56,560 bases of DNA from a virus. The position numbers and the translations under genes were made by a program. Positions 1 to 56,560 of the stretch are shown in pieces. The notes under the pieces are model-generated. The model saw only the letters and a program-made list of their open reading frames with translations. It had not been told where the DNA came from and ran no database searches. Within the stretch, counting starts at the first letter, position 1. Each line of letters opens with the position of its first letter. Location of the stretch: IMG/VR virus record IMGVR_UViG_3300020179_000002, positions 1-56,560 of that record; one strand, written 5' to 3'.

Positions 1-127
1 TTTAGGAGATATCGATGTCTGCAACATCTGCTCCGTTTGGCTTGCGTCCAGCATTTCACCCGTCGGGTCTGGACAGAGCTGCCGCGCTTGCCAACGGTAT
101 TCAGGCCGTTTCCACTTCCGGAAACGT
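1..127. repeat. Direct terminal repeat (circular assembly overlap), left copy
   Basis: Bases 1-127 are identical to bases 56434-56560 by direct reading. The repeat carries the ribosome binding site (TTTAGGAGATATCG) and the first codons of the structural gene at 15. A repeat of exactly 127 bp matches a common de Bruijn assembler k-mer length, so I infer a circular contig rather than a biological terminal repeat. The unique genome would be 56,433 bp. Confidence 0.9.
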
Positions 128-614
128 TTCTTTAGGTTATGCCACCACCATTCTCAAGGGTCAGCCCGTGAAAATGAACACCGGTGGTTACATCGTGGTC
201 GCTGCCGCTGGTGACGCCTTCTTGGGCGCTTTCGCTGGTGTCGAGTGGACCGATTCTACCGGTCGTCGCCGGGTTTCGAATTACTGGCCAGCCAGTGAAT
301 CGTTCCAGGTGGGCTCGGTCGTCGCCTATTATTACCAGGACCCCAACATCGTGTACGAGATCCAGGCTGACGGCACCCTTGCCCAGACCTCGATCGGTGA
401 TGAGGCTGACCTGAGCAATACAACGGCGGGTTCCACCACCACGGGTCTCTCGCAGTGCACACTGTCCAACACGCTCGCCGGTTCCGGTAATAACGCACAA
501 ATGCGTATTATCGACATCGCGCCGTACCCGGACAATGCCTGGGGCGACAATTTCGTCATCGTACGTGCTCAGATTTCGAAGAGCCAGTACGTTGCCGCTT
601 CTAACGCTATCTAA
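15..614 (+). CDS. Virion structural protein, probable head decoration
   Basis: A 199-aa protein rich in Gly, Ala, Ser and Thr, with no signal peptide or membrane segment, as expected of a beta-rich capsid accessory protein. It lies 13 bp upstream of the major capsid gene and downstream of the scaffold and head genes (55886-56422, across the circular join), the usual place for a decoration or cement protein. A good Shine-Dalgarno (TTTAGGAGA) lies 6-12 bases before the ATG. Its function is inferred from position; I recognise the general type but no catalytic motif. It could also be a minor head protein. Confidence 0.6.
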   Translation: MSATSAPFGLRPAFHPSGLDRAAALANGIQAVSTSGNVSLGYATTILKGQPVKMNTGGYIVVAAAGDAFLGAFAGVEWTDSTGRRRVSNYWPASESFQVGSVVAYYYQDPNIVYEIQADGTLAQTSIGDEADLSNTTAGSTTTGLSQCTLSNTLAGSGNNAQMRIIDIAPYPDNAWGDNFVIVRAQISKSQYVAASNAI

Positions 615-627
615 GGAGGGCTAAGAA

Positions 628-1542
628 ATGGCAGCCCCGATGCGCAGTACCGACTTTCGGTCGATAGTCGAGCCTATCCTTAACGAATGCTTCGACGGTA
701 TTTACGAGCAACGCAAGGACGAGTGGTCGAGAGTCTTCCGCGAGGAACAAGGCATTCCTCGTAATTACCACGAAGAACCAGTCCTGTACGGATTTGGTGC
801 CGCACCCCAACTGCCTGATGGCACTCCGGTGACCTATCAGCAGGGCGGCGTGCTCTTCCTGAAGCGCTACGTGTACAACGTTTATGGCTTGGCCTTCGCG
901 CTGACCAAAGTGCTCGTGGAAGACGGCGACCACATCCGGATCGGTCAGGTTTACGCCAAGCACCTCGCACAGTCTTTAATCGAGACCAAAGAGACGCTTT
1001 CGGCGAACGTGCTTAACCGTGCTTTCAACAGTTCCTACCCAGGTGGTGATGGTGTGTCGCTTATCAACACATCACACCCGATCGTTAATGGTACCTTTAG
1101 TAACCAGTTGACGACCGCTGCAAACCTTTCGCAGACCTCGCTTGAGCAGATGTTGATCCAGGTCCGTCAGGCCGTGGATAACAACGGTAAGAAGATTCGC
1201 CTCGTGCCCCGCCAGTTGGTGGTAGCACCCGGTAACGTCTTCCAGGCCGAAGTGTTGCTCAAGTCCGTGCTCCGTGCAGGTACCGCGAACAACGACATCA
1301 ACCCGGTCAAGTCGATTGGCTTGCTCGACGAGGGTGCCGCAGTTCTTTCGCGTCTTACCTCCGCCACGGCTTGGTGGGTACAGACCGATGCTCCGGAAGG
1401 CATGAAGCTCATGATGCGTCGTGCGCTTGAGAAGACGATGGAAGGCGATTTCGAAACTGACTCGATGCGCTACAAGGCGACCGAGCGTTACGACGTCGGT
1501 TTCACCGATCCCCGAGCCATGTACGGCACTTCAGGCGTCTAA
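628..1542 (+). CDS. Major capsid protein (HK97 fold, Mu gpT-like)
   Basis: A 304-aa protein that forms the icosahedral shell. The pattern resembles major head subunits of the Mu gpT-like family: an N-terminal helical region, a central stretch LAQSLIETKETLSANVLNRA (about residues 114-133), an SLINTSHPIVNG segment near residue 145, a KSVLRAGTANNDINP segment near 211, and a C-terminal ERYDVGFTDPRAMYG before the end. The start has SD AAGGAGGG 7-8 bases upstream. Scaffold, portal and co-chaperonin genes lie just before it, and a GC-rich stem-loop follows the stop. No N-terminal protease gene was seen, so prohead maturation may not need cleavage. Confidence 0.85.
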   Translation: MAAPMRSTDFRSIVEPILNECFDGIYEQRKDEWSRVFREEQGIPRNYHEEPVLYGFGAAPQLPDGTPVTYQQGGVLFLKRYVYNVYGLAFALTKVLVEDGDHIRIGQVYAKHLAQSLIETKETLSANVLNRAFNSSYPGGDGVSLINTSHPIVNGTFSNQLTTAANLSQTSLEQMLIQVRQAVDNNGKKIRLVPRQLVVAPGNVFQAEVLLKSVLRAGTANNDINPVKSIGLLDEGAAVLSRLTSATAWWVQTDAPEGMKLMMRRALEKTMEGDFETDSMRYKATERYDVGFTDPRAMYGTSGV

Positions 1543-1548
1543 ACCTAA

Positions 1549-1568
1549 GAGGGAGCGAAAGCTCCCTC
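1549..1568 (+). terminator. Stem-loop after the major capsid gene
   Basis: A perfect 8-bp stem GAGGGAGC/GCTCCCTC closed by a GAAA tetraloop starts six bases after the capsid stop codon. It is followed by GTCTTC rather than a run of T, so it may be a weak terminator or an RNA-stabilising 3' structure that helps keep the capsid transcript abundant. The next gene starts 20 bp further on. Confidence 0.55.
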
Positions 1569-1587
1569 GTCTTCAAGGAGAAAGACG

Positions 1588-1980
1588 ATGGCGTACAACA
1601 ATTCGGTGACTAACATCGCGGGAGTACTTTCCGCGATCACGACCACTATTGCTTATACCGATACTTCTGCGGTAACGATTGGAACTCTTCCGAAAAATGC
1701 ACAGATCGTGGATATTAATATCGACGTGACTACGGCATTTAACGCAGGGACCACCAACACCGTTACGGTAGGAAAAACCGGATCTGCTGCGGCTTTTGTC
1801 GCCGCGACCTCGGTAGGATCAGCGGGTCGTGCTTCGGTGGCTACCACTGGGGTGTACAGCGCTTGGGCGGATGTTGGAAACAGTGACGTGGACTACGCTA
1901 CTGTGACTTTCAGCCAAACGGGTACTGCCGCTTCCGCTGGCGCGGCTCGTGTAACGATCGTTTACAAATCCTTCGCGTAA
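1588..1980 (+). CDS. Small virion protein, probable head fibre or decoration
   Basis: A 130-aa protein made almost wholly of Ala, Thr, Val, Ser and Gly, with alternating hydrophobic and polar residues that suggest an all-beta fold. It has a strong SD (AAGGAG) and lies directly after the major capsid gene. Proteins of this kind next to capsid genes are often capsid surface fibres or decorations; that role is inferred from position and composition. No enzyme motif or membrane segment is visible. Confidence 0.55.
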   Translation: MAYNNSVTNIAGVLSAITTTIAYTDTSAVTIGTLPKNAQIVDINIDVTTAFNAGTTNTVTVGKTGSAAAFVAATSVGSAGRASVATTGVYSAWADVGNSDVDYATVTFSQTGTAASAGAARVTIVYKSFA

Positions 1981-1989
1981 GGGGACATC

Positions 1990-2832
1990 ATGGGCCAATT
2001 CAAACCAATGGTCAAAATGATGACTACCGAGCCTTCAGTCATGCTGAAGCTTAAACAGGGAGGCTCAGCTTCTCATAAGCGGCTCATGAAGGAAGGCGGC
2101 GAAATGGGGCACAAGCCCATGGGAAAAGCAATCGGTGGCGCGATGGGCGCTTTAGCGGGTACTCCCCCTCCGACCACCCCAATGGGAAACCCCGCAGCAG
2201 CTAAAGCTATGGCGGCTCGTCGCATGGCGAAGACTCCGGCTCCCGCTGCAGCTTCGGTACCCCGTGTTGGACCCGCTCCCGCTCCCGCGATGCCAATGGG
2301 GCGTCCGATGATGCGTAAGAAGGGTGGCGCATTGGAGGCACTCAAGGCGCATGCAGGGAAACCTGCCTCAAAAGCCCATAAGGGGTTGAGGACCGGCGGA
2401 GTCGCTAAGTCGACGAAACCGGGCGAGTACGCTACCGGCGGTGTGGTAGACGGGCAGGGCGGTTTCAAAAATGGCGGCATCATCAAGACGATGACCAAGA
2501 AGACGACGAAGGTGGTGGGGGCCAAGCCCGATCACAATTCGGCCCCGACTGGCGACGTTAAGATGGGTAACGCTGGCGGTTACAGGAAAGGTGGCATGGC
2601 TATGGTCAAGAAAGATGGCAAAAAAGTGCCAGCATTTCTTGCCAAGGCAAAGGGTATGATGGGTGGTGGTATGGCTTATGAGAAAGGTGGTGCCACAAAA
2701 AAGTGCTACGCTACGGGGGGTCTTGTTGATTCAGGCAAACCCGTAGCGATGCCGAAAAAGGCACCTTCTGAACCTGTCGCGATCTCCCAGGAAGCTGGGA
2801 CGTTCAAGAGGGGCGGTAAGGTAGCTTGTTAA
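1990..2832 (+). CDS. Basic Gly/Lys/Met/Ala-rich virion-associated protein with repeated GG motifs
   Basis: A 280-aa, strongly basic, low-complexity protein. Short motifs recur: an aromatic or Lys residue, two residues, Gly-Gly, then a hydrophobic or basic residue, as in YATGGVV, YRKGGMAM, YEKGGATK, YATGGLV and FKRGGKV at the C-terminus. Similar motifs occur in at least five other proteins of this genome. The composition suggests a disordered DNA- or protein-binding chain inside the head. It lies in the head module and is followed by a GGGGGC-TTCG-GCCCCC hairpin. Function is not known; internal DNA-condensing or assembly-tag roles are inference. Confidence 0.6.
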   Translation: MGQFKPMVKMMTTEPSVMLKLKQGGSASHKRLMKEGGEMGHKPMGKAIGGAMGALAGTPPPTTPMGNPAAAKAMAARRMAKTPAPAAASVPRVGPAPAPAMPMGRPMMRKKGGALEALKAHAGKPASKAHKGLRTGGVAKSTKPGEYATGGVVDGQGGFKNGGIIKTMTKKTTKVVGAKPDHNSAPTGDVKMGNAGGYRKGGMAMVKKDGKKVPAFLAKAKGMMGGGMAYEKGGATKKCYATGGLVDSGKPVAMPKKAPSEPVAISQEAGTFKRGGKVAC

Positions 2833-2837
2833 TAGTC

Positions 2838-2853
2838 GGGGGCTTCGGCCCCC
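2838..2853 (+). terminator. GC-rich UUCG hairpin
   Basis: A perfect stem GGGGGC/GCCCCC with a TTCG tetraloop lies five bases after the stop of the basic protein gene. UUCG loops are very stable. There is no T tract, so it may be an mRNA stabiliser or a leaky terminator. A near twin stands at 46253-46268. Confidence 0.55.
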
Positions 2854-2872
2854 ACTAACTCTGGGGTAAGCG

Positions 2873-3154
2873 ATGAGCACCTTAACAAATGTTTTTTCGG
2901 CCCACGCAGATGCAACGGGAACCGTGTATAGTGGGGCCACTAACCTCGGCGGCTATCAAGTAGGACCCGGAGGTGTGGCTGGCGAGATCGTCCTCCGTGA
3001 CGGTGGCGCTGCAGGAACCGTTAGGTTAAGATTTAATTTAACGACGAATACCGCTATTATTTCGACCATAATTCCTGGTAATGGAATACGTTTTAATTCA
3101 GATATTCATGCAACGCTGCCTACTAATGCAGCAATCACCATATTCTGCGGGTAG
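2873..3154 (+). CDS. Small structural protein, hypothetical
   Basis: A 93-aa protein rich in Gly, Thr, Ala and Ile with a predicted beta-strand pattern and no basic tail. It sits between two basic, Gly-rich proteins of the head region, with a CTGGGG upstream that can act as a ribosome binding site. The DNA is more AT-rich in the second half. I do not recognise a family; a small capsid or connector beta-sandwich is the likeliest role by context. Confidence 0.5.
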   Translation: MSTLTNVFSAHADATGTVYSGATNLGGYQVGPGGVAGEIVLRDGGAAGTVRLRFNLTTNTAIISTIIPGNGIRFNSDIHATLPTNAAITIFCG

Positions 3155-3157
3155 GTT

Positions 3158-3706
3158 ATGCCTGCCAAATCCAAGGCTCAATTTCGACTGATGAAGGCGG
3201 CGGAGAACAATCCCGCTTTCGCCAAAAAGGTCGGAATCCCGTCTATGGTTGCTGCTGAGTATACTGCTAGTAACGTCAAAGGGAAGTCTTACGGGAAGCT
3301 TCCCGAAAAGATGGCCGGAGGTGGTCTTTATGCCAATATCAACGCGAAACGTGCTAGAATCGCTGAAGGCTCTGGCGAGAAAATGCGTAAGCCCGGTTCT
3401 GCTGGTGCTCCAACGGATGAGGCTTTCCGAGATTCCGCGAAGACTGCTAAGCTCAAGCGCGGCGGTGTTTCACTCGCTATCGGACGTGGCGAAAAGCTGG
3501 CGACATCCGAGGGCGCAGGACTCACGGCAAAAGGAAGAGCTAAATACAACCGGGAAACCGGATCGAACTTGAAAGCCCCACAGCCCCAAGGGGGTTCACG
3601 CAAGGATAGTTTCTGTGCTAGAATGTCGGGTGTCGTGAAGAACGCATCGGGTGATGCACCACGAGCCAAGGCAAGTCTCCGCAGGTGGAAATGCCCCGGA
3701 TGGTAA
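3158..3706 (+). CDS. Basic protein, DUF3008-like N-terminus and DUF6321-like C-terminus
   Basis: A 182-aa basic protein. The start, MPAKSKAQFRLMKAA, is the typical opening of DUF3008-like proteins, small basic proteins seen in phages and bacteria. The C-terminal half (about residues 125-182) has the SRKDSFCARMSG segment and closing basic region typical of DUF6321. Between them are GG motifs (MAGGGLY, LKRGGVS) like those of the gene at 1990. Function is unknown for both domains; a virion-internal DNA-associated protein is plausible. The domain names are from memory of the families and need a profile search. Confidence 0.6.
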   Translation: MPAKSKAQFRLMKAAENNPAFAKKVGIPSMVAAEYTASNVKGKSYGKLPEKMAGGGLYANINAKRARIAEGSGEKMRKPGSAGAPTDEAFRDSAKTAKLKRGGVSLAIGRGEKLATSEGAGLTAKGRAKYNRETGSNLKAPQPQGGSRKDSFCARMSGVVKNASGDAPRAKASLRRWKCPGW

Positions 3707-3715
3707 AGGACTTTC

Positions 3716-4792
3716 ATGACGACTTCGGGTACAGTCGGCACCACAATAGTAACAGTTCAAGAGTTCATAGACGAGGGTGCTCGCAAGTGCGGTAAACTCG
3801 CGGAAGAGCTTACCAACGAACAGACTCGATCCGCCAAGCAGAATCTCACCTTTCTGCTCTCGGCGCTGATAAACAAAGGCATCCAGTATTGGGCGATCGA
3901 CAAGATCGTGATCGGCCTCAAGCCTGACCAATACCAATACGAATTACCGTTGGGCTCGAACGATGCACTGAATGTGCTCTACCGCACGATGAATCGGCCC
4001 TCAGGTACGTACGCGACCTCAGCGGGTGGGACGGTGGCTTTTGCTTTCGATAGTGATACTAGCACCTTCTGCCAGCAAACGTCGCCGAATGGTAATATTT
4101 CAGTCCAGTACGGTTCAGGAAACCCCGAATACATAGGCTCAATCGGACTTCTCCCTTATGTTTCAGGGGGTGGTGATGCGGTTTGGACGCTGATTCTCGA
4201 ATACTCGAACGATCTCGGAGTGACCTGGAATACGCTCGAAGACCTGGGGACTGTGACCGTCACCGATAATCAGTGGCTCTGGACCGATATAGATCCAGGG
4301 CAGGATGTCACCGGATACCGCGTCCGGGCCTCCGGAGGTACCACGCTTGCACTTAGAGAGTTCTACCTGGGTAATAATAGCCGAGAGATTCAGATGGCTC
4401 GTTTGAACCGCGACGACTACACGAACTTGCCAAATAAAAACTTCACCGCGAACCAGCCCTACCAATATTGGTTCGATCGCACGATCCCGAAGCCCACGCT
4501 CTACTTGTGGCCAACGCCGAGCGATGCTTTTATTCAGATGACCGTCTGGTACTCGCGGCTTGTCCAAGATGTAGGTAAGCTTTCGAACACGCTCGAGATC
4601 CCCGATCGGTGGTGCTTGGCCATTCAGTACATGCTCGCGCAGCATATGTCGCTTTCGCTCCCTGGAGTCGCCGTAGACCGTGCGAAGTACCTGAAAGAAC
4701 TCGCCGACCAGTATTTTAACGAGGCCGAGCAGGAAGAGCGCGACAAGTCCCCGATTTATTGGGCACCAAACATCGCCGTGTATACACGATAA
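3716..4792 (+). CDS. Head-to-tail adaptor-like protein with inserted beta-domain
   Basis: A 358-aa protein. The first ~85 residues (helical, ending in YQYELPLGSNDALNV) and the last ~130 (RLNRDDYTNLPNKNF, then LYLWPTP and a helical end) match the pattern of podovirus adaptor proteins of gp4 / tail-tubular-A type, which join portal to nozzle. Between them, about residues 95-225, lies a beta-rich insert with WTDIDPGQDVTGYRVR, resembling a galactose-binding (F5/8-type) sandwich. A second, shorter adaptor is encoded at 11590. This insert-bearing version could carry a surface-exposed sugar-binding collar. Confidence is good for the scaffold and moderate for the insert fold. Confidence 0.65.
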   Translation: MTTSGTVGTTIVTVQEFIDEGARKCGKLAEELTNEQTRSAKQNLTFLLSALINKGIQYWAIDKIVIGLKPDQYQYELPLGSNDALNVLYRTMNRPSGTYATSAGGTVAFAFDSDTSTFCQQTSPNGNISVQYGSGNPEYIGSIGLLPYVSGGGDAVWTLILEYSNDLGVTWNTLEDLGTVTVTDNQWLWTDIDPGQDVTGYRVRASGGTTLALREFYLGNNSREIQMARLNRDDYTNLPNKNFTANQPYQYWFDRTIPKPTLYLWPTPSDAFIQMTVWYSRLVQDVGKLSNTLEIPDRWCLAIQYMLAQHMSLSLPGVAVDRAKYLKELADQYFNEAEQEERDKSPIYWAPNIAVYTR

Positions 4793-5133
4793 TGCCGATC
4801 TTTCTCGATACCACCGGAAACTCCTCGCTTGCAATCGCTATTTGCGATCGATGCAAGATGAAGCGTTTCTATTCGGTCATGCGCAAGGATCCGAATTTCC
4901 CAGGACTTCGGGTGTGCGACCAGGGCTGTGCCGACCAGTTCGACCCCTACCGATTACCAGCCAGAAAAACCGAGCGGATAAACCTGCGTTTTCCTCGTCC
5001 AGACGAATCGGTGGCGGATACGAACGAATATTTGGTTACTAGCACAGGGAACAATCTGCAGATCTCTTCTACGCAGAATAACAACACCCCGGGCAACAAC
5101 GGAAATATTAACCCCTTGACTCCGAGCACCTGA
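4792..5133 (+). CDS. Cys-containing small protein, hypothetical
   Basis: A 113-aa protein whose ATG overlaps the preceding stop (TAATG), indicating translational coupling to the adaptor-like gene; an in-frame ATG at 4759 lies inside that gene and is less likely. Residues near 18-45 contain CDRCKMKR and CDQGC, a four-Cys arrangement that suggests a small zinc knuckle. The C-terminal 35 residues are rich in Asn, Ser and Thr and probably disordered. Similar small proteins stand beside adaptor genes in other podoviruses, but the function is not known. Confidence 0.6.
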
Positions 5134-5134
5134 T

Positions 5135-7552
5135 ATGGCCGCACAAATCTCAATTAATCAGCTGCCTCCAGCAGGTGCTATCACAGGCTCGGAAATTGTT
5201 CCGGTCGTACAGAATGGTCAAACCGTTCAGACTACCACGGGTGCGATAGCTGCAACACCTAGTCAAACGCAAACGTTCCTGACCGTAAATCAGGAGCTTT
5301 CGTTATCAAACAGCCGTTACTTCGCGGTAAACACCGGACTTGGGTTAACCGACGGTGGGGCGCTTTCTTTTTTGCGATTATCACTGAACGGTGCTTCTGG
5401 ATCGCTCGAGGCCGCAGGTGCAGGTATTATTGTAAAATCCGGAGCTTCCACCATCGTCGCACGCCAGATAGCGACTTCGGGCGCAGGTCTTACAGTTGCC
5501 AACGCTGATGGTACTGGGGCGAACCCCGAATTGTCTTTGACGGGTCTCGCTGCGGCTTTCGCGAATCTTGGTGGTTCGGGAATTCCCTTCGTCAACGCAG
5601 GCACCACCGCTGGACTTCGGTTAATCGCGGGGACCGCGAATCAGATAGACGTTACAAACGGAAATGGGGTATCCGGAAACCCTACTCTCGCCATTGCTAC
5701 AGATCCGGTGATTCCGGGTACGGGATCGATGCAAGTACCCAAGGGTACTACGGCGCAAAGGCCCGGTGGTATAGATGGACAGTTTCGTTTTAACGCAGAT
5801 CTTTCGCAGTTTGAAGGCTACACTTCGGGGTCTTGGCAGCAGTTTGCATTGGCTGAAGGCGTTCCATCTTTTAGCGCAGGTGCTACCGGCTTCACTCCGT
5901 CCACGCCGACCAACGGTAACATCGTTTTAGCCGGCACCCTGAACGTAAGTAGCGGCGGTACAGGCGCTAATACGTTAACAGGCTATGTAAAGGGCACCGG
6001 CACTACCGCGATGACTGCGAGTGCGACCATCCCCAACACGGACATTACCGGCCTGGGGACGATGTCCACGCAGAATTCAGGCTCGGTCTCTATTACCGGC
6101 GGCTCAATCGCAGCGACGATCTCGGGCGCTACGGTTGACAACTCCATCATTGGCGGATCGACCCCTGCTGCGGGTACGTTTACCTCAGTCACGACCACGA
6201 CGGGCACGATCAGCACCACCCCGACGAACGCAACCGACATCGTTAACAAGTCGTATGTCGACACGATCGCAGCCTCTGGCATCACTTATCACACGCCAGT
6301 CAAGTACGAAGCGCCAAGCGCACTGACAGCGACCTACAACAACGGCACTGCAGGCGTCGGTGCCACGCTTACCAACGCAGGCACCCTGGCGGCTTTTGCG
6401 CCCGATGGGGTTACAGCTTCGGTCAGCGACCGTATCCTGGTTTATAACCAAGCCGCTCCTGCCCAAAACGGCGTTTACACGGTCACCACGGTTGGTGACG
6501 GATCGACCGCTTGGGTACTCACTCGTGCGACTGACGCCGACTCTTACGGCCTGAAGGACCCCAACGCGCTCGGTGAAGGTGATGCTTTCTTCGTCACCTC
6601 GGGGCTTACCGGCGCGGGTGAGACTTACGTCTGCAATACCTCGGGAACAATCACTTTCGGTACGACCGCGATCACCTTTGCACAAGTATCGTCTGCGCAG
6701 ATCTACAGCGCGGGAACGGGTCTTACGCTTGCCGGTACGCAGTTCAGCATCACTAATACCGGGGTTACCGCGAACTCTTATGGCGGTGCGGCTACGGTTC
6801 CGACCTTTACAGTCAACGCTCAGGGGCAGCTAACCCTTGCGACTGACGTGTCGATTGCAATCACTTCCGGGCAGGTTTCTGGCCTTGCAGCGTCGGCTAC
6901 AACGGACACGACCAACGCCTCGAACATCTCCTCAGGTACGCTCAACACGGCGCGTCTTACGGGCTCTTATACCGGCATCACGGGTGTTGGAACCCTGACG
7001 GCAGGAACCTGGAATGCGACGACGATCGGTATCGGGTACGGCGGCACCGGGGTTACGGGAACGCCCACTAACGGCCAACTTTTAATTGGAAACGGCTCGG
7101 GCTACACGCTCAATACGCTATCTGCCGGGACTAACGTCTCGATTACGAATACCGCAGGCGGTATTACCGTTTCTGCTACCCCATCTTTTGGCGGTACGGT
7201 CACTTCGGTCTCTGCTGATGGCGGCACAACGGGTCTTACCTTCTCGGGTAGTCCCATAACGGTCAGCGGCACTTTGACCCTTGCCGGTACGCTTGTAGTC
7301 TCCAACGGCGGTACCGGGGCCACAACCTTAACGGGATACGTTAAAGGCAACGGCACTTCAGCCTTCACGGCTTCGGCCAGTATTCCCAACACGGACGTAT
7401 CGGGTTTGGGGACCATGGCTACGCAAAACGCAAGTAGCGTAGCGATTACGGGCGGCACGATTAACGGCACCACGATCGGCGGGACTACGGCTGCTGCCGG
7501 AACCTTTACGACGGTAACAGCAACCACAGGCATCTACGGAGGTGCATTCTAA
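5135..7552 (+). CDS. Tail fibre protein
   Basis: An 805-aa Gly/Thr/Ser-rich beta protein. The N-terminus ([19 protein letters not shown]) is of the kind that anchors fibres. Around residue 365 stands DIVNKSYVD, a motif common before fibre shafts, followed by a beta-domain ([19 protein letters not shown], then [10 protein letters not shown]) typical of phage tail fibres. A ~85-residue block with LTGYVKG and IPNTD motifs near residue 280 is duplicated near residue 730. The last residues are GIYGGAF; another tail protein (12221-13417) ends in GLAGGAF. Gene 7553 follows one base after its stop. It probably forms host-recognition fibres. Confidence 0.75.
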
Positions 7553-9994
7553 ATGGCACAGTCAGGCTACACCCCCATCCTCATCTACGCGAGTGGCACG
7601 GCTGCCGCAGTCCCTTCGGCGGCGAACCTTACCTCTTCCGCTAATGGTGCCGAGCTTGCACTGAACTACAATGATGGCAAGCTTTACTACAAGAACTCTT
7701 CCGGCGTCGTGACGCTCCTGGCCCAGGCTGGCGGCGGCTCCGCAGCCACGCCCACCACACTGGGGACGGTGTATGGGAAGATGACAACGAACGGTGCTGC
7801 GCCTTATCTGACTGCGCTTGGGTATGGTGCCGGGGCCAGCACTACCGGAGCCTATAACACCGCTGTTGGTGTAAACGTATTAAATGCAAATACTACCGGG
7901 ACATTTAACACAGGGATTGGTTATGCCGCTTTAACAAGCGCAACAGGATCAAGAAATACCGCTGTTGGCGGTACTGTTATGCGTATCACTACCGGGTCTG
8001 AAAACGTAGGGATTGGAACTGAAGATGGCGGTGCGGGATATAGCCCGTTTTGGTCAAATACCAGCGGGTCATACAACATTGCTGTTGGTAATGGTGGCCT
8101 TGGTAAAAACACCACTGGTGTTAATAATGTAGCGATAGGTCACAAAGCCCTCTACGACAACACCACCGCTTCCAGCAACACTGCTGTTGGTTATCAAGCA
8201 GGCAACAGCAACACTACTGGAAGCGTGGATGCTTTTGGTTATCAAGCCCTTTACTCCAACACAACCGGCGGAAGTTCTTATAGCAATACTGCTATGGGTT
8301 ATCGTGCCTTGTATAGCAACACAACAGGGCAAGCAAACACAGCGGTTGGCGGCGTTGGAACTTCAACCAACTCTGTGATGTATGCCAACACAACGGGCAG
8401 CTACAACACGGCGCTTGGAAATCAGGCGCTGAGGTCTAAAATCACCGCTTCCTACAACACTGCCATTGGCCAGGATTCCCAGTACTCTGGAACCACGGGG
8501 GACTTCAACGCCTCACTAGGCTATCAGGCACTTTATAACAACACCGGAAATAACAACACAGCAATTGGCGCTCGTGCAATGAACGGCGCCGCTAATACTG
8601 GCAATGAAAATACCGCTGTTGGCGCAATTACGCTCCAAGCCAACACCTCCGGTAATTTGAATGTCGCTGTTGGTTATAACGCTCTTAAAGTCAACACCAC
8701 CGGGTACTACAACACTGCGGTTGGTGCTAATGCGGCTGTTTCAAATACTACAGGTATTGCGCTTGTGGCTATTGGGCAATCCGCAATGCTTGTAAATACC
8801 ACTGGTAATAGAAACATTGCCATTGGTTCAAATGATGGTGCTTTTACCTCGCCGCTTCGCTTTAACCAAACTGGTAGCGACAACATTGCTATTGGTACAG
8901 CGGCTATTGGTGGCAATGGTAATTGTTCACAGAACATTGCCGTAGGTACTGCTGCATTAGGTTCAAACACCACCGGCGCAGGTAACGTCGGTGTTGGGTA
9001 TGAAGCAGGAAAGGCCGTTACAACCGGGTCTTACAACATATTCATGGGCGGAGGTGTTGGAAACGGAGCCTCCGCTATTACCGGAAACTTTAACATCATT
9101 ACCGCAGTTGGGGGTGGCGCTACCAGTCTTACTTCAGGCGTTAAGAACGTGGGGTATGGGCATAAAGTCTTACTAAACGTATCAAGTGGTGGCGCAAATA
9201 TTGCCATCGGCCCATCCGAGGGTGGCGTTGATCGTGGTAATTTGCAGGGTCTTACGACAGGCAGTGGCAATGTAGCCCTTGGCGCAGGAAATCTGGGTAT
9301 CGTGACAACCGGCTCTGGTAATGTGGCTATAGGTGGAAACAACGCCGGAGGATCAATAACAACCGGTCAATCTAATATTTTGATTGGCCCCGGTTCAACT
9401 GGAGGTAGTTTAACAACTGCTGTTAGCAACGTCTTTATTGGCTCTTATCCGGGTGGTGGTGCTGGTTTTGATCCGGGTTATTACATGACCGGGAGTTACA
9501 ACACAATTTTGGCTGCTTGGAATGGCAATCAAGATAGTTTAGACCTCCGTACCTCCAACTCTCAGGTAGTTATTGGCTCACAAAACGGCAATTGGGGCGC
9601 TCGACTTAATGCTACTTCGACCGCTAACTCTTGGTTTCAGCGCAGTAATTCCTCAACATGGGCCACGACTTCAGATCGACGCATCAAGACTAACTTCCAG
9701 CCAGTTACCAACGGTCTTGAAATCATCAACGCATTAAAACCAACCGAGTTTGACTACATTCTCACGGGTCAGCATGACGTGAGCTTTATCGCTCAAGAGT
9801 ACGAAGAGGTTTTGCCTGACCAAGTCGTTGAAGATACGTCAAACAAAAGCGAAGATATGATGGCATTGACCAACGGTGAGCCACTCAAAGTGCTCAGGAA
9901 AAATCTTGACCCATATCTTGTTTCCGCTATTCAAGCCTTGACTGAACAGGTCAATCAGTTAAAGGCTGAAATCGCAACCCTCAAAGGAGCTTAA
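7553..9994 (+). CDS. Tail fibre with YadA-head-like repeats and S74 intramolecular chaperone
   Basis: An 813-aa protein. From about residue 95 to 640 it is a run of 14-25-residue repeats of the form NTAVGxxAL...NTTGxxN.AIG, the pattern of trimeric adhesin (YadA-like) beta-roll heads. Residues about 700-813 form a peptidase S74 / endosialidase-type chaperone: TTSDRRIKTN, then FDYILTG, FIAQEYEEVLPD, and a C-terminal coiled coil (VSAIQALTEQVNQLKAEI). In known S74 proteins the chain is cut before the Ser of the SDRR motif after trimerisation. The gene is visibly more AT-rich than its neighbours, suggesting transfer of a host-range module. It sits between another fibre and the lysis genes. Confidence 0.85.
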   Translation: MAQSGYTPILIYASGTAAAVPSAANLTSSANGAELALNYNDGKLYYKNSSGVVTLLAQAGGGSAATPTTLGTVYGKMTTNGAAPYLTALGYGAGASTTGAYNTAVGVNVLNANTTGTFNTGIGYAALTSATGSRNTAVGGTVMRITTGSENVGIGTEDGGAGYSPFWSNTSGSYNIAVGNGGLGKNTTGVNNVAIGHKALYDNTTASSNTAVGYQAGNSNTTGSVDAFGYQALYSNTTGGSSYSNTAMGYRALYSNTTGQANTAVGGVGTSTNSVMYANTTGSYNTALGNQALRSKITASYNTAIGQDSQYSGTTGDFNASLGYQALYNNTGNNNTAIGARAMNGAANTGNENTAVGAITLQANTSGNLNVAVGYNALKVNTTGYYNTAVGANAAVSNTTGIALVAIGQSAMLVNTTGNRNIAIGSNDGAFTSPLRFNQTGSDNIAIGTAAIGGNGNCSQNIAVGTAALGSNTTGAGNVGVGYEAGKAVTTGSYNIFMGGGVGNGASAITGNFNIITAVGGGATSLTSGVKNVGYGHKVLLNVSSGGANIAIGPSEGGVDRGNLQGLTTGSGNVALGAGNLGIVTTGSGNVAIGGNNAGGSITTGQSNILIGPGSTGGSLTTAVSNVFIGSYPGGGAGFDPGYYMTGSYNTILAAWNGNQDSLDLRTSNSQVVIGSQNGNWGARLNATSTANSWFQRSNSSTWATTSDRRIKTNFQPVTNGLEIINALKPTEFDYILTGQHDVSFIAQEYEEVLPDQVVEDTSNKSEDMMALTNGEPLKVLRKNLDPYLVSAIQALTEQVNQLKAEIATLKGA

Positions 9995-9996
9995 TC

Positions 9997-10257
9997 ATGC
10001 CTGAAATCATTCAAGAAGTACCCAACCAAGCAGAACTTGACCGCCATTTCTCAGCGATGGGCGATTCGGTATGGCTAATTAACGCCATCGTTGCCGGTAC
10101 GCAGATGCAACGTGAGCCAGCAAAGGATCGTCAAGACTGCGTCAATCGCAACGTCGAGCATCTTGAGCTTATGATTGCAAAGGGGTGGTTCGATGGTCGT
10201 GATCTCACGGCAACAAACGCAGCCATCGCCGCCGGTAAGTCCTATCAACCAACCTAA
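9997..10257 (+). CDS. Conserved small protein after tail fibre, hypothetical
   Basis: An 86-aa soluble protein, slightly acidic, with helical patterns around DRQDCVNRNVEHLELMIAKG and DGRDLTATNAAIAAGK. The SD AAAGGAGC overlaps the end of the S74 fibre gene. Small proteins with this sequence style are often found directly after fibre genes and before lysis genes in phages; their function is not established. A fibre assembly helper is possible but unproven. Confidence 0.6.
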   Translation: MPEIIQEVPNQAELDRHFSAMGDSVWLINAIVAGTQMQREPAKDRQDCVNRNVEHLELMIAKGWFDGRDLTATNAAIAAGKSYQPT

Positions 10258-10266
10258 GAGGTTTAC

Positions 10267-10431
10267 ATGAAACTTCACATTCCCATCGAACTTGCTAATC
10301 AAATCATTGGATACCTGGGCACCCGCCCGTACCAAGAGGTCTACCAACTGATCGAAGGCATGAAGGAGGCTGCAAAGCCCCCGATGACGCCCCTGCAGGA
10401 AGTACCGACCGAGGAACAAGAGGCTGCGTAA
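10267..10431 (+). CDS. Very small protein, hypothetical
   Basis: A 54-aa open frame starting with MKLHIPIELANQIIGYLG, with the SD-like AAGAGG 5-10 bases upstream and its stop one base before the next ATG. The first 30 residues can form helices with a conserved-looking TRPYQEVYQLI stretch; the tail is Pro/Glu-rich. Tight packing on both sides and good codon quality argue that it is real. Function unknown; position suggests a lysis or fibre accessory. Confidence 0.55.
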   Translation: MKLHIPIELANQIIGYLGTRPYQEVYQLIEGMKEAAKPPMTPLQEVPTEEQEAA

Positions 10432-10629
10432 ATGAGCGACGACCTGGACAAGCGCCTGTCGGTACATGAAGCGATTTGCGCCCAACGCTACGAGAACATC
10501 GAGAAACGTCTCAGTGACGGCAGCAGGCGCATGAAGCATATCGAATGGCTGCTTTACATCACGATTGCTGCCGTCTTGCTTGGTCCAGGGGTCGCGGCCA
10601 TGTTCGTTAAGAAGATCCTGGGGATCTAA
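10432..10629 (+). CDS. Small membrane protein of the lysis cassette (XhlA/holin-like)
   Basis: A 65-aa protein with a charged, coiled-coil-like N-terminal half (KRLSVHEAICAQRYENIEKRL) and one transmembrane segment (about residues 39-60, WLLYITIAAVLLGPGVAAMF) ending in a short basic tail. This is the topology of XhlA-type hemolysin/lysis accessory proteins. It directly precedes the three-helix holin and the lysozyme with no gaps, so it is probably a second holin component or antiholin. Assignment rests on topology and context. Confidence 0.6.
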   Translation: MSDDLDKRLSVHEAICAQRYENIEKRLSDGSRRMKHIEWLLYITIAAVLLGPGVAAMFVKKILGI

Positions 10630-11127
10630 ATGCTTGACATGATTGGCGGCGGCATCTTCGGTACGATCTTCGGGGGCTTGTTTCGATTGGCCCCGGAGGT
10701 CTTGAAGTTCTTGGACCGCAAAAATGAACGGCAGCACGAGCTTTCGATGTTCAACCGCCAATGTGAACTTGAGCAGATTCGCGGCGAGATGAAACTGGCC
10801 GAAATAGGAGCCGAACGTGATAAAGCAATCGATACTGGCGTTATGGCTGCATTCGAAGCTGCCATCAATCAGCAAACCGAGATGGCTAAGGCTGCCGGCG
10901 GCTGGGTGGCATCGCTTTCGGCCTCAGTCCGGCCGGTGGTGACGTACTGGATTCTGGCTATTTGGTCAGCCTCTCATATCTGGTTCGCAATCATCGCCTC
11001 CCGCGAGGGCCTCGCGGTTCAGGAAGTCTTCAAGATGATCATGTCGCCAGACTTTGCTGCGCTGGTCTCTGGCACGTTTAATTACTGGTTCCTTGATCGC
11101 ACCCTGAAGGCTCGAGGCCTTGCGTGA
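10630..11127 (+). CDS. Holin, three-transmembrane type
   Basis: A 165-aa protein with a Gly-rich hydrophobic N-terminus (MIGGGIFGTIFGGLF), a long amphipathic, charged helical region (residues ~25-85), then two hydrophobic segments around residues 98-120 (VTYWILAIWSASHIWFAII) and 137-152. This is the pattern of the phage holin family with three transmembrane helices. It would form inner-membrane lesions that let the lysozyme reach the cell wall. Its stop overlaps the lysozyme GTG start (GTGA), so the two are translationally coupled. Confidence 0.75.
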   Translation: MLDMIGGGIFGTIFGGLFRLAPEVLKFLDRKNERQHELSMFNRQCELEQIRGEMKLAEIGAERDKAIDTGVMAAFEAAINQQTEMAKAAGGWVASLSASVRPVVTYWILAIWSASHIWFAIIASREGLAVQEVFKMIMSPDFAALVSGTFNYWFLDRTLKARGLA

Positions 11128-11585
11128 AGCTCGACCTCGCCAAGGAGCTTTGCAAGCGCTTTGAAGGCTTTTCTGCAAAGCCTTATTTATGCCCTGCAGG
11201 CGTTTGGACGATCGGGTATGGCTCAACCTATTACCAAAGCGGCGATCGCGTCACACAGCATGATCCTGAGGTTACGCGGGAGTATGCTGAGCAGTTGCTA
11301 ATGAACGAGCTTGTGCATACCTACGCCCCAGGGGCGATTCGGGCCTGTCCGGTCCTGCTCGCCCTTGCGGTAAAAGATCGCGACTGGGGTAAATTGAACG
11401 CAATAGTCGATTTCTGTTACAATTTGGGGGTCGGACGACTGCAAACCTCAACCCTGCGGCGCAAGATTAATGCGCAAGAATGGGAAGCTGCGAAAGAGCA
11501 GTTAATGCTTTGGACTCGAGGGGGTGGTAAAGTGTTACGAGGTCTGGTGATCCGTAGGCAAGCCGAGTGCGCACTCATGAGGTAA
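11124..11585 (+). CDS. Endolysin, GH24 lysozyme
   Basis: A 153-aa muramidase that cuts the beta-1,4 bond between N-acetylmuramic acid and N-acetylglucosamine. The GH24 catalytic pattern is clear: Glu14 (CKRFEGF), Cys23 and Thr29 (VWTIGYGST), i.e. E-8aa-C-5aa-T; Cys in place of the usual Asp is also seen in P1 lysozyme. The C-terminal helix contains LVIRRQAE, close to the family's GLxxRRxxE. No signal peptide or SAR segment is visible, so release should depend on the holin. The start is GTG, overlapping the holin stop. Confidence 0.93.
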   Translation: MKLDLAKELCKRFEGFSAKPYLCPAGVWTIGYGSTYYQSGDRVTQHDPEVTREYAEQLLMNELVHTYAPGAIRACPVLLALAVKDRDWGKLNAIVDFCYNLGVGRLQTSTLRRKINAQEWEAAKEQLMLWTRGGGKVLRGLVIRRQAECALMR

Positions 11586-11589
11586 AATC

Positions 11590-12219
11590 ATGGCAGTAAC
11601 GATGACTTATACGAGCCTCGCTGCAGACGTCCAATCCTACTTGGAACGTACGGATACGGCCACTATTGATAAGATTCCGACGTTCATCATGTTAGCTGAG
11701 CAGATCCTGGCGGCAGAGATAAAATTTCTCGGAAACCTCACGGTCGATACATCCACACTTACTGCAAGTGACCCGGTGGTAGCTAAACCCGCGAGATGGC
11801 GCAAAACGGTGTCGATAAATGTGACTGTAGCAGGAGACCGTCGACCGGTGCTCGAGCGTCGCTATGAGTACATACGGAACTATTGGCCCGACCCCACCGA
11901 GACCGACGTGCCGCTTTACTACGCGGACTACGATTACACGCACTGGTTCCTTGGACCCACTCCAGCTGCGGCCTACGCTTTCGAGGTGCTTTATTACGAA
12001 CGCCCAGTGCCGCTTGATTCTACGAACCAAACGAACTGGTTTACCGAATACGCACCTCAGGCTATGCTTTATGGGTCACTCCTGCAAGCAATGCCATTCC
12101 TGAAGAACGATCCCCGAATTCCGACTTGGCAGTCGATGTACGATAAATACGTCGCCGAACTCAAGATCGAAGACAAGCTCCGCATCGCCGATCGTCAAGC
12201 CGTAGCCGTGGACACATGA
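11590..12219 (+). CDS. Head-to-tail adaptor protein
   Basis: A 209-aa protein of the podovirus adaptor type (tail-tubular-A / SU10-like adaptor): an N-terminal helical pair (YTSLAADVQSYLERTD, then IPTFIMLAEQILAAE), a beta section with LERRYEYIRNYWPD, a YYADYDYTHWFLGPTP turn and a closing helical bundle. It should form a dodecameric ring under the portal. It lies just upstream of a tail protein and the nozzle gene. It is shorter than, and has no insert like, the related protein at 3716, so I take this one as the main adaptor. Confidence 0.75.
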   Translation: MAVTMTYTSLAADVQSYLERTDTATIDKIPTFIMLAEQILAAEIKFLGNLTVDTSTLTASDPVVAKPARWRKTVSINVTVAGDRRPVLERRYEYIRNYWPDPTETDVPLYYADYDYTHWFLGPTPAAAYAFEVLYYERPVPLDSTNQTNWFTEYAPQAMLYGSLLQAMPFLKNDPRIPTWQSMYDKYVAELKIEDKLRIADRQAVAVDT

Positions 12220-12220
12220 T

Positions 12221-13417
12221 ATGCCAACTTACGTTTCCCCCTTTACCGGCGACATCGTCCAGCCTACTGATGTAAGCTACCGATCGTTCACACTTTCGGC
12301 GAACACCACGCTCGAATGGCCCCTGGCCAATAGTAATACCGGTACTTATGCCTCGAGGATTATGGAAGTACTGCCGACCACGGCGGGGCTCACACTCCGG
12401 ATGCCTGCCGCAAACGCCACGTCGAACGGCACGGACTCGCTGATACGGAACCTAGGTGCTAGTTCTTTCACGGTAGCTGATAACGCCGGGAATACAATTG
12501 TTACCATCGCTGCCGGAGAAGCGCAGTACATTTACGTCACCACGAATTCCACCGCTGCGGGTACTTGGGGAGTGATCGCATTTGGAATCGGATCTTCGGG
12601 GGTTGACGCGGCAGCACTGGCGGGTAAAGGGCTCCTGGCAATTACGACCACGTTAAACCAAAGCCACCCAGTGCTTGCAGCTTCATCGGGCGGTACGTTC
12701 GCTACCACCGATCGCGCACAAACGCGACTCTGGTCAGGTGGTGCAGGGAGTTACACGTTACCCGCCGCATCGACGTTGGGCGATAACTGGTTCGTGCTGT
12801 TTAAAAATAACGGCACTGGCGCATTCACGGTCTCGACTACTGGTGCCGAACTAATTGATGGGGCATCCGCCAAGGTCTTCAACCCCGGAGAGTCGTCCTT
12901 CATCGTTTGTACTGGCAGCGCTTACATTACGGTCGGTTATGGGGTGAATGTGAACTTTGCTTTCACAGCCTTAGTAAAATCCGTCGCTCCGGGTGGCACG
13001 ACGACGTTAAATTCAAGCGAAGCGCAAAACAACATTCAAACCTTCACCGGGGCTCTTACCAGTAACGCGACCGTGATTTACCCCCCGGTCGTGAATCTTT
13101 ACGTAGTGAACAATCAGACTTCGGGTTCATTCACGCTAACTCTGAGCACTGGCCTGGGTGCTACGACTGCGGTAGCACAAGGTACCAGAGCCACGGTGAT
13201 TTGCGACGGTACGAATTTTTTCACCGCGAGTTCGGCTTCGGTGACTTCGGCGACGGTGACTCTAGTCGACGGCACTGTTACAGCACCGTCGCTATCCTTC
13301 GCCTCTGAAACTGGTACTGGGCTTTGGCGTCCCGCAGCGGGTCAATTAGCGTTCGCGGTGACTGGGGTAAATAAGTTCCTTTTGACTTCTGAGGGCTTAG
13401 CCGGGGGTGCGTTTTAA
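12221..13417 (+). CDS. Tail appendage or fibre-like protein
   Basis: A 398-aa Thr/Ala/Gly/Ser-rich all-beta protein placed between adaptor and nozzle genes. It contains repeated beta-motifs such as NLGASSFTVADNAGNTIVTI and NNGTGAFTVSTTGAELIDG, which look like duplicated domains, and a C-terminal GTGLWRPAAGQLAFAV stretch common at the ends of fibre shafts. Its last residues, GLAGGAF, resemble the end of the fibre at 5135 (GIYGGAF). It may be a collar or tail fibre that docks on the adaptor. Role inferred. Confidence 0.6.
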   Translation: MPTYVSPFTGDIVQPTDVSYRSFTLSANTTLEWPLANSNTGTYASRIMEVLPTTAGLTLRMPAANATSNGTDSLIRNLGASSFTVADNAGNTIVTIAAGEAQYIYVTTNSTAAGTWGVIAFGIGSSGVDAAALAGKGLLAITTTLNQSHPVLAASSGGTFATTDRAQTRLWSGGAGSYTLPAASTLGDNWFVLFKNNGTGAFTVSTTGAELIDGASAKVFNPGESSFIVCTGSAYITVGYGVNVNFAFTALVKSVAPGGTTTLNSSEAQNNIQTFTGALTSNATVIYPPVVNLYVVNNQTSGSFTLTLSTGLGATTAVAQGTRATVICDGTNFFTASSASVTSATVTLVDGTVTAPSLSFASETGTGLWRPAAGQLAFAVTGVNKFLLTSEGLAGGAF

Positions 13418-15420
13418 TGACCTCTAAAGTCTTCGCCCTAGATACGAAGCCCGGGATTCAACGAGACGGTACGCTTTTCGACAAGCTGTACTACACCGAT
13501 GGTCGATGGGTGCGATTTCAACGCGGAAGACCCAGAAAGATCGGCGGGTATTCGAAGATTACAAGCGCGATTCGTGGCCCGGTGCGTGGAATGTTCGTGA
13601 ACCCCCAAGGGTTGCTGAATAACGTGTTCACTGGCTATTCGGGAGGACTCCAAAAGACTCCCGTAGATAACAGTGGTGTGGGATCCGGGGTGTCCGACAT
13701 GACACTCACCGATTTCACGGCCAGCGCTAATAATCTCTGGCAATTCGACTCCTTCACGGACACTCTGGGTTCCGGACTCACTTATCTTCTTGCACACCCA
13801 GGGCAAAACCTTGCGGATCTGAACAGTTCTGTGAACACCCCGGTGCTGGCCGGTGACATCACGGGGTCCACACTTGGGAAGATCGGAACGTTTACCGACT
13901 CGGTCACTCTCACCACCGGTTCAAACACAGGTACTATAGCAGCTGCGAATCCGCTTATCGGTGCGGGACAGACTGTAGGGCCGACCACTAATTTCGCGGC
14001 GGGTACCACGGTAGTAAGTGTCGTGAGTACCACGGTGACATTTTCGACCAATGCCTTGACTACTGGCGCAGCCACACTCACCTTCGACAACAATGTCAGC
14101 GTCTCGGGTGGCGTGGTGGTCCTGCATCCCTATGTGTTCGTCTATGGGAACAATGGCTTGATTCGCAACTGCTCGAGTGGTAATTTCCAGGACTGGGTCA
14201 CCGCTGATGCGAACGAGGTGAACGTCGCAACTGGCAAAATCGTTCAAGGATTACCTGTTCGGGGCGGCTCGAATTCACCCTCGGGACTTTTTTGGTCGCT
14301 GGATTCTTTGATTCGTGTCAACTACGTCCCGACGTCAATCACTGCTGGCGCGACGACGGTCACCCAATACTGGCGCTATGATATCATTTCGACTCAGTCT
14401 TCGATCATGTCTTCGCAATGCGTCATTGAATACGACGGTATTTACTATTGGTGCGGCGTTGATCGATTCCTGCTATACAATGGCGTGGTGAAAGAGATTC
14501 CGAATCCGTTCAACCAGAATTACTTCTTCGATAATCTGAATTACACCTTCCGCGAAAAAGTCTGGGTTACCAAGGTTCCCCGTTTTGGTGAGGTCTGGTG
14601 GTTCTTCCCTAATGGGTCTTCGGCCACTGAATGTAATGATGCGGTGATTTACAACATCCGCGAAAACTGCTGGTACGACGTGGGTACTGCGGTCGGAGCA
14701 CGCAGGTCCGCCGGGTATTTCTCGCAGGTATTCGCTCGACCAATCGAAGCTGGGAATGAAATCACCTCCGCGAACGGTATCGAGAGCCTCACGATCACTA
14801 ATCCTGGCGCTGGGTACACGGACGGGACTTATAACAATCGAGCCTTGACGGGTGGTACCGGAACGGGCGCTACCGCGAACATCATCGTCGCCGGTGGTGT
14901 TATCACCTCGGCTATTATCTACAATCCGGGGCAAGGTTACACGGTCGGGGACGTACTGTCCGCTTCCATTCCCGCAGGTGCTGGACTCGTGCTCGCCGTC
15001 GCTACGGTCGGAAATTACGTGACTATGTGGCAACACGAATACGGGACCGACGCCGTGGATGGCACTTCGGCGCTTGCGATCGAGTCTTACTTCGAGACCA
15101 ACGACCTTGGCTGGGTCTCGGGTGGTCCTTCGGAACCCGCACCGACCGGCCAGAATAATTGGCTGCGTCTGGAGCGTGTAGAACCCGATTTTATTCTCTC
15201 CGGCGAGATGGAAATGTACGTCAAGGGTCGATCTTATGCACAGGGGTCGGACGACACCACCGGACCGTACACTTTCGATTCCTCCACCACCAAAATCGAC
15301 CTGCGCGAGCAACGCCGAGAGCTTCGGCTGCAGTTCGTGTCGAACGTCGCAGGTGGGAACTACCAACTCGGAAAGCTGCTGCTGAGTGCAGACCTTGGCG
15401 ATGTTCGAGGTTACTCCTGA
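13417..15420 (+). CDS. Tail nozzle protein (tail-tubular-B / gp10-like)
   Basis: A 667-aa protein whose start overlaps the previous stop by one base (TAATG). The opening (DTKPGIQRDGTLFDKLYYTDGRWVRF) and later segments (IEYDGIYYWCGVDRFLLYNG near 330; FGEVWWFFPNGSSATECNDAVIYN near 390) are typical of podovirus nozzle proteins, six copies of which extend the tail channel. Around residues 455-520 it carries a double motif (NPGAGYTDGTY and NPGQGYTVGD) of the repeat type seen in phage adhesion domains. It lies directly downstream of the adaptor and one tail protein. Confidence 0.75.
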   Translation: MTSKVFALDTKPGIQRDGTLFDKLYYTDGRWVRFQRGRPRKIGGYSKITSAIRGPVRGMFVNPQGLLNNVFTGYSGGLQKTPVDNSGVGSGVSDMTLTDFTASANNLWQFDSFTDTLGSGLTYLLAHPGQNLADLNSSVNTPVLAGDITGSTLGKIGTFTDSVTLTTGSNTGTIAAANPLIGAGQTVGPTTNFAAGTTVVSVVSTTVTFSTNALTTGAATLTFDNNVSVSGGVVVLHPYVFVYGNNGLIRNCSSGNFQDWVTADANEVNVATGKIVQGLPVRGGSNSPSGLFWSLDSLIRVNYVPTSITAGATTVTQYWRYDIISTQSSIMSSQCVIEYDGIYYWCGVDRFLLYNGVVKEIPNPFNQNYFFDNLNYTFREKVWVTKVPRFGEVWWFFPNGSSATECNDAVIYNIRENCWYDVGTAVGARRSAGYFSQVFARPIEAGNEITSANGIESLTITNPGAGYTDGTYNNRALTGGTGTGATANIIVAGGVITSAIIYNPGQGYTVGDVLSASIPAGAGLVLAVATVGNYVTMWQHEYGTDAVDGTSALAIESYFETNDLGWVSGGPSEPAPTGQNNWLRLERVEPDFILSGEMEMYVKGRSYAQGSDDTTGPYTFDSSTTKIDLREQRRELRLQFVSNVAGGNYQLGKLLLSADLGDVRGYS

Positions 15421-15662
15421 TGGCGCTCGTTTACGACCCCCGCTACCACACCTGGGACTCTTGGGCGGCGCTCATGGTCGAGGCTTATGGTGCACAGCAG
15501 CTCGAGATTCCAGGGAGCGAAGACAACTGGAAATCTTGGGCCGCAGGATTCGCCGGGATCGATGTGTTCGTCAAGGATGCAGTACCTAGCCCTTACGTTT
15601 TTGACGACTGGAAAGACTGGGCAGCTGAATTAGTAAACGTTGTTAGCACATCGGTGAAATAA
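15420..15662 (+). CDS. Trp-rich small tail protein, hypothetical
   Basis: An 80-aa protein whose ATG overlaps the nozzle stop (TGATG) and whose stop overlaps the next start (TAATG). It contains three copies of a Trp motif: TWDSWAALM, NWKSWAAGF and DWKDWAAEL, spaced about 25 residues apart, as in a small repeated binding domain. Tight coupling to the nozzle gene and the giant internal protein gene suggests a tail-tip or internal virion role. Not assigned to a known family. Confidence 0.65.
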   Translation: MALVYDPRYHTWDSWAALMVEAYGAQQLEIPGSEDNWKSWAAGFAGIDVFVKDAVPSPYVFDDWKDWAAELVNVVSTSVK

Positions 15663-18600
15663 TGACCAAATACGCCTACGACTACGCGATTGAGCCCGGC
15701 GGTATGGGCCTTGAGGCGATGAACGAAAATATTCGTAACTTCTTCGCAAACAATCCCACTGAGGAGGCGACGAAGGCCGCGATGGCCAAATACTTAGTGC
15801 GCGATGAAGATATTTTACGCGCTACCGGTAGAAGCTTTAACGACTACTTTCCTACGGTCGACGAAAATATGGGCGCTCCTGCCGGAGGTGTTCCGGGCGT
15901 TGGACCTTTAGGGTCTTTAGCCAGCGGTACCAGCACAGCACCATTGACCGGAGCGTTGAAAACTGCGGTTTCAACAGTTCCTGGCACAGACTTAACTTAC
16001 ACCCGAACAGCGGACGACGCAGGATGGCTAACAAACATTCGTCAGGGTTACGGACCACAGGGCCAAGGTGCTAGGACCGAGGAGCAGATTCCAAGCCTTT
16101 ATCGCGATCCGAATTCGGGTTATGGTGTAGGTGTCGAACTGGAAAATGGACAAGTTCAGAAGCTCGTTTATTACGACCCGCAAGGGCGAAAATTAAGGTC
16201 TAGCATTTTCACGGCTCCGGAACTTTATAGAAACGCGAGTGAATTCGGTATCGATCTAAGCGGGATAGGAAGTCTTGGAACAGCGCTCGACGCAGCAGGC
16301 GTGGGTTACAGGCCCGGTGAACTCTACGCTGGTGTAGGCTCAAACTTGGGGATTAATTTCGACGATGTGGCTGCCGGAAAATTAGGTTCAGCCTATGATT
16401 GGACTAAAGACCCATTTGCGTCGACTAAGGGACCGGGTGCACAGCAACGTTTGGCCAACGATCAGGCATTAGCGCAGACTCTAGGTATAAAATCCGAGCT
16501 TTCAGAGAACCTAGCTACAATAGATCCGTATAAGGGACCTACTGGGACTAGAAATTTCGCTGTAGTCATCCCAAGCATATCTGGTTCGCCCACTGTTGCC
16601 TACTATGCTACTGCTGAGGAAGCGGAGGCTGCAAAGTACTTGTACGGCGGCACGCTTTATAATGTCGCGGATCAGCCATTGGATGTTAATAATGACGGAA
16701 CTGTCACTGCTTCGGGAAGAGCGAAGGCCGTTACGCCAACAAGCGCGACATCGAATGCCGGTTCGTTAACATCAAGCACCAAATCTAACACGGGTGGTGA
16801 AACTGCTGGTTCGTTAACATCGAGCACCACATCTAACACGGGTGGTGCAACTGCCGGTGCGTTAACATCAAGCACGAAATCTAACGCACTCGATACCACC
16901 AATGACACATCGAGTAGAGGTGCATTACAACGCTCAAACGGGTTTACACAGCAGGATTCGTATCAAGAGGATTCCGGAATTCCGATCTCGGTCGGTGATC
17001 CGACGAAAATGACCGATTACCGGGGGAACGTCTACGACACGAAGCAGGTGTTAGGCTTAGCAAGCCAACTGGTGCCCCTCGTCGATCTTTCGCAGTCCAA
17101 AGGCGGTGTCTATGGTACTCAGGGTGAATCGGTAGGCTTCGACTTTGACCAAACGGCGGCGGTGTTGGGGCGTGCCCCCTCCTCTGCTGAACAAGTCGTG
17201 ATAGACATGGCGAGGCAGTTAATCGACTCCGGGATCACGAACGTTGAGCAATTGGGTGGATTGAAAGCCCATACATTCGAAGACACCGAGGTTACTGAAC
17301 AGGGTAACTACACTACGCAAAGACAAGGTCTGATCGACCCGACCGGCAAAGAATTTTACAGTACCTTTGGTTCCACCTACACCGGACCCGGTGGGACAAT
17401 GTACAACCTGATGCTAGGTGAGGGTGGCCCCAAGATCACGACCTCTGGAGTCAGCACTAGCGATCTTGATAAAGTCGGACCTGCGTTAACGATTCTTTCT
17501 TTCATTCCTGCCACCGCGCCCTTTGCTCGGGTGCTAAATGGAGTGATCGCAGCCAGCCAAGGCAACGTGCTCGGTGCTGGGGCGAGCCTATTGGGGGCCG
17601 GTGGATTCGCGGATGCCTCCGCTGTGCTTCGAGCCGCAGACGCCGCGCAGAAGGGCAACGTCATGGGTGCACTCTCCACCCTGGCCGGAACCACGATGGG
17701 GGCGGAACTAGCAGGAACTAGCCTAGGTGGTAACATCACGCTGGGCGACACACTCAACGCCGCGAGTACGATTACGAAGATTCAGTCCGGGGACATAGTC
17801 GGAGCACTGGATTCGGCGTCGAAGCTCACCGGCAGTACCGACATGCAAACCGCCGCGACCGCACTTAAGGTCATTAGAGCGGTGGAGAGCGGTAACTTTA
17901 ACGCAGCAGTAATGGCAGCTGGGGATCTCACTCGTACCATCGATAAAGCGACCGCGAATTCCCAGGTCGCTGCGCTCTCTACTGCCGGACAAGAAAGTCT
18001 TGACGCCAAGCAGGATTTAGGAGCTTCGGCCTTCGCCGCTGCTAAAGCCGCAGGAGCAGACGACCAGACCGCATTCGAAGTCTCAAAGGCAGTGACCACC
18101 GGTGCGGTAGCGCCAGCGGCAGTTACAACTTCGCGCGACACCAGCTACGATCCAGATCTCGTGGATGCTACCGCAGGGCAAGCGCTCGCTACCCAAATCG
18201 CGAATGCGCAAGAAGCGGTGCGAATGGGTGCGGGGGAAGCCGTGGGTACGAGCGAAATCAAGGCAGGAGCCGGTGAGTTCGCAGGAGCGGGTGCTTCTCA
18301 GGCGGTGAGCGAGAAGATCTCAAACGCTCCGAATTTCAGCGCTGCCTACGCTGCAGCGAGAGAAGCATTCGGTCCTAACTCCACCTTTAATTACCAAGGA
18401 AAGCTTTACAGCACTGCGACCTTCCAAGAAGATCCAAAACTGGGTCTTACCCCAGTTGAGGGTAGTGGTCGGGGTGTGGCCTCGGGCAAGACCGCCGAGC
18501 AGGAAGCCGCGCTTCTTAACACCGCCAATGCACTCGCTGCTGCACAAAGCGCGAAGCCTGCGGAATCCACCGGGTTCTTCCAGAATCTGTCGAATGCACT

Positions 18601-21100
18601 CTCGAACCAGATGAAACTCAGCAGTGACGCCGCGAACGCTTACCTGCAGAATAACCCAAATTCCCCGATTACTCAGTCGGTGAGTACCGCACTCGAAGCC
18701 GCAGGGGAGTTGCAGAAGAATGTGATCGGTGGCACCGCGCTCATGCTTGATAACAAACCTGTGGCCGACGCTTTCATTAAGGGCGGAAACGAATTAATCA
18801 AGCTTGGGCAGTCAATCGGCGCCGGCCCACAAGACACTAAGAACTGGAACGACACCCTGCAGCTGGTGGACCAAGCGCAAGGCCTCGAAAAGCTCGGAGT
18901 GATCGCCGGTCGAATCATCGATGGAACGAGCGGACTCGGGAGACAAACGGCGGTTGAACTTCGCCAAGAACTACCCGCACTTTTCCTCGGTGGTGGCACG
19001 GCGCGTGGTGTGCTCGTGGCCAGCGGACTTATTGACACCAAAGACACCGCAGGTGGCGCAGCCATTGATGCGTACGACGATGCGGTAAAGGCCGGTAAAA
19101 ATCATAACGACGCACTTGCCGATGCTCGCAAAGCGGGGTTCGCCGCTGGGGCTACTGAAGCGGCAGTGCAGTTAACGATTGGTAAGCTCGGCGATCTCGC
19201 GCTCGGTAAGCTCGACAATGTGATCTCTAAAGGCGTCGGAAGAGTCGGTGCTGAGGGAGTCACCGAGGGTGGACAAGAGGGCTTCGCCTCAGCAGCGGTA
19301 GATGTGGCTCTCGGCCGCGATATCGATGTGAACAAGGCACTCACTCAAGCGGTAGCAGGTGCTGCAGTAGGGAAAAGCACGACAGCTACGACGTCACCGG
19401 TCTCCGGGGTCCAGGACGCTACCGAATTGCGTGAAGCCGCAGTAGATTCCCAGGGTGTGAGCAACGCGGTGAATAACTTGAAAAGCCTGTACGGGAGCGA
19501 CAAAGCGTCGACTATCGTGCAATCGCTCACTTCCGCTACGGATCTTAATGCTGCGGGGCAATCGATCGCGAAGGACCTCTCCGGTATCATGGGCGATGAC
19601 GCGGCGGTGAAGACCGCGAACACGTTAGTGTCGAACTTCGCCGTGAACAATGCAGCAGACACGATGGCCACTCAAGGCCTGAGTGTTAATAACCTTTCCA
19701 CCGTAGTAGGTAACACCGATTCAGGCGGTACGATCACCCTCGGCGACGCGCTCGGAGCCGCAATCACCGGGAACGGGGTGGGTGTGGATACCAGCACCGT
19801 GGTGGGTACGAAAGCCGACGGCTCTAACCTCACACTTGGTGAACTTTCAGGTGTAGTGAAGGGTGGCGGCACCTCGGTGACCACCGCGACCGGACCCGCA
19901 GTTACGGCGGGGACCGGTATTGATACTAAGTCTGGGGTAGTAACTGGTACTGATACCAAATCTGGGGTAATAACTGGTACTGATACCAAATCTGGGGTAA
20001 TAACTGGTACTGATACCAAATCTGGGGTGACGACCGATACGACTACGGACACGAACAACAATACGACCACCCAGACCTCGACGGATACAAACACAAACGT
20101 CACGACCCAAGTAACCACGAACAACAATACTGGGGCAACGACGACTGTTACCACCGATCCGACGCTGGGAACGACCACCCAGACGACGACGACTACAAAT
20201 GGTACCTCCACCACCACGGTCGATACTACTTCTAATGTAACCACAAACGTCACCACGGACACTACGACTGGGATAAACACGCAAATCGTGTTGAATTCCG
20301 ACTCGGGTGAAGTGGTCATTACCAAGGTAGACCCGGTAAATAACGAGGTGATCGAGACCATCACCAAGACCGAGGAAGAACTAACTCCCGAGGAGATAGA
20401 GAAGCTCACCGTGTCGGAGCCTAAACCGGTGACGAAGACCGCAGAGAAAAAACCGACCTCTAAAAAAGCCGCGACACCGAAACCCTCAGGCGGCGGGATG
20501 ACGCTCGGTCAAGGTCCACAGGCGACGTCCAAGATTGAGATGCCCGAAGAGGCGTGGCTAGGTGGAAGATTCCGCACCGATCTGCCCTCAATCGCGGCGA
20601 TGTTTCCGTTTCTTTTCCCCTCCCAAGAGCAGCAGGACACGGCGGCGGTGTCCGCGCTGCGCCGCGCCTCAGGTGTCGAACCCCAAATACCCAAGAAGGA
20701 TGCTATGGATTATTACGCATACGGTAAAGAACCATCAATCGACAGCGTACTCGATCCATACTTAAACGGGGGATCTGTCCAAAAGTACGCCCAGGGTGGT
20801 ATAATAATGCCTTCGGCGCTGCAAGCCGCAGCCGGTGGGACTCCGCACAAGGGTTCGCACTACGTGCAGGGCGCAGGGGGTGGGCAGGACGACCTGATCC
20901 CGGCGAGGCTTGCGGACGGTGAGTACGTGTTCGATGCAGAAATCGTAGCGGCACTGGGTGATGGGTCGAACAAAGAAGGGGCACGGAGATTGGATGCCAT
21001 GCGAGAAGCGATCAGGAAGCACAAGCGATCGGGGTCCTTGAAGAAGATCCCACCACCCGCCAAGAATCCACTCGCGTACTTTAAGGAAGCGAACAAATGA
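15662..21100 (+). CDS. Giant virion protein (1,812 aa), probable internal or ejection protein
   Basis: The largest protein of the phage. Residues 1-360 are a mixed soluble region; 365-425 contain a 16-residue repeat (GSLTSSTKSNTGGETA); 600-1350 are Ala-rich helical with hydrophobic stretches; 1410-1530 are almost pure Thr/Asp/Asn/Gly with a tandem 10-residue repeat (TDTKSGVITG). The last ~110 residues have GGSVQKYAQGGIIMP and DDLIPARLADGEYVF, a phrase also seen near the ends of phage tape-measure and internal proteins. Large Ala-rich proteins downstream of the nozzle gene are typically packed in the head and injected. Ejection role inferred. Confidence 0.65.
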   Translation: MTKYAYDYAIEPGGMGLEAMNENIRNFFANNPTEEATKAAMAKYLVRDEDILRATGRSFNDYFPTVDENMGAPAGGVPGVGPLGSLASGTSTAPLTGALKTAVSTVPGTDLTYTRTADDAGWLTNIRQGYGPQGQGARTEEQIPSLYRDPNSGYGVGVELENGQVQKLVYYDPQGRKLRSSIFTAPELYRNASEFGIDLSGIGSLGTALDAAGVGYRPGELYAGVGSNLGINFDDVAAGKLGSAYDWTKDPFASTKGPGAQQRLANDQALAQTLGIKSELSENLATIDPYKGPTGTRNFAVVIPSISGSPTVAYYATAEEAEAAKYLYGGTLYNVADQPLDVNNDGTVTASGRAKAVTPTSATSNAGSLTSSTKSNTGGETAGSLTSSTTSNTGGATAGALTSSTKSNALDTTNDTSSRGALQRSNGFTQQDSYQEDSGIPISVGDPTKMTDYRGNVYDTKQVLGLASQLVPLVDLSQSKGGVYGTQGESVGFDFDQTAAVLGRAPSSAEQVVIDMARQLIDSGITNVEQLGGLKAHTFEDTEVTEQGNYTTQRQGLIDPTGKEFYSTFGSTYTGPGGTMYNLMLGEGGPKITTSGVSTSDLDKVGPALTILSFIPATAPFARVLNGVIAASQGNVLGAGASLLGAGGFADASAVLRAADAAQKGNVMGALSTLAGTTMGAELAGTSLGGNITLGDTLNAASTITKIQSGDIVGALDSASKLTGSTDMQTAATALKVIRAVESGNFNAAVMAAGDLTRTIDKATANSQVAALSTAGQESLDAKQDLGASAFAAAKAAGADDQTAFEVSKAVTTGAVAPAAVTTSRDTSYDPDLVDATAGQALATQIANAQEAVRMGAGEAVGTSEIKAGAGEFAGAGASQAVSEKISNAPNFSAAYAAAREAFGPNSTFNYQGKLYSTATFQEDPKLGLTPVEGSGRGVASGKTAEQEAALLNTANALAAAQSAKPAESTGFFQNLSNALSNQMKLSSDAANAYLQNNPNSPITQSVSTALEAAGELQKNVIGGTALMLDNKPVADAFIKGGNELIKLGQSIGAGPQDTKNWNDTLQLVDQAQGLEKLGVIAGRIIDGTSGLGRQTAVELRQELPALFLGGGTARGVLVASGLIDTKDTAGGAAIDAYDDAVKAGKNHNDALADARKAGFAAGATEAAVQLTIGKLGDLALGKLDNVISKGVGRVGAEGVTEGGQEGFASAAVDVALGRDIDVNKALTQAVAGAAVGKSTTATTSPVSGVQDATELREAAVDSQGVSNAVNNLKSLYGSDKASTIVQSLTSATDLNAAGQSIAKDLSGIMGDDAAVKTANTLVSNFAVNNAADTMATQGLSVNNLSTVVGNTDSGGTITLGDALGAAITGNGVGVDTSTVVGTKADGSNLTLGELSGVVKGGGTSVTTATGPAVTAGTGIDTKSGVVTGTDTKSGVITGTDTKSGVITGTDTKSGVTTDTTTDTNNNTTTQTSTDTNTNVTTQVTTNNNTGATTTVTTDPTLGTTTQTTTTTNGTSTTTVDTTSNVTTNVTTDTTTGINTQIVLNSDSGEVVITKVDPVNNEVIETITKTEEELTPEEIEKLTVSEPKPVTKTAEKKPTSKKAATPKPSGGGMTLGQGPQATSKIEMPEEAWLGGRFRTDLPSIAAMFPFLFPSQEQQDTAAVSALRRASGVEPQIPKKDAMDYYAYGKEPSIDSVLDPYLNGGSVQKYAQGGIIMPSALQAAAGGTPHKGSHYVQGAGGGQDDLIPARLADGEYVFDAEIVAALGDGSNKEGARRLDAMREAIRKHKRSGSLKKIPPPAKNPLAYFKEANK
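16760..16890 (+). repeat. 48-bp tandem repeat, 2.7 copies
   Basis: Units begin at 16760, 16808 and 16856 and encode the 16-residue block GSLTSSTKSNTGGETA with small changes. The copies are nearly identical at DNA level, showing recent duplication. It forms a flexible Ser/Thr linker in the giant virion protein. Confidence 0.85.
19921..20030 (+). repeat. 30-bp tandem repeat, 3.7 copies
   Basis: Units begin at 19921, 19951, 19981 and 20011; the second and third are identical (start TGATACCAAATCTGGGGTAA). They encode TDTKSGVITG repeats in a Thr-rich linker of the giant virion protein. Such slippage-prone tracts often vary in copy number between related phages. Confidence 0.9.
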
Positions 21101-22149
21101 GCCTCACCCAAGGATCATCGTTACCTGACGTAACGACCAAAAAAACGATCGGTACAGCAGGCCCTGATTGGTATAATACATACCTGGAGAATCTAGCGAA
21201 AGCCGGATCGGGTGCGCTTGGTACAACGTCGGCGGAGGGAGTATTCACGCCGAAAACCGGTGCGGAACTGGTCGCTGGATTCGACCCGCTGCAGACCTCA
21301 GCGTTGGCCCGGGGTGCCACCGAACTCGAGGGGTACAGCGATTATTTCTCCGATGCGGCCGATTTGGCCGAAATGGCTGGGCAGGGGATAACCCCAGAAC
21401 TAATCGCCCAATACCTGAACCCTTTCGTCTCGGGCTTCACCCCAGAGGGTGGTGGAGCACGCGTACCGGGAGTAATCGACGAGATGGAGAGGCTCTCGCA
21501 GCAGAATATGCAGCGGAACCTCACCCCAGCGTTGAAAGCCTTCTTCGGAGGTACAGGCGGTACTGGGTCGCAACGCATGCTCGGAGCTATGGGACAGATG
21601 GGGGCTGACGTCCAGGCGAATCTTACCGGTGCGCAGACTCGAGCGCTCGCGGACGCTTACAACGAAGCGGTGAAGACCGCAGGTACCCAGGCCGGACTCT
21701 ACCGAACCGCAGCGGAGACCACGAAAGGTCTCGGGCAAGCGGACCTGGACGCAGCTATTAAATCGATCACCGGTCAATTTGACCTAGGCACGAAGAGCCA
21801 AGCGCAAGAGCAGGCGAAGCTTCTTGCACCAATCGCTGCGGCTACCGGTGCTGGAAACATTTTCGCGAATTTGAAGGTTCCGACCACAGTGACCGAGGAC
21901 TTCAAGGGACCAATGCCGGGTGCCTACGCCTCCTCGCCACTCTCGCAAATCGCCGGACTCGGATCGCTCTTCGCGGCGGGTGCAGGGGGTACTTCGGCAG
22001 TCCAAGGAATTACCGACACCTTCAAGAGCCTTTTTGGTTCGGGCAGCGATGGTGGCGGTGCACTTTCTGATTGGTATAAATCGAACGTAGAATGGTCGCC
22101 TGCTACGAACGTCGACAATTCGTGGGGCAAGGACTTCGGGGATATCTAA
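21097..22149 (+). CDS. Internal virion / ejection protein, probable
   Basis: A 350-aa Ala/Gly-rich, largely helical protein whose start overlaps the giant gene's end (ATGA). It shows segments such as FDPLQTSALARGATELEGY, NPFVSGFTPEGGG and a Gly-rich turn FFGGTGGTGSQRMLG, then a long helical region and a hydrophobic patch (IAGLGSLFAAGAGG) near residue 285. Similar proteins follow nozzle genes in podoviruses and are packaged in the capsid for injection. No catalytic motif seen. Role inferred from context. Confidence 0.6.
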   Translation: MSLTQGSSLPDVTTKKTIGTAGPDWYNTYLENLAKAGSGALGTTSAEGVFTPKTGAELVAGFDPLQTSALARGATELEGYSDYFSDAADLAEMAGQGITPELIAQYLNPFVSGFTPEGGGARVPGVIDEMERLSQQNMQRNLTPALKAFFGGTGGTGSQRMLGAMGQMGADVQANLTGAQTRALADAYNEAVKTAGTQAGLYRTAAETTKGLGQADLDAAIKSITGQFDLGTKSQAQEQAKLLAPIAAATGAGNIFANLKVPTTVTEDFKGPMPGAYASSPLSQIAGLGSLFAAGAGGTSAVQGITDTFKSLFGSGSDGGGALSDWYKSNVEWSPATNVDNSWGKDFGDI

Positions 22150-22150
22150 C

Positions 22151-23773
22151 ATGACCACATCTGCTGGAGATTCAGGCGCGGAAGGCTACAGCCCACTTCT
22201 GGCGCAAATGCTCAAAATCGACCCGAATAAACTCGGGGAGGTATCCTTGTCCGCGCTCGGTAGACAAGCGATGGGGGCGGAGACCGAAGCCTACAAAGCA
22301 GCGATGACCGAGGTGACGGCGGCGCGGGAAGCGATGAAAGCCGCACTCGAAAACCGTAAGGGGCGAGTGGATCCCACGATGCTCGCACTCGCTCAAGGAT
22401 TCCTAGCACCCACAAGAACCGGCTCTTTTGGTGAATCGCTCGGTGCCGCAGTGGGGTCTTACCAACAAGCTCAAGCCAGAGAGGAATCCCGTGCAGCTGA
22501 ACTCGCGAAAATGCGCTTGGAACTTGCAAACGCTGCGATTCGAGAAGAGAAGGAGGCAGCAACACTGGGCCTCAACGTTGCATCGAAGCTTACCCCGAAG
22601 CTCACCGCTTTTCAGCTCCAAGTACAATCCGAGGGTCTAGACCCCCGATCCCCGAAAGGAATCGGGCGAATTCTAGAGCTACTGGCGATTGACAAGGCCA
22701 CACCTGAGATGCGTGAGTTCGCAGCAAGTGCGAACATTAAACTTACCGACCCCACGTTCCCCGCAGCATTCAAATCGGCACAGGCTGCGAAACCGCTAAC
22801 CGACGTCGCGGCGAGACTCGGAGTCGATGTACGCACCCCCGAGGGTCGGCAATCGGCCCAAGCCGAGTTGCAACGGGAGGCCTTCCGTAAGGAGAATCCC
22901 GAGGTGGCAAAAGCGCTGGCCTCCTTCGGTGGAGACCCGCTAAAGATCGGCGATCGTCAACGCGCGGAGCAAATCGTCACACGCACTCGAACTCTTGAAG
23001 AATCTTCGAAATCTCAAAGCATCGCAACGGCGAAGCTTCAAGCCGACCGTTTGCGCCAGGAGATCGAAGAGAATCGCCGTACGAATAACACCCCCGCAGT
23101 CGCCGAGGCCGCGAGAGCAGCCGGGGTACCGTTGGATACTACCGACCGGTACGCGGGGTTGACGCCCAAAGAGAGGGCCGAACAGCAGACTCGGGACCGG
23201 GAAGCTGCAGACAAGTACGTGTCCGAAAAGATTAACCCCTTCCTCGCGGGACTTGACGACGATGTTAATAACCTACGCCGCGCACTGGAACTTAACAAAC
23301 AGATCAACACCGGAATGGTGAAGGGAATGGGTTACGGAATCGGTGAGACCGCTAAATTGCTCTCTGGCGACCGTGCAAAATTTAATGAGTTTGATTCACT
23401 AGCTGCGTTGGCCGCGAAGCAGAACCGGATCCCGGGTGACTCCAACGTGTCGAACATCGATGTGCAAATGATGCGCCTCGGAACGTTCTCCTCGGACAAG
23501 GAGCCGAGCAGCAATGACACCATCATCCAATTCCAGTTGGCTCAAAGACTACGCGACCGCGATTACCAGAACTATATGTCCAATTATGCGGCGGTTAACG
23601 GTGCTATTACTCCTCGTGCTACTTCTGAGTGGCGGAGATATTTGGATGCTAATCCTATCACTGCTCGAGACAAAAACGGTAAACTGATCATGAACCCGAA
23701 TTGGGTACCGTACACCACCTATTTTTCCGCTCCGCGAGTGAAGGTCGACGCCAGCGGTAAGGAGACACAGTAA
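22151..23773 (+). CDS. Internal virion protein, coiled-coil rich
   Basis: A 540-aa charged, helical protein. Residues 45-130 (ETEAYKAAMTEVTAAREAMK, then a Gln/Glu-rich stretch) and 250-330 predict coiled coils. A conserved-looking end contains MRLGTFSSDKEPSSNDT and a Trp/Tyr-rich tail. It lies in a four-gene set of large Ala/Glu-rich proteins with one-base gaps or overlaps, as with ejection protein operons of podoviruses. I see no lytic transglycosylase motif here or in its neighbours. Confidence 0.6.
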   Translation: MTTSAGDSGAEGYSPLLAQMLKIDPNKLGEVSLSALGRQAMGAETEAYKAAMTEVTAAREAMKAALENRKGRVDPTMLALAQGFLAPTRTGSFGESLGAAVGSYQQAQAREESRAAELAKMRLELANAAIREEKEAATLGLNVASKLTPKLTAFQLQVQSEGLDPRSPKGIGRILELLAIDKATPEMREFAASANIKLTDPTFPAAFKSAQAAKPLTDVAARLGVDVRTPEGRQSAQAELQREAFRKENPEVAKALASFGGDPLKIGDRQRAEQIVTRTRTLEESSKSQSIATAKLQADRLRQEIEENRRTNNTPAVAEAARAAGVPLDTTDRYAGLTPKERAEQQTRDREAADKYVSEKINPFLAGLDDDVNNLRRALELNKQINTGMVKGMGYGIGETAKLLSGDRAKFNEFDSLAALAAKQNRIPGDSNVSNIDVQMMRLGTFSSDKEPSSNDTIIQFQLAQRLRDRDYQNYMSNYAAVNGAITPRATSEWRRYLDANPITARDKNGKLIMNPNWVPYTTYFSAPRVKVDASGKETQ

Positions 23774-25791
23774 TGGCTAAAGAGCGGTTGATCAATGGCG
23801 TCATCTACGAATTCCCGGACGATGCGAGAGACGCGACTATCGAGCGATTCGTGGCACGAAAGACCGGTAGCGCACAGGGCTGGACTCCGAAGACGCCAGT
23901 CAAGCGCGAAGAGCCGAATCTCTCCGGTATGCCTGCCGCATTCGCGCAGGGCCTTACGATGGGGTTCGCGGACGAAGCCATGGCTCGTGCTCGATCGCTC
24001 GGTGGTGGCGACTACTCGGATCTCGTCAAAGCCGAACGCGAATCACTCCGCAAGTACCAAGAAGAGCACCCGATAAAGAGCACATTGGCCGAGGTGGCCG
24101 GTGCAGCAGTCCCTGCAGTACTCACGGGTGGGGCGTCTTTGGCTCCACAAGTCCCGGCGAGATTGGCACCTAAACTCGCGCAGTTCCTCTTCGGCTCCTC
24201 CCCCTCGATCCCCAGAGCAATGGGGTACGGTGCGGGGCAGGGTGCGATCACCGCAGCTGGAACCACCGAGAAGCCACTGAGTGAACTTCCCGCCGAAATG
24301 ACCCGGGGTGCAGCACAAGGGTCGCTCTTCGCGGGTGGGCTAGGGGCGCTCGGCAAGTACGTAGTGATGCCCTCCTTCCGAGCGCTAAAGACCGCGATGG
24401 GATTCAGCGACGATAACAAAGCCGCAGACATTGTCATCGCCCGGGCACTTCAGCAGGACGGCAAGACTCCGGAGCAGGCACTCGCCACACTCCAAGCGGT
24501 ACAGCGTGGTGAAATGACCCTGGCCGACGTCGGGGAAGCCACCGCGAACCTGCTTCGTCGTGCCTCCCAGGCACCGGGACAGGCGAGAGATATAACCAAG
24601 AGCGCCCTCGTACAGCGCGAGGTAGGACGAGTCCCCCGGGTGTCCGATGACCTCCGCACCTTAATGTCGGGCAGCAAAGACTTCTACACCGACGTCCAGA
24701 ACCTGCTCGATTACAGGCGAAAATCGGCTAATGCGCTTTACACGGATGCGTGGTCGAATGCCCCCACATTCACCGCGCAGAATTCGCAAGATTTAGCTAA
24801 GCTCGCGAGTCTACCCTCGTTTAAAGAGGCGATGAAGGTCGGCCAGCGCCGGATGGAAGACCAAGGGATCGATATTTCGAATCCCCAAAACGTGCTCCGT
24901 GGGTTGCACGAGACGAAGCTCGCACTGGACGATCTGATCGCTGCACAGACGGACTCGATCACCCGTAAAGTGTCGCACCAGGGCGTGACCTACATGGACA
25001 TGCGGAACCGTCTCGTCCGCGAAATGGAGAAGCTTTCACCCCAGTACCGACAGGCAAGACTCCAGTACGCCGGGGATTCCGAGATGCTGGACGCCATGGA
25101 GAAGGGTAGACGCGTGTACCAGTCGCCTGAAATGATTATGCGGCGCGAGATCGCGGATTTCTCTCAGAATCCCTCGGTCTACGACGCTTACCGTGCTGGG
25201 ATCGCGCAATCGATGCTCGAAAGACTCCGCGCTGGGGGTGGTGCAGCGGACCCGCTACGGACTGTGTTCCCTAAGGATAGCGAAGCCAAAATACGGCAAG
25301 CGTTCAGGGACGACCGAGCATTCGACGAGTTCAAGAGCCGACTTCTCGAGGAATCTAAGATGCTCAACACCGAGAAAGCCGGGTTTCGACGGACTGCGAT
25401 CGACGCCGACCTCGACACCCAAGGAGCTTCAGGAGTGGGCGCTGCTCGTGCGCTCCTATCAGGAAGCCCGGTCCAAGCGGCGCTCGAAGCCCTCCGCGCA
25501 ACGTTCCCCCGGATAACTGGGATGCCGGAACAGACGGCACAATCTGTAGCGAGTAAGCTCACTACTCCGACCACGGGACTGGATCCGGTGATCGAGGGAA
25601 TCATGCGGAACCTGCAGGCTGAAGAGGCGGTGTTAAAATCCCAATCCGCTCTGGCGAACATTGGTGGAGCACTCGCCGGAAGTCAAGCGGCAGCAAGGAA
25701 GCCCACTCCTCAATACCCGGAGGACACCCAGGGACGCGAGGATGGGTCTCCGACTGATTCCTTGGGGTCTCCGTTGAGCTTGCAGAGGTAG
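23773..25791 (+). CDS. Internal virion protein, probable DNA-ejection protein
   Basis: A 672-aa protein, last gene of the late block. After ~50 polar residues it has a run of Gly/Ala-rich hydrophobic segments (AAFAQGLTMGFADEAMARA; EVAGAAVPAVLTGGASLAP; MGYGAGQGAITAAG; SLFAGGLGALGKYV), suggesting membrane insertion, followed by a long charged helical part. This two-part design is typical of injected podovirus proteins that line a channel through the cell envelope. The C-terminal 40 residues are polar and Pro-rich. Its TAG is followed by 500 bp of noncoding DNA. Confidence 0.6.
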   Translation: MAKERLINGVIYEFPDDARDATIERFVARKTGSAQGWTPKTPVKREEPNLSGMPAAFAQGLTMGFADEAMARARSLGGGDYSDLVKAERESLRKYQEEHPIKSTLAEVAGAAVPAVLTGGASLAPQVPARLAPKLAQFLFGSSPSIPRAMGYGAGQGAITAAGTTEKPLSELPAEMTRGAAQGSLFAGGLGALGKYVVMPSFRALKTAMGFSDDNKAADIVIARALQQDGKTPEQALATLQAVQRGEMTLADVGEATANLLRRASQAPGQARDITKSALVQREVGRVPRVSDDLRTLMSGSKDFYTDVQNLLDYRRKSANALYTDAWSNAPTFTAQNSQDLAKLASLPSFKEAMKVGQRRMEDQGIDISNPQNVLRGLHETKLALDDLIAAQTDSITRKVSHQGVTYMDMRNRLVREMEKLSPQYRQARLQYAGDSEMLDAMEKGRRVYQSPEMIMRREIADFSQNPSVYDAYRAGIAQSMLERLRAGGGAADPLRTVFPKDSEAKIRQAFRDDRAFDEFKSRLLEESKMLNTEKAGFRRTAIDADLDTQGASGVGAARALLSGSPVQAALEALRATFPRITGMPEQTAQSVASKLTTPTTGLDPVIEGIMRNLQAEEAVLKSQSALANIGGALAGSQAAARKPTPQYPEDTQGREDGSPTDSLGSPLSLQR

Positions 25792-25938
25792 CAAGCTATG
25801 TTAGTAGCCACCGGGGGTTTGAACGCCTCCGAGAGGCTCTCCTTGTGATTCTTATTTCGCACACCCGCATGAACCCTATCCCGGTGACGACCTATGTGGC
25901 CCGTGGAGCAGGGTTGCCGTCTGGAACCCCTTAGGACT

Positions 25939-26188
25939 GTTCCATTGTTCCATTACGGTGGAACAGAGATGGAACAGCCTACTGGCTCCGAGGCCCCGTC
26001 GGACGGACGTTCTGAGGCAGTGGTATTCCTGTTCCACTGTTCCATCCAATATATATACATATTCAGGTTCGAAAACACGAATAGTATACGTATATATGCA
26101 TGGAACAATGGAACAATTGCCGAGAGGCCTTGCGTGACGGGGGTTCTGGCCGTTCCATCTGTGTTCCATCATGATGGAACGGTGGAAC
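25939..26188. repeat. GTTCCA/TGGAAC palindromic array A (late-to-early boundary)
   Basis: Twelve 6-bp half-sites in three clusters. Cluster 1: GTTCCA at 25939 and 25947, TGGAAC at 25959 and 25970. Cluster 2: GTTCCA at 26031 and 26039, TGGAAC at 26101 and 26109, enclosing a ~56-bp AT-rich core with GGTTCGAAAAC and TATACGTATATATGCA. Cluster 3: GTTCCA at 26152 and 26163, TGGAAC at 26175 and 26183. Gaps between paired half-sites run 2,5 / 2,2 / 5,2, so the array is a mirror image about its centre. The remaining intergenic DNA (25792-25938) holds only a weak stem GCCTC-CGA-GAGGC at 25825-25837. Origin, packaging or boundary roles are possible. Confidence 0.9.
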
Positions 26189-26210
26189 AAGGGTGGAGCA
26201 ATGCTAAGAC

Positions 26211-26239
26211 TTGCGCTCCGGGGAGAGATGTATTATAAT
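26211..26239 (+). promoter_or_regulatory. Candidate sigma-70 promoter for the primase gene
   Basis: TTGCGC (26211-26216), 17-bp spacer, TATAAT (26234-26239), lying between array A and the primase gene. The leader then has ATAGAGGAAC, the motif shared by many early genes here. It would start transcription of the replication block. Confidence 0.6.
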
Positions 26240-26292
26240 TATACCAGCCCACTGAGGTGGTGTCAATAGTAATAGATAGAGGAACGTAAAGG

Positions 26293-27846
26293 ATGGAAGG
26301 GTTAGTGAACGACTTCGCCGATTTATTCTCGGGGAACCTACGCTCTTACGGGCGATGGGATCCGGTCTCCGGGAACATGTCGACGGTTAAAGGGGAGGTC
26401 TCGAACGACCAGTACCTAGAGCACCTGGAGGGTGGAATCGGGTTGGGGATCGTTCCGGTGACAGACGGTGGCACCTGCAAGTTCGGGGCGATAGATGTGG
26501 ACAAGCACGAGTCGCCGGAGGATATCGATTTCGAGGCGCTGCAAGCCAAGATTAACGAGTACCGGCTCCCGCTGGTGATGTGCCGGACCAAACGCGGGGG
26601 TGCACACTTGTACCTTTTTGGCGAGGAGTACCTCCCGGCTAAGCAAGTGCGACGGGTGCTCGGGTCGTGGCGGGATGTGCTGGGGATCAAGCACAAGACC
26701 GAGATCTTCCCGAAGCAGGATTCGCTAGTCACTTCGGGTGGCGAGAAGGCGTTGGGTAACTGGATTAACCTTTGCTACTTCGACGCCGAGCAGACGCTCA
26801 GGTACGGATTCGACGATGACTGTAACAAGCTCTCGTTCGATCTTTTCCTGCAGTATGCACAGAGCAAGCGCGTTACTGTCGAGCAACTCGCTGAGCTTAC
26901 CCTTCGCGAGCACTTGGAGGCACCCCCTTGTATCCAAAAGATGATCCACTCCGGCGTCGAGTCCGGTGCTCGGAATGAGGCGCTGTACAACGTCACCGTG
27001 TACCTGAAGAGGGCGAGACCCGATAACTTTTTCGACGACGCGGTGGCGCTTAACGGTACGATGTTCGATAAACCGCTCGGGAACGCAGAAGCGAAAAAGG
27101 TTATTCGTTCCGCCTCACGGCGCGACTACCTGTACCGGTGCGCCGAGGAGCCCTGTAAGTCGCTTTGCGATCGTAAGGTATGTGTAACCCGCGAGTTCGG
27201 GATCTCGATGGACGAGAAAAAAGAACTCGACGCCCATGACGCGCTACCTCAGTTCTCGGAGCTGATCGAGTACCTGTCGGACCCGCCCCGGTGGGGGATA
27301 CACGTCAACGGGCAGTTGATTTCGAACATCCCGACCGTAGTGCTGAGGGACCCGAGCCTGATGGGTACGCTCATTTTCGAGCGACTCAAGATAAACATCC
27401 CGAAGATCACCCTCGATAATTGGCGCTCCCGGGTGCTGGATCCGCTGGTACCGAATATCCGGACGATCGAGGTGCCGAAAGAGGCGTCGGCGTCGGGGAT
27501 CGTGCAAGCGAAGTTCGCCGAGTTCGTGCAGAAGGCCGACCTGTCCAAGGACGGGAAGGATACCAATGATCGTAAAGCGCTGCTTCGCAACATCCCGATC
27601 GTGCAGGTCATCGATGGGACGCGTTGCGTGGTGTTCCGGGGAACCGCCTTCTCCGAGTACCTGAAGCGTAATAAAGCCGAGGTCCAGACCGGCATGGATC
27701 TGTGGACCACGCTGCGGCGCGATTGCAACGCTTCACACGACAAAATCCGCGTACCGGGTGGCAAGACCCTGAACGTCTGGTACGCTCCAATCACCGAGGA
27801 ATATGAGGTCAAGGTCGATGAGCCTGAATTTACCACCGAATTCTAA
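26293..27846 (+). CDS. DNA primase, archaeo-eukaryotic (AEP) superfamily
   Basis: A 517-aa protein. The AEP active site is visible: FGAIDVDKH with Asp68 and Asp70 (metal-binding DxD), then RTKRGGAHLYLF with His105 (nucleotide-binding s/GxH), and EIFPKQ near 137-142. Spacing and wording match TOTE-type and phage AEP primases. A four-Cys cluster (C283, C288, C292, C297) probably binds zinc and resembles primase C-terminal zinc elements. The C-terminal third is not recognised. It would make primers for phage replication, working with the helicase gene that overlaps its end. No DnaG- or DnaB-like gene was found. Confidence 0.8.
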   Translation: MEGLVNDFADLFSGNLRSYGRWDPVSGNMSTVKGEVSNDQYLEHLEGGIGLGIVPVTDGGTCKFGAIDVDKHESPEDIDFEALQAKINEYRLPLVMCRTKRGGAHLYLFGEEYLPAKQVRRVLGSWRDVLGIKHKTEIFPKQDSLVTSGGEKALGNWINLCYFDAEQTLRYGFDDDCNKLSFDLFLQYAQSKRVTVEQLAELTLREHLEAPPCIQKMIHSGVESGARNEALYNVTVYLKRARPDNFFDDAVALNGTMFDKPLGNAEAKKVIRSASRRDYLYRCAEEPCKSLCDRKVCVTREFGISMDEKKELDAHDALPQFSELIEYLSDPPRWGIHVNGQLISNIPTVVLRDPSLMGTLIFERLKINIPKITLDNWRSRVLDPLVPNIRTIEVPKEASASGIVQAKFAEFVQKADLSKDGKDTNDRKALLRNIPIVQVIDGTRCVVFRGTAFSEYLKRNKAEVQTGMDLWTTLRRDCNASHDKIRVPGGKTLNVWYAPITEEYEVKVDEPEFTTEF

Positions 27847-29557
27847 AGAAACGAGTATCGATTATGATCCCAAAACCGGACGGTTCATCGTCTCTTCCCC
27901 GCCTTGGCTTCTGGAAAAAGTGCGGCAGATTCCTAATCGTCGTTGGGATTCTCGTCGAAGAGTCTGGACTGCTCCTGCGCTCCGAGCTAATGCTGAGTAT
28001 ATACTCGTGGCTTTTCAGAGCTGTTGTCTCACTGACCGAGCTTCTGCTGCAGCTCAAGCGGCTCTCGAAAAATCCCGCCCTGTTCAGGGCTCAATGTTCC
28101 CGGCTGGTTATACTTTCCGAACGACTCCTCGGCCATATCAGAGACAGGCTCTTGACCGTGCATTCGACAAGAACGTCTTTGCGTATTATATGGACATGGG
28201 TACGGGGAAAACGAAGGTCTCTCTGGACTTGCTAGGCGCATTGTACTTGGACCAAAAGGTAGACCGTCTCCTGGTCGTTACTAAGTTCTCGACCCGCAAG
28301 AACTGGGAGCGTGAGATCGGCATCCATCTGCCCTTTGACGCGGATATCTTGGTGCTCGATACCGCTAAGCCCAGAGTGTTCGAGAAATGGAACACGACGG
28401 TCGACCGGTTCAAGATTCTTATCGTCGGCACCGAGTCTCTCGCCGCAGGGTCCGCCGTAAACTACGCGGACGCATTCCTGATGGTCTCGACTCGGGCCGC
28501 GATGGTGGTGGATGAGGCGCACATGATCAAGAACCATTCGGCGGTAAGGAGTAAGGCTTGCGTCTCGCTCGGCCGCAAAGCCGAGTACCGGTTCATCATG
28601 ACTGGCACCCCGGTAGCGAATGGTCCGATGGACGTTTTCATGCAATTCGAGTTCCTAGACCCAAATATTATTGGTATTGGAGATTATTATTCCTTCCGTA
28701 ATCGCTACGCGGTGATGGGTGGATTCGAGGGAAAGGAGATCGTCGGATACCAGAATCTGGATGAGTTGATCGAACTGATTTCCCCCTTTATCTTCCAGGT
28801 GCGTAAGTCCGAGGTACTTACCGAGTTGCCCCCGAAAGTTTTTACCGTGCGCGAAGTGCAGATGACTGATGAGCAAAAACGATTATATCGACAGATTTCT
28901 AAGGAAGATAAAGCAGTGTCCGGAGACCGGGGCGTCACCGTCAAGTCTGTGCTCGAGCGGATGCTCAGACTACAGGAGATCTGTGGCGGGGTTATTACGT
29001 ACGAGCGCAATCCCGATCTTTATAACCCGAACAAGTACGAGCATTGTCGTGTTTCAGGTAAGAATCCGAAGGTCGAAGAGCTAAAGGCGATAATGGAGGA
29101 GACTGACGGCGCGGTGATCATTTGGTGTCGATTCCTTGAGGAGATCGCGATGGTGAGCGAGTCCTTACGCGAGACTTACGGCCGCAGATCCGTAGTCGAG
29201 ATTCACGGCGAGATTGGGGAGCAGCAGCGAGACGATAACGTCCAGGCATTCCAACGTGGCGAGGCGCGATTCCTGGTCGGCAATGCAGCAACGGGCGGTG
29301 TGGGTCTAAATATGACTCGAGCCGAGACCGTGGTGTATTTCTCAAATTCATTCTCCTTCACCGATCGTGACCAATCCGAAGATCGTGCGCACCGAATAGG
29401 GCAGACGAAGTCGGTGACTTACATCGATCTAGTGTGCGAAGGGTCGGTGGACGAGGTTGTGCTCGATGCGCTACGGAGCAAAAAAGACGTCTCCGAGTAC
29501 GTGCGTCGAAGCATTAACGATGCAAACGGAGATATCTTACGTCAATTACTCTCCTAG
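27818..29557 (+). CDS. SNF2-like superfamily 2 helicase/ATPase
   Basis: A 579-aa SF2 enzyme. An N-terminal HARP-like stretch (YDPKTGRFIV...RRWDSRRRVW) precedes the motor: Q-region RPYQRQALDRA (~105), Walker A MGTGKTK (127-133), DEAH (232-235), TGTP in motif III, and QSEDRAHRIGQ in motif VI. This set is typical of SNF2/SMARCAL1-like DNA translocases in phages, which anneal or remodel forked DNA. I chose ATG 27818 because GAGG lies 9 bases upstream; ATG 27803 is a possible alternative. It overlaps the primase end in another frame, so primase and helicase are translationally linked. Confidence 0.88.
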   Translation: MSLNLPPNSKETSIDYDPKTGRFIVSSPPWLLEKVRQIPNRRWDSRRRVWTAPALRANAEYILVAFQSCCLTDRASAAAQAALEKSRPVQGSMFPAGYTFRTTPRPYQRQALDRAFDKNVFAYYMDMGTGKTKVSLDLLGALYLDQKVDRLLVVTKFSTRKNWEREIGIHLPFDADILVLDTAKPRVFEKWNTTVDRFKILIVGTESLAAGSAVNYADAFLMVSTRAAMVVDEAHMIKNHSAVRSKACVSLGRKAEYRFIMTGTPVANGPMDVFMQFEFLDPNIIGIGDYYSFRNRYAVMGGFEGKEIVGYQNLDELIELISPFIFQVRKSEVLTELPPKVFTVREVQMTDEQKRLYRQISKEDKAVSGDRGVTVKSVLERMLRLQEICGGVITYERNPDLYNPNKYEHCRVSGKNPKVEELKAIMEETDGAVIIWCRFLEEIAMVSESLRETYGRRSVVEIHGEIGEQQRDDNVQAFQRGEARFLVGNAATGGVGLNMTRAETVVYFSNSFSFTDRDQSEDRAHRIGQTKSVTYIDLVCEGSVDEVVLDALRSKKDVSEYVRRSINDANGDILRQLLS

Positions 29558-29566
29558 TGGTATAAT
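29537..29566 (+). promoter_or_regulatory. Candidate extended -10 promoter
   Basis: TGGTATAAT (TATAAT at 29561-29566, extended -10 TGn at 29558-29560) with only a weak -35 (TTACGT at 29537). It is followed by the shared leader motif CATAGAGGAA before the gene at 29596. It overlaps the end of the helicase gene. Confidence 0.6.
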
Positions 29567-29595
29567 AGGAACCTGTTACATAGAGGAATAGAGCG

Positions 29596-29943
29596 ATGTC
29601 ATCCCGAGTATTTGTGACCCAAGAGGTCACCACCGCTAACTACACCGACCTCGATCGGTGGGGAGAGCCCACATTTTTAACCGCGTCTGAGGTCTCGAAT
29701 GTACGAACTTCGGTCCATAACCGTAAACTGGTACACGTCATTCGATCGAAGCTCGAAACCTTTGACCCGAAGTGTGACTATATCGCACCGTCTGGATCCC
29801 CAATTGTCACGGGGATTGTATTCGCTGTATTGGCAGCTCAGGGCGTCCGACAGTTCCCAGTGCTCAAGTGGAATAACCGAGACCGGGTATACACTCTGGT
29901 CCTTGTAGAAATCGATACGACGGAGGTGGAAGATGTCATCTGA
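29596..29943 (+). CDS. Hypothetical protein in replication module
   Basis: A 115-aa soluble alpha/beta protein with no recognised motif. It has segments NRKLVHVIRSKLETFDPKCDYIAPSGSPIVTG split by short loops and an acidic C-terminus (VEIDTTEVEDV). It starts a small operon under its own extended -10 promoter and overlaps the next gene by 11 bp. Proteins in this position (helicase, unknown, unknown, binding protein, helicase) are probably replication accessories, but nothing in the sequence fixes the role. Confidence 0.6.
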   Translation: MSSRVFVTQEVTTANYTDLDRWGEPTFLTASEVSNVRTSVHNRKLVHVIRSKLETFDPKCDYIAPSGSPIVTGIVFAVLAAQGVRQFPVLKWNNRDRVYTLVLVEIDTTEVEDVI

Positions 29944-30376
29944 AGACGCGCTCAACGAGGAATTCCGGATATATGACGGATTGAAGCTCACCGAGCTGAT
30001 AATCCGAATGCACGAGATCCAGAGCAAGAAGGACCGGCTTGAAGCCCAAACGAAGGACCTTAACAAACATTTTGACTTCCTGCGAATCACCAAGATCCCC
30101 GGGCAGATGGAAGAGGAGGGCATCGACCGAATCAACGTCACCGGGGTAGGGCGGGTGTCGCTTACCGCAGATATGCACGTGTCGGTCAAGGCGGACAAGA
30201 AGGGCGATTTCTACCAGTGGTTGCGCGACAACGGTCGGTCGGACCTGATCGCCGAAACCGTGAATCCGTCGACGTTGAAAGCTGCGGTGAAGAGTATGGT
30301 CAAGAACGGTGAGGCGTACCCGGACGAACTTCTGAACGTTTCCCCTTTTACACGTGCCTCGATTACGAAGGCATAG
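29933..30376 (+). CDS. Conserved phage protein of replication module (DUF7173-like)
   Basis: A 147-aa protein with an N-terminal coiled coil (ELIIRMHEIQSKKDRLEAQT) and a C-terminal domain with VGRVSLTADMHVSV, FYQWLRDNGRSDLIAETVNP and a SITKA ending. This layout, a helical hairpin followed by a winged-looking domain with WLR and VNPSTLKA motifs, is common in phages near recombination or replication genes and I recall it as DUF7173-like; its function is unknown. It overlaps the upstream gene. Confidence 0.55.
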   Translation: MSSEDALNEEFRIYDGLKLTELIIRMHEIQSKKDRLEAQTKDLNKHFDFLRITKIPGQMEEEGIDRINVTGVGRVSLTADMHVSVKADKKGDFYQWLRDNGRSDLIAETVNPSTLKAAVKSMVKNGEAYPDELLNVSPFTRASITKA

Positions 30377-30445
30377 GAACGAATTCGGCGAAAGCTGAAT
30401 ACTGGCGGGAGGTCCCGTCTGTTAATTGTAATGGAGTAATCACAA

Positions 30446-31195
30446 ATGGCGAAAGCTAAATTATTAGTAACTACCACAAAGAGCGATGTTGATATTGTCA
30501 CTACGGACGCTCCTGAGTGGCTCCCGACCGGCATGACGCGGGGAACGGAGAACATCACGACGGACGACATGATCATTCCTCGAATCGAGGTGATTCAGGC
30601 GCTTTCCCCGGCGCGTAACAAAAAGGACTCCTCCTACATCGAAGGAGCCGAAGAGGGGATGCTGTTCAATAACGTGACCCGCGAGCTTTACGGCGAGTCG
30701 GTCACTGTGATTCCGGTGTTCTACACCAAGCAATACCTCATCTGGAAGGATCGAAAGCTCGGTGGCGGCGGCAGCAATGGCTTCCGGGGCGCATTCAACA
30801 CCCGCGAGGATGCACTGGCCGAGATCTCAAAGCTAGGTGAAGATGGGCTCGAAGCGATAGATACCGCGCAACACTTTGTGCTCGTGCATCACCTGGGGCA
30901 GGTTACCGAAGCTGTGCTTTCGATGAGCAAGTCGAAGATGAAGGTCAGCAAGCGTTGGAATTCGTTGGTGCGCATGACCAACATGGATTCGTTCGCTCGG
31001 GCTTACACGTTGTCTTCGGTCGAGGAGACCAACGCGCGGAACGAGTCCTATTACAATTTCAACATTGCACCGTTAGGATTCGTGAACAAATCGCTTTACG
31101 ATCGTGCGCTCCAGCTCTTCACCACGATCAAGTCCGGTGGCGTCAAGGTCAGCAACGATTACGATGCTGCCGATGTTGGTGAAACCGAGTACTGA
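30446..31195 (+). CDS. Putative ssDNA-binding or replication accessory protein
   Basis: A 249-aa protein with segments DDMIIPRIEVIQALSPARNK, EGMLFNNVTRELYG and VTVIPVFYTKQYLIWKDR, then MTNMDSFARAYTLSS and YYNFNIAPLGFV. The pattern occurs in phage proteins encoded beside polymerases and helicases; some have been called ssDNA-binding, but I cannot confirm an OB fold by eye. The stop overlaps the next start by one base (TGATG), coupling it to the UvrD-like helicase. Treat the binding role as tentative. Confidence 0.5.
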   Translation: MAKAKLLVTTTKSDVDIVTTDAPEWLPTGMTRGTENITTDDMIIPRIEVIQALSPARNKKDSSYIEGAEEGMLFNNVTRELYGESVTVIPVFYTKQYLIWKDRKLGGGGSNGFRGAFNTREDALAEISKLGEDGLEAIDTAQHFVLVHHLGQVTEAVLSMSKSKMKVSKRWNSLVRMTNMDSFARAYTLSSVEETNARNESYYNFNIAPLGFVNKSLYDRALQLFTTIKSGGVKVSNDYDAADVGETEY

Positions 31196-32616
31196 TGCAC
31201 GTCCGGGCCATCTACGGTCCTCCTGGCACCGGTAAGACCACGGAGTTGCTGCGGTTAGTGCAGCACACACGCGAGACCGGTGTCCAGGCCGAGCGGATAG
31301 CGTTTCTATCGTTCACTCGTGCAGCGGCGAGCGAAGCGTTATCCAGGCTCGGTCTGAAGCGGTCCGATAACGTATCGACGATTCACGCGATGGCGTTTCG
31401 CTCCCTAGGGTTGAAGCAAGCTCAGGTGGTGGACCATATCAAGCTGCGTGAGTTCTCCAAAGTCACCGGCATTCCGATCGTCGGCAAGTCCCCCGAGGAC
31501 GATGAAGAGCGCACCGACGGGGACGCTTACTTTGATCTTCTTAACTATGCACGAAACACCTTCAGTCACCCCTCCGAAATCTACGAGATTTCGGATCGTC
31601 CGGGCACTCGTGCAGAATACGAGATGTTCGTCTCCGCGTACGCTAACTGGAAGAAGACCTACGGTTATTACGATTTCACCGATATGCTTGAGCGAGCCAG
31701 TTCGGGAGTTATTCGACAAGGGATTGAGGTCCTTTTCGTCGACGAGGCACAAGACCTTTCACCTTTGCAGTGGCGTGTTATTGAGCGGCTCGCAAAACGC
31801 GCACATCAGGTCTTTGTCGCGGGGGATGATGACCAAGCAATATATGCTTGGTCGGGCGCTGATCCACACGGTATGGCAAAATTCTGCTCGAAGCATAAGG
31901 GTGATAGCGTTGTGCTCTCGCTCTCGCATCGACTTCCTGTTGCAGTGCACCAAAAGTCCCAGTCCCTCATTCGTCGAGTCCTTTTCCGCGTGGATAAGAA
32001 GTTCGATTCTTGTGGACGCTCAGGCACAGTACGGAACCATGGGTCAATGGCGTCGGTTGATGTTGAACATGGCGAGGATACGCTGGTTTTGGCACGGACG
32101 CATTCAATTATGCGCGAGGCTGAAAACGCGCTTATCGACCGCCGCATCCCCTATGTTCGCGAATCGGGCCGTCCGGGAATGTTCCAGAATCGGTACGCCG
32201 TTGGCCTTCGATCCTACAACAAGATTCGTAACGGAAAACGTCTATCAGACTCTGATCGATCGGCTCTCTTTGCAGTGGGATCAAGGGAGACAAAGGCAGC
32301 GCTTGAAAGAAACGATTACATGGCAGTCGTGGCATCCCCCTTCTATATCGCGATCGAAATGCCACACCGCGTTATCGATTACTACCAGGAGGTCGACATC
32401 GATGTGGAGCCGACTATACGACTCTCCACTATTCACGCAGCTAAGGGCCATGAGGCGAATCGCGTCATTGTACTTACGGATATGACGAACCGCGTGGCGG
32501 ATAATGCGCACACTAAGCCCGACGATGAGATCCGGGTGTGGTACGTGGCGTTGACGCGCAGCAAAGACGTGTTAGATATCGTGGAGGGCTACAATGGCTA
32601 TAACCTAGATAATTGA
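31195..32616 (+). CDS. UvrD/Rep-like superfamily 1 DNA helicase
   Basis: A 473-aa SF1 helicase: Walker A GPPGTGKTT (8-16), motif Ia FLSFTRAAA (~37-46), Walker B FVDEAQD (181-187), motif III VAGDDDQAIYAWSGA (~208), motif IV LSHRLP, motif V IHAAKGHEANRVIVL and motif VI VWYVALTRSKD near the C-terminus. It is shorter than cellular UvrD (about 720 aa) and lacks room for full 1B and 2B subdomains, which is common in phages. It should unwind DNA 3' to 5' in replication or repair. The next operon's promoter overlaps its stop. Confidence 0.92.
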   Translation: MHVRAIYGPPGTGKTTELLRLVQHTRETGVQAERIAFLSFTRAAASEALSRLGLKRSDNVSTIHAMAFRSLGLKQAQVVDHIKLREFSKVTGIPIVGKSPEDDEERTDGDAYFDLLNYARNTFSHPSEIYEISDRPGTRAEYEMFVSAYANWKKTYGYYDFTDMLERASSGVIRQGIEVLFVDEAQDLSPLQWRVIERLAKRAHQVFVAGDDDQAIYAWSGADPHGMAKFCSKHKGDSVVLSLSHRLPVAVHQKSQSLIRRVLFRVDKKFDSCGRSGTVRNHGSMASVDVEHGEDTLVLARTHSIMREAENALIDRRIPYVRESGRPGMFQNRYAVGLRSYNKIRNGKRLSDSDRSALFAVGSRETKAALERNDYMAVVASPFYIAIEMPHRVIDYYQEVDIDVEPTIRLSTIHAAKGHEANRVIVLTDMTNRVADNAHTKPDDEIRVWYVALTRSKDVLDIVEGYNGYNLDN

Positions 32617-32641
32617 CAGATAATCCCACGAGTGATATAAT
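32613..32641 (+). promoter_or_regulatory. Strong sigma-70 promoter for the Z-genome operon
   Basis: TTGACA (32613-32618), 17-bp spacer, TATAAT (32636-32641) with extended -10 TGA just upstream. A CATAGAGGACTTA leader with a ribosome binding site follows. It should drive the SSB-like, polymerase, purZ, mazZ, 71-aa, datZ and zinc-ribbon genes as one transcript. Confidence 0.85.
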
Positions 32642-32668
32642 AGACCCTTCACCACCATAGAGGACTTA

Positions 32669-32944
32669 ATGAAACAGTACGACAACACCAATTCCGGTCT
32701 GCTGATGCGGAATGAAAATCGGACCACAGACTCGCACCCCGAGTTCACTGGATCGCTCAACGTTGAAGGTCGCGACTTCTGGGTCTCGGCCTGGGTCAAC
32801 ACTGGCAGACCCGGGTCCAAGATCGAGGGGAAGCGCTACTTCTCGATTAAAGTCACGCCGAAGGACGCTTCGAACCGTGCCAACACGGGTCGCAAGAACG
32901 CGGCGACGGATTTCGACGATATAGACGACGATATCCCATTTTGA
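32669..32944 (+). CDS. Small SSB-like protein with SSB-type acidic tip
   Basis: A 91-aa protein. The body (NSGLLMRNENRTTDSHPEFTG, GRDFWVSAWVN, KRYFSIKVTP) resembles a small OB-type family frequent in phages. Its end, DFDDIDDDIPF, is almost the same as the C-terminal tip of bacterial SSB, which docks replication proteins. I infer that it binds ssDNA or mimics the SSB tip to recruit host or phage replication factors. Its TGA overlaps the polymerase ATG (TGATG in frame shift), so the two are coupled. First gene of the Z operon. Confidence 0.65.
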   Translation: MKQYDNTNSGLLMRNENRTTDSHPEFTGSLNVEGRDFWVSAWVNTGRPGSKIEGKRYFSIKVTPKDASNRANTGRKNAATDFDDIDDDIPF

Positions 32945-34782
32945 TGAACATCCCACGCATTGACGGCCAAATCCCCTACTTGGTGGTGGACACCGAAACC
33001 ACCGGCCTGAAGTGGTGGGAGGATGAGGTATTCGGAGTCTCGATCGCACTTCCCGACGGCACCGCCGGGTACTGGGATGTACGGGCGACGCCGAAGATCC
33101 TGAATTGGTTAAGCGACCTTATCGCCGAAGATCGGGTCGGGGTGTGGGTCGGGCATAATTTCAAGTTCGACCTGCACTTCCTGCGTGAAGCTCGGGTGAG
33201 AATTCCGACCGACCGGATCGATTGCACGATGATTCGGGCGGCGCTAATCAACGAGCATGAACCGACCTACGGGCTGGATTTCTTGGCGCGGAAATACGTT
33301 GGGGCGCAGAAGGACACGGAGATCTACGATGAACTGGCAAAGATATTTGGGGGTCGTGCTACACGCAACGCGCAGATGCCGAACATTTCACGCGCTCCTC
33401 AAGAGGTCGTGGCGCGGTATGCAATCCAGGACGCGGTAGTCACGCGAAAGCTTTATTTGTGGCAGCGCGACGAGATCGAGAAGCAGAACTTGCATCGAGT
33501 CCATAATCTCGAGCGCGAACTAATGCCCGTCATTATCGACATGGAGACCGAGGGTGTGCGGGTCGACGTCGATATGGCCGAGAGAGCCTCCCGACACCTC
33601 ACGAAGCGCATCAACGACATGCAGCGGGACTTGAATACGGAGGCCGGGTTCGAGATCAACCCGAACCCCTCCGGATCGATCGCGGAGCTATTCAAGCCGA
33701 CCCTAGGGGAAGACAATGAGTGGTACCTGATCGACGGGACCCGGGCAGGGAAGACTGATGGCGGAAAGGCATCAATCGACGCCGATTGCTTGCGTCGTAT
33801 GAAGCACCCAGCGGCGAGCATGATCCTCGATCTCCGCAAAATGCTCAAGACCCGCGACACTTTCATTCAGGGCCATATCCTCGGACACCAGCAGGACGGG
33901 GTGATACACTGCAACTACAACCAGACCAAGAACGATGCGGAGGCTGGGACCGGCACCGGGCGGCTCTCGATCACGAATCCAGCGCTGCAGCAAATCCCGT
34001 CGCGGGACGTATCGATCAAATCGCTCGTGCGCCCGATCTTCAAGGCGGACCACGGCGCGAAATGGCTTGGGCTCGACTGGTCGCAGTTCGAATTCCGGGT
34101 GGCGAATCACTACGGGCAGGTGCCGTCGATCCTGGAAGCTTACCGGGCGAATCCGAATTTGGATTTCCACCAGTTGGTGTCCGACATGACCGGTATTCCC
34201 CGGAACGCGCAGTACGCCGGGGGTCCCTCCTCGAAGGCGATTAATCTCGGGCTTGCTTTTAATATGGGCTCCGGGCGACTGGCCCAAGAGTGTGGACTCC
34301 CCTACACCGAGGAGACGGGGCCGAACGGGAACGCGTACCTGAAGGCGGGACCCGAGGCGATGGAGCTTTTCGAGCGATACCACGCCGCGAACCCCGGGAT
34401 GCGGAACATGGCGAGCAAGGCGAGTTCGATCGCCAAAGAGCGCGGGTTTGTGCACTCGATCATGGGGCGGCATATCCGATTTCCGGGTGGGCAATTCGTC
34501 CACAAGGCGTCGGGACTGATTTACCAAGCGACGTCGGCCGATTGCATGAAGATGAAGCTCATTGAACTGCACCGCTACTTAACCGGTCACGGGGTGGGGC
34601 GGCTGCTGTTGTCCGTGCACGACGAGGTCGGGATCTCGCTCGATAAGGATTCGCTGAATCACGCCGAGAAGATCGCGCAGATTTACACTACGTTTAACGG
34701 TATCGATTGCCCGATCAAGCTCCGGGTACCGATTACCTGTGATTGGGGCTTGGGTGAAGACTGGTACGAGGCAAAAGGATGA
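32944..34782 (+). CDS. dpoZ: DNA polymerase, PolA family with 3'-5' exonuclease (DpoZ-type candidate)
   Basis: A 612-aa family A polymerase. Exonuclease: Asp16/Glu18 (VVDTET), HNFKFD (71-76), YAIQD (Y159, D163), all present. Polymerase: motif A LGLDWSQFEFR (Asp378), motif B with Lys431 in SSKAINLGLAFNMG, motif C HDE (559-561). There is no 5' nuclease domain. Motif B ends FNMG where cellular Pol I has YG. Immediate linkage to purZ, mazZ and datZ places it with DpoZ enzymes, which favour 2-aminoadenine over adenine. That preference is inferred from context, not visible. Start is ATG overlapping the SSB-like stop; TTG at 32941 is unlikely. Confidence 0.9.
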   Translation: MNIPRIDGQIPYLVVDTETTGLKWWEDEVFGVSIALPDGTAGYWDVRATPKILNWLSDLIAEDRVGVWVGHNFKFDLHFLREARVRIPTDRIDCTMIRAALINEHEPTYGLDFLARKYVGAQKDTEIYDELAKIFGGRATRNAQMPNISRAPQEVVARYAIQDAVVTRKLYLWQRDEIEKQNLHRVHNLERELMPVIIDMETEGVRVDVDMAERASRHLTKRINDMQRDLNTEAGFEINPNPSGSIAELFKPTLGEDNEWYLIDGTRAGKTDGGKASIDADCLRRMKHPAASMILDLRKMLKTRDTFIQGHILGHQQDGVIHCNYNQTKNDAEAGTGTGRLSITNPALQQIPSRDVSIKSLVRPIFKADHGAKWLGLDWSQFEFRVANHYGQVPSILEAYRANPNLDFHQLVSDMTGIPRNAQYAGGPSSKAINLGLAFNMGSGRLAQECGLPYTEETGPNGNAYLKAGPEAMELFERYHAANPGMRNMASKASSIAKERGFVHSIMGRHIRFPGGQFVHKASGLIYQATSADCMKMKLIELHRYLTGHGVGRLLLSVHDEVGISLDKDSLNHAEKIAQIYTTFNGIDCPIKLRVPITCDWGLGEDWYEAKG

Positions 34783-35894
34783 AGAAAATCGATTTGGTCA
34801 TTGACCTTCAATTCGGTAGCACAGGTAAGGGGTTGATAGTTGGCACCCTCGCCACCTACGAGGGCTACGACACGGTGATTACCGCGTGGGCACCCAACGC
34901 GGGGCATACGTTCATTGATGCCCGAGGGCGAAAGTTCGTACATACGCATCTGGCCAACGGCATTGTAGCCCCCTACCTTCGTAGGGTACTGTTGGGTCCA
35001 GGCTCGGTCATCAATCCGGCGCAGCTCCTGGCCGAGATCGAGCAGTGCAAGGATATAATCGAGGCAAAGCAGATCAAGATCATGATTCACCCGCATGCAG
35101 CGGTGGTGACTGACGAGCACTTGGAAGAGGAGGCGCAAAGCATGACGGCGATCGGCTCGACCAAGAAGGGCGTGGGCGCGGCGATGATCTCCCGAATCCG
35201 TCGGCAGCCGAACAAACCGGCCGTCGCGAAGGATTTCTTGGAACTCGTAAATCTGGTGTGCACCACCGAGCAGTACACGCGAGCGATCCACGATTCGACC
35301 CATATCCTAATCGAGGGTGCACAGGGTGTGGGGCTTTCCATGTACCACGGCTTTTACCCCTACACCACCTCGCGGGACGTCAGCACCTTCCAGATCCTGG
35401 CCGATTGTGGAATCCCGGCGGCGATCTTCAATCAGGCCTCCTGTCGTGTGGTTGGCACCGCGCGGACCTACCCGATCCGGGTGGCCAATCGATTCGATTC
35501 GGAAGGGCGACAGGTGGGCTTCAGTGGGCCGGGACACCTGGACCAGACCGAGATTTCGTTCGAGCAGATCGGCCAGCCGACCGAACTCACCACGGTGACC
35601 AAGCTCCCCAGGCGCATTTTTACATTCAGTCGCCAGCAGATCCTCGAGGCGATCGACCTTTCGGGCGCGAGTGAAGTGTTCCTGAACTTCGCGAATTATG
35701 TGCAGGACGAACAGTACCTGTTATCGATCGTGAACGCGATCGAGGAGACCGGGGCTCGAATTAAATGGCTGGGTCTAGGTCCAGATATTCACTCGGTGGT
35801 GTTAATGTCCGAAGGTGATAACTACACGGCGCGGCGCAAAGAGATCGTGTCGAAATGGCAGCGTTACCGATTACGCAACAAAGCAGGAGCTTAA
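34779..35894 (+). CDS. purZ: PurZ, (2-amino-deoxy)adenylosuccinate synthase
   Basis: A 371-aa PurA-family enzyme, shorter than bacterial PurA (about 430). The P-loop-like region reads LQFGSTGKG (residues 10-18): Ser14 stands where PurA has its catalytic Asp (GDEGKG). This exchange is the reported mark of PurZ, which condenses dGMP with aspartate to make the precursor of 2-aminoadenine. Other family motifs are kept: NAGHT (His43), GSTKKGVG (126-133), GAQGVGLSM (180-188), YPYTTSRD (193-200). ATG overlaps the polymerase stop (ATGA). Host PurB and kinases would complete dZTP synthesis. Confidence 0.93.
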   Translation: MKKIDLVIDLQFGSTGKGLIVGTLATYEGYDTVITAWAPNAGHTFIDARGRKFVHTHLANGIVAPYLRRVLLGPGSVINPAQLLAEIEQCKDIIEAKQIKIMIHPHAAVVTDEHLEEEAQSMTAIGSTKKGVGAAMISRIRRQPNKPAVAKDFLELVNLVCTTEQYTRAIHDSTHILIEGAQGVGLSMYHGFYPYTTSRDVSTFQILADCGIPAAIFNQASCRVVGTARTYPIRVANRFDSEGRQVGFSGPGHLDQTEISFEQIGQPTELTTVTKLPRRIFTFSRQQILEAIDLSGASEVFLNFANYVQDEQYLLSIVNAIEETGARIKWLGLGPDIHSVVLMSEGDNYTARRKEIVSKWQRYRLRNKAGA

Positions 35895-35897
35895 CTC

Positions 35898-36416
35898 ATG
35901 GCGAATGAATTTATAATGAACTCGTTACTTCATACCAACGAGCAAAACCCCCTCCCCTGGTCCACTCACCCAGATAACGACTCGGTGGTGGTAGATGCCA
36001 ACGGCGCGGCGGTCGCGAACTTCGAGGTGAGGCACCAACACAAGGGGGTACTCGCGAATTGCGAGAAGAATGCAGACTTGGCTGTGCGATCCGTTAACGC
36101 ATTCGCCAAGCGCGGAGGGGCAGATATCCGGCGGCTGCAGCACGTGGTGACCACTTGGGCGGACGAGGTGTTCCCGAATAGACAGACACCTGACATTCTG
36201 CTTAAGCTCTACGAGGAGGTGGGTGAGTACGCCCGTAACCCGAAGGCTGCGGCAGAATTTGCCGATATAATGATTTTGCTGCTCGATCTAGCGGCGATTA
36301 ACGGTATCGATATTCAAAAGGCAGTAACCGAAAAAATGGTAATCAATGTCGGACGTACTTGGGCCGTGGACTCTCAAACCCGTATTATGAGGCATACACA
36401 TGATGAAAAACCGTAA
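35898..36416 (+). CDS. mazZ: MazZ-type MazG-like nucleotide pyrophosphohydrolase (DUF550)
   Basis: A 172-aa protein. Residues ~80-155 form a MazG-like helical domain of DUF550 type: VTTWADEVFPNR, LYEEVGEY (E106, E107, E110) and EFADIMILL (E120, D123), the full EExxE...ExxD metal site, then MVINVGRTW. In Z phages such enzymes turn dGTP into dGMP, the substrate of PurZ. Residues 17-70 form a separate N-terminal segment (NPLPWSTHPDNDSVVVDANG) seen on other phage MazG-like proteins. SD GGAG precedes the start. It lies 3 bp after purZ, which makes the MazZ role likely. Confidence 0.88.
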   Translation: MANEFIMNSLLHTNEQNPLPWSTHPDNDSVVVDANGAAVANFEVRHQHKGVLANCEKNADLAVRSVNAFAKRGGADIRRLQHVVTTWADEVFPNRQTPDILLKLYEEVGEYARNPKAAAEFADIMILLLDLAAINGIDIQKAVTEKMVINVGRTWAVDSQTRIMRHTHDEKP

Positions 36417-36615
36417 TGAAGTATTCGAGATTTGGTATACTCGCCGATTCGGCGAATTATTAGGTGAACAGGACTCGCACACCAGAGAGTTCGTGCGAGA
36501 GATATGGAATCAGGCGCTCAGTCGTGCCGTGGACCACTTCGAGTTCGAGAACTTCGAACCACTTGAAAGTGGGCAGATCATCGACCGACTCGAGCGCCTT
36601 AAAGCGATAAGGTGA
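36400..36615 (+). CDS. Unknown 71-aa protein inside the Z operon
   Basis: A 71-aa charged helical protein (FEIWYTRRFGELLGEQDSHT... then RLERLKAIR) overlapping the mazZ end by 17 bp and ending just before datZ. TGAGG lies 7 bases before the first ATG. No metal-binding, nucleotide or membrane motif is seen. Its fixed place between two Z-pathway enzymes suggests a partner or regulator of one of them, which is inference only. Confidence 0.65.
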   Translation: MMKNRNEVFEIWYTRRFGELLGEQDSHTREFVREIWNQALSRAVDHFEFENFEPLESGQIIDRLERLKAIR

Positions 36616-36620
36616 CCAGG

Positions 36621-37169
36621 ATGGGTCTTTCTCTAGCTGAACAACTCCGTGCTTCGCACGTCAAACGGTGGCAGATCGTCAACGTCTCGCGCACTCAGAA
36701 TCTTGCGGAGCATCATTTTAACGTCACCCTCATCGTCGGTCAACTCGCTCGACACTGCAGGGACAAGCAGCTGCTCGATCCCCAGTACGCGTTGAGGCTC
36801 ATGCACTGGTCGCTCTCGCACGATATGGTCGAGGTTCGCACAGGGGACACCCCTACGCCCTACAAGCGGGTGCTGAAGCAGGTGGGTGGATTGGACATCA
36901 TCGACAATTCCGAGGAGGTCGTGGACCCGGGGTACATCGCCGACAAGCGTCGGATCGCTGGGACGCCGATCGAAATGTACGTGGAGATCGCGGACTTGAT
37001 CGAGGCGATTTGGTTCCTGCATGACCACGGGATCGGGCAGAACGCACTCAAAGTTCAATCGGGTCTTGAGGCGTCGCTCGACCGCTGTGTGCAGAAGTGG
37101 CATGGGGTTTTCGAGGAATTAGATATTGATTTCGCGGTGCGCTGCGTGAGCGAGGAGATCGGAATATGA
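36621..37169 (+). CDS. datZ: DatZ-type HD-domain dATP triphosphohydrolase
   Basis: A 182-aa HD-domain phosphohydrolase. Ligands are visible: His31/His32 in NLAEHHFNV, His67-Asp68 in SHDMVEV, and Asp125 in EIADLIEA. The opening RWQIVNVSRTQNLAEH resembles YfbR-like nucleotidases. In Z phages DatZ removes dATP (to deoxyadenosine and triphosphate), so that dZTP is used instead. I chose ATG 36621 with SD AAGGTGA five bases upstream; a GTG at 36612 would add three residues. The gene is next to purZ and mazZ, which supports DatZ rather than a general nucleotidase. Confidence 0.88.
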   Translation: MGLSLAEQLRASHVKRWQIVNVSRTQNLAEHHFNVTLIVGQLARHCRDKQLLDPQYALRLMHWSLSHDMVEVRTGDTPTPYKRVLKQVGGLDIIDNSEEVVDPGYIADKRRIAGTPIEMYVEIADLIEAIWFLHDHGIGQNALKVQSGLEASLDRCVQKWHGVFEELDIDFAVRCVSEEIGI

Positions 37170-37366
37170 AATGCGTAAAATGTGGCGGTATCACCCAGGT
37201 CACGACCGTGTACCAAAACGCGGATGGTGGAACGCGTCGTCGCAGGGCATGCACGGTCTGCCAATTCCGGTTCACCACTCGCGAGTACCCGTCGATTACG
37301 GATCCGAAGCTCAAAGAGTACTACTTGGAGACGGATGTTGACACGGATACCCCGCCCGTGGTATAA
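37166..37366 (+). CDS. NrdR-like zinc-ribbon protein
   Basis: A 66-aa protein with Cys3-x2-Cys6 and Cys29-x2-Cys32 and the phrase GTRRRRACTVCQFRFTTRE, the DNA-binding zinc ribbon of NrdR, the bacterial repressor of ribonucleotide reductase genes. The ATP-cone that senses nucleotides in full NrdR (about 150 aa) is absent; the tail is short and acidic. The start overlaps the datZ stop (ATGA). It may bind NrdR boxes without ligand control and shift host dNTP supply, or regulate the phage. Family match is good; the role is inferred. Confidence 0.75.
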   Translation: MKCVKCGGITQVTTVYQNADGGTRRRRACTVCQFRFTTREYPSITDPKLKEYYLETDVDTDTPPVV

Positions 37367-37367
37367 T
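37338..37367 (+). promoter_or_regulatory. Sigma-70 promoter for the HDAC-like gene
   Basis: TTGACA (37338-37343), 18-bp spacer, TATAAT (37362-37367) with extended -10 TGG. It overlaps the end of the zinc-ribbon gene. A CATAGAGGAACTTA leader precedes the ATG at 37397. Confidence 0.8.
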
Positions 37368-37396
37368 TAGGGTCTTAACACACATAGAGGAACTTA

Positions 37397-38227
37397 ATGA
37401 CCCCGATTTTTTACAATCTCCGCCAGTCCTGCGACTTCGACTTTCCGTCTTATCGCAAGATCCCGATGTTCGTGCGACAGGCCGCGCGACCACTGCTCAC
37501 CGATTTTGAACCGTTGAAGAACGTCGAGATAATCGCCGCGCATTCAATTAAGTACGTGGTGAATGTGTTCTCGGGCAAGACCCCCAATGGATTCGGAAAT
37601 ACCGACCCGGTGCTTAACGAGACACTCAGGTACACGAATGCGAACTTCGTGGCTGCGACCCGGCACGTCAGCGAAAAGAAAGCGGAGGTTGCATGCTCAG
37701 CGACCCAGGGCTTCCACCATGCGGGGTTCGACTCCGGGGGCGGGTATTGCACATTCAACGGGTTGATGATCGCGGCGCTCGGCAGCGAAGCGATCAGACC
37801 GGCGCTAATCTTCGACGGTGATGGCCACTACGGGGATGGGACGGACGATGTCATTGGGGCGCTGGCCACGCACGACCGAGTGCGGCACGTGACGAATCTA
37901 GATATGCGATCGTTCGTCTCGCGCTACAAGCCAAACGCTCATGATTGGGAAGTGTGGGCCTCCGGCTTGATTTCGTCGTCGAAGCCTAGTATAATAATGT
38001 ACCAAGCCGGTGCTGATGCATGGATCGAGGACCCTTATGGTGCTGGGTACCTCACTCTTGAGGGTCTGCGAAATCGTGACCTCGGGATCTTTCGCGCAGC
38101 CAGGAAGTCTAAGATCCCTCTCGTGTGGAATCTCGCCGGTGGATACTGCAAAGATGTTCAGCGCACGGTAGACGTGCATATTCAGACACTCAGAGCCAGC
38201 GACGAGGTGTATTATGGCGGGACCTAG
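37397..38227 (+). CDS. HDAC / acetylpolyamine amidohydrolase-like deacylase
   Basis: A 276-aa protein of the zinc-dependent histone deacetylase superfamily. The active site is intact: His107-His108 (GFHHAG), GGYCTFNG, zinc ligands Asp142 and His144 in DGDGHYGDGTD, Asp207 in YQAGADAWIEDPYG, the LTLEGLRNRD helix, and Tyr250 in NLAGGY. It is shorter than bacterial relatives (about 310-370 aa). It may remove acyl groups from a protein, polyamine or other small molecule. It has its own promoter directly after the Z operon. The substrate cannot be told from sequence. The stop overlaps the next gene by 14 bp. Confidence 0.88.
   Translation: MTPIFYNLRQSCDFDFPSYRKIPMFVRQAARPLLTDFEPLKNVEIIAAHSIKYVVNVFSGKTPNGFGNTDPVLNETLRYTNANFVAATRHVSEKKAEVACSATQGFHHAGFDSGGGYCTFNGLMIAALGSEAIRPALIFDGDGHYGDGTDDVIGALATHDRVRHVTNLDMRSFVSRYKPNAHDWEVWASGLISSSKPSIIMYQAGADAWIEDPYGAGYLTLEGLRNRDLGIFRAARKSKIPLVWNLAGGYCKDVQRTVDVHIQTLRASDEVYYGGT
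37967..37995 (+). promoter_or_regulatory. Possible promoter inside the HDAC-like gene
   Basis: TTGATT (37967-37972), 17-bp spacer, TATAAT (37990-37995), 219 bp before the 882-aa gene. It lacks the shared ATAGAGG leader. It could be chance in a coding region. Confidence 0.35.
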
Positions 38228-40862
38228 CAAAGCACTCACATTCTTGGACCTTATGAATCAAGTCGGGGCTGGAACTCGCATGATAGCGAATATCCCGGGG
38301 GCGAAGCGCATCCCGGAATCTTTCGCCAGAGCGCAGAAAGGGCTAAGCCCTGATGAAATCATCGAGCAGTATAACATGAAGGAGATGTTCGGGAGAGATC
38401 AGAAGACGGGAGTGGTAAGACTATTAACACAGTCTCCGGGCTATTCATCTTCCTCGTTGCCCGCGAACGATCGAGCACGGATGGCGCGAGGAAAGCTGCC
38501 GCTAGAAAGTAAAATAACACAGCAGGTGGTAGACCCCTCGAATCCAAGGAACATTTTGTCACAATTTGAGTTGAAGCCTGACCGAGATTTAGCCACCGGT
38601 AGTTATGCCGACGAGCTTTACCGCCGGATGTACGATCGTGCCGAGAATGCGCAACGGGCGAAAATCGTTCCGGATGATGTCGGTGTGTACGATATCGGGG
38701 CGCTGAATGCTGGTCGGTTAGGAGGTGAGGGGTTCGGTGCCATGCAGTATGCGGCACTCTACGACCAACTTCGTGCCGCAGGAGCTTTTTCAGGTCCCAC
38801 GGGACTCACTGATATTAACGAGTTGCGCAGGCTGGGTAACGTGATGTCCTACGGTCTGCGACACGGCGATTACGAGAACATCGCTCCGGTCGTGAGCGCG
38901 TGGGGTCGATCGCCTCAATTATTTCATCGTGCAGAACAAACGGACTGGCTGGCTCGCCCCTTGATGGACATCTTGCAGCAGGGTAAAGGCGATCCGATTT
39001 TCGACGCAGCGGTGGCATTGAAACCCGTGGACTTGGCTAACATGACACCGGACCAGATCACCGGGGTGCTAGGCCTGAAAGAAGCGCAGTTAAATCGTAT
39101 CGCAGGTCCGGTACGTGAACCGATCATGCTCGAGGCGGCGGATCCGGGTCTGCTTCGTCATTTGGCGGTCCCCGCACTCACCGACCCCAACGCCTACGGC
39201 ATCCAGAAGGGCATTGGCCCCAACACCCTGGGCCGTGCGGCGACGGTGGAGCAGCTGATCGAGAAGATCCTCGCGGGTCGTACCGGAGAGGAAGCAGCGG
39301 AGGAGATTCTTAATCAGTCCAAACGTCGCGGGATGAATCTAGAGGAAGGATTCAAGGGTAGATACAAAGACGGTGGATCGGTCGCTTTATTCTCCGGGGG
39401 TGGTGGGGTGAAAAAGACCGTGGCTGAGATGGCTGCGGAACTCGCGGCTAAAAGCACGAAGACCCCTGATATGTCTAGGCGTAAATTCATGTCTCTTGGT
39501 AATGTGTTTAACTCGCCGACCTCGACACCTAATCTGCCAGTGACCGCCACCGAAGCGGCGAAGATGTCGCAAGACCCAGCGTCATCGGCTATCGAGAAAA
39601 TAACGGAGGCTCCCGTCTCCAGACGGCAGGTACTCCAAGGCGCTTTGGCGCAGGGTGCGCAACGAATGCTACCTACCGCAGCGATGCAGCCCGTCAAAGA
39701 TGTAGCATCTGAATTTGCGAAATCGATGATGAGACATGTTCCGGCACCCTCTATCGGTGGGTTAGTAGCGCAAGGACTGAAGATGGGAATGGGTGATTAT
39801 GAAATCATGCGATTCGTGCAGTCCGCGATGCCAGAGGCAGACCCCAAAAAGCTAGCCTACGACATATCTTTATTGCCTGACATTATGCGAAATCCATCGG
39901 AATACGTCGAAGATCCGGATTGGCAAATGATGCATGATAAATTCGTCGGCGACGAAAGTCTGATGAATGTTTTCGGGCGGCTGGTGACTCCTTATAAAGT
40001 CGATTCTCCGATGAGTCTTCGCCGCACAATGCGTGAGATTAAAGATATCAATCCCAATAAATACGGTGAATTGAAGTCGATAGCTCGTGATATTTTTCAT
40101 TCCTCAAATCCTAACGCGGGGAACCATGATTATTCCGGCGGCGGTAAAGTAACGAAGACCGTGGCTGAAATGGCTGCGGAACTCGCGGCTAAAGGTACCA
40201 AAACCCCTGATATGTCCAGGCGTAAATTCATGTCTCTAGGTAGTGTGTTTGACTCACCAACCTCGACGCCTAATCTACCGGTGACCGCTACTGAAGCAGC
40301 AAAGATGTCGCAGGACCCAACATTATCGGCCATCGAGAAAATAGCGGAAACTCCCGTTTCTAGACGACAAGTGCTTCAGGGTGCTTTAGCTCAGGGTGCA
40401 CAACGAGTGCTACCTGGGATCTCGCCTACCAGTGCTCTATCACGTGCTATTGATGCGGCCACTAGCGCACCACAAACAGCAAGCACCATCCCGGGTCTTG
40501 TGGCGCAGGGTTTAAACATGAAGCTTAAAGGGCAAGAATTGGTCGACTTTGTAAATCGTTCGATGCCACCGAGCGACGTTCATACTCCAAAATCGCTCAA
40601 GTTTACGACGGAACTCCTAGCTTCCAACATCAAAAGGCCTGAACCCTATATCGACATGTACTATGATTATGACCCTTCTTCGATTCGTTTACAAATCCTC
40701 ACCGATCAGTTGTTTCCCGAAGCTAAGAGGCCACCAAGCGGAATGGGTTTGCGACCGACGTTGCGCGAGATTCAAGAGTATAATCCCAAAGCGTATGATA
40801 AGCTCGTAAAATCAGCGACTACACTCAGGGATCAAATCGCCAAGGATCTCGAAGATGACTAA
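38214..40862 (+). CDS. Modular 882-aa protein with duplicated Tat-motif-like repeat
   Basis: Not assigned to a known family. Residues 1-390 are a mixed soluble region. Then come YKDGGSV and a module of about 88 residues starting KKTVAEMAAELAAK, with PDMSRRKFMSLG and PVSRRQVLQGALAQ, followed by variable helical regions. The module recurs 247 residues later. A similar module is in the late protein at 49502. Both SRR phrases look like twin-arginine signals but are internal. Both variable parts close with a LRRTMREI or LRPTLREI phrase plus NPxKY/AY. It may be a packaged, injected polyvalent protein. Role unknown. Confidence 0.6.
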   Translation: MAGPSKALTFLDLMNQVGAGTRMIANIPGAKRIPESFARAQKGLSPDEIIEQYNMKEMFGRDQKTGVVRLLTQSPGYSSSSLPANDRARMARGKLPLESKITQQVVDPSNPRNILSQFELKPDRDLATGSYADELYRRMYDRAENAQRAKIVPDDVGVYDIGALNAGRLGGEGFGAMQYAALYDQLRAAGAFSGPTGLTDINELRRLGNVMSYGLRHGDYENIAPVVSAWGRSPQLFHRAEQTDWLARPLMDILQQGKGDPIFDAAVALKPVDLANMTPDQITGVLGLKEAQLNRIAGPVREPIMLEAADPGLLRHLAVPALTDPNAYGIQKGIGPNTLGRAATVEQLIEKILAGRTGEEAAEEILNQSKRRGMNLEEGFKGRYKDGGSVALFSGGGGVKKTVAEMAAELAAKSTKTPDMSRRKFMSLGNVFNSPTSTPNLPVTATEAAKMSQDPASSAIEKITEAPVSRRQVLQGALAQGAQRMLPTAAMQPVKDVASEFAKSMMRHVPAPSIGGLVAQGLKMGMGDYEIMRFVQSAMPEADPKKLAYDISLLPDIMRNPSEYVEDPDWQMMHDKFVGDESLMNVFGRLVTPYKVDSPMSLRRTMREIKDINPNKYGELKSIARDIFHSSNPNAGNHDYSGGGKVTKTVAEMAAELAAKGTKTPDMSRRKFMSLGSVFDSPTSTPNLPVTATEAAKMSQDPTLSAIEKIAETPVSRRQVLQGALAQGAQRVLPGISPTSALSRAIDAATSAPQTASTIPGLVAQGLNMKLKGQELVDFVNRSMPPSDVHTPKSLKFTTELLASNIKRPEPYIDMYYDYDPSSIRLQILTDQLFPEAKRPPSGMGLRPTLREIQEYNPKAYDKLVKSATTLRDQIAKDLEDD
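39411..39674 (+). repeat. 264-bp module, copy 1
   Basis: Encodes the KKTVAEMAAELAAK to RMLP block. It is highly similar to 40152-40415, offset exactly 741 bp (247 codons), so in frame. A more distant copy is at about 50783-51066. Confidence 0.85.
40152..40415 (+). repeat. 264-bp module, copy 2
   Basis: In-frame second copy of the block at 39411-39674, encoding PDMSRRKFMSLG and PVSRRQVLQGALAQ again. Most changes between copies are at third codon positions, consistent with duplication followed by purifying selection. Confidence 0.85.
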
Positions 40863-40881
40863 CCAAGGAGAATGATAGATT

Positions 40882-41145
40882 ATGAATGTTGATCTCAATG
40901 CAATACTCGAGGAGCGAGGCTCCGAATACGGCGATTTCACCGAACAGGCGCAAATCTCCCAGGCGATGCAGGACATAACTAGGGCTGGGCGCAGCTACAC
41001 CACGATGGACTCCTACCAGAGGGAGGCGCTCGCGATGATTTTACACAAAATATCTAGGATCGTTAATGGAAACACTCGGAACGTTGACTCGTGGGCGGAT
41101 ATCGCCGGATATGCCACACTCGTTGCAAACCGGCTACAGAAGTGA
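40882..41145 (+). CDS. Conserved phage protein (DUF6378-like)
   Basis: An 87-aa helical protein. The phrases ILEERGSEYGDF, YQREALAMILHKISRIVNG and DSWADIAGYATLV are the hallmark of DUF6378, a common small phage protein of unknown function. SD AAGGAG lies upstream. It ends the transcript of the 882-aa gene, just before a strong promoter. The family resembles MazG-like all-alpha folds in its EaLxMIxxKIxRi helix, but the ExxE site is missing. Confidence 0.75.
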   Translation: MNVDLNAILEERGSEYGDFTEQAQISQAMQDITRAGRSYTTMDSYQREALAMILHKISRIVNGNTRNVDSWADIAGYATLVANRLQK

Positions 41146-41152
41146 GGGGGGA

Positions 41153-41181
41153 TTGACAGATTGTAGCACCCGTGTTATAAT
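41153..41181 (+). promoter_or_regulatory. Strong early-type sigma-70 promoter
   Basis: TTGACA (41153-41158), 17-bp spacer, TATAAT (41176-41181), extended -10 TGT. It is followed by TAGAG and, before the start codon, CGATAGAGGAC. Confidence 0.88.
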
Positions 41182-41216
41182 AGAGTCTCCAGTAAACAAA
41201 CCGATAGAGGACAAAA

Positions 41217-41501
41217 ATGGCAAAGAAGACACCAGTAATCACCGAGCAGATGGTCGACGAATTGGCGCGGGTCCGCCAGCAGCTTGCCGAGCTTGTGGCG
41301 CGGGAGAAAGCGCTGAAGGAGAGCTTTCGCGAGGCGGGTGCAGCCGTCTACAGGGGCCAGCAGTTCCAGGTCGAAATTACGTTCTCATCCCAGAGTCGGT
41401 TAGACTCGCAAGCGGTGAAGGATGCCCTTGGGCCGAAGTGGATTGCCGAGCACCAGAAAGCGGTGGAACAGATGAATATCCGCTCGATGGTCCTGGTGTG
41501 A
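41217..41501 (+). CDS. Small coiled-coil protein, hypothetical
   Basis: A 94-aa protein with an N-terminal helix (VDELARVRQQLAELVAREKALKE, within residues 13-35) and a C-terminal beta-containing part (VYRGQQFQVEITFSSQSRLD, then AVKDALGPKW). Similar two-part small proteins, with a helical hairpin and an RLD-x-LG motif, are common in phages; function unknown. First gene after a strong promoter, so probably expressed early. Confidence 0.7.
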   Translation: MAKKTPVITEQMVDELARVRQQLAELVAREKALKESFREAGAAVYRGQQFQVEITFSSQSRLDSQAVKDALGPKWIAEHQKAVEQMNIRSMVLV

Positions 41502-41737
41502 TGAAGCCCCGATACGTGACGACGCGTAAAGGGGTCCGGATCGGGTACACGTACGTACCCCGTCCGGTTTACGATCAAAGCGGTGACATGGACCGGCTGC
41601 AAACCGCGTTGCTGCACCGCCGCACGGACGCCTGGGCGGGAGCGAAAGATCTCCTGGCCTATGCGATCGGGATGGCGGCGCTTCTTTCACTTCTCTGGGC
41701 CAAGGACCTTTACCAATGGATAAGCAGTTTTGTTTAG
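41501..41737 (+). CDS. Small membrane protein, hypothetical
   Basis: A 78-aa protein whose ATG overlaps the preceding stop (GTGATG). The first 50 residues are basic and polar (KPRYVTTRKGVRIGYTYVPR); residues about 53-70 are one hydrophobic segment (LLAYAIGMAALLSLLWA) near the C-terminus. A tail-anchored inner-membrane protein is likely. Early expression suggests a host-takeover or superinfection role, but nothing defines it. Confidence 0.6.
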   Translation: MKPRYVTTRKGVRIGYTYVPRPVYDQSGDMDRLQTALLHRRTDAWAGAKDLLAYAIGMAALLSLLWAKDLYQWISSFV

Positions 41738-41763
41738 CGACAGTAAACCTAGGAGAAAGACCA

Positions 41764-42069
41764 ATGAGTAAAAACATATCAGCAAAGACACCAGCAGATG
41801 GGCCGGATTACGAGCGCGGATTTATTGACGGGATGCAGTGCCAGATGCGATCAAGCGTTGAAAAGGCTATTCGCGAGCAGCCCACCAAGGTCTTTGGTCC
41901 CGGTCTAGAGCAGATCCTCAACAGCGCCGGATTTCATAAACAGCGCGAGTGGGTAGGGCTGACCGACCGCGACATCGACGAGTGTTATTTCGCCGCGCGA
42001 AAACCAGAATTCGATCTCTGGGCTTTCGCCGAGGAGATCGAGGAAAGACTCAAAGAGAAAAACACTTAA
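41764..42069 (+). CDS. Hypothetical acidic protein
   Basis: A 101-aa protein starting at ATG 41764 with SD TAGGAGA eight bases before; an upstream ATG at 41716 lies in the previous gene. It has DYERGFIDGMQCQMRSSVEK, an aromatic mid-section and a charged helical end (FAEEIEERLKEK). The YxxGFxDG phrase is common in small phage proteins of unknown role. Its stop is followed by a repeated operator-like element and a promoter. Confidence 0.65.
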   Translation: MSKNISAKTPADGPDYERGFIDGMQCQMRSSVEKAIREQPTKVFGPGLEQILNSAGFHKQREWVGLTDRDIDECYFAARKPEFDLWAFAEEIEERLKEKNT

Positions 42070-42071
42070 CT

Positions 42072-42091
42072 ACCGTTCGTCGGACGACTGG
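42072..42091. promoter_or_regulatory. 20-bp repeated operator-like element, copy 1
   Basis: ACCGTTCGTCGGACGACTGG, identical to 45525-45544. It contains the palindrome TCGTC-G-GACGA. Both copies lie just upstream of a strong promoter, here nine bases before the -35. Confidence 0.65.
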
Positions 42092-42100
42092 CCAGATTCA

Positions 42101-42129
42101 TTGACGAGTTGTCCTACTGGTGTTATAAT
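42101..42129 (+). promoter_or_regulatory. Strong early-type sigma-70 promoter
   Basis: TTGACG (42101-42106), 17-bp spacer, TATAAT (42124-42129), extended -10 TGT. The leader has CAATAGAGGACAGC before ATG 42163. Confidence 0.88.
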
Positions 42130-42162
42130 ATAGGTTCATCAATCACAATAGAGGACAGCAAA

Positions 42163-43137
42163 ATGGCACACGAACTCGATTTTTCAAATGGTCGCGCGAA
42201 CATGGCTTACGTCGGTCGCACCCCCTGGCACGGACTCGGGCAGGAGCTGGACGCGAACGCGTCTCTTGACACCTGGATCGAGCAAGCGGGGTTTAACTGG
42301 CAAGTCAAGAAGGGTGCGATTCAGTACGAAGTGCGCGACGAGGAGAATCACCCCGTCTGCGTGAATACGGTCCCCAACCGCTGGGCGCTTTATCGCTCGG
42401 ACACCGGCAAACCGCTTTCGGTCATGTCCTCGAACTACTTCATCACCCAGCCACGCGAAGTGATGGAGTTCTTCCGGAACCTGATCGACATCGGCGGGTT
42501 CAAGATGGAGACCGCCGGAATGCTCCGTGGTGGTGCCACCTATTGGGCGCTCGCTCGGATCGACGACTCGTTCGATGTCGGTGGTGGCGACACGATTCGC
42601 CCCTACGTTCAGGTTGCGACTTCGTGCGACGGGACGCTGGCGAACGTTGCCCAGTTTACCTCGGTGCGGACCGTATGCCAGAACACGTTAAATGCTGCGC
42701 TCCGCGAAAGTCAGGGCCAAGTCCGCATTCCGCATTCGACGAAGTTCAACGCAGAACGTGTTAAGGCCGACCTCGGGCTGATCGGCGGGACCTGGGAGCG
42801 GTTCAAGAAAGACGCAGTCGAGCTTTCGAAGCGCACGGTGTCCAAAGCCGAGGCGACCAAGTATTTCCTCGACGTGCTCTACCCCGACCAGGAAGAGGTC
42901 GACCTCGACGCGCATCGCCCGATGCTCGAACTCGTGACTTCGATTTACCTGAACGGCATCGGCCAGAACACCCGCACCGCGCAGGGTACAGCTTGGGGGC
43001 TGGTCAACGCGATCACCCGGTTCACGGACCACGAGCGTAAAGCCACGAGCACAGACACTCGGCTGCAGTCTGCTTGGTTCGGTGCCGGTGCCCGGATGAA
43101 ACGCGATGCATTGACTGCGGCTCTCGCTCTGGTATAA
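42163..43137 (+). CDS. DUF932 family protein
   Basis: A 324-aa protein of the DUF932 phage/plasmid family: AYVGRTPWHGLGQ near the start, a WALYRSDTGKPLSVMSSNYF segment, GGATYWALARID near 125, and CQNTLNAAL near 170. DUF932 proteins are widespread on phages and plasmids, often highly expressed soon after infection, with no proven activity. I start it at ATG 42163 behind the AGAGGAC leader; a frame extension to 42109 would run into the promoter. A new promoter is embedded in its 3' end. Confidence 0.85.
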   Translation: MAHELDFSNGRANMAYVGRTPWHGLGQELDANASLDTWIEQAGFNWQVKKGAIQYEVRDEENHPVCVNTVPNRWALYRSDTGKPLSVMSSNYFITQPREVMEFFRNLIDIGGFKMETAGMLRGGATYWALARIDDSFDVGGGDTIRPYVQVATSCDGTLANVAQFTSVRTVCQNTLNAALRESQGQVRIPHSTKFNAERVKADLGLIGGTWERFKKDAVELSKRTVSKAEATKYFLDVLYPDQEEVDLDAHRPMLELVTSIYLNGIGQNTRTAQGTAWGLVNAITRFTDHERKATSTDTRLQSAWFGAGARMKRDALTAALALV

Positions 43138-43138
43138 T
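43111..43138 (+). promoter_or_regulatory. Sigma-70 promoter for a structured leader RNA
   Basis: TTGACT (43111-43116), 16-bp spacer, TATAAT (43133-43138), extended -10 TGG, inside the end of the DUF932 gene. The expected start near 43145 falls on the first base of a hairpin. Confidence 0.75.
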
Positions 43139-43144
43139 AGTGGT

Positions 43145-43227
43145 GCGGACCTTCCTCGGTCCGCGTCTCCTGTTGTATGGGTTTACGACGAATTTGGGGG
43201 GGATCCGCACAGGGTTCCCCCGTTTTT
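43145..43227 (+). ncRNA. Candidate attenuator leader or small RNA with competing hairpins
   Basis: Hairpin 1: GCGGACC (43145-43151), loop TTCCTC, GGTCCGC (43158-43164). Hairpin 2: GGGGGATCC (43198-43206), loop GCACAG, GGTTCCCCC (43213-43221), one mismatch, followed by GTTTTT, a standard intrinsic terminator. The 5' arm of hairpin 1 (GTGCGGA, 43143-43149) is also a perfect complement of TCCGCAC (43204-43210), which overlaps the terminator's arm and loop, so the two states compete. This could attenuate the gene at 43248 or yield an ~83-nt stable RNA. No known riboswitch core recognised. Confidence 0.6.
43198..43227 (+). terminator. Intrinsic terminator
   Basis: A GC-rich 9-bp stem with one T-T mismatch, a six-base loop, then GTTTTT. 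It lies 20 bp before the next start codon, between promoter and gene, so termination would be regulated or partial. Confidence 0.75.
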
Positions 43228-43247
43228 AAACACTAATAGAGGTCTTA

Positions 43248-43646
43248 ATGCCAATGGTCATCAAAAAAGGTAAACTAACCACCCCGCCCATCGACGATCA
43301 CGAGGCGTTGACGTTCCAAAAGCTTGACGTGAGACGAGCGTTCGAGCAAGTCGGGCTCCCTCTCCCGCTCGAGGACACCTCGGAACCCGCGAAACCTGTT
43401 CAACCTGTAAAAAAGGTCTACACCCGAGATGAGGCCATTCACGCGATCGCCTTCTACGAGTCTGAGGGCCTGACCGCATCGCAAGTGTACGAAATGCTGG
43501 TGGGGTCCACGATGCCGCTGCCATTCAAGACTAACGCGGTACTCGCCATGATTCTCGCTGAATGGCTCGGCGTGGACGAGGTCCAGGTGCACTCAACCAA
43601 CGACTGCGTGAAGCGCTGGTTCGTCTCTGCTGAATCCCGGGTGTGA
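43248..43646 (+). CDS. Hypothetical protein
   Basis: A 132-aa protein behind an ATAGAGGTCTTA leader. A basic, Pro-rich N-terminal half (residues 1-58) is followed by a helical part (YTRDEAIHAIAFYESEGLTA, MILAEWLGVDEVQVH). The second half has helix-turn-helix-like periodicity (DEAIHAIAFY...LTASQVYEML) but no certain match. Expression may depend on the upstream attenuator. The next gene overlaps it by four bases (GTGA). Confidence 0.65.
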   Translation: MPMVIKKGKLTTPPIDDHEALTFQKLDVRRAFEQVGLPLPLEDTSEPAKPVQPVKKVYTRDEAIHAIAFYESEGLTASQVYEMLVGSTMPLPFKTNAVLAMILAEWLGVDEVQVHSTNDCVKRWFVSAESRV

Positions 43647-43861
43647 AGAGCTACATCGCCGGTGAAGCCACGTGGCGGTCACCGCTGGAGCACCCGCCTC
43701 CGATGGGCGTGAGAATGCTGCTTCTGAACCCGAGTGGCGTGTGCGTGATCGGGACCTGGGCCGACTGGGCGTTGGCCTGGGCTCCCTTGCCGAAAATCAC
43801 ACCCGAAATGAGAAGCATCATTATCTACGGGAAGCGAAAAATCATGGAAGCGAAAGAATGA
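43643..43861 (+). CDS. Small protein, DUF551-like
   Basis: A 72-aa protein with GTG start overlapping the previous stop. The layout W-R-S-P...HPPPMGVRMLLLNPSGVCVIGTW...WAPLPKI matches the small DUF551-type domain of phages (P-G-x-x-V-L, G-x-W, W-x-P-L-P), of unknown function. It ends in a basic helix. The next start overlaps its stop (ATGA). Confidence 0.65.
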   Translation: MKSYIAGEATWRSPLEHPPPMGVRMLLLNPSGVCVIGTWADWALAWAPLPKITPEMRSIIIYGKRKIMEAKE

Positions 43862-44055
43862 CCCGAGATATGTCACACTCGGAAGAACCGCACCTCGAGG
43901 CCGCAGCGTATGCTAACGGACGCAGGGAGGCGTACTTAGACCTGATGAAAAGTGGGGCAGTCGAGACGCTGGATCAGAAAACGATCGGCTATATTTGGGT
44001 TGCGCATTACGAAGGGTTCAGGGACGCGATATGGGCGAAACGTGAACCAGAGTAA
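43858..44055 (+). CDS. Hypothetical small protein
   Basis: A 65-aa protein with ATG overlapping the preceding TGA. Acidic N-terminus (SHSEEPHLEAAAYANGRREA within residues 6-25) and a helix with YIWVAHYEGFRDAIWA. No family recognised. Last gene of the short operon 43248-44055; 130 bp of promoter DNA follows. Confidence 0.6.
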   Translation: MTRDMSHSEEPHLEAAAYANGRREAYLDLMKSGAVETLDQKTIGYIWVAHYEGFRDAIWAKREPE

Positions 44056-44104
44056 TACCGTTCATCCGATCCGACGAGCGGTAGGTTCAAAACCCATTTT
44101 GGGC

Positions 44105-44133
44105 TTGACAAAGTATCGCACCACTGTTATAAT
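44105..44133 (+). promoter_or_regulatory. Strong early-type sigma-70 promoter
   Basis: TTGACA (44105-44110), 17-bp spacer, TATAAT (44128-44133), extended -10 TGT, then AGAGGTTCG as at 45584. Upstream (44057-44082) is an ACCGTTC...GAGCGGT inverted element related to the operator-like repeat. The leader has CGATAGAGGAAA. Confidence 0.88.
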
Positions 44134-44184
44134 AGAGGTTCGTTAGTAGTAAACATTCAACCCAAACCGATAGAGGAAAACGCA

Positions 44185-44760
44185 ATGAACCAGACCACCA
44201 TCACCACCGCTCGTGTAATCCCCACCGACGACCTCGTAAAGATCCTCGCTGTCAAAGGCGGTTGGACCACCGTGGCCGATGTCGGCAATGGTCGCGAGTA
44301 CAAGGTCCGCAATTCCGCTCTGTATATGATCGTCGAGACCCCAGTCAAGCCCCCGGTCTTGGCCGAGGAAGTCCGCGCTCCCCAGACCGTAGTGCGCAGT
44401 TACGATGCCGATGGCACAGGCCCGGTCACGAAGATGAAAGCCGAGAAAGCCGCAGCTGCTGCTCGTCAAAAGCTCCCTCTCGACCAGCGCAAGAACGGCG
44501 TGGTGGATTCGCTCTACCTGCAGTTCTACCAGAATTACAGCAAGACCGTGAACGGCCAAGTCGTCCGCTCGATGGACAAGGGCGATTTCGTGGCGGTCGA
44601 GCTTCGCAAATGCGAAACGCTCGAGCAGGTGTACGCTTTCGTCGCGACCCAGATGGGACTCTCCCGTGCCGATTTGGTCTCCCGGTTCGCTCACCTCAAC
44701 GTCGGCATGCAGCGCATGAACCTCGGCAACATGCTGCGCCGCTACCTCAAAGGAGCATGA
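44185..44760 (+). CDS. Hypothetical protein, possible nucleic-acid binding
   Basis: A 191-aa protein. The N-terminal 60 residues include a small beta-rich part (GGWTTVADVGNGREYKVRN); the rest is basic and helical, with KAEKAAAAARQKLPLDQRKNG, YLQFYQNYSKTVNG and a C-terminal HLNVGMQRMNLGNMLRRYLK. The C-terminal phrase (N-x-G-M/Q-x-R-M-N-L-G-N-x-L-R) is frequent in phage and plasmid proteins of unknown function. Driven by its own strong promoter; probable early DNA- or RNA-binding protein by charge only. Confidence 0.65.
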   Translation: MNQTTITTARVIPTDDLVKILAVKGGWTTVADVGNGREYKVRNSALYMIVETPVKPPVLAEEVRAPQTVVRSYDADGTGPVTKMKAEKAAAAARQKLPLDQRKNGVVDSLYLQFYQNYSKTVNGQVVRSMDKGDFVAVELRKCETLEQVYAFVATQMGLSRADLVSRFAHLNVGMQRMNLGNMLRRYLKGA

Positions 44761-44972
44761 TGACCACCAAACCCGCAAACGTCCGGATCCGCCTCGCGAA
44801 GGGGCGGTTTGCCGGTGAAATGCTGCACCAGGGTCGAGTCTACCAATTCGACTGTTCGATCTCGGGGCAGGACATCGACGCTGAATTCAGGACGGTGGGC
44901 GAAAAACCCTTCGACCGCTGGGAGCTTTTCCGAGCGCTCGAGGCCTGGGTCGAGGAGAACCTCTGTGGTTAA
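44757..44972 (+). CDS. Hypothetical small protein
   Basis: A 71-aa protein starting ATGATG with the first codon overlapping the previous stop; SD AAAGGAGC upstream. Basic N-terminal half (NVRIRLAKGRFAGEMLHQGR) and acidic C-terminal helix (FRALEAWVEENLCG). The residues LAKGRFAGEM suggest a small beta-barrel start. No family recognised. Confidence 0.6.
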   Translation: MMTTKPANVRIRLAKGRFAGEMLHQGRVYQFDCSISGQDIDAEFRTVGEKPFDRWELFRALEAWVEENLCG

Positions 44973-45066
44973 CTGGCCTTTTCCGTTTGGTGATCGACCC
45001 GATGGCACCCACCGTGCGATCGGAGAACCTGCGGCACCACCCACCCAAGCCCTCGTGGAGGACTCA

Positions 45067-45525
45067 ATGAGCTTTGAACTCGCTATCGACGAACACGCCC
45101 CGCGAGGAGTCGGAGACCCCTTTTACATTCCGTGGTGGGCGAAAATTCGCCAACTCGACGGCGATGCGAAAACGTACCGTGCCTGGGACGGCACCGAAAT
45201 CCGAGGTGGGAAAATCGTCTCGCGTGGTGCCTCCTTCCGAGGGTTCGAGGCCGTGATGCGCACGAAGCCCGAGGTCGCTCCGGAAGAGATAGCCCCGTCG
45301 AGCCCACGGAAGGTACCTCCGTTGCATTCGAAGCCCCGGGTTAAGGCTAATGTACCTGACTGGGCCTCCGATGCGCTCCGTGAGGCCGGGAAGTGCCCCG
45401 ACGCTCGTTCAAGGCTCTGCGCCCAGTACGGCATCGACTACGCGACGCTCGTCGAGGGAGCACCGAATGCTGGGGTGGCTACGATGCGGATCGTGAACGC
45501 GCTCCGCCGTTCGTCGAAAGGCTGA
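45067..45525 (+). CDS. Hypothetical protein
   Basis: A 152-aa protein with start ATG 45067 chosen for its SD GTGGAGGAC; a GTG at 44965 in the same frame, overlapping the previous gene, would add 34 Pro-rich residues and cannot be excluded. An N-terminal part with FYIPWWAKIRQLDG, a Pro/Lys-rich linker near 75-95, and a C-terminal helical domain (DWASDALREAGKC, YGIDYATLVEGA). The last part looks like a helix-turn-helix but is not certain. Its stop adjoins operator-like copy 2. Confidence 0.6.
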   Translation: MSFELAIDEHAPRGVGDPFYIPWWAKIRQLDGDAKTYRAWDGTEIRGGKIVSRGASFRGFEAVMRTKPEVAPEEIAPSSPRKVPPLHSKPRVKANVPDWASDALREAGKCPDARSRLCAQYGIDYATLVEGAPNAGVATMRIVNALRRSSKG

Positions 45526-45544
45526 CCGTTCGTCGGACGACTGG
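45525..45544. promoter_or_regulatory. 20-bp repeated operator-like element, copy 2
   Basis: Identical to 42072-42091 over all 20 bases, starting at the stop codon of the preceding gene. A partial copy (CCGTTCGTCG) lies at 45507-45516. The -35 follows within 11 bp. Confidence 0.65.
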
Positions 45545-45554
45545 GGTTGACAGT

Positions 45555-45583
45555 TTGACTGGGTGTTTCACCGGTGTTATAAT
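45555..45583 (+). promoter_or_regulatory. Strong early-type sigma-70 promoter
   Basis: TTGACT (45555-45560), 17-bp spacer, TATAAT (45578-45583), extended -10 TGT, then AGAGGTTCGG. Another TTGACA at 45547 is at the wrong distance. The leader has CAATAGAGGACAACG before ATG 45629. Confidence 0.85.
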
Positions 45584-45628
45584 AGAGGTTCGGTAGTAGC
45601 AGGACATTAACCAATAGAGGACAACGAA

Positions 45629-45832
45629 ATGAACACCAGCCAGCTCCAGCAAGTCGCCCTGATCGACGAACTCGCTAACATCGTAGCGGAGCTTCCACGC
45701 CGCGACAACATAATGGCAGGCAAGCTCCTGAAAGCGTTTGACGCTTACGGGAAGTTAACCGCCGCTCAGGAACAGGTAGCACGGTCAATCGTCAAGCGGC
45801 ACGTGACGGATTTTTGCGATTTTTGGGCTTAA
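45629..45832 (+). CDS. Hypothetical small helical protein
   Basis: A 67-aa all-helical protein (LQQVALIDELANIVAELPRR, LLKAFDAYGKLTAAQEQVA). Behind a strong promoter and AGAGGAC leader. No family or membrane segment recognised; early small regulators or host-takeover proteins often look like this. Confidence 0.65.
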   Translation: MNTSQLQQVALIDELANIVAELPRRDNIMAGKLLKAFDAYGKLTAAQEQVARSIVKRHVTDFCDFWA

Positions 45833-45858
45833 TTCTTAACTCATAGAGGACTACAGAC

Positions 45859-46245
45859 ATGAAAGCATTCACACCCAGCAACACCGCCTTTAACGTGGTA
45901 TCCTACGTCGTCGTGGTCGGAATCGATCCCGAGTGCGCGGACTACAGCAACCCGCGTGGCGAGCGGTACGGATTCGCGGCCTGTGTTCGCGGCTGCAACG
46001 ATCGTGGCGACACCCGCGAATTGCACGTGGCGACCGATCGGGACGAGGGGATCGCCTTGGCAAAGGCCTGCAAAATGTCTGATGCGCTCAATGTCCGCGC
46101 GAAAAACCTGAACAAGCTCCCGGTCGGGTTCGACTCCTGGGCCACCGGTCGCCCCGTGTACGGGTCGGACGCCTACGTCGAGTACGGGCAGGCCGACGAT
46201 TTGGCGCTCGAAGCACGAGAACTGGCCGAGGAAGGCTGGCGTTAA
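45859..46245 (+). CDS. Hypothetical protein
   Basis: A 128-aa soluble protein behind a CATAGAGGACTACAG leader. It begins with beta-strands (FNVVSYVVVVGIDPE), carries RYGFAACVRGCNDRGDTREL, then DRDEGIALAKACKMSDALN, and ends in an acidic helix. No catalytic motif recognised. It is followed by a TGGGGC-TTCG-GCCCCA hairpin and then the HTH gene. Confidence 0.65.
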   Translation: MKAFTPSNTAFNVVSYVVVVGIDPECADYSNPRGERYGFAACVRGCNDRGDTRELHVATDRDEGIALAKACKMSDALNVRAKNLNKLPVGFDSWATGRPVYGSDAYVEYGQADDLALEARELAEEGWR

Positions 46246-46252
46246 TCCACCC

Positions 46253-46268
46253 TGGGGCTTCGGCCCCA
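46253..46268 (+). terminator. GC-rich UUCG hairpin
   Basis: Perfect stem TGGGGC/GCCCCA with TTCG loop, close to the one at 2838-2853. No T tract; probably an RNA stabiliser or weak terminator between two genes. Confidence 0.55.
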
Positions 46269-46287
46269 CAAATTCACGAGGTGCGAA

Positions 46288-46473
46288 ATGGCAAAACGGT
46301 TAAATGAGATGGCCCTAGTGCGGGTCGCCCAAGAAATGAAAGCCAAGGCGGAGCGTTACCCCACTTGCGGGTACCGCAAAATCGCGGCGATGCTCAGGCT
46401 CGACGGGTGGGCAGTCACCGATGCGCAGGTGAGACGCTTGTGGTGGCTGGCCGGGATGAGGGCTCAATTGTGA
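46288..46473 (+). CDS. Stand-alone HTH protein, IS3-transposase-like
   Basis: A 61-aa basic protein. Residues 22-57 (RYPTCGYRKIAAMLRLDGW, then VRRLWWLAGMR) match the HTH segment found before the catalytic core of IS3-family transposases (YGYRRI...GW.V...RV.RLM...GL). No transposase core follows, and no inverted repeats of an insertion sequence were seen. Hence it is probably a free DNA-binding protein, possibly for the nearby arrays or operators. It overlaps the nuclease gene by four bases (GTGA). Confidence 0.65.
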   Translation: MAKRLNEMALVRVAQEMKAKAERYPTCGYRKIAAMLRLDGWAVTDAQVRRLWWLAGMRAQL

Positions 46474-46931
46474 GCGCGGAAAAGAACCTCTGGGGCTGGC
46501 TCGACCTGCGCCTCGGGGGTCATTGGTTCGCCCAACGAGTCGAGAACGAGGTTGGGCGCGACACCCCGGACGTCTGGTTCGCGCTGTACAAGCTCCGCGC
46601 GGTCTCGGGCTGGATCGAACTCAAGGTCCTCACCGACCTGCCCAAGCGCCCCGGCACCCCTCTCCGGCTCCCAAAGTGGACCTCCGGGCAGCGCAACTGG
46701 GCGGTGTCCGCGCACCGGCACGGTGCTTGGTGCTTCCTGGGGCTGCAGGTGCTCGAACGCCAGGAATTCTTCCTGATCCCCGGGCATGAGGCGGCACGAC
46801 TGGTCGAAATGCAGGTGCCGTACGAGGAGACGCTGCACAAACTCCGCGTCCGAGGGCTGTGCATAGACCAAAAAACTTCACGTGAAACACAAACCCAACA
46901 CCTAATTGACACGCTGCACCAGCCGTGGTAA
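46470..46931 (+). CDS. PD-(D/E)XK nuclease-like protein
   Basis: A 153-aa protein starting with GTG overlapping the HTH stop. A nuclease core is visible: Glu25 in RVENEVG, Asp34 in DTPDVWF, Glu50-Leu-Lys52 in GWIELKV, and Gln74 in SGQRNW, then a hydrophobic strand CFLGLQV. This is the E...PD...ExK...Q order of small phage VRR-NUC/Holliday-junction type nucleases. It may resolve replication or packaging intermediates. Last early gene, next to array B. A late-type promoter overlaps its end. Confidence 0.72.
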   Translation: MSAEKNLWGWLDLRLGGHWFAQRVENEVGRDTPDVWFALYKLRAVSGWIELKVLTDLPKRPGTPLRLPKWTSGQRNWAVSAHRHGAWCFLGLQVLERQEFFLIPGHEAARLVEMQVPYEETLHKLRVRGLCIDQKTSRETQTQHLIDTLHQPW

Positions 46932-46934
46932 GAT
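46906..46934 (+). promoter_or_regulatory. Candidate promoter for the late block
   Basis: TTGACA (46906-46911), 17-bp spacer, TAAGAT (46929-46934). The -10 differs from the early set and has no TGn, and no ATAGAGG leader follows. It could start transcription through array B into the terminase genes. Confidence 0.6.
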
Positions 46935-47024
46935 TCGTGGATCTGCCCTCCCCGGGCGGTGTGTAGCACCCTCGCTACACTGGCCGAGATAAGTCTCGCG
47001 CCGTCTTGGCAGCAGCCGAGAAGT

Positions 47025-47276
47025 GTTCCATCGTTCCACCATAATGGAACACAGATGGAACGGCCAAAAGCCCCGTACGACGGACCAGAGAGCCAAGTGT
47101 TCCATTGTTCCATGCATATATACGTATATATTTTTGGTTCGAAAACCTGAATATGGGGGGATATGAGATGGAACGGTGGAACAGAAGAGGGTACTTGAAG
47201 AGAAGCCCCGAGGGACGGGGCCTTTGGACCAGTGGGGTTGTTCCATTGCTGTTCCATTGTGGTGGAACGATGGAAC
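47025..47276. repeat. GTTCCA/TGGAAC palindromic array B (early-to-late boundary)
   Basis: Twelve half-sites in three clusters: GTTCCA 47025, 47033, TGGAAC 47045, 47056; GTTCCA 47099, 47107, TGGAAC 47169, 47177; GTTCCA 47240, 47251, TGGAAC 47263, 47271. Gaps are again 2,5 / 2,2 / 5,2. The AT-rich core, read on the other strand, shares TATACGTATATATGCA and the adjoining TGGAACAATGGAACA with array A; the spacer by cluster 1 also matches that by cluster 3 of array A in reverse. A stem GCCCCG/CGGGGC lies at 47205-47221. The other intergenic DNA (46935-47024) holds no gene. Confidence 0.9.
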
Positions 47277-47280
47277 GGAT

Positions 47281-47457
47281 ATGACCACACCCGTACTACA
47301 CCTGCAGACTTCCAGACGACAAGGTATCGTCATCCACCACGCAGGGCTACACCTCGGTATCGCACGTAAACGCGTAAAAGGTGAGTTCGAAACATTTGAC
47401 GGAACAGTTGCGGAACGTGTTGCTTTTATGGTACACTTCGCGTCATGGCTGGAGTGA
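47281..47457 (+). CDS. Possible small protein before terminase
   Basis: A 58-aa frame (MTTPVLHLQTSRRQGIVIHH at the start) that begins five bases after the last half-site of array B and overlaps the small terminase start. It is basic, with His-rich HHAGLHLG. No clear Shine-Dalgarno is seen (only GGAACGG from the array), so it may not be translated. Confidence 0.4.
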   Translation: MTTPVLHLQTSRRQGIVIHHAGLHLGIARKRVKGEFETFDGTVAERVAFMVHFASWLE

Positions 47458-48140
47458 AAATCGAACCTTTGCCGGTGGTGGACGTCGACGCGGTGGGTGA
47501 AGAAACACTGCGGGAATACGGACGCCGCGCGGGGATAACGTACGCGATGCTTTACGAAATGGTGAAGCAAGACCGTGTTCGTTTTAAGGAGCGTGGAGTC
47601 GAGGATGATCCTGAATCGCTAAAATTCTGCGTCCCAGGTGTTGAGGGCGTGGGGCGGCTTCGCCGTTATGAGCGTACCAAAGCCTATCGCATGTTGCAGA
47701 TCCTGGCCGAGTTCAGGGATGGACCCGCAAACGAGAAATTTTCTTTAAGACACGCGTACACGGCGGCTGATGTCAGTCGTGGTGCGATGACGACGTGGAG
47801 GGCTGAACATCCGACCTTCGATCGTCTGATGGAAGACATCCAACTCGAAATGGTCGACACGATGAAAGCCGAAGCTTACCGTCGCTCAGTAATCGGACAT
47901 GACGAACCGTTGGTGCATCAAGGTGTAAAGACTGGTGAAACGATTAAGAAGTTCTCCGACTCCTTGCTGCAGTTCACGCTGATGGGGTACGACGCGAAAT
48001 TCCGAGCCAAAGACGTTAACGTTGCGGTATCGGGCTCACTTAACCAGAATGTAAACATTGAGGGACTCCGTGATCGACTTGCCCAGCGATTACAGGCGGT
48101 CGCCAAGTCAAAGGTACAAGGCGAAGAAAACGCCGATTGA
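47445..48140 (+). CDS. terS: Terminase small subunit
   Basis: A 231-aa protein directly before the large terminase. Near residues 95-160 it has a helix-turn-helix region (RHAYTAADVSRGAMTTWRA) and, after that, MVDTMKAEAYRRSVIGHDEP, VHQGVKTGE and FSDSLLQFTLMGYDAKFR. The last phrase is the usual C-terminal pattern of phage small terminases (YSD-LL-x-LKA-x-P-xKYR). It should bind the packaging site and feed DNA to TerL; array B, 170 bp upstream, is a candidate site. It overlaps the terL start by about 70 bp. Confidence 0.8.
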   Translation: MAGVKIEPLPVVDVDAVGEETLREYGRRAGITYAMLYEMVKQDRVRFKERGVEDDPESLKFCVPGVEGVGRLRRYERTKAYRMLQILAEFRDGPANEKFSLRHAYTAADVSRGAMTTWRAEHPTFDRLMEDIQLEMVDTMKAEAYRRSVIGHDEPLVHQGVKTGETIKKFSDSLLQFTLMGYDAKFRAKDVNVAVSGSLNQNVNIEGLRDRLAQRLQAVAKSKVQGEENAD

Positions 48141-49512
48141 TCCGCACAATTTCTCGGAGTTCGTTTCCGAGATGAACGATCAAGAGGTGGTGGAGCTTTA
48201 TTACGACTGGCCGACCTGGGCTCGACCCAATCAAGTAGTCCCTCCTGGCGAGGATTGGACGATCTGGCTCATTCTTGCCGGTCGTGGGTGGGGAAAGACT
48301 CGGTGTGGCGGTGAATTCGTACGGTTCCACGTGGAACAAAAGCTCGCTTCACGCGTCGCGCTGATCGCTGAAGACGCGGGGGACGCCCGGGACGTGATGA
48401 TTGAGGGTGAGTCCGGGCTGCTGGCCATTTCGCACCCCTCTAACCGCCCGAATTGGGTGCCGTCCAAGCGCCGACTTGAGTGGCCCAACGGGGCGATCGC
48501 GACCATTTACTCGGACAACGATCCCGAGACGCTTCGCGGTCCGCAGCACGACCTGTTCTGGGTCGACGAACTCGCCAAGTTTCGCAACGCAAAAGAAATG
48601 TGGTCGAACCTGATGTTCGGCCTGCGTCTCGGCCAACGTCCGCGCGGTGTCGTCACCACGACGCCCAAGCCGATTCCGATCGTGCGGGAGCTGCTCGAAA
48701 ACCCGCGCGTATTCGTCACTTCAGGGACCACGCATGAGAATTTCGGAAACCTCGCCCCTACCTTTCGTGATGAAATCATCGCCCAGTACGAGGGAACTCG
48801 ACTCGGACGTCAGGAGCTTTACGCCGAGGTTATCGACCCGGAAGATTACGGAATCGTCAAGCGCGAGTGGTTCAAGCTTTGGGACTCCGATCGGCCATTC
48901 CCCGATTTCATGTATATTGTGCAGTCCTACGATTGTGCTTACACCGAAAAAACTATCAATGACCCGACCGCATGTTCTGTCTGGGGAGTGTTCAGGCCGA
49001 GCGAAGATTCACCTTTATGCGTGATGCTCATCGACTGCTGGGAGGAGTTTCTCGCCTACCCCGATCTGCGCCCTCGGGTGGTGAACGAGTACAAAGAGTC
49101 CGTGTACGGCGAACCCGGTAAAAAGACCGATTTGGTGCTGGTCGAGGAGAAAGCCTCAGGCATTTCGATCCTCCAGGACCTGCGCTACGCCGGGGTGCCT
49201 TGCCGTGGCTACAATCCGGGCAGAGCGGACAAGGTCCAGCGGCTGCACATTGTGGCGAACATCATCGCTTGTGGCCGAGTCTACATCCCCGAATCGGTCG
49301 TGCACCGGGGGCAGCCGCGTGACTGGGCGGAAAAGCTCGTCTCCCAGATCTGCTCTTTCCCCGAGGCCGAGCGCGACGATTTGACCGACACCACCACGCA
49401 AGTGCTCCGGCTGTTGAAGGACATGGATTTCTTGCGCATCGACCCGGCCGAAGTCGCGCCGGATTACTACGACGACGAGCGTCCACGCAGGGTGAACCCT
49501 TATGCCCAATGA
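48070..49512 (+). CDS. terL: Terminase large subunit
   Basis: A 480-aa packaging ATPase and nuclease. Walker A is GRGWGKTR (71-78), Walker B LFWVDE (162-167), then a TTTPKP coupling motif (197-202). The nuclease half shows Asp288 in SYDCAYTEK, VEEKASG (~345) and DDLTDTT (~437), as in the RNase H-like fold of TerL. I take GTG 48070 as start, with GAGGG five bases upstream; TTG 48058 is an alternative. It overlaps terS and the next gene. Length is normal for podovirus TerL. Confidence 0.95.
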   Translation: MIDLPSDYRRSPSQRYKAKKTPIDPHNFSEFVSEMNDQEVVELYYDWPTWARPNQVVPPGEDWTIWLILAGRGWGKTRCGGEFVRFHVEQKLASRVALIAEDAGDARDVMIEGESGLLAISHPSNRPNWVPSKRRLEWPNGAIATIYSDNDPETLRGPQHDLFWVDELAKFRNAKEMWSNLMFGLRLGQRPRGVVTTTPKPIPIVRELLENPRVFVTSGTTHENFGNLAPTFRDEIIAQYEGTRLGRQELYAEVIDPEDYGIVKREWFKLWDSDRPFPDFMYIVQSYDCAYTEKTINDPTACSVWGVFRPSEDSPLCVMLIDCWEEFLAYPDLRPRVVNEYKESVYGEPGKKTDLVLVEEKASGISILQDLRYAGVPCRGYNPGRADKVQRLHIVANIIACGRVYIPESVVHRGQPRDWAEKLVSQICSFPEAERDDLTDTTTQVLRLLKDMDFLRIDPAEVAPDYYDDERPRRVNPYAQ

Positions 49513-51550
49513 TCTTCTTAAAACAGTTGGCGACTACCTCAACCCCGAGGACCTGCTCACCCTGGCCGGGCCGCTGGCCGGGTTCAAGCCCACGGCCGGG
49601 ATCACCGCCGCGTTGTACGCACCGAGCCTGAACGAAAACGAGGCCGAGGAGTTGGACAAGCTCCGCGCGATGCGCCCTCCCGCCGCTGCTCCACGTGAAA
49701 CAGCACAGAGTCCTGAAATGCGCGATTTCGTGAATAGGCTTCGGTACGAGCAATTCGTGGGAGACCTGCGCAAGCAGTACGGACAGCACGCCGATCTCAT
49801 GTTACAAGGAATCATCAAGCAGGGGTTGCAGGACGAGGCGCAACAGGCCCGGATGACCGGTCCACGCGCCAAGCCCCCCGCCCCTCCCGCTGCACGGCAC
49901 GAGGCGACCGTACCCGAAGGGCGGTTCCGCAGGTACGCCGAGGGCGGCATGATCGAGCACATGACGCCGGATTTCTCCGACGGTGGTCGAATGATTTACT
50001 CCGACTCGCTCGATTCCTACTCTGGGGGTGGTGGCGTCAAGGGGAAGACCGTGCAGCAGATGGCGGACGAACTAGTTACTAAAGGCATCAAGGTGGGCGT
50101 TGCGCCTCCGAGAAGGGGTACCGCTGCACCGATAGTACAAGCTCCGAAGCTTCCGATGTCCGCGCAGGAGATGCAAGCGATTCGGGAAGGATCTGTCCGT
50201 AATCTAAAATCCCTCGGGGAGTCGGTAGATCGAGAAGTGCGCAAAGTGCGTCGTATGGATGAACTTGGCAAACCCGGAGCCAGTGCAGGTACAATTCCTG
50301 CTCCACAGAACGCCAACGTTACAGGGTGGCACATAACCTCCGATTTTCCAGGAATTCTGAAAACCGGGGCGATGACTAATCGAGACGTAGGGGTGAATAA
50401 CCTTCAAGGCCACCCACCGGCACATGTTGGTGGAGCGTATTTCTATTCTGACCCACGGTTGGCGTTGAACAAACGTGACGAGCTATTGGAAATGGTCGAC
50501 TACGACCCGGATTACGCCGCAGAGATTCCGATCTTGCGAGCACAGTTGAGACAAGGAAATCGTTTGGTCTCCGATGAGGATGTAGGATTAAATATCCCTT
50601 GGCAGAGGTCATTCGAGGAGGGTAGCTTCGCGACAACGCGACCGGTTTTGTTAAATCAGATCGACCGAATTTACGCTGAAAACCCCGATGTGATCAAAGA
50701 TATCATTCGAGACACTGTGGTGCGGCAGCGGCGCTACAGAGACGGGGGGTCAGTCCAGGGATTGTCGAAAGGTGGTGACGCGAAAAAGACCGTACAGCAG
50801 ATGGCGGACGAGTTGCTCACCAAAGGCCTGAAGACCCCGGACCTGTCCAGGCGTGGCTTTATGCGACTGCCCGATCTTGGTGGCCCCAAGGAGTCGAAGC
50901 TCCCGATACCCGCCAAAGACATGGAGCGTTACCAGACCGAGAAGACCACGGTGAACCCCCTGTCAGGTTCGGTGGAGAAGGTGGTCGAAAAGGTCGCACA
51001 AACGCCGATGTCCAGGCGTCAGGTGCTACAGGGTGCACTCGCCCAAGCCGCGCAAAGGGTGATGCCCTCCGTGGCCATGCAGCCCGTGAAGGATATGGCA
51101 CAATCGGTAGCACAAGAGGTCGCGCAGACTGTGGCTCCGAAGGCCTCGCCCACTATGGGTGGTCTGGTCGCTGAGGCTCTAAGGATGGGTCTTGACGAGA
51201 ATCAAGCCGTAGAATTCGTACATTCGATGTTACCGGGATCGACAAAGAAGATGGTCGCGGATCATCTTGATTACATGTACCCAGTGATGAAAGATCCGTT
51301 TGATGTGCTGAGTCACGAGGTGGAATACGCTTTGGAGTCTGCCGACGACGTGGATCTCGCGTTTGATGCCGGTAAGCCCGTGTTGGGTTCGCCTGTTAAA
51401 ATTCTAGGCGACATGATCTCGCCCAGCGTAAGCCACAAGGGAATGAATCTTCGGCCGACATTGCGCGGTATACGTCAGGCGAACCCAGAAAAGTACGACG
51501 AGATTATGCAAGCGGTTAGAGACGCGGCTGAATATTTGTACGAGCCCTAA
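49502..51550 (+). CDS. Modular 682-aa protein with Tat-motif-like module and possible ART-like region
   Basis: Lies between terL and portal. Residues ~145-185 contain YAEGGMI, FSDGGRM and YSGGGGV, and a KTVQQMADELVTK segment. Residues ~275-400 have GWHITSDFPGILKTGAM and GGAYFYSDPRLAL, the outline of an ADP-ribosyltransferase-like fold, though catalytic residues are not certain. From ~427 comes a module like that of the 882-aa early protein (KKTVQQMADELLTK, PDLSRRGFMRL, PMSRRQVLQGALAQ), ending in LRPTLRGIRQANPEKY. It is likely a packaged or injected protein. Function not established. Confidence 0.6.
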   Translation: MPNDLLKTVGDYLNPEDLLTLAGPLAGFKPTAGITAALYAPSLNENEAEELDKLRAMRPPAAAPRETAQSPEMRDFVNRLRYEQFVGDLRKQYGQHADLMLQGIIKQGLQDEAQQARMTGPRAKPPAPPAARHEATVPEGRFRRYAEGGMIEHMTPDFSDGGRMIYSDSLDSYSGGGGVKGKTVQQMADELVTKGIKVGVAPPRRGTAAPIVQAPKLPMSAQEMQAIREGSVRNLKSLGESVDREVRKVRRMDELGKPGASAGTIPAPQNANVTGWHITSDFPGILKTGAMTNRDVGVNNLQGHPPAHVGGAYFYSDPRLALNKRDELLEMVDYDPDYAAEIPILRAQLRQGNRLVSDEDVGLNIPWQRSFEEGSFATTRPVLLNQIDRIYAENPDVIKDIIRDTVVRQRRYRDGGSVQGLSKGGDAKKTVQQMADELLTKGLKTPDLSRRGFMRLPDLGGPKESKLPIPAKDMERYQTEKTTVNPLSGSVEKVVEKVAQTPMSRRQVLQGALAQAAQRVMPSVAMQPVKDMAQSVAQEVAQTVAPKASPTMGGLVAEALRMGLDENQAVEFVHSMLPGSTKKMVADHLDYMYPVMKDPFDVLSHEVEYALESADDVDLAFDAGKPVLGSPVKILGDMISPSVSHKGMNLRPTLRGIRQANPEKYDEIMQAVRDAAEYLYEP

Positions 51551-51575
51551 TCCACGTTACGAATGAAAGCATCCT

Positions 51576-54116
51576 ATGGCCACTAGCACTTTCCCTCAAC
51601 AGCAGCAGCCAGCGATGACTCCGGGACCGGAGGACACCGAAGGCCTGATGGTCGACTTGGACGACGAATTCGCGGAGATCGAAGAGCAGCCCGATGGCTC
51701 GGCGATCGTCCGGATGCGGGAGTTCGCGGGTCCCAAAGAAGACCCGGATTTCTACGAAAATCTGGCGGAGTCGGTACCGTCGTGGGAACTGTCGAAGCTC
51801 GCGCTGAAAATGATCGACCTAATCAAAGCGGATAAAGAAGCGCGGAAGGAACGCGACAAGCAGTACGAAGAGGGGATTCGACGCACGGGGTTAGGGAAAG
51901 ACGCTCCGGGCGGTGCGAATTTCGAGGGTGCGTCCAAAGTCGTGCACCCGGTGATGGCCGAAGCCTGCGTGGATTTTGAATCCCGAGCGATCAAAGAGCT
52001 TTTCCCGCCGGACGGTCCCGTACGGACGAATGTGGTGGGGGACGTCACCGAGGAGCAAAAGAATCGGGCCGAGCGCAAGCGCGACTTCATGAACTGGCAG
52101 CTTACGAACCAGATCGTCGAATTCCGCGACGAGCAAGAGCAAATGCTCACGCAGCTGCCGCTCGGTGGCTCCCAGTTTCTGAAGCTGTGGTACGACCCGC
52201 AAAAGAAACGCCCCTGTGCCGAGTTTGTCCCGATCGATAACCTGATTATCCCCTACGCGGCGGGGAGCTTCTACACCGCGAACCGCTGCGCCGAGATGCA
52301 GGACATCACCGAACAGATGTTCAACGAGCGGATCGAGGCGGGGCTTTATCGCGACATTTCGGTCACGCGGGTTGCCGAGGAGCCGGAGCTTACTGGACCC
52401 GAAAAGGCGAATCAAAAGGTCGAAGGCAAAACCTGGACCGACGACGAGGACGGGCTCCGGCGTGTGTACCACGTGATGGTGAACATGTCCTGCGAGTGGG
52501 ACTCGTTTTGCGAAGGCGAAATCGCCCCTTACATCTTGATGATCGACGAGCAGACGACCGACGTGGTCGGCTGGTACCGGAATTGGGAAGAAGGGGACGA
52601 CACGCGGACGAAGCTCGACTGGATCATCGAGTTCAAATTCATCCCCTGGCGTGGGGCGCTGGCAATCGGGTTTCCACACTTGATCGGCGGGATGTCGGCC
52701 GCACTTACTGGAGCGCTCCGGGCGCTGCTCGATACCGCGCACATCAACAACGCGGCGACGATGCTCAAGCTTAAAGGCGCGAAGATTTCGGGCCAGAGCC
52801 AAAACGTCGACGTGACCCAGGTCACCGAGATCGAAGGTGCACCAGGGGTGGACGACATTCGAAAGATCGCAATGCCGATGCCTTTCAACCCGCCCTCCGA
52901 GGTGCTGTTCAAGCTGATGGGGTGGCTGACCGAGGCCGCGAAAGGCGTGGTGACCACGAGCGAGGAAAAGATCGCCGATATCGCCTCCACCGCTCCAGTC
53001 GGCACCACCCAGGCGCTAATCGAGCAGGGTGCGGTGGTGTTCAGCGCGATCCACGCCCGGTTGCACGAGTCCCAAAAGCGGGTGCTGATGGTGTTGCAGC
53101 GCATCAACCGCTGGTACCTCGACGAAATGGTGATGCACGACGTTCCGGCGGAACTCGAGGTTAAACGCGAGGATTTTAATCGGAATTCGGACGTGATCCC
53201 GGTGTCGGATCCGCATATCTTCTCCGAAACGCAACGCATGGCGCAGAACCAAGCGGTGCTGGCGCTGATGGACAAGAATCCGGACCTTTTCGATCGACGC
53301 GCGGTGGTCCACCGGGTGTTGAAACAGATGAAGGTACCGAACATCACAGAAATCATGCCTGCCGTGGCCGAGCCGATGGAGATTAATGCGGCAGAAGAAA
53401 ACGGAGCAATGTCGATCGGACGAGCGGCGTTCGCGTATCCGCACCAAAACCATCTGGCGCATATCCAAGCGCACCTGGATTTCGCGATGAACCCGATGTT
53501 GGGTGCGAACCCGATGATCGCCCCGACCTTCATGCCGATGCTGGTGGAGCACATTAAGCAACACGTGATCCTCTGGTACCTAGGTCATATGAATGGGTAT
53601 GTCGAGAAAGCGCTTGGTAAAAAGCCCACCGATTATGACGTCGCCGGGATTACAGGCGAGGTGGACAAGCTTTACGCGTTAGCCTCACAGCACGTGATGA
53701 TGGACAGCAAAGAGGCCTTTGCAAAAGTCATGCCCGTTATCCAGCAGATTCAGCAGGTGTTGCAGCAGTTGAAACCGAAGCCCCCAATGGACGGCGGGGA
53801 CCAAGTGATTCTCGAGACCTCGATGGCCGAAACCAAGCGTCGCGCCGAGGAGGATAAAGCGCGACTGATGCTCGATGCCGAGACCGAGAAGGGTCGCCTT
53901 GCGTTTGACGCCGAGAAGCTCCGTTTGGACGCGCTGGCCAAGAATCGCCAGCAGCAAATCGATATTGCGCTCAACGCCAACGATAATTTGACCGAAGAGC
54001 GAATCAAGTCCGCAGAACTTACGCAAGATGCGCAAAGGCTGCAAACCGAGCAGCTCGAAACTGCTCTCACCGCGCAGGAAAGCGCACAACGTTCACTAGG
54101 AGGCACTAATGGCTAA
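51576..54116 (+). CDS. Portal protein
   Basis: An 846-aa protein, large as in podoviruses. After an acidic N-terminus (EEIEEQPDGSAIVRM type) come WELSKLALKMIDLIKADKEA, NFEGASKVVHPVMAEACVDF, a KELFPPDGPVRTNV phrase, and long helical regions with KLKGAKISGQSQNVDVTQV and PMPFNPPSEVLFKLMGWL, typical of the portal wing and crown. The last 150 residues form a coiled coil (MAETKRRAEEDKARLMLDAE). It would form the dodecameric vertex for DNA passage. It shares a short N-terminal phrase with the scaffold. It overlaps the next small gene by 8 bp. Confidence 0.85.
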   Translation: MATSTFPQQQQPAMTPGPEDTEGLMVDLDDEFAEIEEQPDGSAIVRMREFAGPKEDPDFYENLAESVPSWELSKLALKMIDLIKADKEARKERDKQYEEGIRRTGLGKDAPGGANFEGASKVVHPVMAEACVDFESRAIKELFPPDGPVRTNVVGDVTEEQKNRAERKRDFMNWQLTNQIVEFRDEQEQMLTQLPLGGSQFLKLWYDPQKKRPCAEFVPIDNLIIPYAAGSFYTANRCAEMQDITEQMFNERIEAGLYRDISVTRVAEEPELTGPEKANQKVEGKTWTDDEDGLRRVYHVMVNMSCEWDSFCEGEIAPYILMIDEQTTDVVGWYRNWEEGDDTRTKLDWIIEFKFIPWRGALAIGFPHLIGGMSAALTGALRALLDTAHINNAATMLKLKGAKISGQSQNVDVTQVTEIEGAPGVDDIRKIAMPMPFNPPSEVLFKLMGWLTEAAKGVVTTSEEKIADIASTAPVGTTQALIEQGAVVFSAIHARLHESQKRVLMVLQRINRWYLDEMVMHDVPAELEVKREDFNRNSDVIPVSDPHIFSETQRMAQNQAVLALMDKNPDLFDRRAVVHRVLKQMKVPNITEIMPAVAEPMEINAAEENGAMSIGRAAFAYPHQNHLAHIQAHLDFAMNPMLGANPMIAPTFMPMLVEHIKQHVILWYLGHMNGYVEKALGKKPTDYDVAGITGEVDKLYALASQHVMMDSKEAFAKVMPVIQQIQQVLQQLKPKPPMDGGDQVILETSMAETKRRAEEDKARLMLDAETEKGRLAFDAEKLRLDALAKNRQQQIDIALNANDNLTEERIKSAELTQDAQRLQTEQLETALTAQESAQRSLGGTNG

Positions 54117-54279
54117 TACTTCGTACGAAATCAACGCGTCGAAAACGAATCTGCCGTACCACAAGCGGATCGCGATGGGCGAAAAGCTCGACGGTTCGTC
54201 TCTTCAATCGAAGGGTAGCACCGAGGCCCCCGTCAAAAAGTCGACGGGCGGTGCACTGTCTTCGATGAAAAAGAAGTAG
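54109..54279 (+). CDS. Small basic protein, hypothetical
   Basis: A 56-aa basic protein (ANTSYEINASKTNLPYHKRI at the start) overlapping the portal end by 8 bp, with SD TAGGAGG directly upstream. It ends with STGGALSSMKKK, another instance of the GG motif followed by basic residues. Function unknown; a head assembly role is likely by position. Confidence 0.6.
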   Translation: MANTSYEINASKTNLPYHKRIAMGEKLDGSSLQSKGSTEAPVKKSTGGALSSMKKK

Positions 54280-54282
54280 AGC

Positions 54283-54468
54283 ATGCGTTACGTCTCGGAC
54301 TTCGTCGAGGCTCTGAAGTACGAGCAGCAACGCTTGCGCGATGCAATGGCCGCAGGATCTCCTGCGACTTTTGAGGCCTACCAACGCCTAGTTGGGGAAA
54401 ATCAAGGGCTTGAAAAAGCTCTGGATATCTTAAATAATCTTTTAATGGAAGAGGAATCAGATGACTGA
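54283..54468 (+). CDS. Small coiled-coil protein, hypothetical
   Basis: A 61-aa helical protein (FVEALKYEQQRLRDAMAAGS, RLVGENQGLEKALDILNNLL) with acidic end EEESDD. It lies between portal and co-chaperonin genes and overlaps the latter by 8 bp. Similar short helical proteins occur next to podovirus portals; role unknown. Confidence 0.6.
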   Translation: MRYVSDFVEALKYEQQRLRDAMAAGSPATFEAYQRLVGENQGLEKALDILNNLLMEEESDD

Positions 54469-54892
54469 TATACCGGAGGCTTCGAATGAAGCCGCTTTGC
54501 GGGAAGCATTTCCTGCTGTTGATCCCGGTGCTGTACCCGTAGGTGGTCGTATTTTGGTTCAATGGCGTCAAACCCGCAAGACCGTGACCTCTGCTGGGCT
54601 ACTTATCGTGGAAGAAACGAAAGAGACCGAGAAATGGAACAATCAAGTCGCGAAGGTGATAGCGATTGGACCGCTGGCATTTCGGAAGCGCGACACACTC
54701 GAACCCTGGCCAGAAGGCAATTGGGTGGAGGTGGGCGACTTCGTTAGAATGCCCAAATGGGGTGGTGACCGGTGGGAAGTCGTGTACGGCGACCCGAAGC
54801 TCGGTGAAACCGCGCTGTTCTCGATATTTAACGACCACGAAGTGATCTCCAAGGTCACGAGTGACCCCTTGAAAGTGAGGGCCTTCCTATGA
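54461..54892 (+). CDS. GroES-like co-chaperonin
   Basis: A 143-aa protein with a Cpn10-like beta-barrel: VPVGGRILVQWRQ opens the barrel, SAGLLIVEETKETEKWNNQ corresponds to the mobile loop, AKVIAIGPLAF and VEVGDFVRMPKWGGDRWEV follow, and the dome strand is ALFSIFNDHEVISKV. GroES has about 97 residues; this has extra N- and C-terminal arms. Like T4 gp31 it may cap host GroEL to fold the capsid protein, encoded 2.2 kb downstream across the join. It overlaps the scaffold gene by four bases. Confidence 0.75.
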   Translation: MTDIPEASNEAALREAFPAVDPGAVPVGGRILVQWRQTRKTVTSAGLLIVEETKETEKWNNQVAKVIAIGPLAFRKRDTLEPWPEGNWVEVGDFVRMPKWGGDRWEVVYGDPKLGETALFSIFNDHEVISKVTSDPLKVRAFL

Positions 54893-55884
54893 ATGCGACC
54901 GAGAAGGCGGAGATGCAGGTCTCCGAAGCTCCCGACGGCTCGGCAATCGTCGAGATGGTGACGCCCGAGGAGATAAACACTGAGCAAAAACTCGAGCAAA
55001 TCGGGGTGCAAAATGGTTTTGAGCGCGCTAATGCTAGTGCGGATTCGGACGATGCTGATGACGTCGATCCGGAAAGAGAAGCGATTCGGGCGGCAAGGCG
55101 TGAAGAGCGGCATCTTAAAAAGCGCTTGACCAAAGCGAAAATCGAGGAGTCGAGCCACGTTATCAATTCGCTACGCCGCGAGAACGAGCGAATGGCCGAA
55201 CGGCTGGCGGTCCTCGAACGAAAGACTGCAGGATCGGACCTTGCGCGACTCGATAAAGCGATCGAAGACTCGCAGGTCCGGATGACGTACGCCAAGATGA
55301 AAATCAAAGAGGCGACCGAGCAGGCGGACGGTGCGGGTCTGGCTGAAGCCCAAGAGGCGTGGTATGAGGCGAGGCGTCAAGCGGAAGCGCTCGAGGCGCT
55401 GAAGCGTAAAGCGGTGCAGCAAGGTCCGAATTCGAATGTGCCGCAAGCGCCGGATCCGACGCTCAAAAAGCATGCCTCGAATTGGATGGCTCGGAACGAC
55501 TGGTACGATCCCAACGGGCGGGATATGGACTCGCAGATCACCACCAAGATCGACGAGCAGTTGACCAAAGAGGGCTGGGATCCGAAGACCCCCGATTACT
55601 GGGAGGAGCTGGATAATAGATTGACAAAATACCTGCCTCACAGGTACAATTCGTCCAACGATGACCGTTCGTCATCCAATCGGAGACCTCGTTCCGTGGT
55701 TACTGGCTCAGGAAGAGAATCTGCTCATGGCAATCGCAACGATAGTAATGCGGGTTTTCATCTGTCGCCAGAACGGGTTTTAGCAATCAAAGAAGCAGGG
55801 CGGTGGGACAATCTCGCTGAACGCAAGAAAATGATCGCTAAATACATGGAATACGACCGTATGCACGGTACAAGGGGTAGTTGA
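54889..55884 (+). CDS. Scaffolding protein, probable
   Basis: A 331-aa, highly charged, helical protein. An acidic N-terminus (TEKAEMQVSEAPDGSAIVEM) is followed by a long coiled coil (REERHLKKRLTKAKIEESSH on to about residue 190) and a polar C-terminus with RYNSSNDDRSSSNRRPRS and a helical end. This composition and its place between portal/co-chaperonin and capsid genes are typical of podovirus scaffolds. The N-terminal phrase PDGSAIVxM also occurs in the portal. Confidence 0.75.
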   Translation: MNATEKAEMQVSEAPDGSAIVEMVTPEEINTEQKLEQIGVQNGFERANASADSDDADDVDPEREAIRAARREERHLKKRLTKAKIEESSHVINSLRRENERMAERLAVLERKTAGSDLARLDKAIEDSQVRMTYAKMKIKEATEQADGAGLAEAQEAWYEARRQAEALEALKRKAVQQGPNSNVPQAPDPTLKKHASNWMARNDWYDPNGRDMDSQITTKIDEQLTKEGWDPKTPDYWEELDNRLTKYLPHRYNSSNDDRSSSNRRPRSVVTGSGRESAHGNRNDSNAGFHLSPERVLAIKEAGRWDNLAERKKMIAKYMEYDRMHGTRGS

Positions 55885-55885
55885 T

Positions 55886-56422
55886 ATGAGAGACGAACGA
55901 CTCAAAAAGAATCTTTCGGCAGGTGGCCGCGAGTCCCGCGCAATGCAGGACGAAAGAAAGGCAGCTGACGAGAGCTTGGCAAGCAGCCGCGAACGTCGTA
56001 GGATGTTCAGAGATGAGTGGATGCAAGAATCCCTCCCCAAACCACCCGGAATTCCGGGGTTTCATCTTTGTTGGCTTTCCTCCACCAATGGCTACGATCC
56101 AATCCACAAGCGATTGCGGATGGGTTACACGCCGGTAAAACCCGAGGAAGTTCCTGGCTTTGAGAATTACCGAGTGAAAGCAGGGGAACACGAAGGCTTT
56201 ATCGCTTGTAACGAAATGCTACTGTACAAGATCCCGGAAGAGATTTACCAAGGGATCATGGAAGAATTTCACCACTACGCTCCCCAAGACGAAGCGGACA
56301 AAATCCGAATTCAGGCTGAGCAGCAATTGGGTCGAGATTCGCGCGGTAGATCTCTCGGCAGTCTTGAAGGTGATGGCATTGCCTCCATGGATGAAGTACG
56401 TCCCGTTCCAGTGTTTAACTGA
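55886..56422 (+). CDS. Head protein between scaffold and capsid genes
   Basis: A 178-aa protein. The first 55 residues are charged and helical (RESRAMQDERKAADESLASS). Then comes LPKPPGIPGFHLCWLSSTNG with YDPIHKRLRMGYTPVKPEEV, a phrase conserved among small head proteins of podoviruses. Function unknown; it may assist head assembly. It is followed by 10 bp and the terminal repeat carrying the start of the decoration gene. Confidence 0.7.
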   Translation: MRDERLKKNLSAGGRESRAMQDERKAADESLASSRERRRMFRDEWMQESLPKPPGIPGFHLCWLSSTNGYDPIHKRLRMGYTPVKPEEVPGFENYRVKAGEHEGFIACNEMLLYKIPEEIYQGIMEEFHHYAPQDEADKIRIQAEQQLGRDSRGRSLGSLEGDGIASMDEVRPVPVFN

Positions 56423-56433
56423 CGGATACTTTA

Positions 56434-56560
56434 TTTAGGAGATATCGATGTCTGCAACATCTGCTCCGTTTGGCTTGCGTCCAGCATTTCACCCGTCGGG
56501 TCTGGACAGAGCTGCCGCGCTTGCCAACGGTATTCAGGCCGTTTCCACTTCCGGAAACGT
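56434..56560. repeat. Direct terminal repeat (circular assembly overlap), right copy
   Basis: Identical to bases 1-127. It contains the first 113 bp of the gene starting at base 15 (here ATG at 56448), which is cut only by the window end. Not a separate gene copy. Confidence 0.9.

Follow-up and report, generated by a model that had tools for sequence, protein, structure and literature searches.

The window analysed here, the whole stretch of 56,560 nucleotides (positions 1 to 56,560 of IMGVR_UViG_3300020179_000002, from an uncultured virus of bacteria), very probably encodes a functional PurZ-DatZ-MazZ-DpoZ cassette for building 2-aminoadenine (Z) DNA, expressed from one strong host-type promoter. 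This kind of cassette is already known; the probable podovirus lineage that carries it is unreported and widespread. Two to three conserved neighbour genes accompany the cassette there, and one of the cassette enzymes departs from the known pattern. Bases 1-127 recur at 56434-56560, and these 127-bp terminal repeats indicate that the genome is probably complete. No tRNA genes were found across it. The predicted podovirus virion type is supported by an SU10-type adaptor (PF24175) and a portal of the head-to-tail connecting type.

A sequence-only reading had placed an operon of seven tightly coupled genes behind one promoter at 32613-37366, and all seven genes stand as it named them, in the same place and order. 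Its grouping of four of them as a DpoZ-PurZ-MazZ-DatZ set agrees with curated models, the PurZ tree, the substrate and metal residues, and conserved synteny. The features discussed below are as follows.

30446..31195, + strand: Pam3 gp34-like protein (PF23977, 3.4e-65), at the upstream end of the shared module
31195..32616, + strand: UvrD/PcrA-like helicase (phrog_1967, 9e-79), just 5' of the Z unit and part of the exchanged replication module
32613..32641, + strand: Z-unit promoter, TTGACA-N17-TATAAT, a 12/12 sigma-70 match with TG before the -10 (extended -10)
32669..32944, + strand: SSB-like protein, 91 aa, with an acidic DDDIPF tail (phrog_7364, 2.4e-14)
32944..34782, + strand: DpoZ, family-A DNA polymerase with 3'-5' exonuclease, 612 aa from ATG (NF038380, 802.8 bits)
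34779..35894, + strand: PurZ, predicted succino-2-amino-dAMP synthetase, 371 aa (NF038379, 330.7; match to 6fm1; S14; tree)
35898..36416, + strand: MazZ of MazZ-1 type, predicted dGTP pyrophosphohydrolase with an N-terminal extension, 172 aa (PF04447, 30.1; cut-off 23)
36400..36615, + strand: orf71, small predicted three-helix protein, 71 aa, conserved in position in the lineage
36612..37169, + strand: DatZ, putative HD-domain dATP triphosphohydrolase, 185 aa, GTG start (phrog_7076, 9.5e-27; match to 6zpa)
37166..37366, + strand: NrdR-type zinc ribbon without ATP-cone, 66 aa (PF22811, 31.7; cut-off 27.2)
37338..37367, + strand: second perfect promoter, TTGACA-18-TATAAT, overlapping the end of the ribbon gene and preceding the HDAC-like gene
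37397..38227, + strand: HDAC-fold zinc deacylase, predicted active, 276 aa (PF00850, 4.4e-21), outside the interval first read

From promoter through SSB, DpoZ, PurZ, MazZ, orf71 and DatZ to the ribbon, this is a compact unit (32613-37366) in which all genes are co-directional and overlap or abut, as the single-promoter reading had it. The SSB stop and the DpoZ ATG at 32944 are fused as TGATG, and this ATG is most likely the DpoZ start rather than the mechanical TTG at 32941. DpoZ and PurZ overlap by 4 bp, PurZ and MazZ are separated by 3 bp, and further overlaps join MazZ to orf71 (17 bp), orf71 to DatZ (4 bp) and DatZ to the ribbon (4 bp). Eight sites, the Z-unit promoter among them, score 11-12/12 across the scanned part of the genome, each with TG before its -10. 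The content and order of the proposed operon hold, and the gene block runs on past 37366 with the second promoter and the HDAC-like gene at 37397-38227.

PurZ searches of IMG/VR returned 68 loci. The ribbon follows DatZ in 51 of these, and the cassette occurs in identical order in about 50 loci, with mazZ kept between purZ and datZ in relatives as in the window. Between close relatives dN/dS is 0.00-0.20, which puts every gene under purifying selection. This selection and a gene order shared by about 50 independent contigs argue that the gene set is not a product of chance. Fifteen further, more distant Z loci have DpoZ and PurZ and mostly MazZ and DatZ, without ribbon or deacylase. A search of 50,697 phage records did not find the lineage. 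PurZ/PurA-like matches were obtained from 204 phage records, none of which reaches 60% identity to the window PurZ, which indicates that this phage collection holds no isolate of the lineage. The window adds about 50 contigs of predicted Z-DNA viruses, a large lineage with no member found among isolates.

The window PurZ exceeds the NCBI curated cut-off for NF038379 (300 bits), matches the phiVC8 PurZ structure 6fm1 at 1.5e-82, and has Ser (S14) where PurA has its catalytic Asp. It retains the dGMP pocket, V235 as the gate that excludes ribose, N303/F304/N306 for adenine binding, and the TTVT loop. The pocket residues of S-2L PurZ are kept except for Y21 to F and Q308 to N, both as in phiVC8, and C204 to T. 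Phylogeny bears out the original identification: the protein falls inside PurZ proper and shares a clade (100/99) with phiVC8, S-2L and SH-Ab 15497, to which neither cellular PurA nor the PurZ0 group of actinophages belongs. Within that clade, the window sequence lies closer to SH-Ab 15497 than to phiVC8 (99/97) and belongs to a purely environmental-sequence cluster (91/96). The Ser in place of the PurA Asp, the PurZ-specific loop and the V235 gate, along with the DpoZ signatures described next and strong purifying selection, make it extremely improbable that the cassette is repurposed or decayed, with PurZ and its partners serving ordinary purine metabolism in a phage with normal DNA.

Residue roles in these enzymes were mapped one by one from PMC8342488, PMC8065100 and PMC8599892. 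Position by position, MazZ and DatZ agree with the S-2L/SH-Ab enzymes, apart from one DatZ site. MazZ has the full MazZ-1 set, with E107/E110/E120/D123 for metals, I126/D130 for guanine, and R153 as counterparts of S-2L E35, E38, E50, D53, I56, D60 and R83. DpoZ scores above the NCBI curated cut-off for NF038380 (500 bits). In numbering from TTG 32941, its proofreading triad (D17/E19/D77), TGR 339-341 and HD dyad 560-561 are present, and L436/F440/G525 correspond to the clade signatures L455/F459/G548 of phiVC8-like DpoZ. The insertions of the phiVC8-like clade are also present, the third in a shorter form, and S583 is replaced by Glu, as it is in SH-Ab and PSA28. DpoZ alone is no proof of Z selectivity, since phiJL001, a phage without Z genes, has a close homologue (PMC8599892).

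DatZ contains the one exception. Among the Pfam family matches of the Z unit, PF12917 scores 41.7 against a cut-off of 25.9, and the S-2L DatZ structure 6zpa matches the window protein at 3e-15. The protein retains R19, W20, I22, H34, H70, D71, E74, P83, K85 and D128, so that the metal ligands, R19, W20, I22 and K81 of S-2L are all matched. At the site of S-2L K116, however, it has E125 (GAG). The sequence-only reading had stated that all the active-site residues it could check are present, which is borne out for PurZ, MazZ, DpoZ and the other DatZ residues and fails at this position. K116 is reported to bind the triphosphate in S-2L, and the alignment of close homologues in PMC8065100 shows it as strictly conserved. 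The GAG codon is common to all 21 near-identical loci of the window's clade, while 41 of 42 other aligned DatZ proteins, those of sister clades in the lineage among them, have Lys at this site. An assembly error was ruled out as the source of the exchange because the identical codon occurs in these 21 loci, which come from other metagenomes (some overlap the same contig). The other substrate and metal residues are retained and dN/dS is 0.07-0.16 among close relatives, so the gene is maintained as an enzyme. The Lys-to-Glu exchange may have shifted its substrate handling, and Glu at a phosphate-binding Lys site makes dATPase activity less certain. We therefore assign the protein as a DatZ orthologue by its remaining features and do not claim it as an active dATPase.

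By homology with characterised enzymes, MazZ would convert dGTP to dGMP, which PurZ would join to aspartate at the expense of (d)ATP, yielding succino-2-amino-dAMP. Conversion to dZTP would then fall to PurB and nucleotide kinases of the host, DatZ would clear dATP, and DpoZ, aided by SSB, would copy the genome with dZTP opposite T. The outcome would be phage DNA with three-bond Z:T pairs that evades A-directed restriction, and the expectation that virion DNA carries Z throughout is well founded. If DatZ dATPase activity is much reduced, a working cassette could instead yield A/Z mosaic DNA, or dATP could be removed mainly by PurZ and excluded by DpoZ selectivity. Such partial substitution is unlikely. 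It would fit the fixation of E125 in a clade whose relatives nearly all have Lys, and S-2L PurZ consumes dATP (PMC8342488), phiVC8 DpoZ requires 1-2 orders of magnitude less dZTP than dATP (PMC8599892), and the S-2L cluster gave only partial replacement in E. coli (PMC8342488). The retained DatZ residues and the low dN/dS speak against it, and other clade-specific DatZ positions, such as Lys at residue 89 (mostly Glu or Arg elsewhere), may compensate for the exchange. The charge reversal offers a specific biochemical test of which part of the cassette excludes adenine.

Orf71 and the ribbon accompany the four Z enzymes. The structure model of orf71 has pLDDT 83, and its dN/dS is about 0-0.02. 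Sequence and fold comparisons found no matches to orf71 in Pfam, PHROG, PDB or BFVD, and it is unrelated to the small genes that adjoin MazZ/DatZ in phages OH and phiVC8. The ribbon motif CxxC...TTYQN...RRRxCxxC..RFTTRE is largely conserved among 42 orthologues. The NrdR repressor was rejected as an identity because the ATP-cone is missing and the TIGR00244 equivalog score is 21.9 versus 124.65, and we file the protein as an NrdR-type ribbon. Small variable ORFs are inserted between orf71 and DatZ or between the ribbon and HDAC genes in relatives, and reading these by eye recognised no nucleotide enzymes among them.

The deacylase has the complete HDAC-fold signature (D/H/D zinc ligands, His-His dyad, catalytic Tyr and fold), and residues H107/H108, D140/D142/H144, D207 and Y250 are invariant among 30 relatives. 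Its model (pLDDT 92.9) matches Vibrio cholerae HdaH (E 3e-16), a classical bacterial deacylase of cluster 5b that is the closest solved protein by both fold and sequence, with 22-23% identity; the phage protein is shorter. The succino group of the PurZ product is held by an amine bond and not an amide, which excludes HDAC chemistry on that product. Bacterial polyamine deacetylases of cluster 4 are marked by an RPPGHH motif and EGGY (PMC11532494), and this role was also rejected because the phage protein has ATQGFHH and AGGY instead. A host could not be called from the deacylase, as its nearest bacterial copies (L214-L216, 43-47% identity) lie in assorted MAGs and the wider set is often from Burkholderiales. 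The fetched stretches around these three copies hold no other window genes.

It is conceivable, if quite unlikely, that the ribbon and deacylase belong to a larger functional unit as accessory Z-DNA functions, for example through a shift in host dNTP supply by nrd regulation and de-acylation of a host protein or small molecule on which Z-DNA replication or transcription depends. The deacylase lies directly 3' of the ribbon in 49 of the 51 lineage loci with a ribbon. Among 32 portal-sharing records, 17 have both PurZ and DpoZ and the rest, mostly fragments, have neither; 16 of the 17 also have the deacylase, which is absent from a complete Z-less relative (MW202545, below). The invariant catalytic residues are likewise consistent with a larger unit, as is a stretch (L110) in which Z genes were undetected and a member of the deacylase family lies between genes for ribonucleotide reductase and ThyX/thymidylate kinase. 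However, the deacylase has its own promoter, no copy was found next to the Z genes in other Z lineages (phiVC8, S-2L and SH-Ab 15497 among them), and it is missing from the two exceptional loci (L015 and L055, mutually similar), a subclade that keeps its Z genes. Related viral deacylases with 34-36% identity are also present in contig stretches where no Z genes were detected, so the tie between deacylase and Z is statistical and lies within one lineage. Shared descent accounts for the linkage equally well, and descent alone may be its cause. A more specific scheme would have the ribbon redirect the host's supply of deoxynucleotides while the deacylase acts on a host protein or metabolite whose acylated form would limit Z-DNA replication or transcription; it is likewise quite unlikely. 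We found no literature tying Z phages to deacylases.

By virion genes, the closest described relative is Caudoviricetes sp. MW202545 (Manatee Spring), whose capsid, portal and terminase proteins are 90%, 59% and 47% identical to those of the window and which has most tail genes in common with it. This complete genome nevertheless lacks PurZ, DpoZ, the deacylase and every replication gene of the window, and its region from 22.2 to 48 kb has no match to any window protein. Since this virus lacks the module altogether although its capsid protein is 90% identical, the Z module has been exchanged as a block, in line with the argument of PMC12884076 that Z machinery spreads horizontally. Related virions with and without the module provide a natural comparison in which the cost and benefit of Z-DNA become testable within one virus type.

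The Z module resembles that of the siphoviruses SH-Ab 15497 (Acinetobacter) and PSA28 (Pseudomonas), which have gp34-like, helicase, DpoZ, SSB, PurZ, MazZ and DatZ genes in near-identical order, with 46% (PurZ) and 47% (DpoZ) identity to the window; the dZTP pathway of SH-Ab 15497 has been elucidated by experiment (PMC12884076). The helicase homologue occupies the equal place in both phages. The gp34-like protein is 38-44% identical in PSA28, SH-Ab 15497, phiVC8, Bm1 and BUCT555, and the window SSB aligns with those of SH-Ab 15497, PSA28 and phiVC8. The two siphoviruses differ from the window in virion type, in having SSB 3' rather than 5' of DpoZ, and in a longer MazZ that carries an additional domain at its N-terminus (DUF5664 in SH-Ab, PMC12884076); orf71, the ribbon and the deacylase were not found in the stretches of them that were read. 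Vibrio phage phiVC8 and Alteromonas phage ZP6 are Z podoviruses that also have DpoZ, PurZ, MazZ and DatZ, with PurZ identities of 47% and 42%. Their PurZ proteins form a separate clade (98/97), their genomes are 38-39 kb in contrast to 56.4 kb here, a gene annotated as primase/integrase lies between DpoZ and PurZ in both, and the MazZ of phiVC8 is of MazZ-2 rather than MazZ-1 type. Cyanophage S-2L has PrimPol in place of DpoZ and retains K116 in its DatZ, while the order and residues of its PurZ, MazZ-1 and DatZ are like those of the window.

The DatZ triphosphate site is altered in the window: codon 125 (36984-36986), the position of the triphosphate-binding K116 of S-2L, has changed from Lys to Glu, a substitution that is fixed in the window's clade and confined to it. 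Nearby residue 89 is Lys in the window and Glu or Arg in most other DatZ proteins. An HDAC-fold deacylase accompanies the Z cassette in 49 of the 51 lineage loci, and farther downstream two large proteins have in common the repeated motif KTVxxMAxEL (repeat family D3).

37397-38227, HDAC-fold deacylase
38214-40862, 882-aa protein with two motif copies
49502-51550, 682-aa protein with two motif copies

Eight near-perfect candidate sigma-70 promoters with an extended -10 element occur in the window. Their strong consensus might offset the harder melting of Z:T pairs.

26238-26266, minus strand, candidate extended -10 promoter
32613, 37338, 41153, 42101, 43111, 44105 and 45555, the other candidates

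A genome search placed PurZ of the retrieved record G002 (IMGVR 3300020183_000104) at 24931-26043, with one in-frame TAA inside the matched stretch. Separately, conjugative plasmids of Rhizobium and Agrobacterium (loci L210, L211 and L294:8449-10062) encode a PurA homologue that bears an N-terminal extension and has Ser in place of the catalytic Asp (QFGSEGKG). Adjoining AbiJ-like and UvrD/AAA genes give these loci an arrangement like that of a defence island; PADLOC returned no match for them.

Close to the capsid genes lies a co-chaperonin gene.

54461-54892, GroES-like co-chaperonin (PF00166)

Such a co-chaperonin is also annotated in the Z-less phage MW202545 and in Caulobacter phage RW. 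The major capsid protein (628-1542) is 90% identical to its MW202545 counterpart, whereas the remaining matched virion proteins are just ~25-63% identical.

Follow-up and report, generated by a model that had tools for sequence, protein, structure and literature searches.

Bacteriophage SPP1 replicates from two origins, oriL and oriR, which are of similar repeat organization and are bound by the same protein (PMC6316719). One of them lies within the replication genes and the other in the late region, about 12 to 13 kb away, and the phage packages its DNA by a headful mechanism (PMC6316719, PMC3485210). The origins of PICI/SaPI elements, considered here by their described layout, have a central element with a set of short iterons on either side, and iteron plasmid origins consist of clustered repeats adjoining a region of opening. 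The DNA analyzed here, hereafter the window, is the whole 56,560-nucleotide stretch of the IMG/VR virus record IMGVR_UViG_3300020179_000002, and it holds two arrays of a short word, A and B, that resemble each of these systems in part. As in SPP1, two distant sites of similar repeat organization occur in one phage genome, and by this analogy oriL/oriR is the most likely closest functional model for the arrays. The pair differs from that of SPP1 in that its short words are mirrored about a centre, that the two sites are 21 kb apart in a genome predicted to contain 2-aminoadenine, and that no DnaB-family replicative helicase (PF03796) was found in the seven genomes checked and no initiator was recognized. 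With PICI/SaPI origins the arrays share the iteron sets around a central element, and unrelated elements with VapE-like helicases have arrays of the same word. However, two arrays are present per genome here, they lie upstream of the primase (A) and of terS (B) rather than directly 3' of a rep gene, no VapE-like family (PF05272) was found in the same seven genomes, and the centre is A+T-rich mainly in the window clade. Unlike the clustered repeats of iteron plasmids, the arrays are mirrored and paired within each genome, and no plasmid-type Rep was recognized.

Array B (47024 to 47277) comprises 12 GTTCCA cores. Each of its two outer blocks has four of them, the first two pointing right and the next two left; inward of these blocks, a rightward pair on the left and a leftward pair on the right, both in tandem, face each other across a centre. 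The left outer block (47024 to 47062) has sites at 47024 and 47032 on the plus strand and at 47045 and 47056 on the minus strand, and is followed by the left inner tandem pair (47098 to 47112, plus strand, 8-bp period). The centre (47113 to 47168) is 56 bp long with 66% A+T, compared with 44.6% for the genome. Beyond it lie the right inner tandem pair (47169 to 47183, minus strand, 8-bp period) and the right outer block (47239 to 47277), with sites at 47239 and 47250 on the plus strand and at 47263 and 47271 on the minus strand. Array A (25938 to 26189) also has 12 cores, and its 56-bp centre (26045 to 26100; 71% A+T) ranks near the top of the genome for A+T content at that length. The array centres, for example 47113 to 47168, look tripartite, with an alternating purine-pyrimidine end, a middle of CTGTC..GACAG or GGTTCGAAAACC, and a G-run end.

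The initial annotation described array B as repeating the twelve-site grammar of array A, which the spacing bears out. The steps between sites in array A (8, 13, 11, 60, 8, 63, 8, 42, 11, 13, 8) recur in reverse in array B (8, 13, 11, 42, 8, 63, 8, 62, 11, 13, 8), the sole exception being 62 versus 60, where the step of 62 omits a one-mismatch site, TGGTCCA, at 47225. Outside the arrays, no 250-bp stretch of the whole window has more than two GTTCCA cores, and 200 first-order Markov simulations of the genome reached a maximum of 4, versus 12 in each real array. Local alignment of A to B scored 191 with one array reverse-complemented and 85 directly, whereas shuffled sequences reached no more than 30; masking of the words left 48 for the inverted and 33 for the direct alignment. 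That a direct match exists at all is explained by the quasi-palindromic nature of each array. The inverted match therefore dominates, but the earlier wording that sequence is shared only when reverse-complemented was slightly too strong.

All main ORFs of the window are on the plus strand. The first gene to the right of array A encodes an AEP primase (PrimPol; 26293 to 27846, plus strand), followed by an SNF2-type helicase (27803 to 29557, plus strand) that belongs to the conserved core of the replication block. The last gene before array B (46365 to 46931, plus strand) belongs to a PHROG "DNA helicase" family, and we infer that its product is a PD-(D/E)XK/VRR-NUC-like nuclease; the first gene beyond the array encodes the terminase small subunit (TerS; 47445 to 48140, plus strand). 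Between the arrays lie genes for PrimPol, SNF2 helicase, a UvrD-type helicase, PolA, an SSB-like protein, PurZ, MazZ-like and DatZ-like proteins and proteins of no assigned function, and outside them those for TerS, TerL, portal, head and tail proteins. In the window, the arrays thus bracket the early block as proposed, with replication and nucleotide genes inside and structural genes outside. The presence of the PurZ, MazZ-like and DatZ-like genes, which are consecutive (34779 to 37169), predicts that 2-aminoadenine replaces adenine in the phage genome. The early block also encodes a histone-deacetylase-like protein (37397 to 38227; Pfam, 4e-21), and a 61-amino-acid ORF (46288 to 46473) that reads as helix-turn-helix-like occurs in the closest relatives only. 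An exact 127-bp terminal repeat (1 to 127 and 56434 to 56560), with counterparts of 87 to 127 bp in five relatives, is probably the overlap of a circular assembly of about 56.4 kb.

The window showed no DNA similarity to known phages, and no relatives were found among genome contigs. Relatives were gathered through PrimPol, which gave 52 viral-contig loci, and the 29 larger ones were read. Both arrays are present in 26 of these 29 IMG/VR contigs, whose completeness is not certified; the three with a single array all lack a detected terS, and no contig covering both regions has one array alone. The A-B orientation is inverted in all 27 pairs (the window and 26 contigs), and 26 of 26 genomes encode PrimPol and TerS/TerL on one and the same strand. 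The length of the centre varies between 46 and 67 bp and is mostly 54 to 58 bp. Its composition is A+T-rich in the window clade and near the genome average in most other clades, so A+T-richness is apparently no general requirement.

Within each genome, the main word class is the same in A and B (TGTTCCA, TGTTACA or TGTATCC). Most genomes are of the GTTCCA class, with GTTACA in G008, G015 and G026 and GTATCC in G021, G023, G024 and G025. Since the relatives share kinship, these classes do not represent 26 independent events. The two arrays of one genome are more alike than the A arrays of distant subclades, most clearly in G008, where the score between its own A and B is 143 and that with the best distant A is 104. 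The joint difference in word class suggests that one protein may bind both arrays. A few GTTCCA sites persist in genomes of the GTATCC class, most of them in the outer blocks, perhaps an indication that the arrays contain sub-sites of two kinds.

Array pairs are also present in cultured PurZ phages, namely Salmonella PMBT28, Klebsiella VLCpiS6a, Pseudomonas PSA28, Providencia Kokobel2 and Acinetobacter SH-Ab 15497. In the first four, one array of GTTCCA or GGTTCC words lies upstream of the primase and a second one about 2 kb ahead of terS, in direct orientation. In SH-Ab 15497 the word is GGTTGC, with one array preceding the primase and the other immediately preceding terS; its pair is inverted, as is that of Barton, whose arrays were missed by the word count and were found solely by aligning the two intergenic regions. 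The window and the cultured phages have about 13 early proteins in common, the replication core of PrimPol, SNF2, UvrD, PolA, SSB-like protein, PurZ, MazZ, DatZ, the nuclease-like protein, g44185 and three of no assigned function; the window TerS is not among them, and the terS genes of PMBT28, VLCpiS6a, PSA28 and Kokobel2 have no detectable relation to that of the window. The array pair therefore tracks the replication module and not TerS, and is independent of terS and of the relative orientation of the arrays. The placement of the arrays at block boundaries holds less strictly than their pairing, given that in the enteric relatives array B lies inside the early block and not at its exact end.

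Two arrays with a common grammar, linked to the replication core and differing jointly in their word from genome to genome, make up the observed core of the case. The pair stays with the replication core in the 26 related contigs and in the cultured phages and has an iteron-origin layout, which favors the paired origins among the functions initially proposed. On this comparison of sequences, arrays A and B are probably paired iteron-type replication origins. A putative phage-encoded initiator would bind the tandem words of 8-bp period that flank each centre of near-fixed length, and once bound it would give the phage primase and helicases access to the centre by wrapping or distorting the DNA and opening it there. 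By analogy with SPP1, replication would start in theta mode at array A, which adjoins the PrimPol-SNF2-PolA operon. Array B could be a second origin, or a bound barrier at which forks stall and switch to the synthesis of concatemers for headful packaging. Binding, melting, firing and this division of labor between A and B are all inferred. GC-skew steps at A and B, the only computational proxy for replication start, gave an ambiguous pattern, and it counts against origins that both arrays adjoin promoter-like sequences, as operators would. The near-average A+T content of the centre in most other clades speaks against origins too, as do the absence of VapE-like and DnaB families from the seven genomes checked and the other replication genes, or none seen, in some unrelated elements that have the pattern.

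Operators are the main rival to origins. A single phage protein could bind both arrays and switch transcription of the early block at A and of the late block at B, perhaps by looping, with no role in replication. Each array does lie in an intergenic gap, A ahead of the first early gene and B ahead of the first late one. A perfect sigma-70-like promoter of the extended type, TTGACA-17-TGGTATAAT (26238 to 26266, minus strand), adjoins array A; it matches the consensus at 11 to 12 of 12 positions in most relatives, where it often overlaps a weaker plus-strand promoter toward PrimPol. At array B, a promoter-like sequence, TTGACA-17-TAAGAT (10 of 12 matches, TG; 46906 to 46934, plus strand), overlaps the nuclease-like gene at its end. 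Promoters next to B also occur in several lineages, as well as in the enteric relatives. Because sigma-70-like promoters adjoin both arrays, the arrays may be transcription borders instead. Both promoters read into their arrays and, B being A inverted, enter the same array end. The strongest promoter at A, however, faces the array and points away from PrimPol, and no minus-strand gene was recognized beyond it. Twelve mirrored sites about a centre of near-fixed length would be unusual for a one-way promoter. The position of B within the early block of the enteric relatives also argues against operators, as do the similar arrays that accompany VapE-like replicases in two unrelated elements. We regard operators as a possible but rather unlikely explanation. 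A search of the spacers for terminators gave some hairpins and one weak terminator-like site only, with mostly weak z-scores, and the Rfam search returned nothing at the gathering threshold.

Array B as a pac site recognized by TerS is a far more doubtful proposal. In its favor, B lies a short way ahead of terS both in the window clade and in SH-Ab 15497, and PMBT28 has been described as a pac-type phage (PMC6025938). Packaging is nevertheless disfavored, because an equal array A is found 21 kb away with no terS nearby and because about 2 kb separate array B from terS in PMBT28, VLCpiS6a, PSA28 and Kokobel2, phages whose terS shows no detectable similarity to the one in the window. Still more improbable is the idea that the arrays are inverted recombination sites that flip the 21-kb early block. 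They are indeed inverted copies in the window clade and in the Acinetobacter phages, and the sequence shared by A and B beyond the words is compatible with occasional gene conversion. The suggested inversion is disfavored, however, because gene strands are the same in 26 of 26 genomes, with no inverted isomer seen among them, no integrase or resolvase families were found in the seven genomes checked, and the enteric relatives have direct pairs. Centromere-like partition sites of a phage-plasmid are just as improbable: short-word arrays resemble parS or heptad centromeres in general form, but none of the core genes was noticed to encode a partition protein, and those seven genomes yielded no integrase.

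Returning to paired origins, candidates for the protein that binds the words were sought by co-variation, presence or absence, and structure. A co-variation search of 15 families in up to 36 genomes for residues tracking the GTTACA class gave scattered single residues and no convincing candidate. The DUF932 protein (42109 to 43137) is encoded in 18 of 19 GTTCCA-class genomes and is absent from the other word classes and from the cultured relatives; it was rejected because PMBT28 has the same word without it. The proteins at 44185 to 44760 (g44185) and 45067 to 45525 have similar C-terminal motifs, LNxGMQRMNLGN and APNxGVAxMRLxNALR, and the domain with the first motif is widespread in other phages. 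The AlphaFold model of g44185 (mean pLDDT, 69) gave only weak SH3-like Foldseek matches, and its sequence had no match in the PDB. PDB sequence matches were marginal only for the gp33-like protein, and there were none for the gp34-like protein.

The literature searched gave neither a replication origin for PurZ phages nor a description of a two-origin replicon of 2-aminoadenine phages. The pair may, more tentatively, belong to such a replicon, in which an origin-binding protein of a new family would read the words, concerted evolution of the arrays would create replication-incompatibility groups, the second array would be a programmed fork barrier, and the type of origin would be common to unrelated phage satellites; we consider this combination unlikely as a whole. 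If the arrays are origins, they predict where replication begins in several cultured phages, among them an Acinetobacter baumannii phage and a Salmonella phage, and it may be asked how strands separate at an origin whose A:T pairs have a third hydrogen bond. The word classes would offer a natural system in which to follow the joint change of initiator and sites. Mirrored arrays of this kind may also mark origins more widely in phages and satellites.

A pattern search for two tandem word pairs facing each other across 45 to 75 bp matched 52 stretches, 44 with relatives of this phage group and 8 without. Among the unrelated elements, L332 encodes a primase-like protein, and its array immediately follows the gene of the replicase, a VapE-like helicase. 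G034 encodes a VapE-like helicase, G039 D5/DUF5906 proteins and G035 a DnaG-type primase, and some of the unrelated elements have other replication genes or none that was seen. Among the relatives of the window, additional clusters of five and six words occur in G017 and G013, respectively. In G007, G014 and G018, the word TTATAAC recurs in the interval from array B to terS, where it is perhaps a late-promoter element. In L053, six CTATCAC words (9766 to 9862) upstream of a distant PrimPol are perhaps another version of the array.
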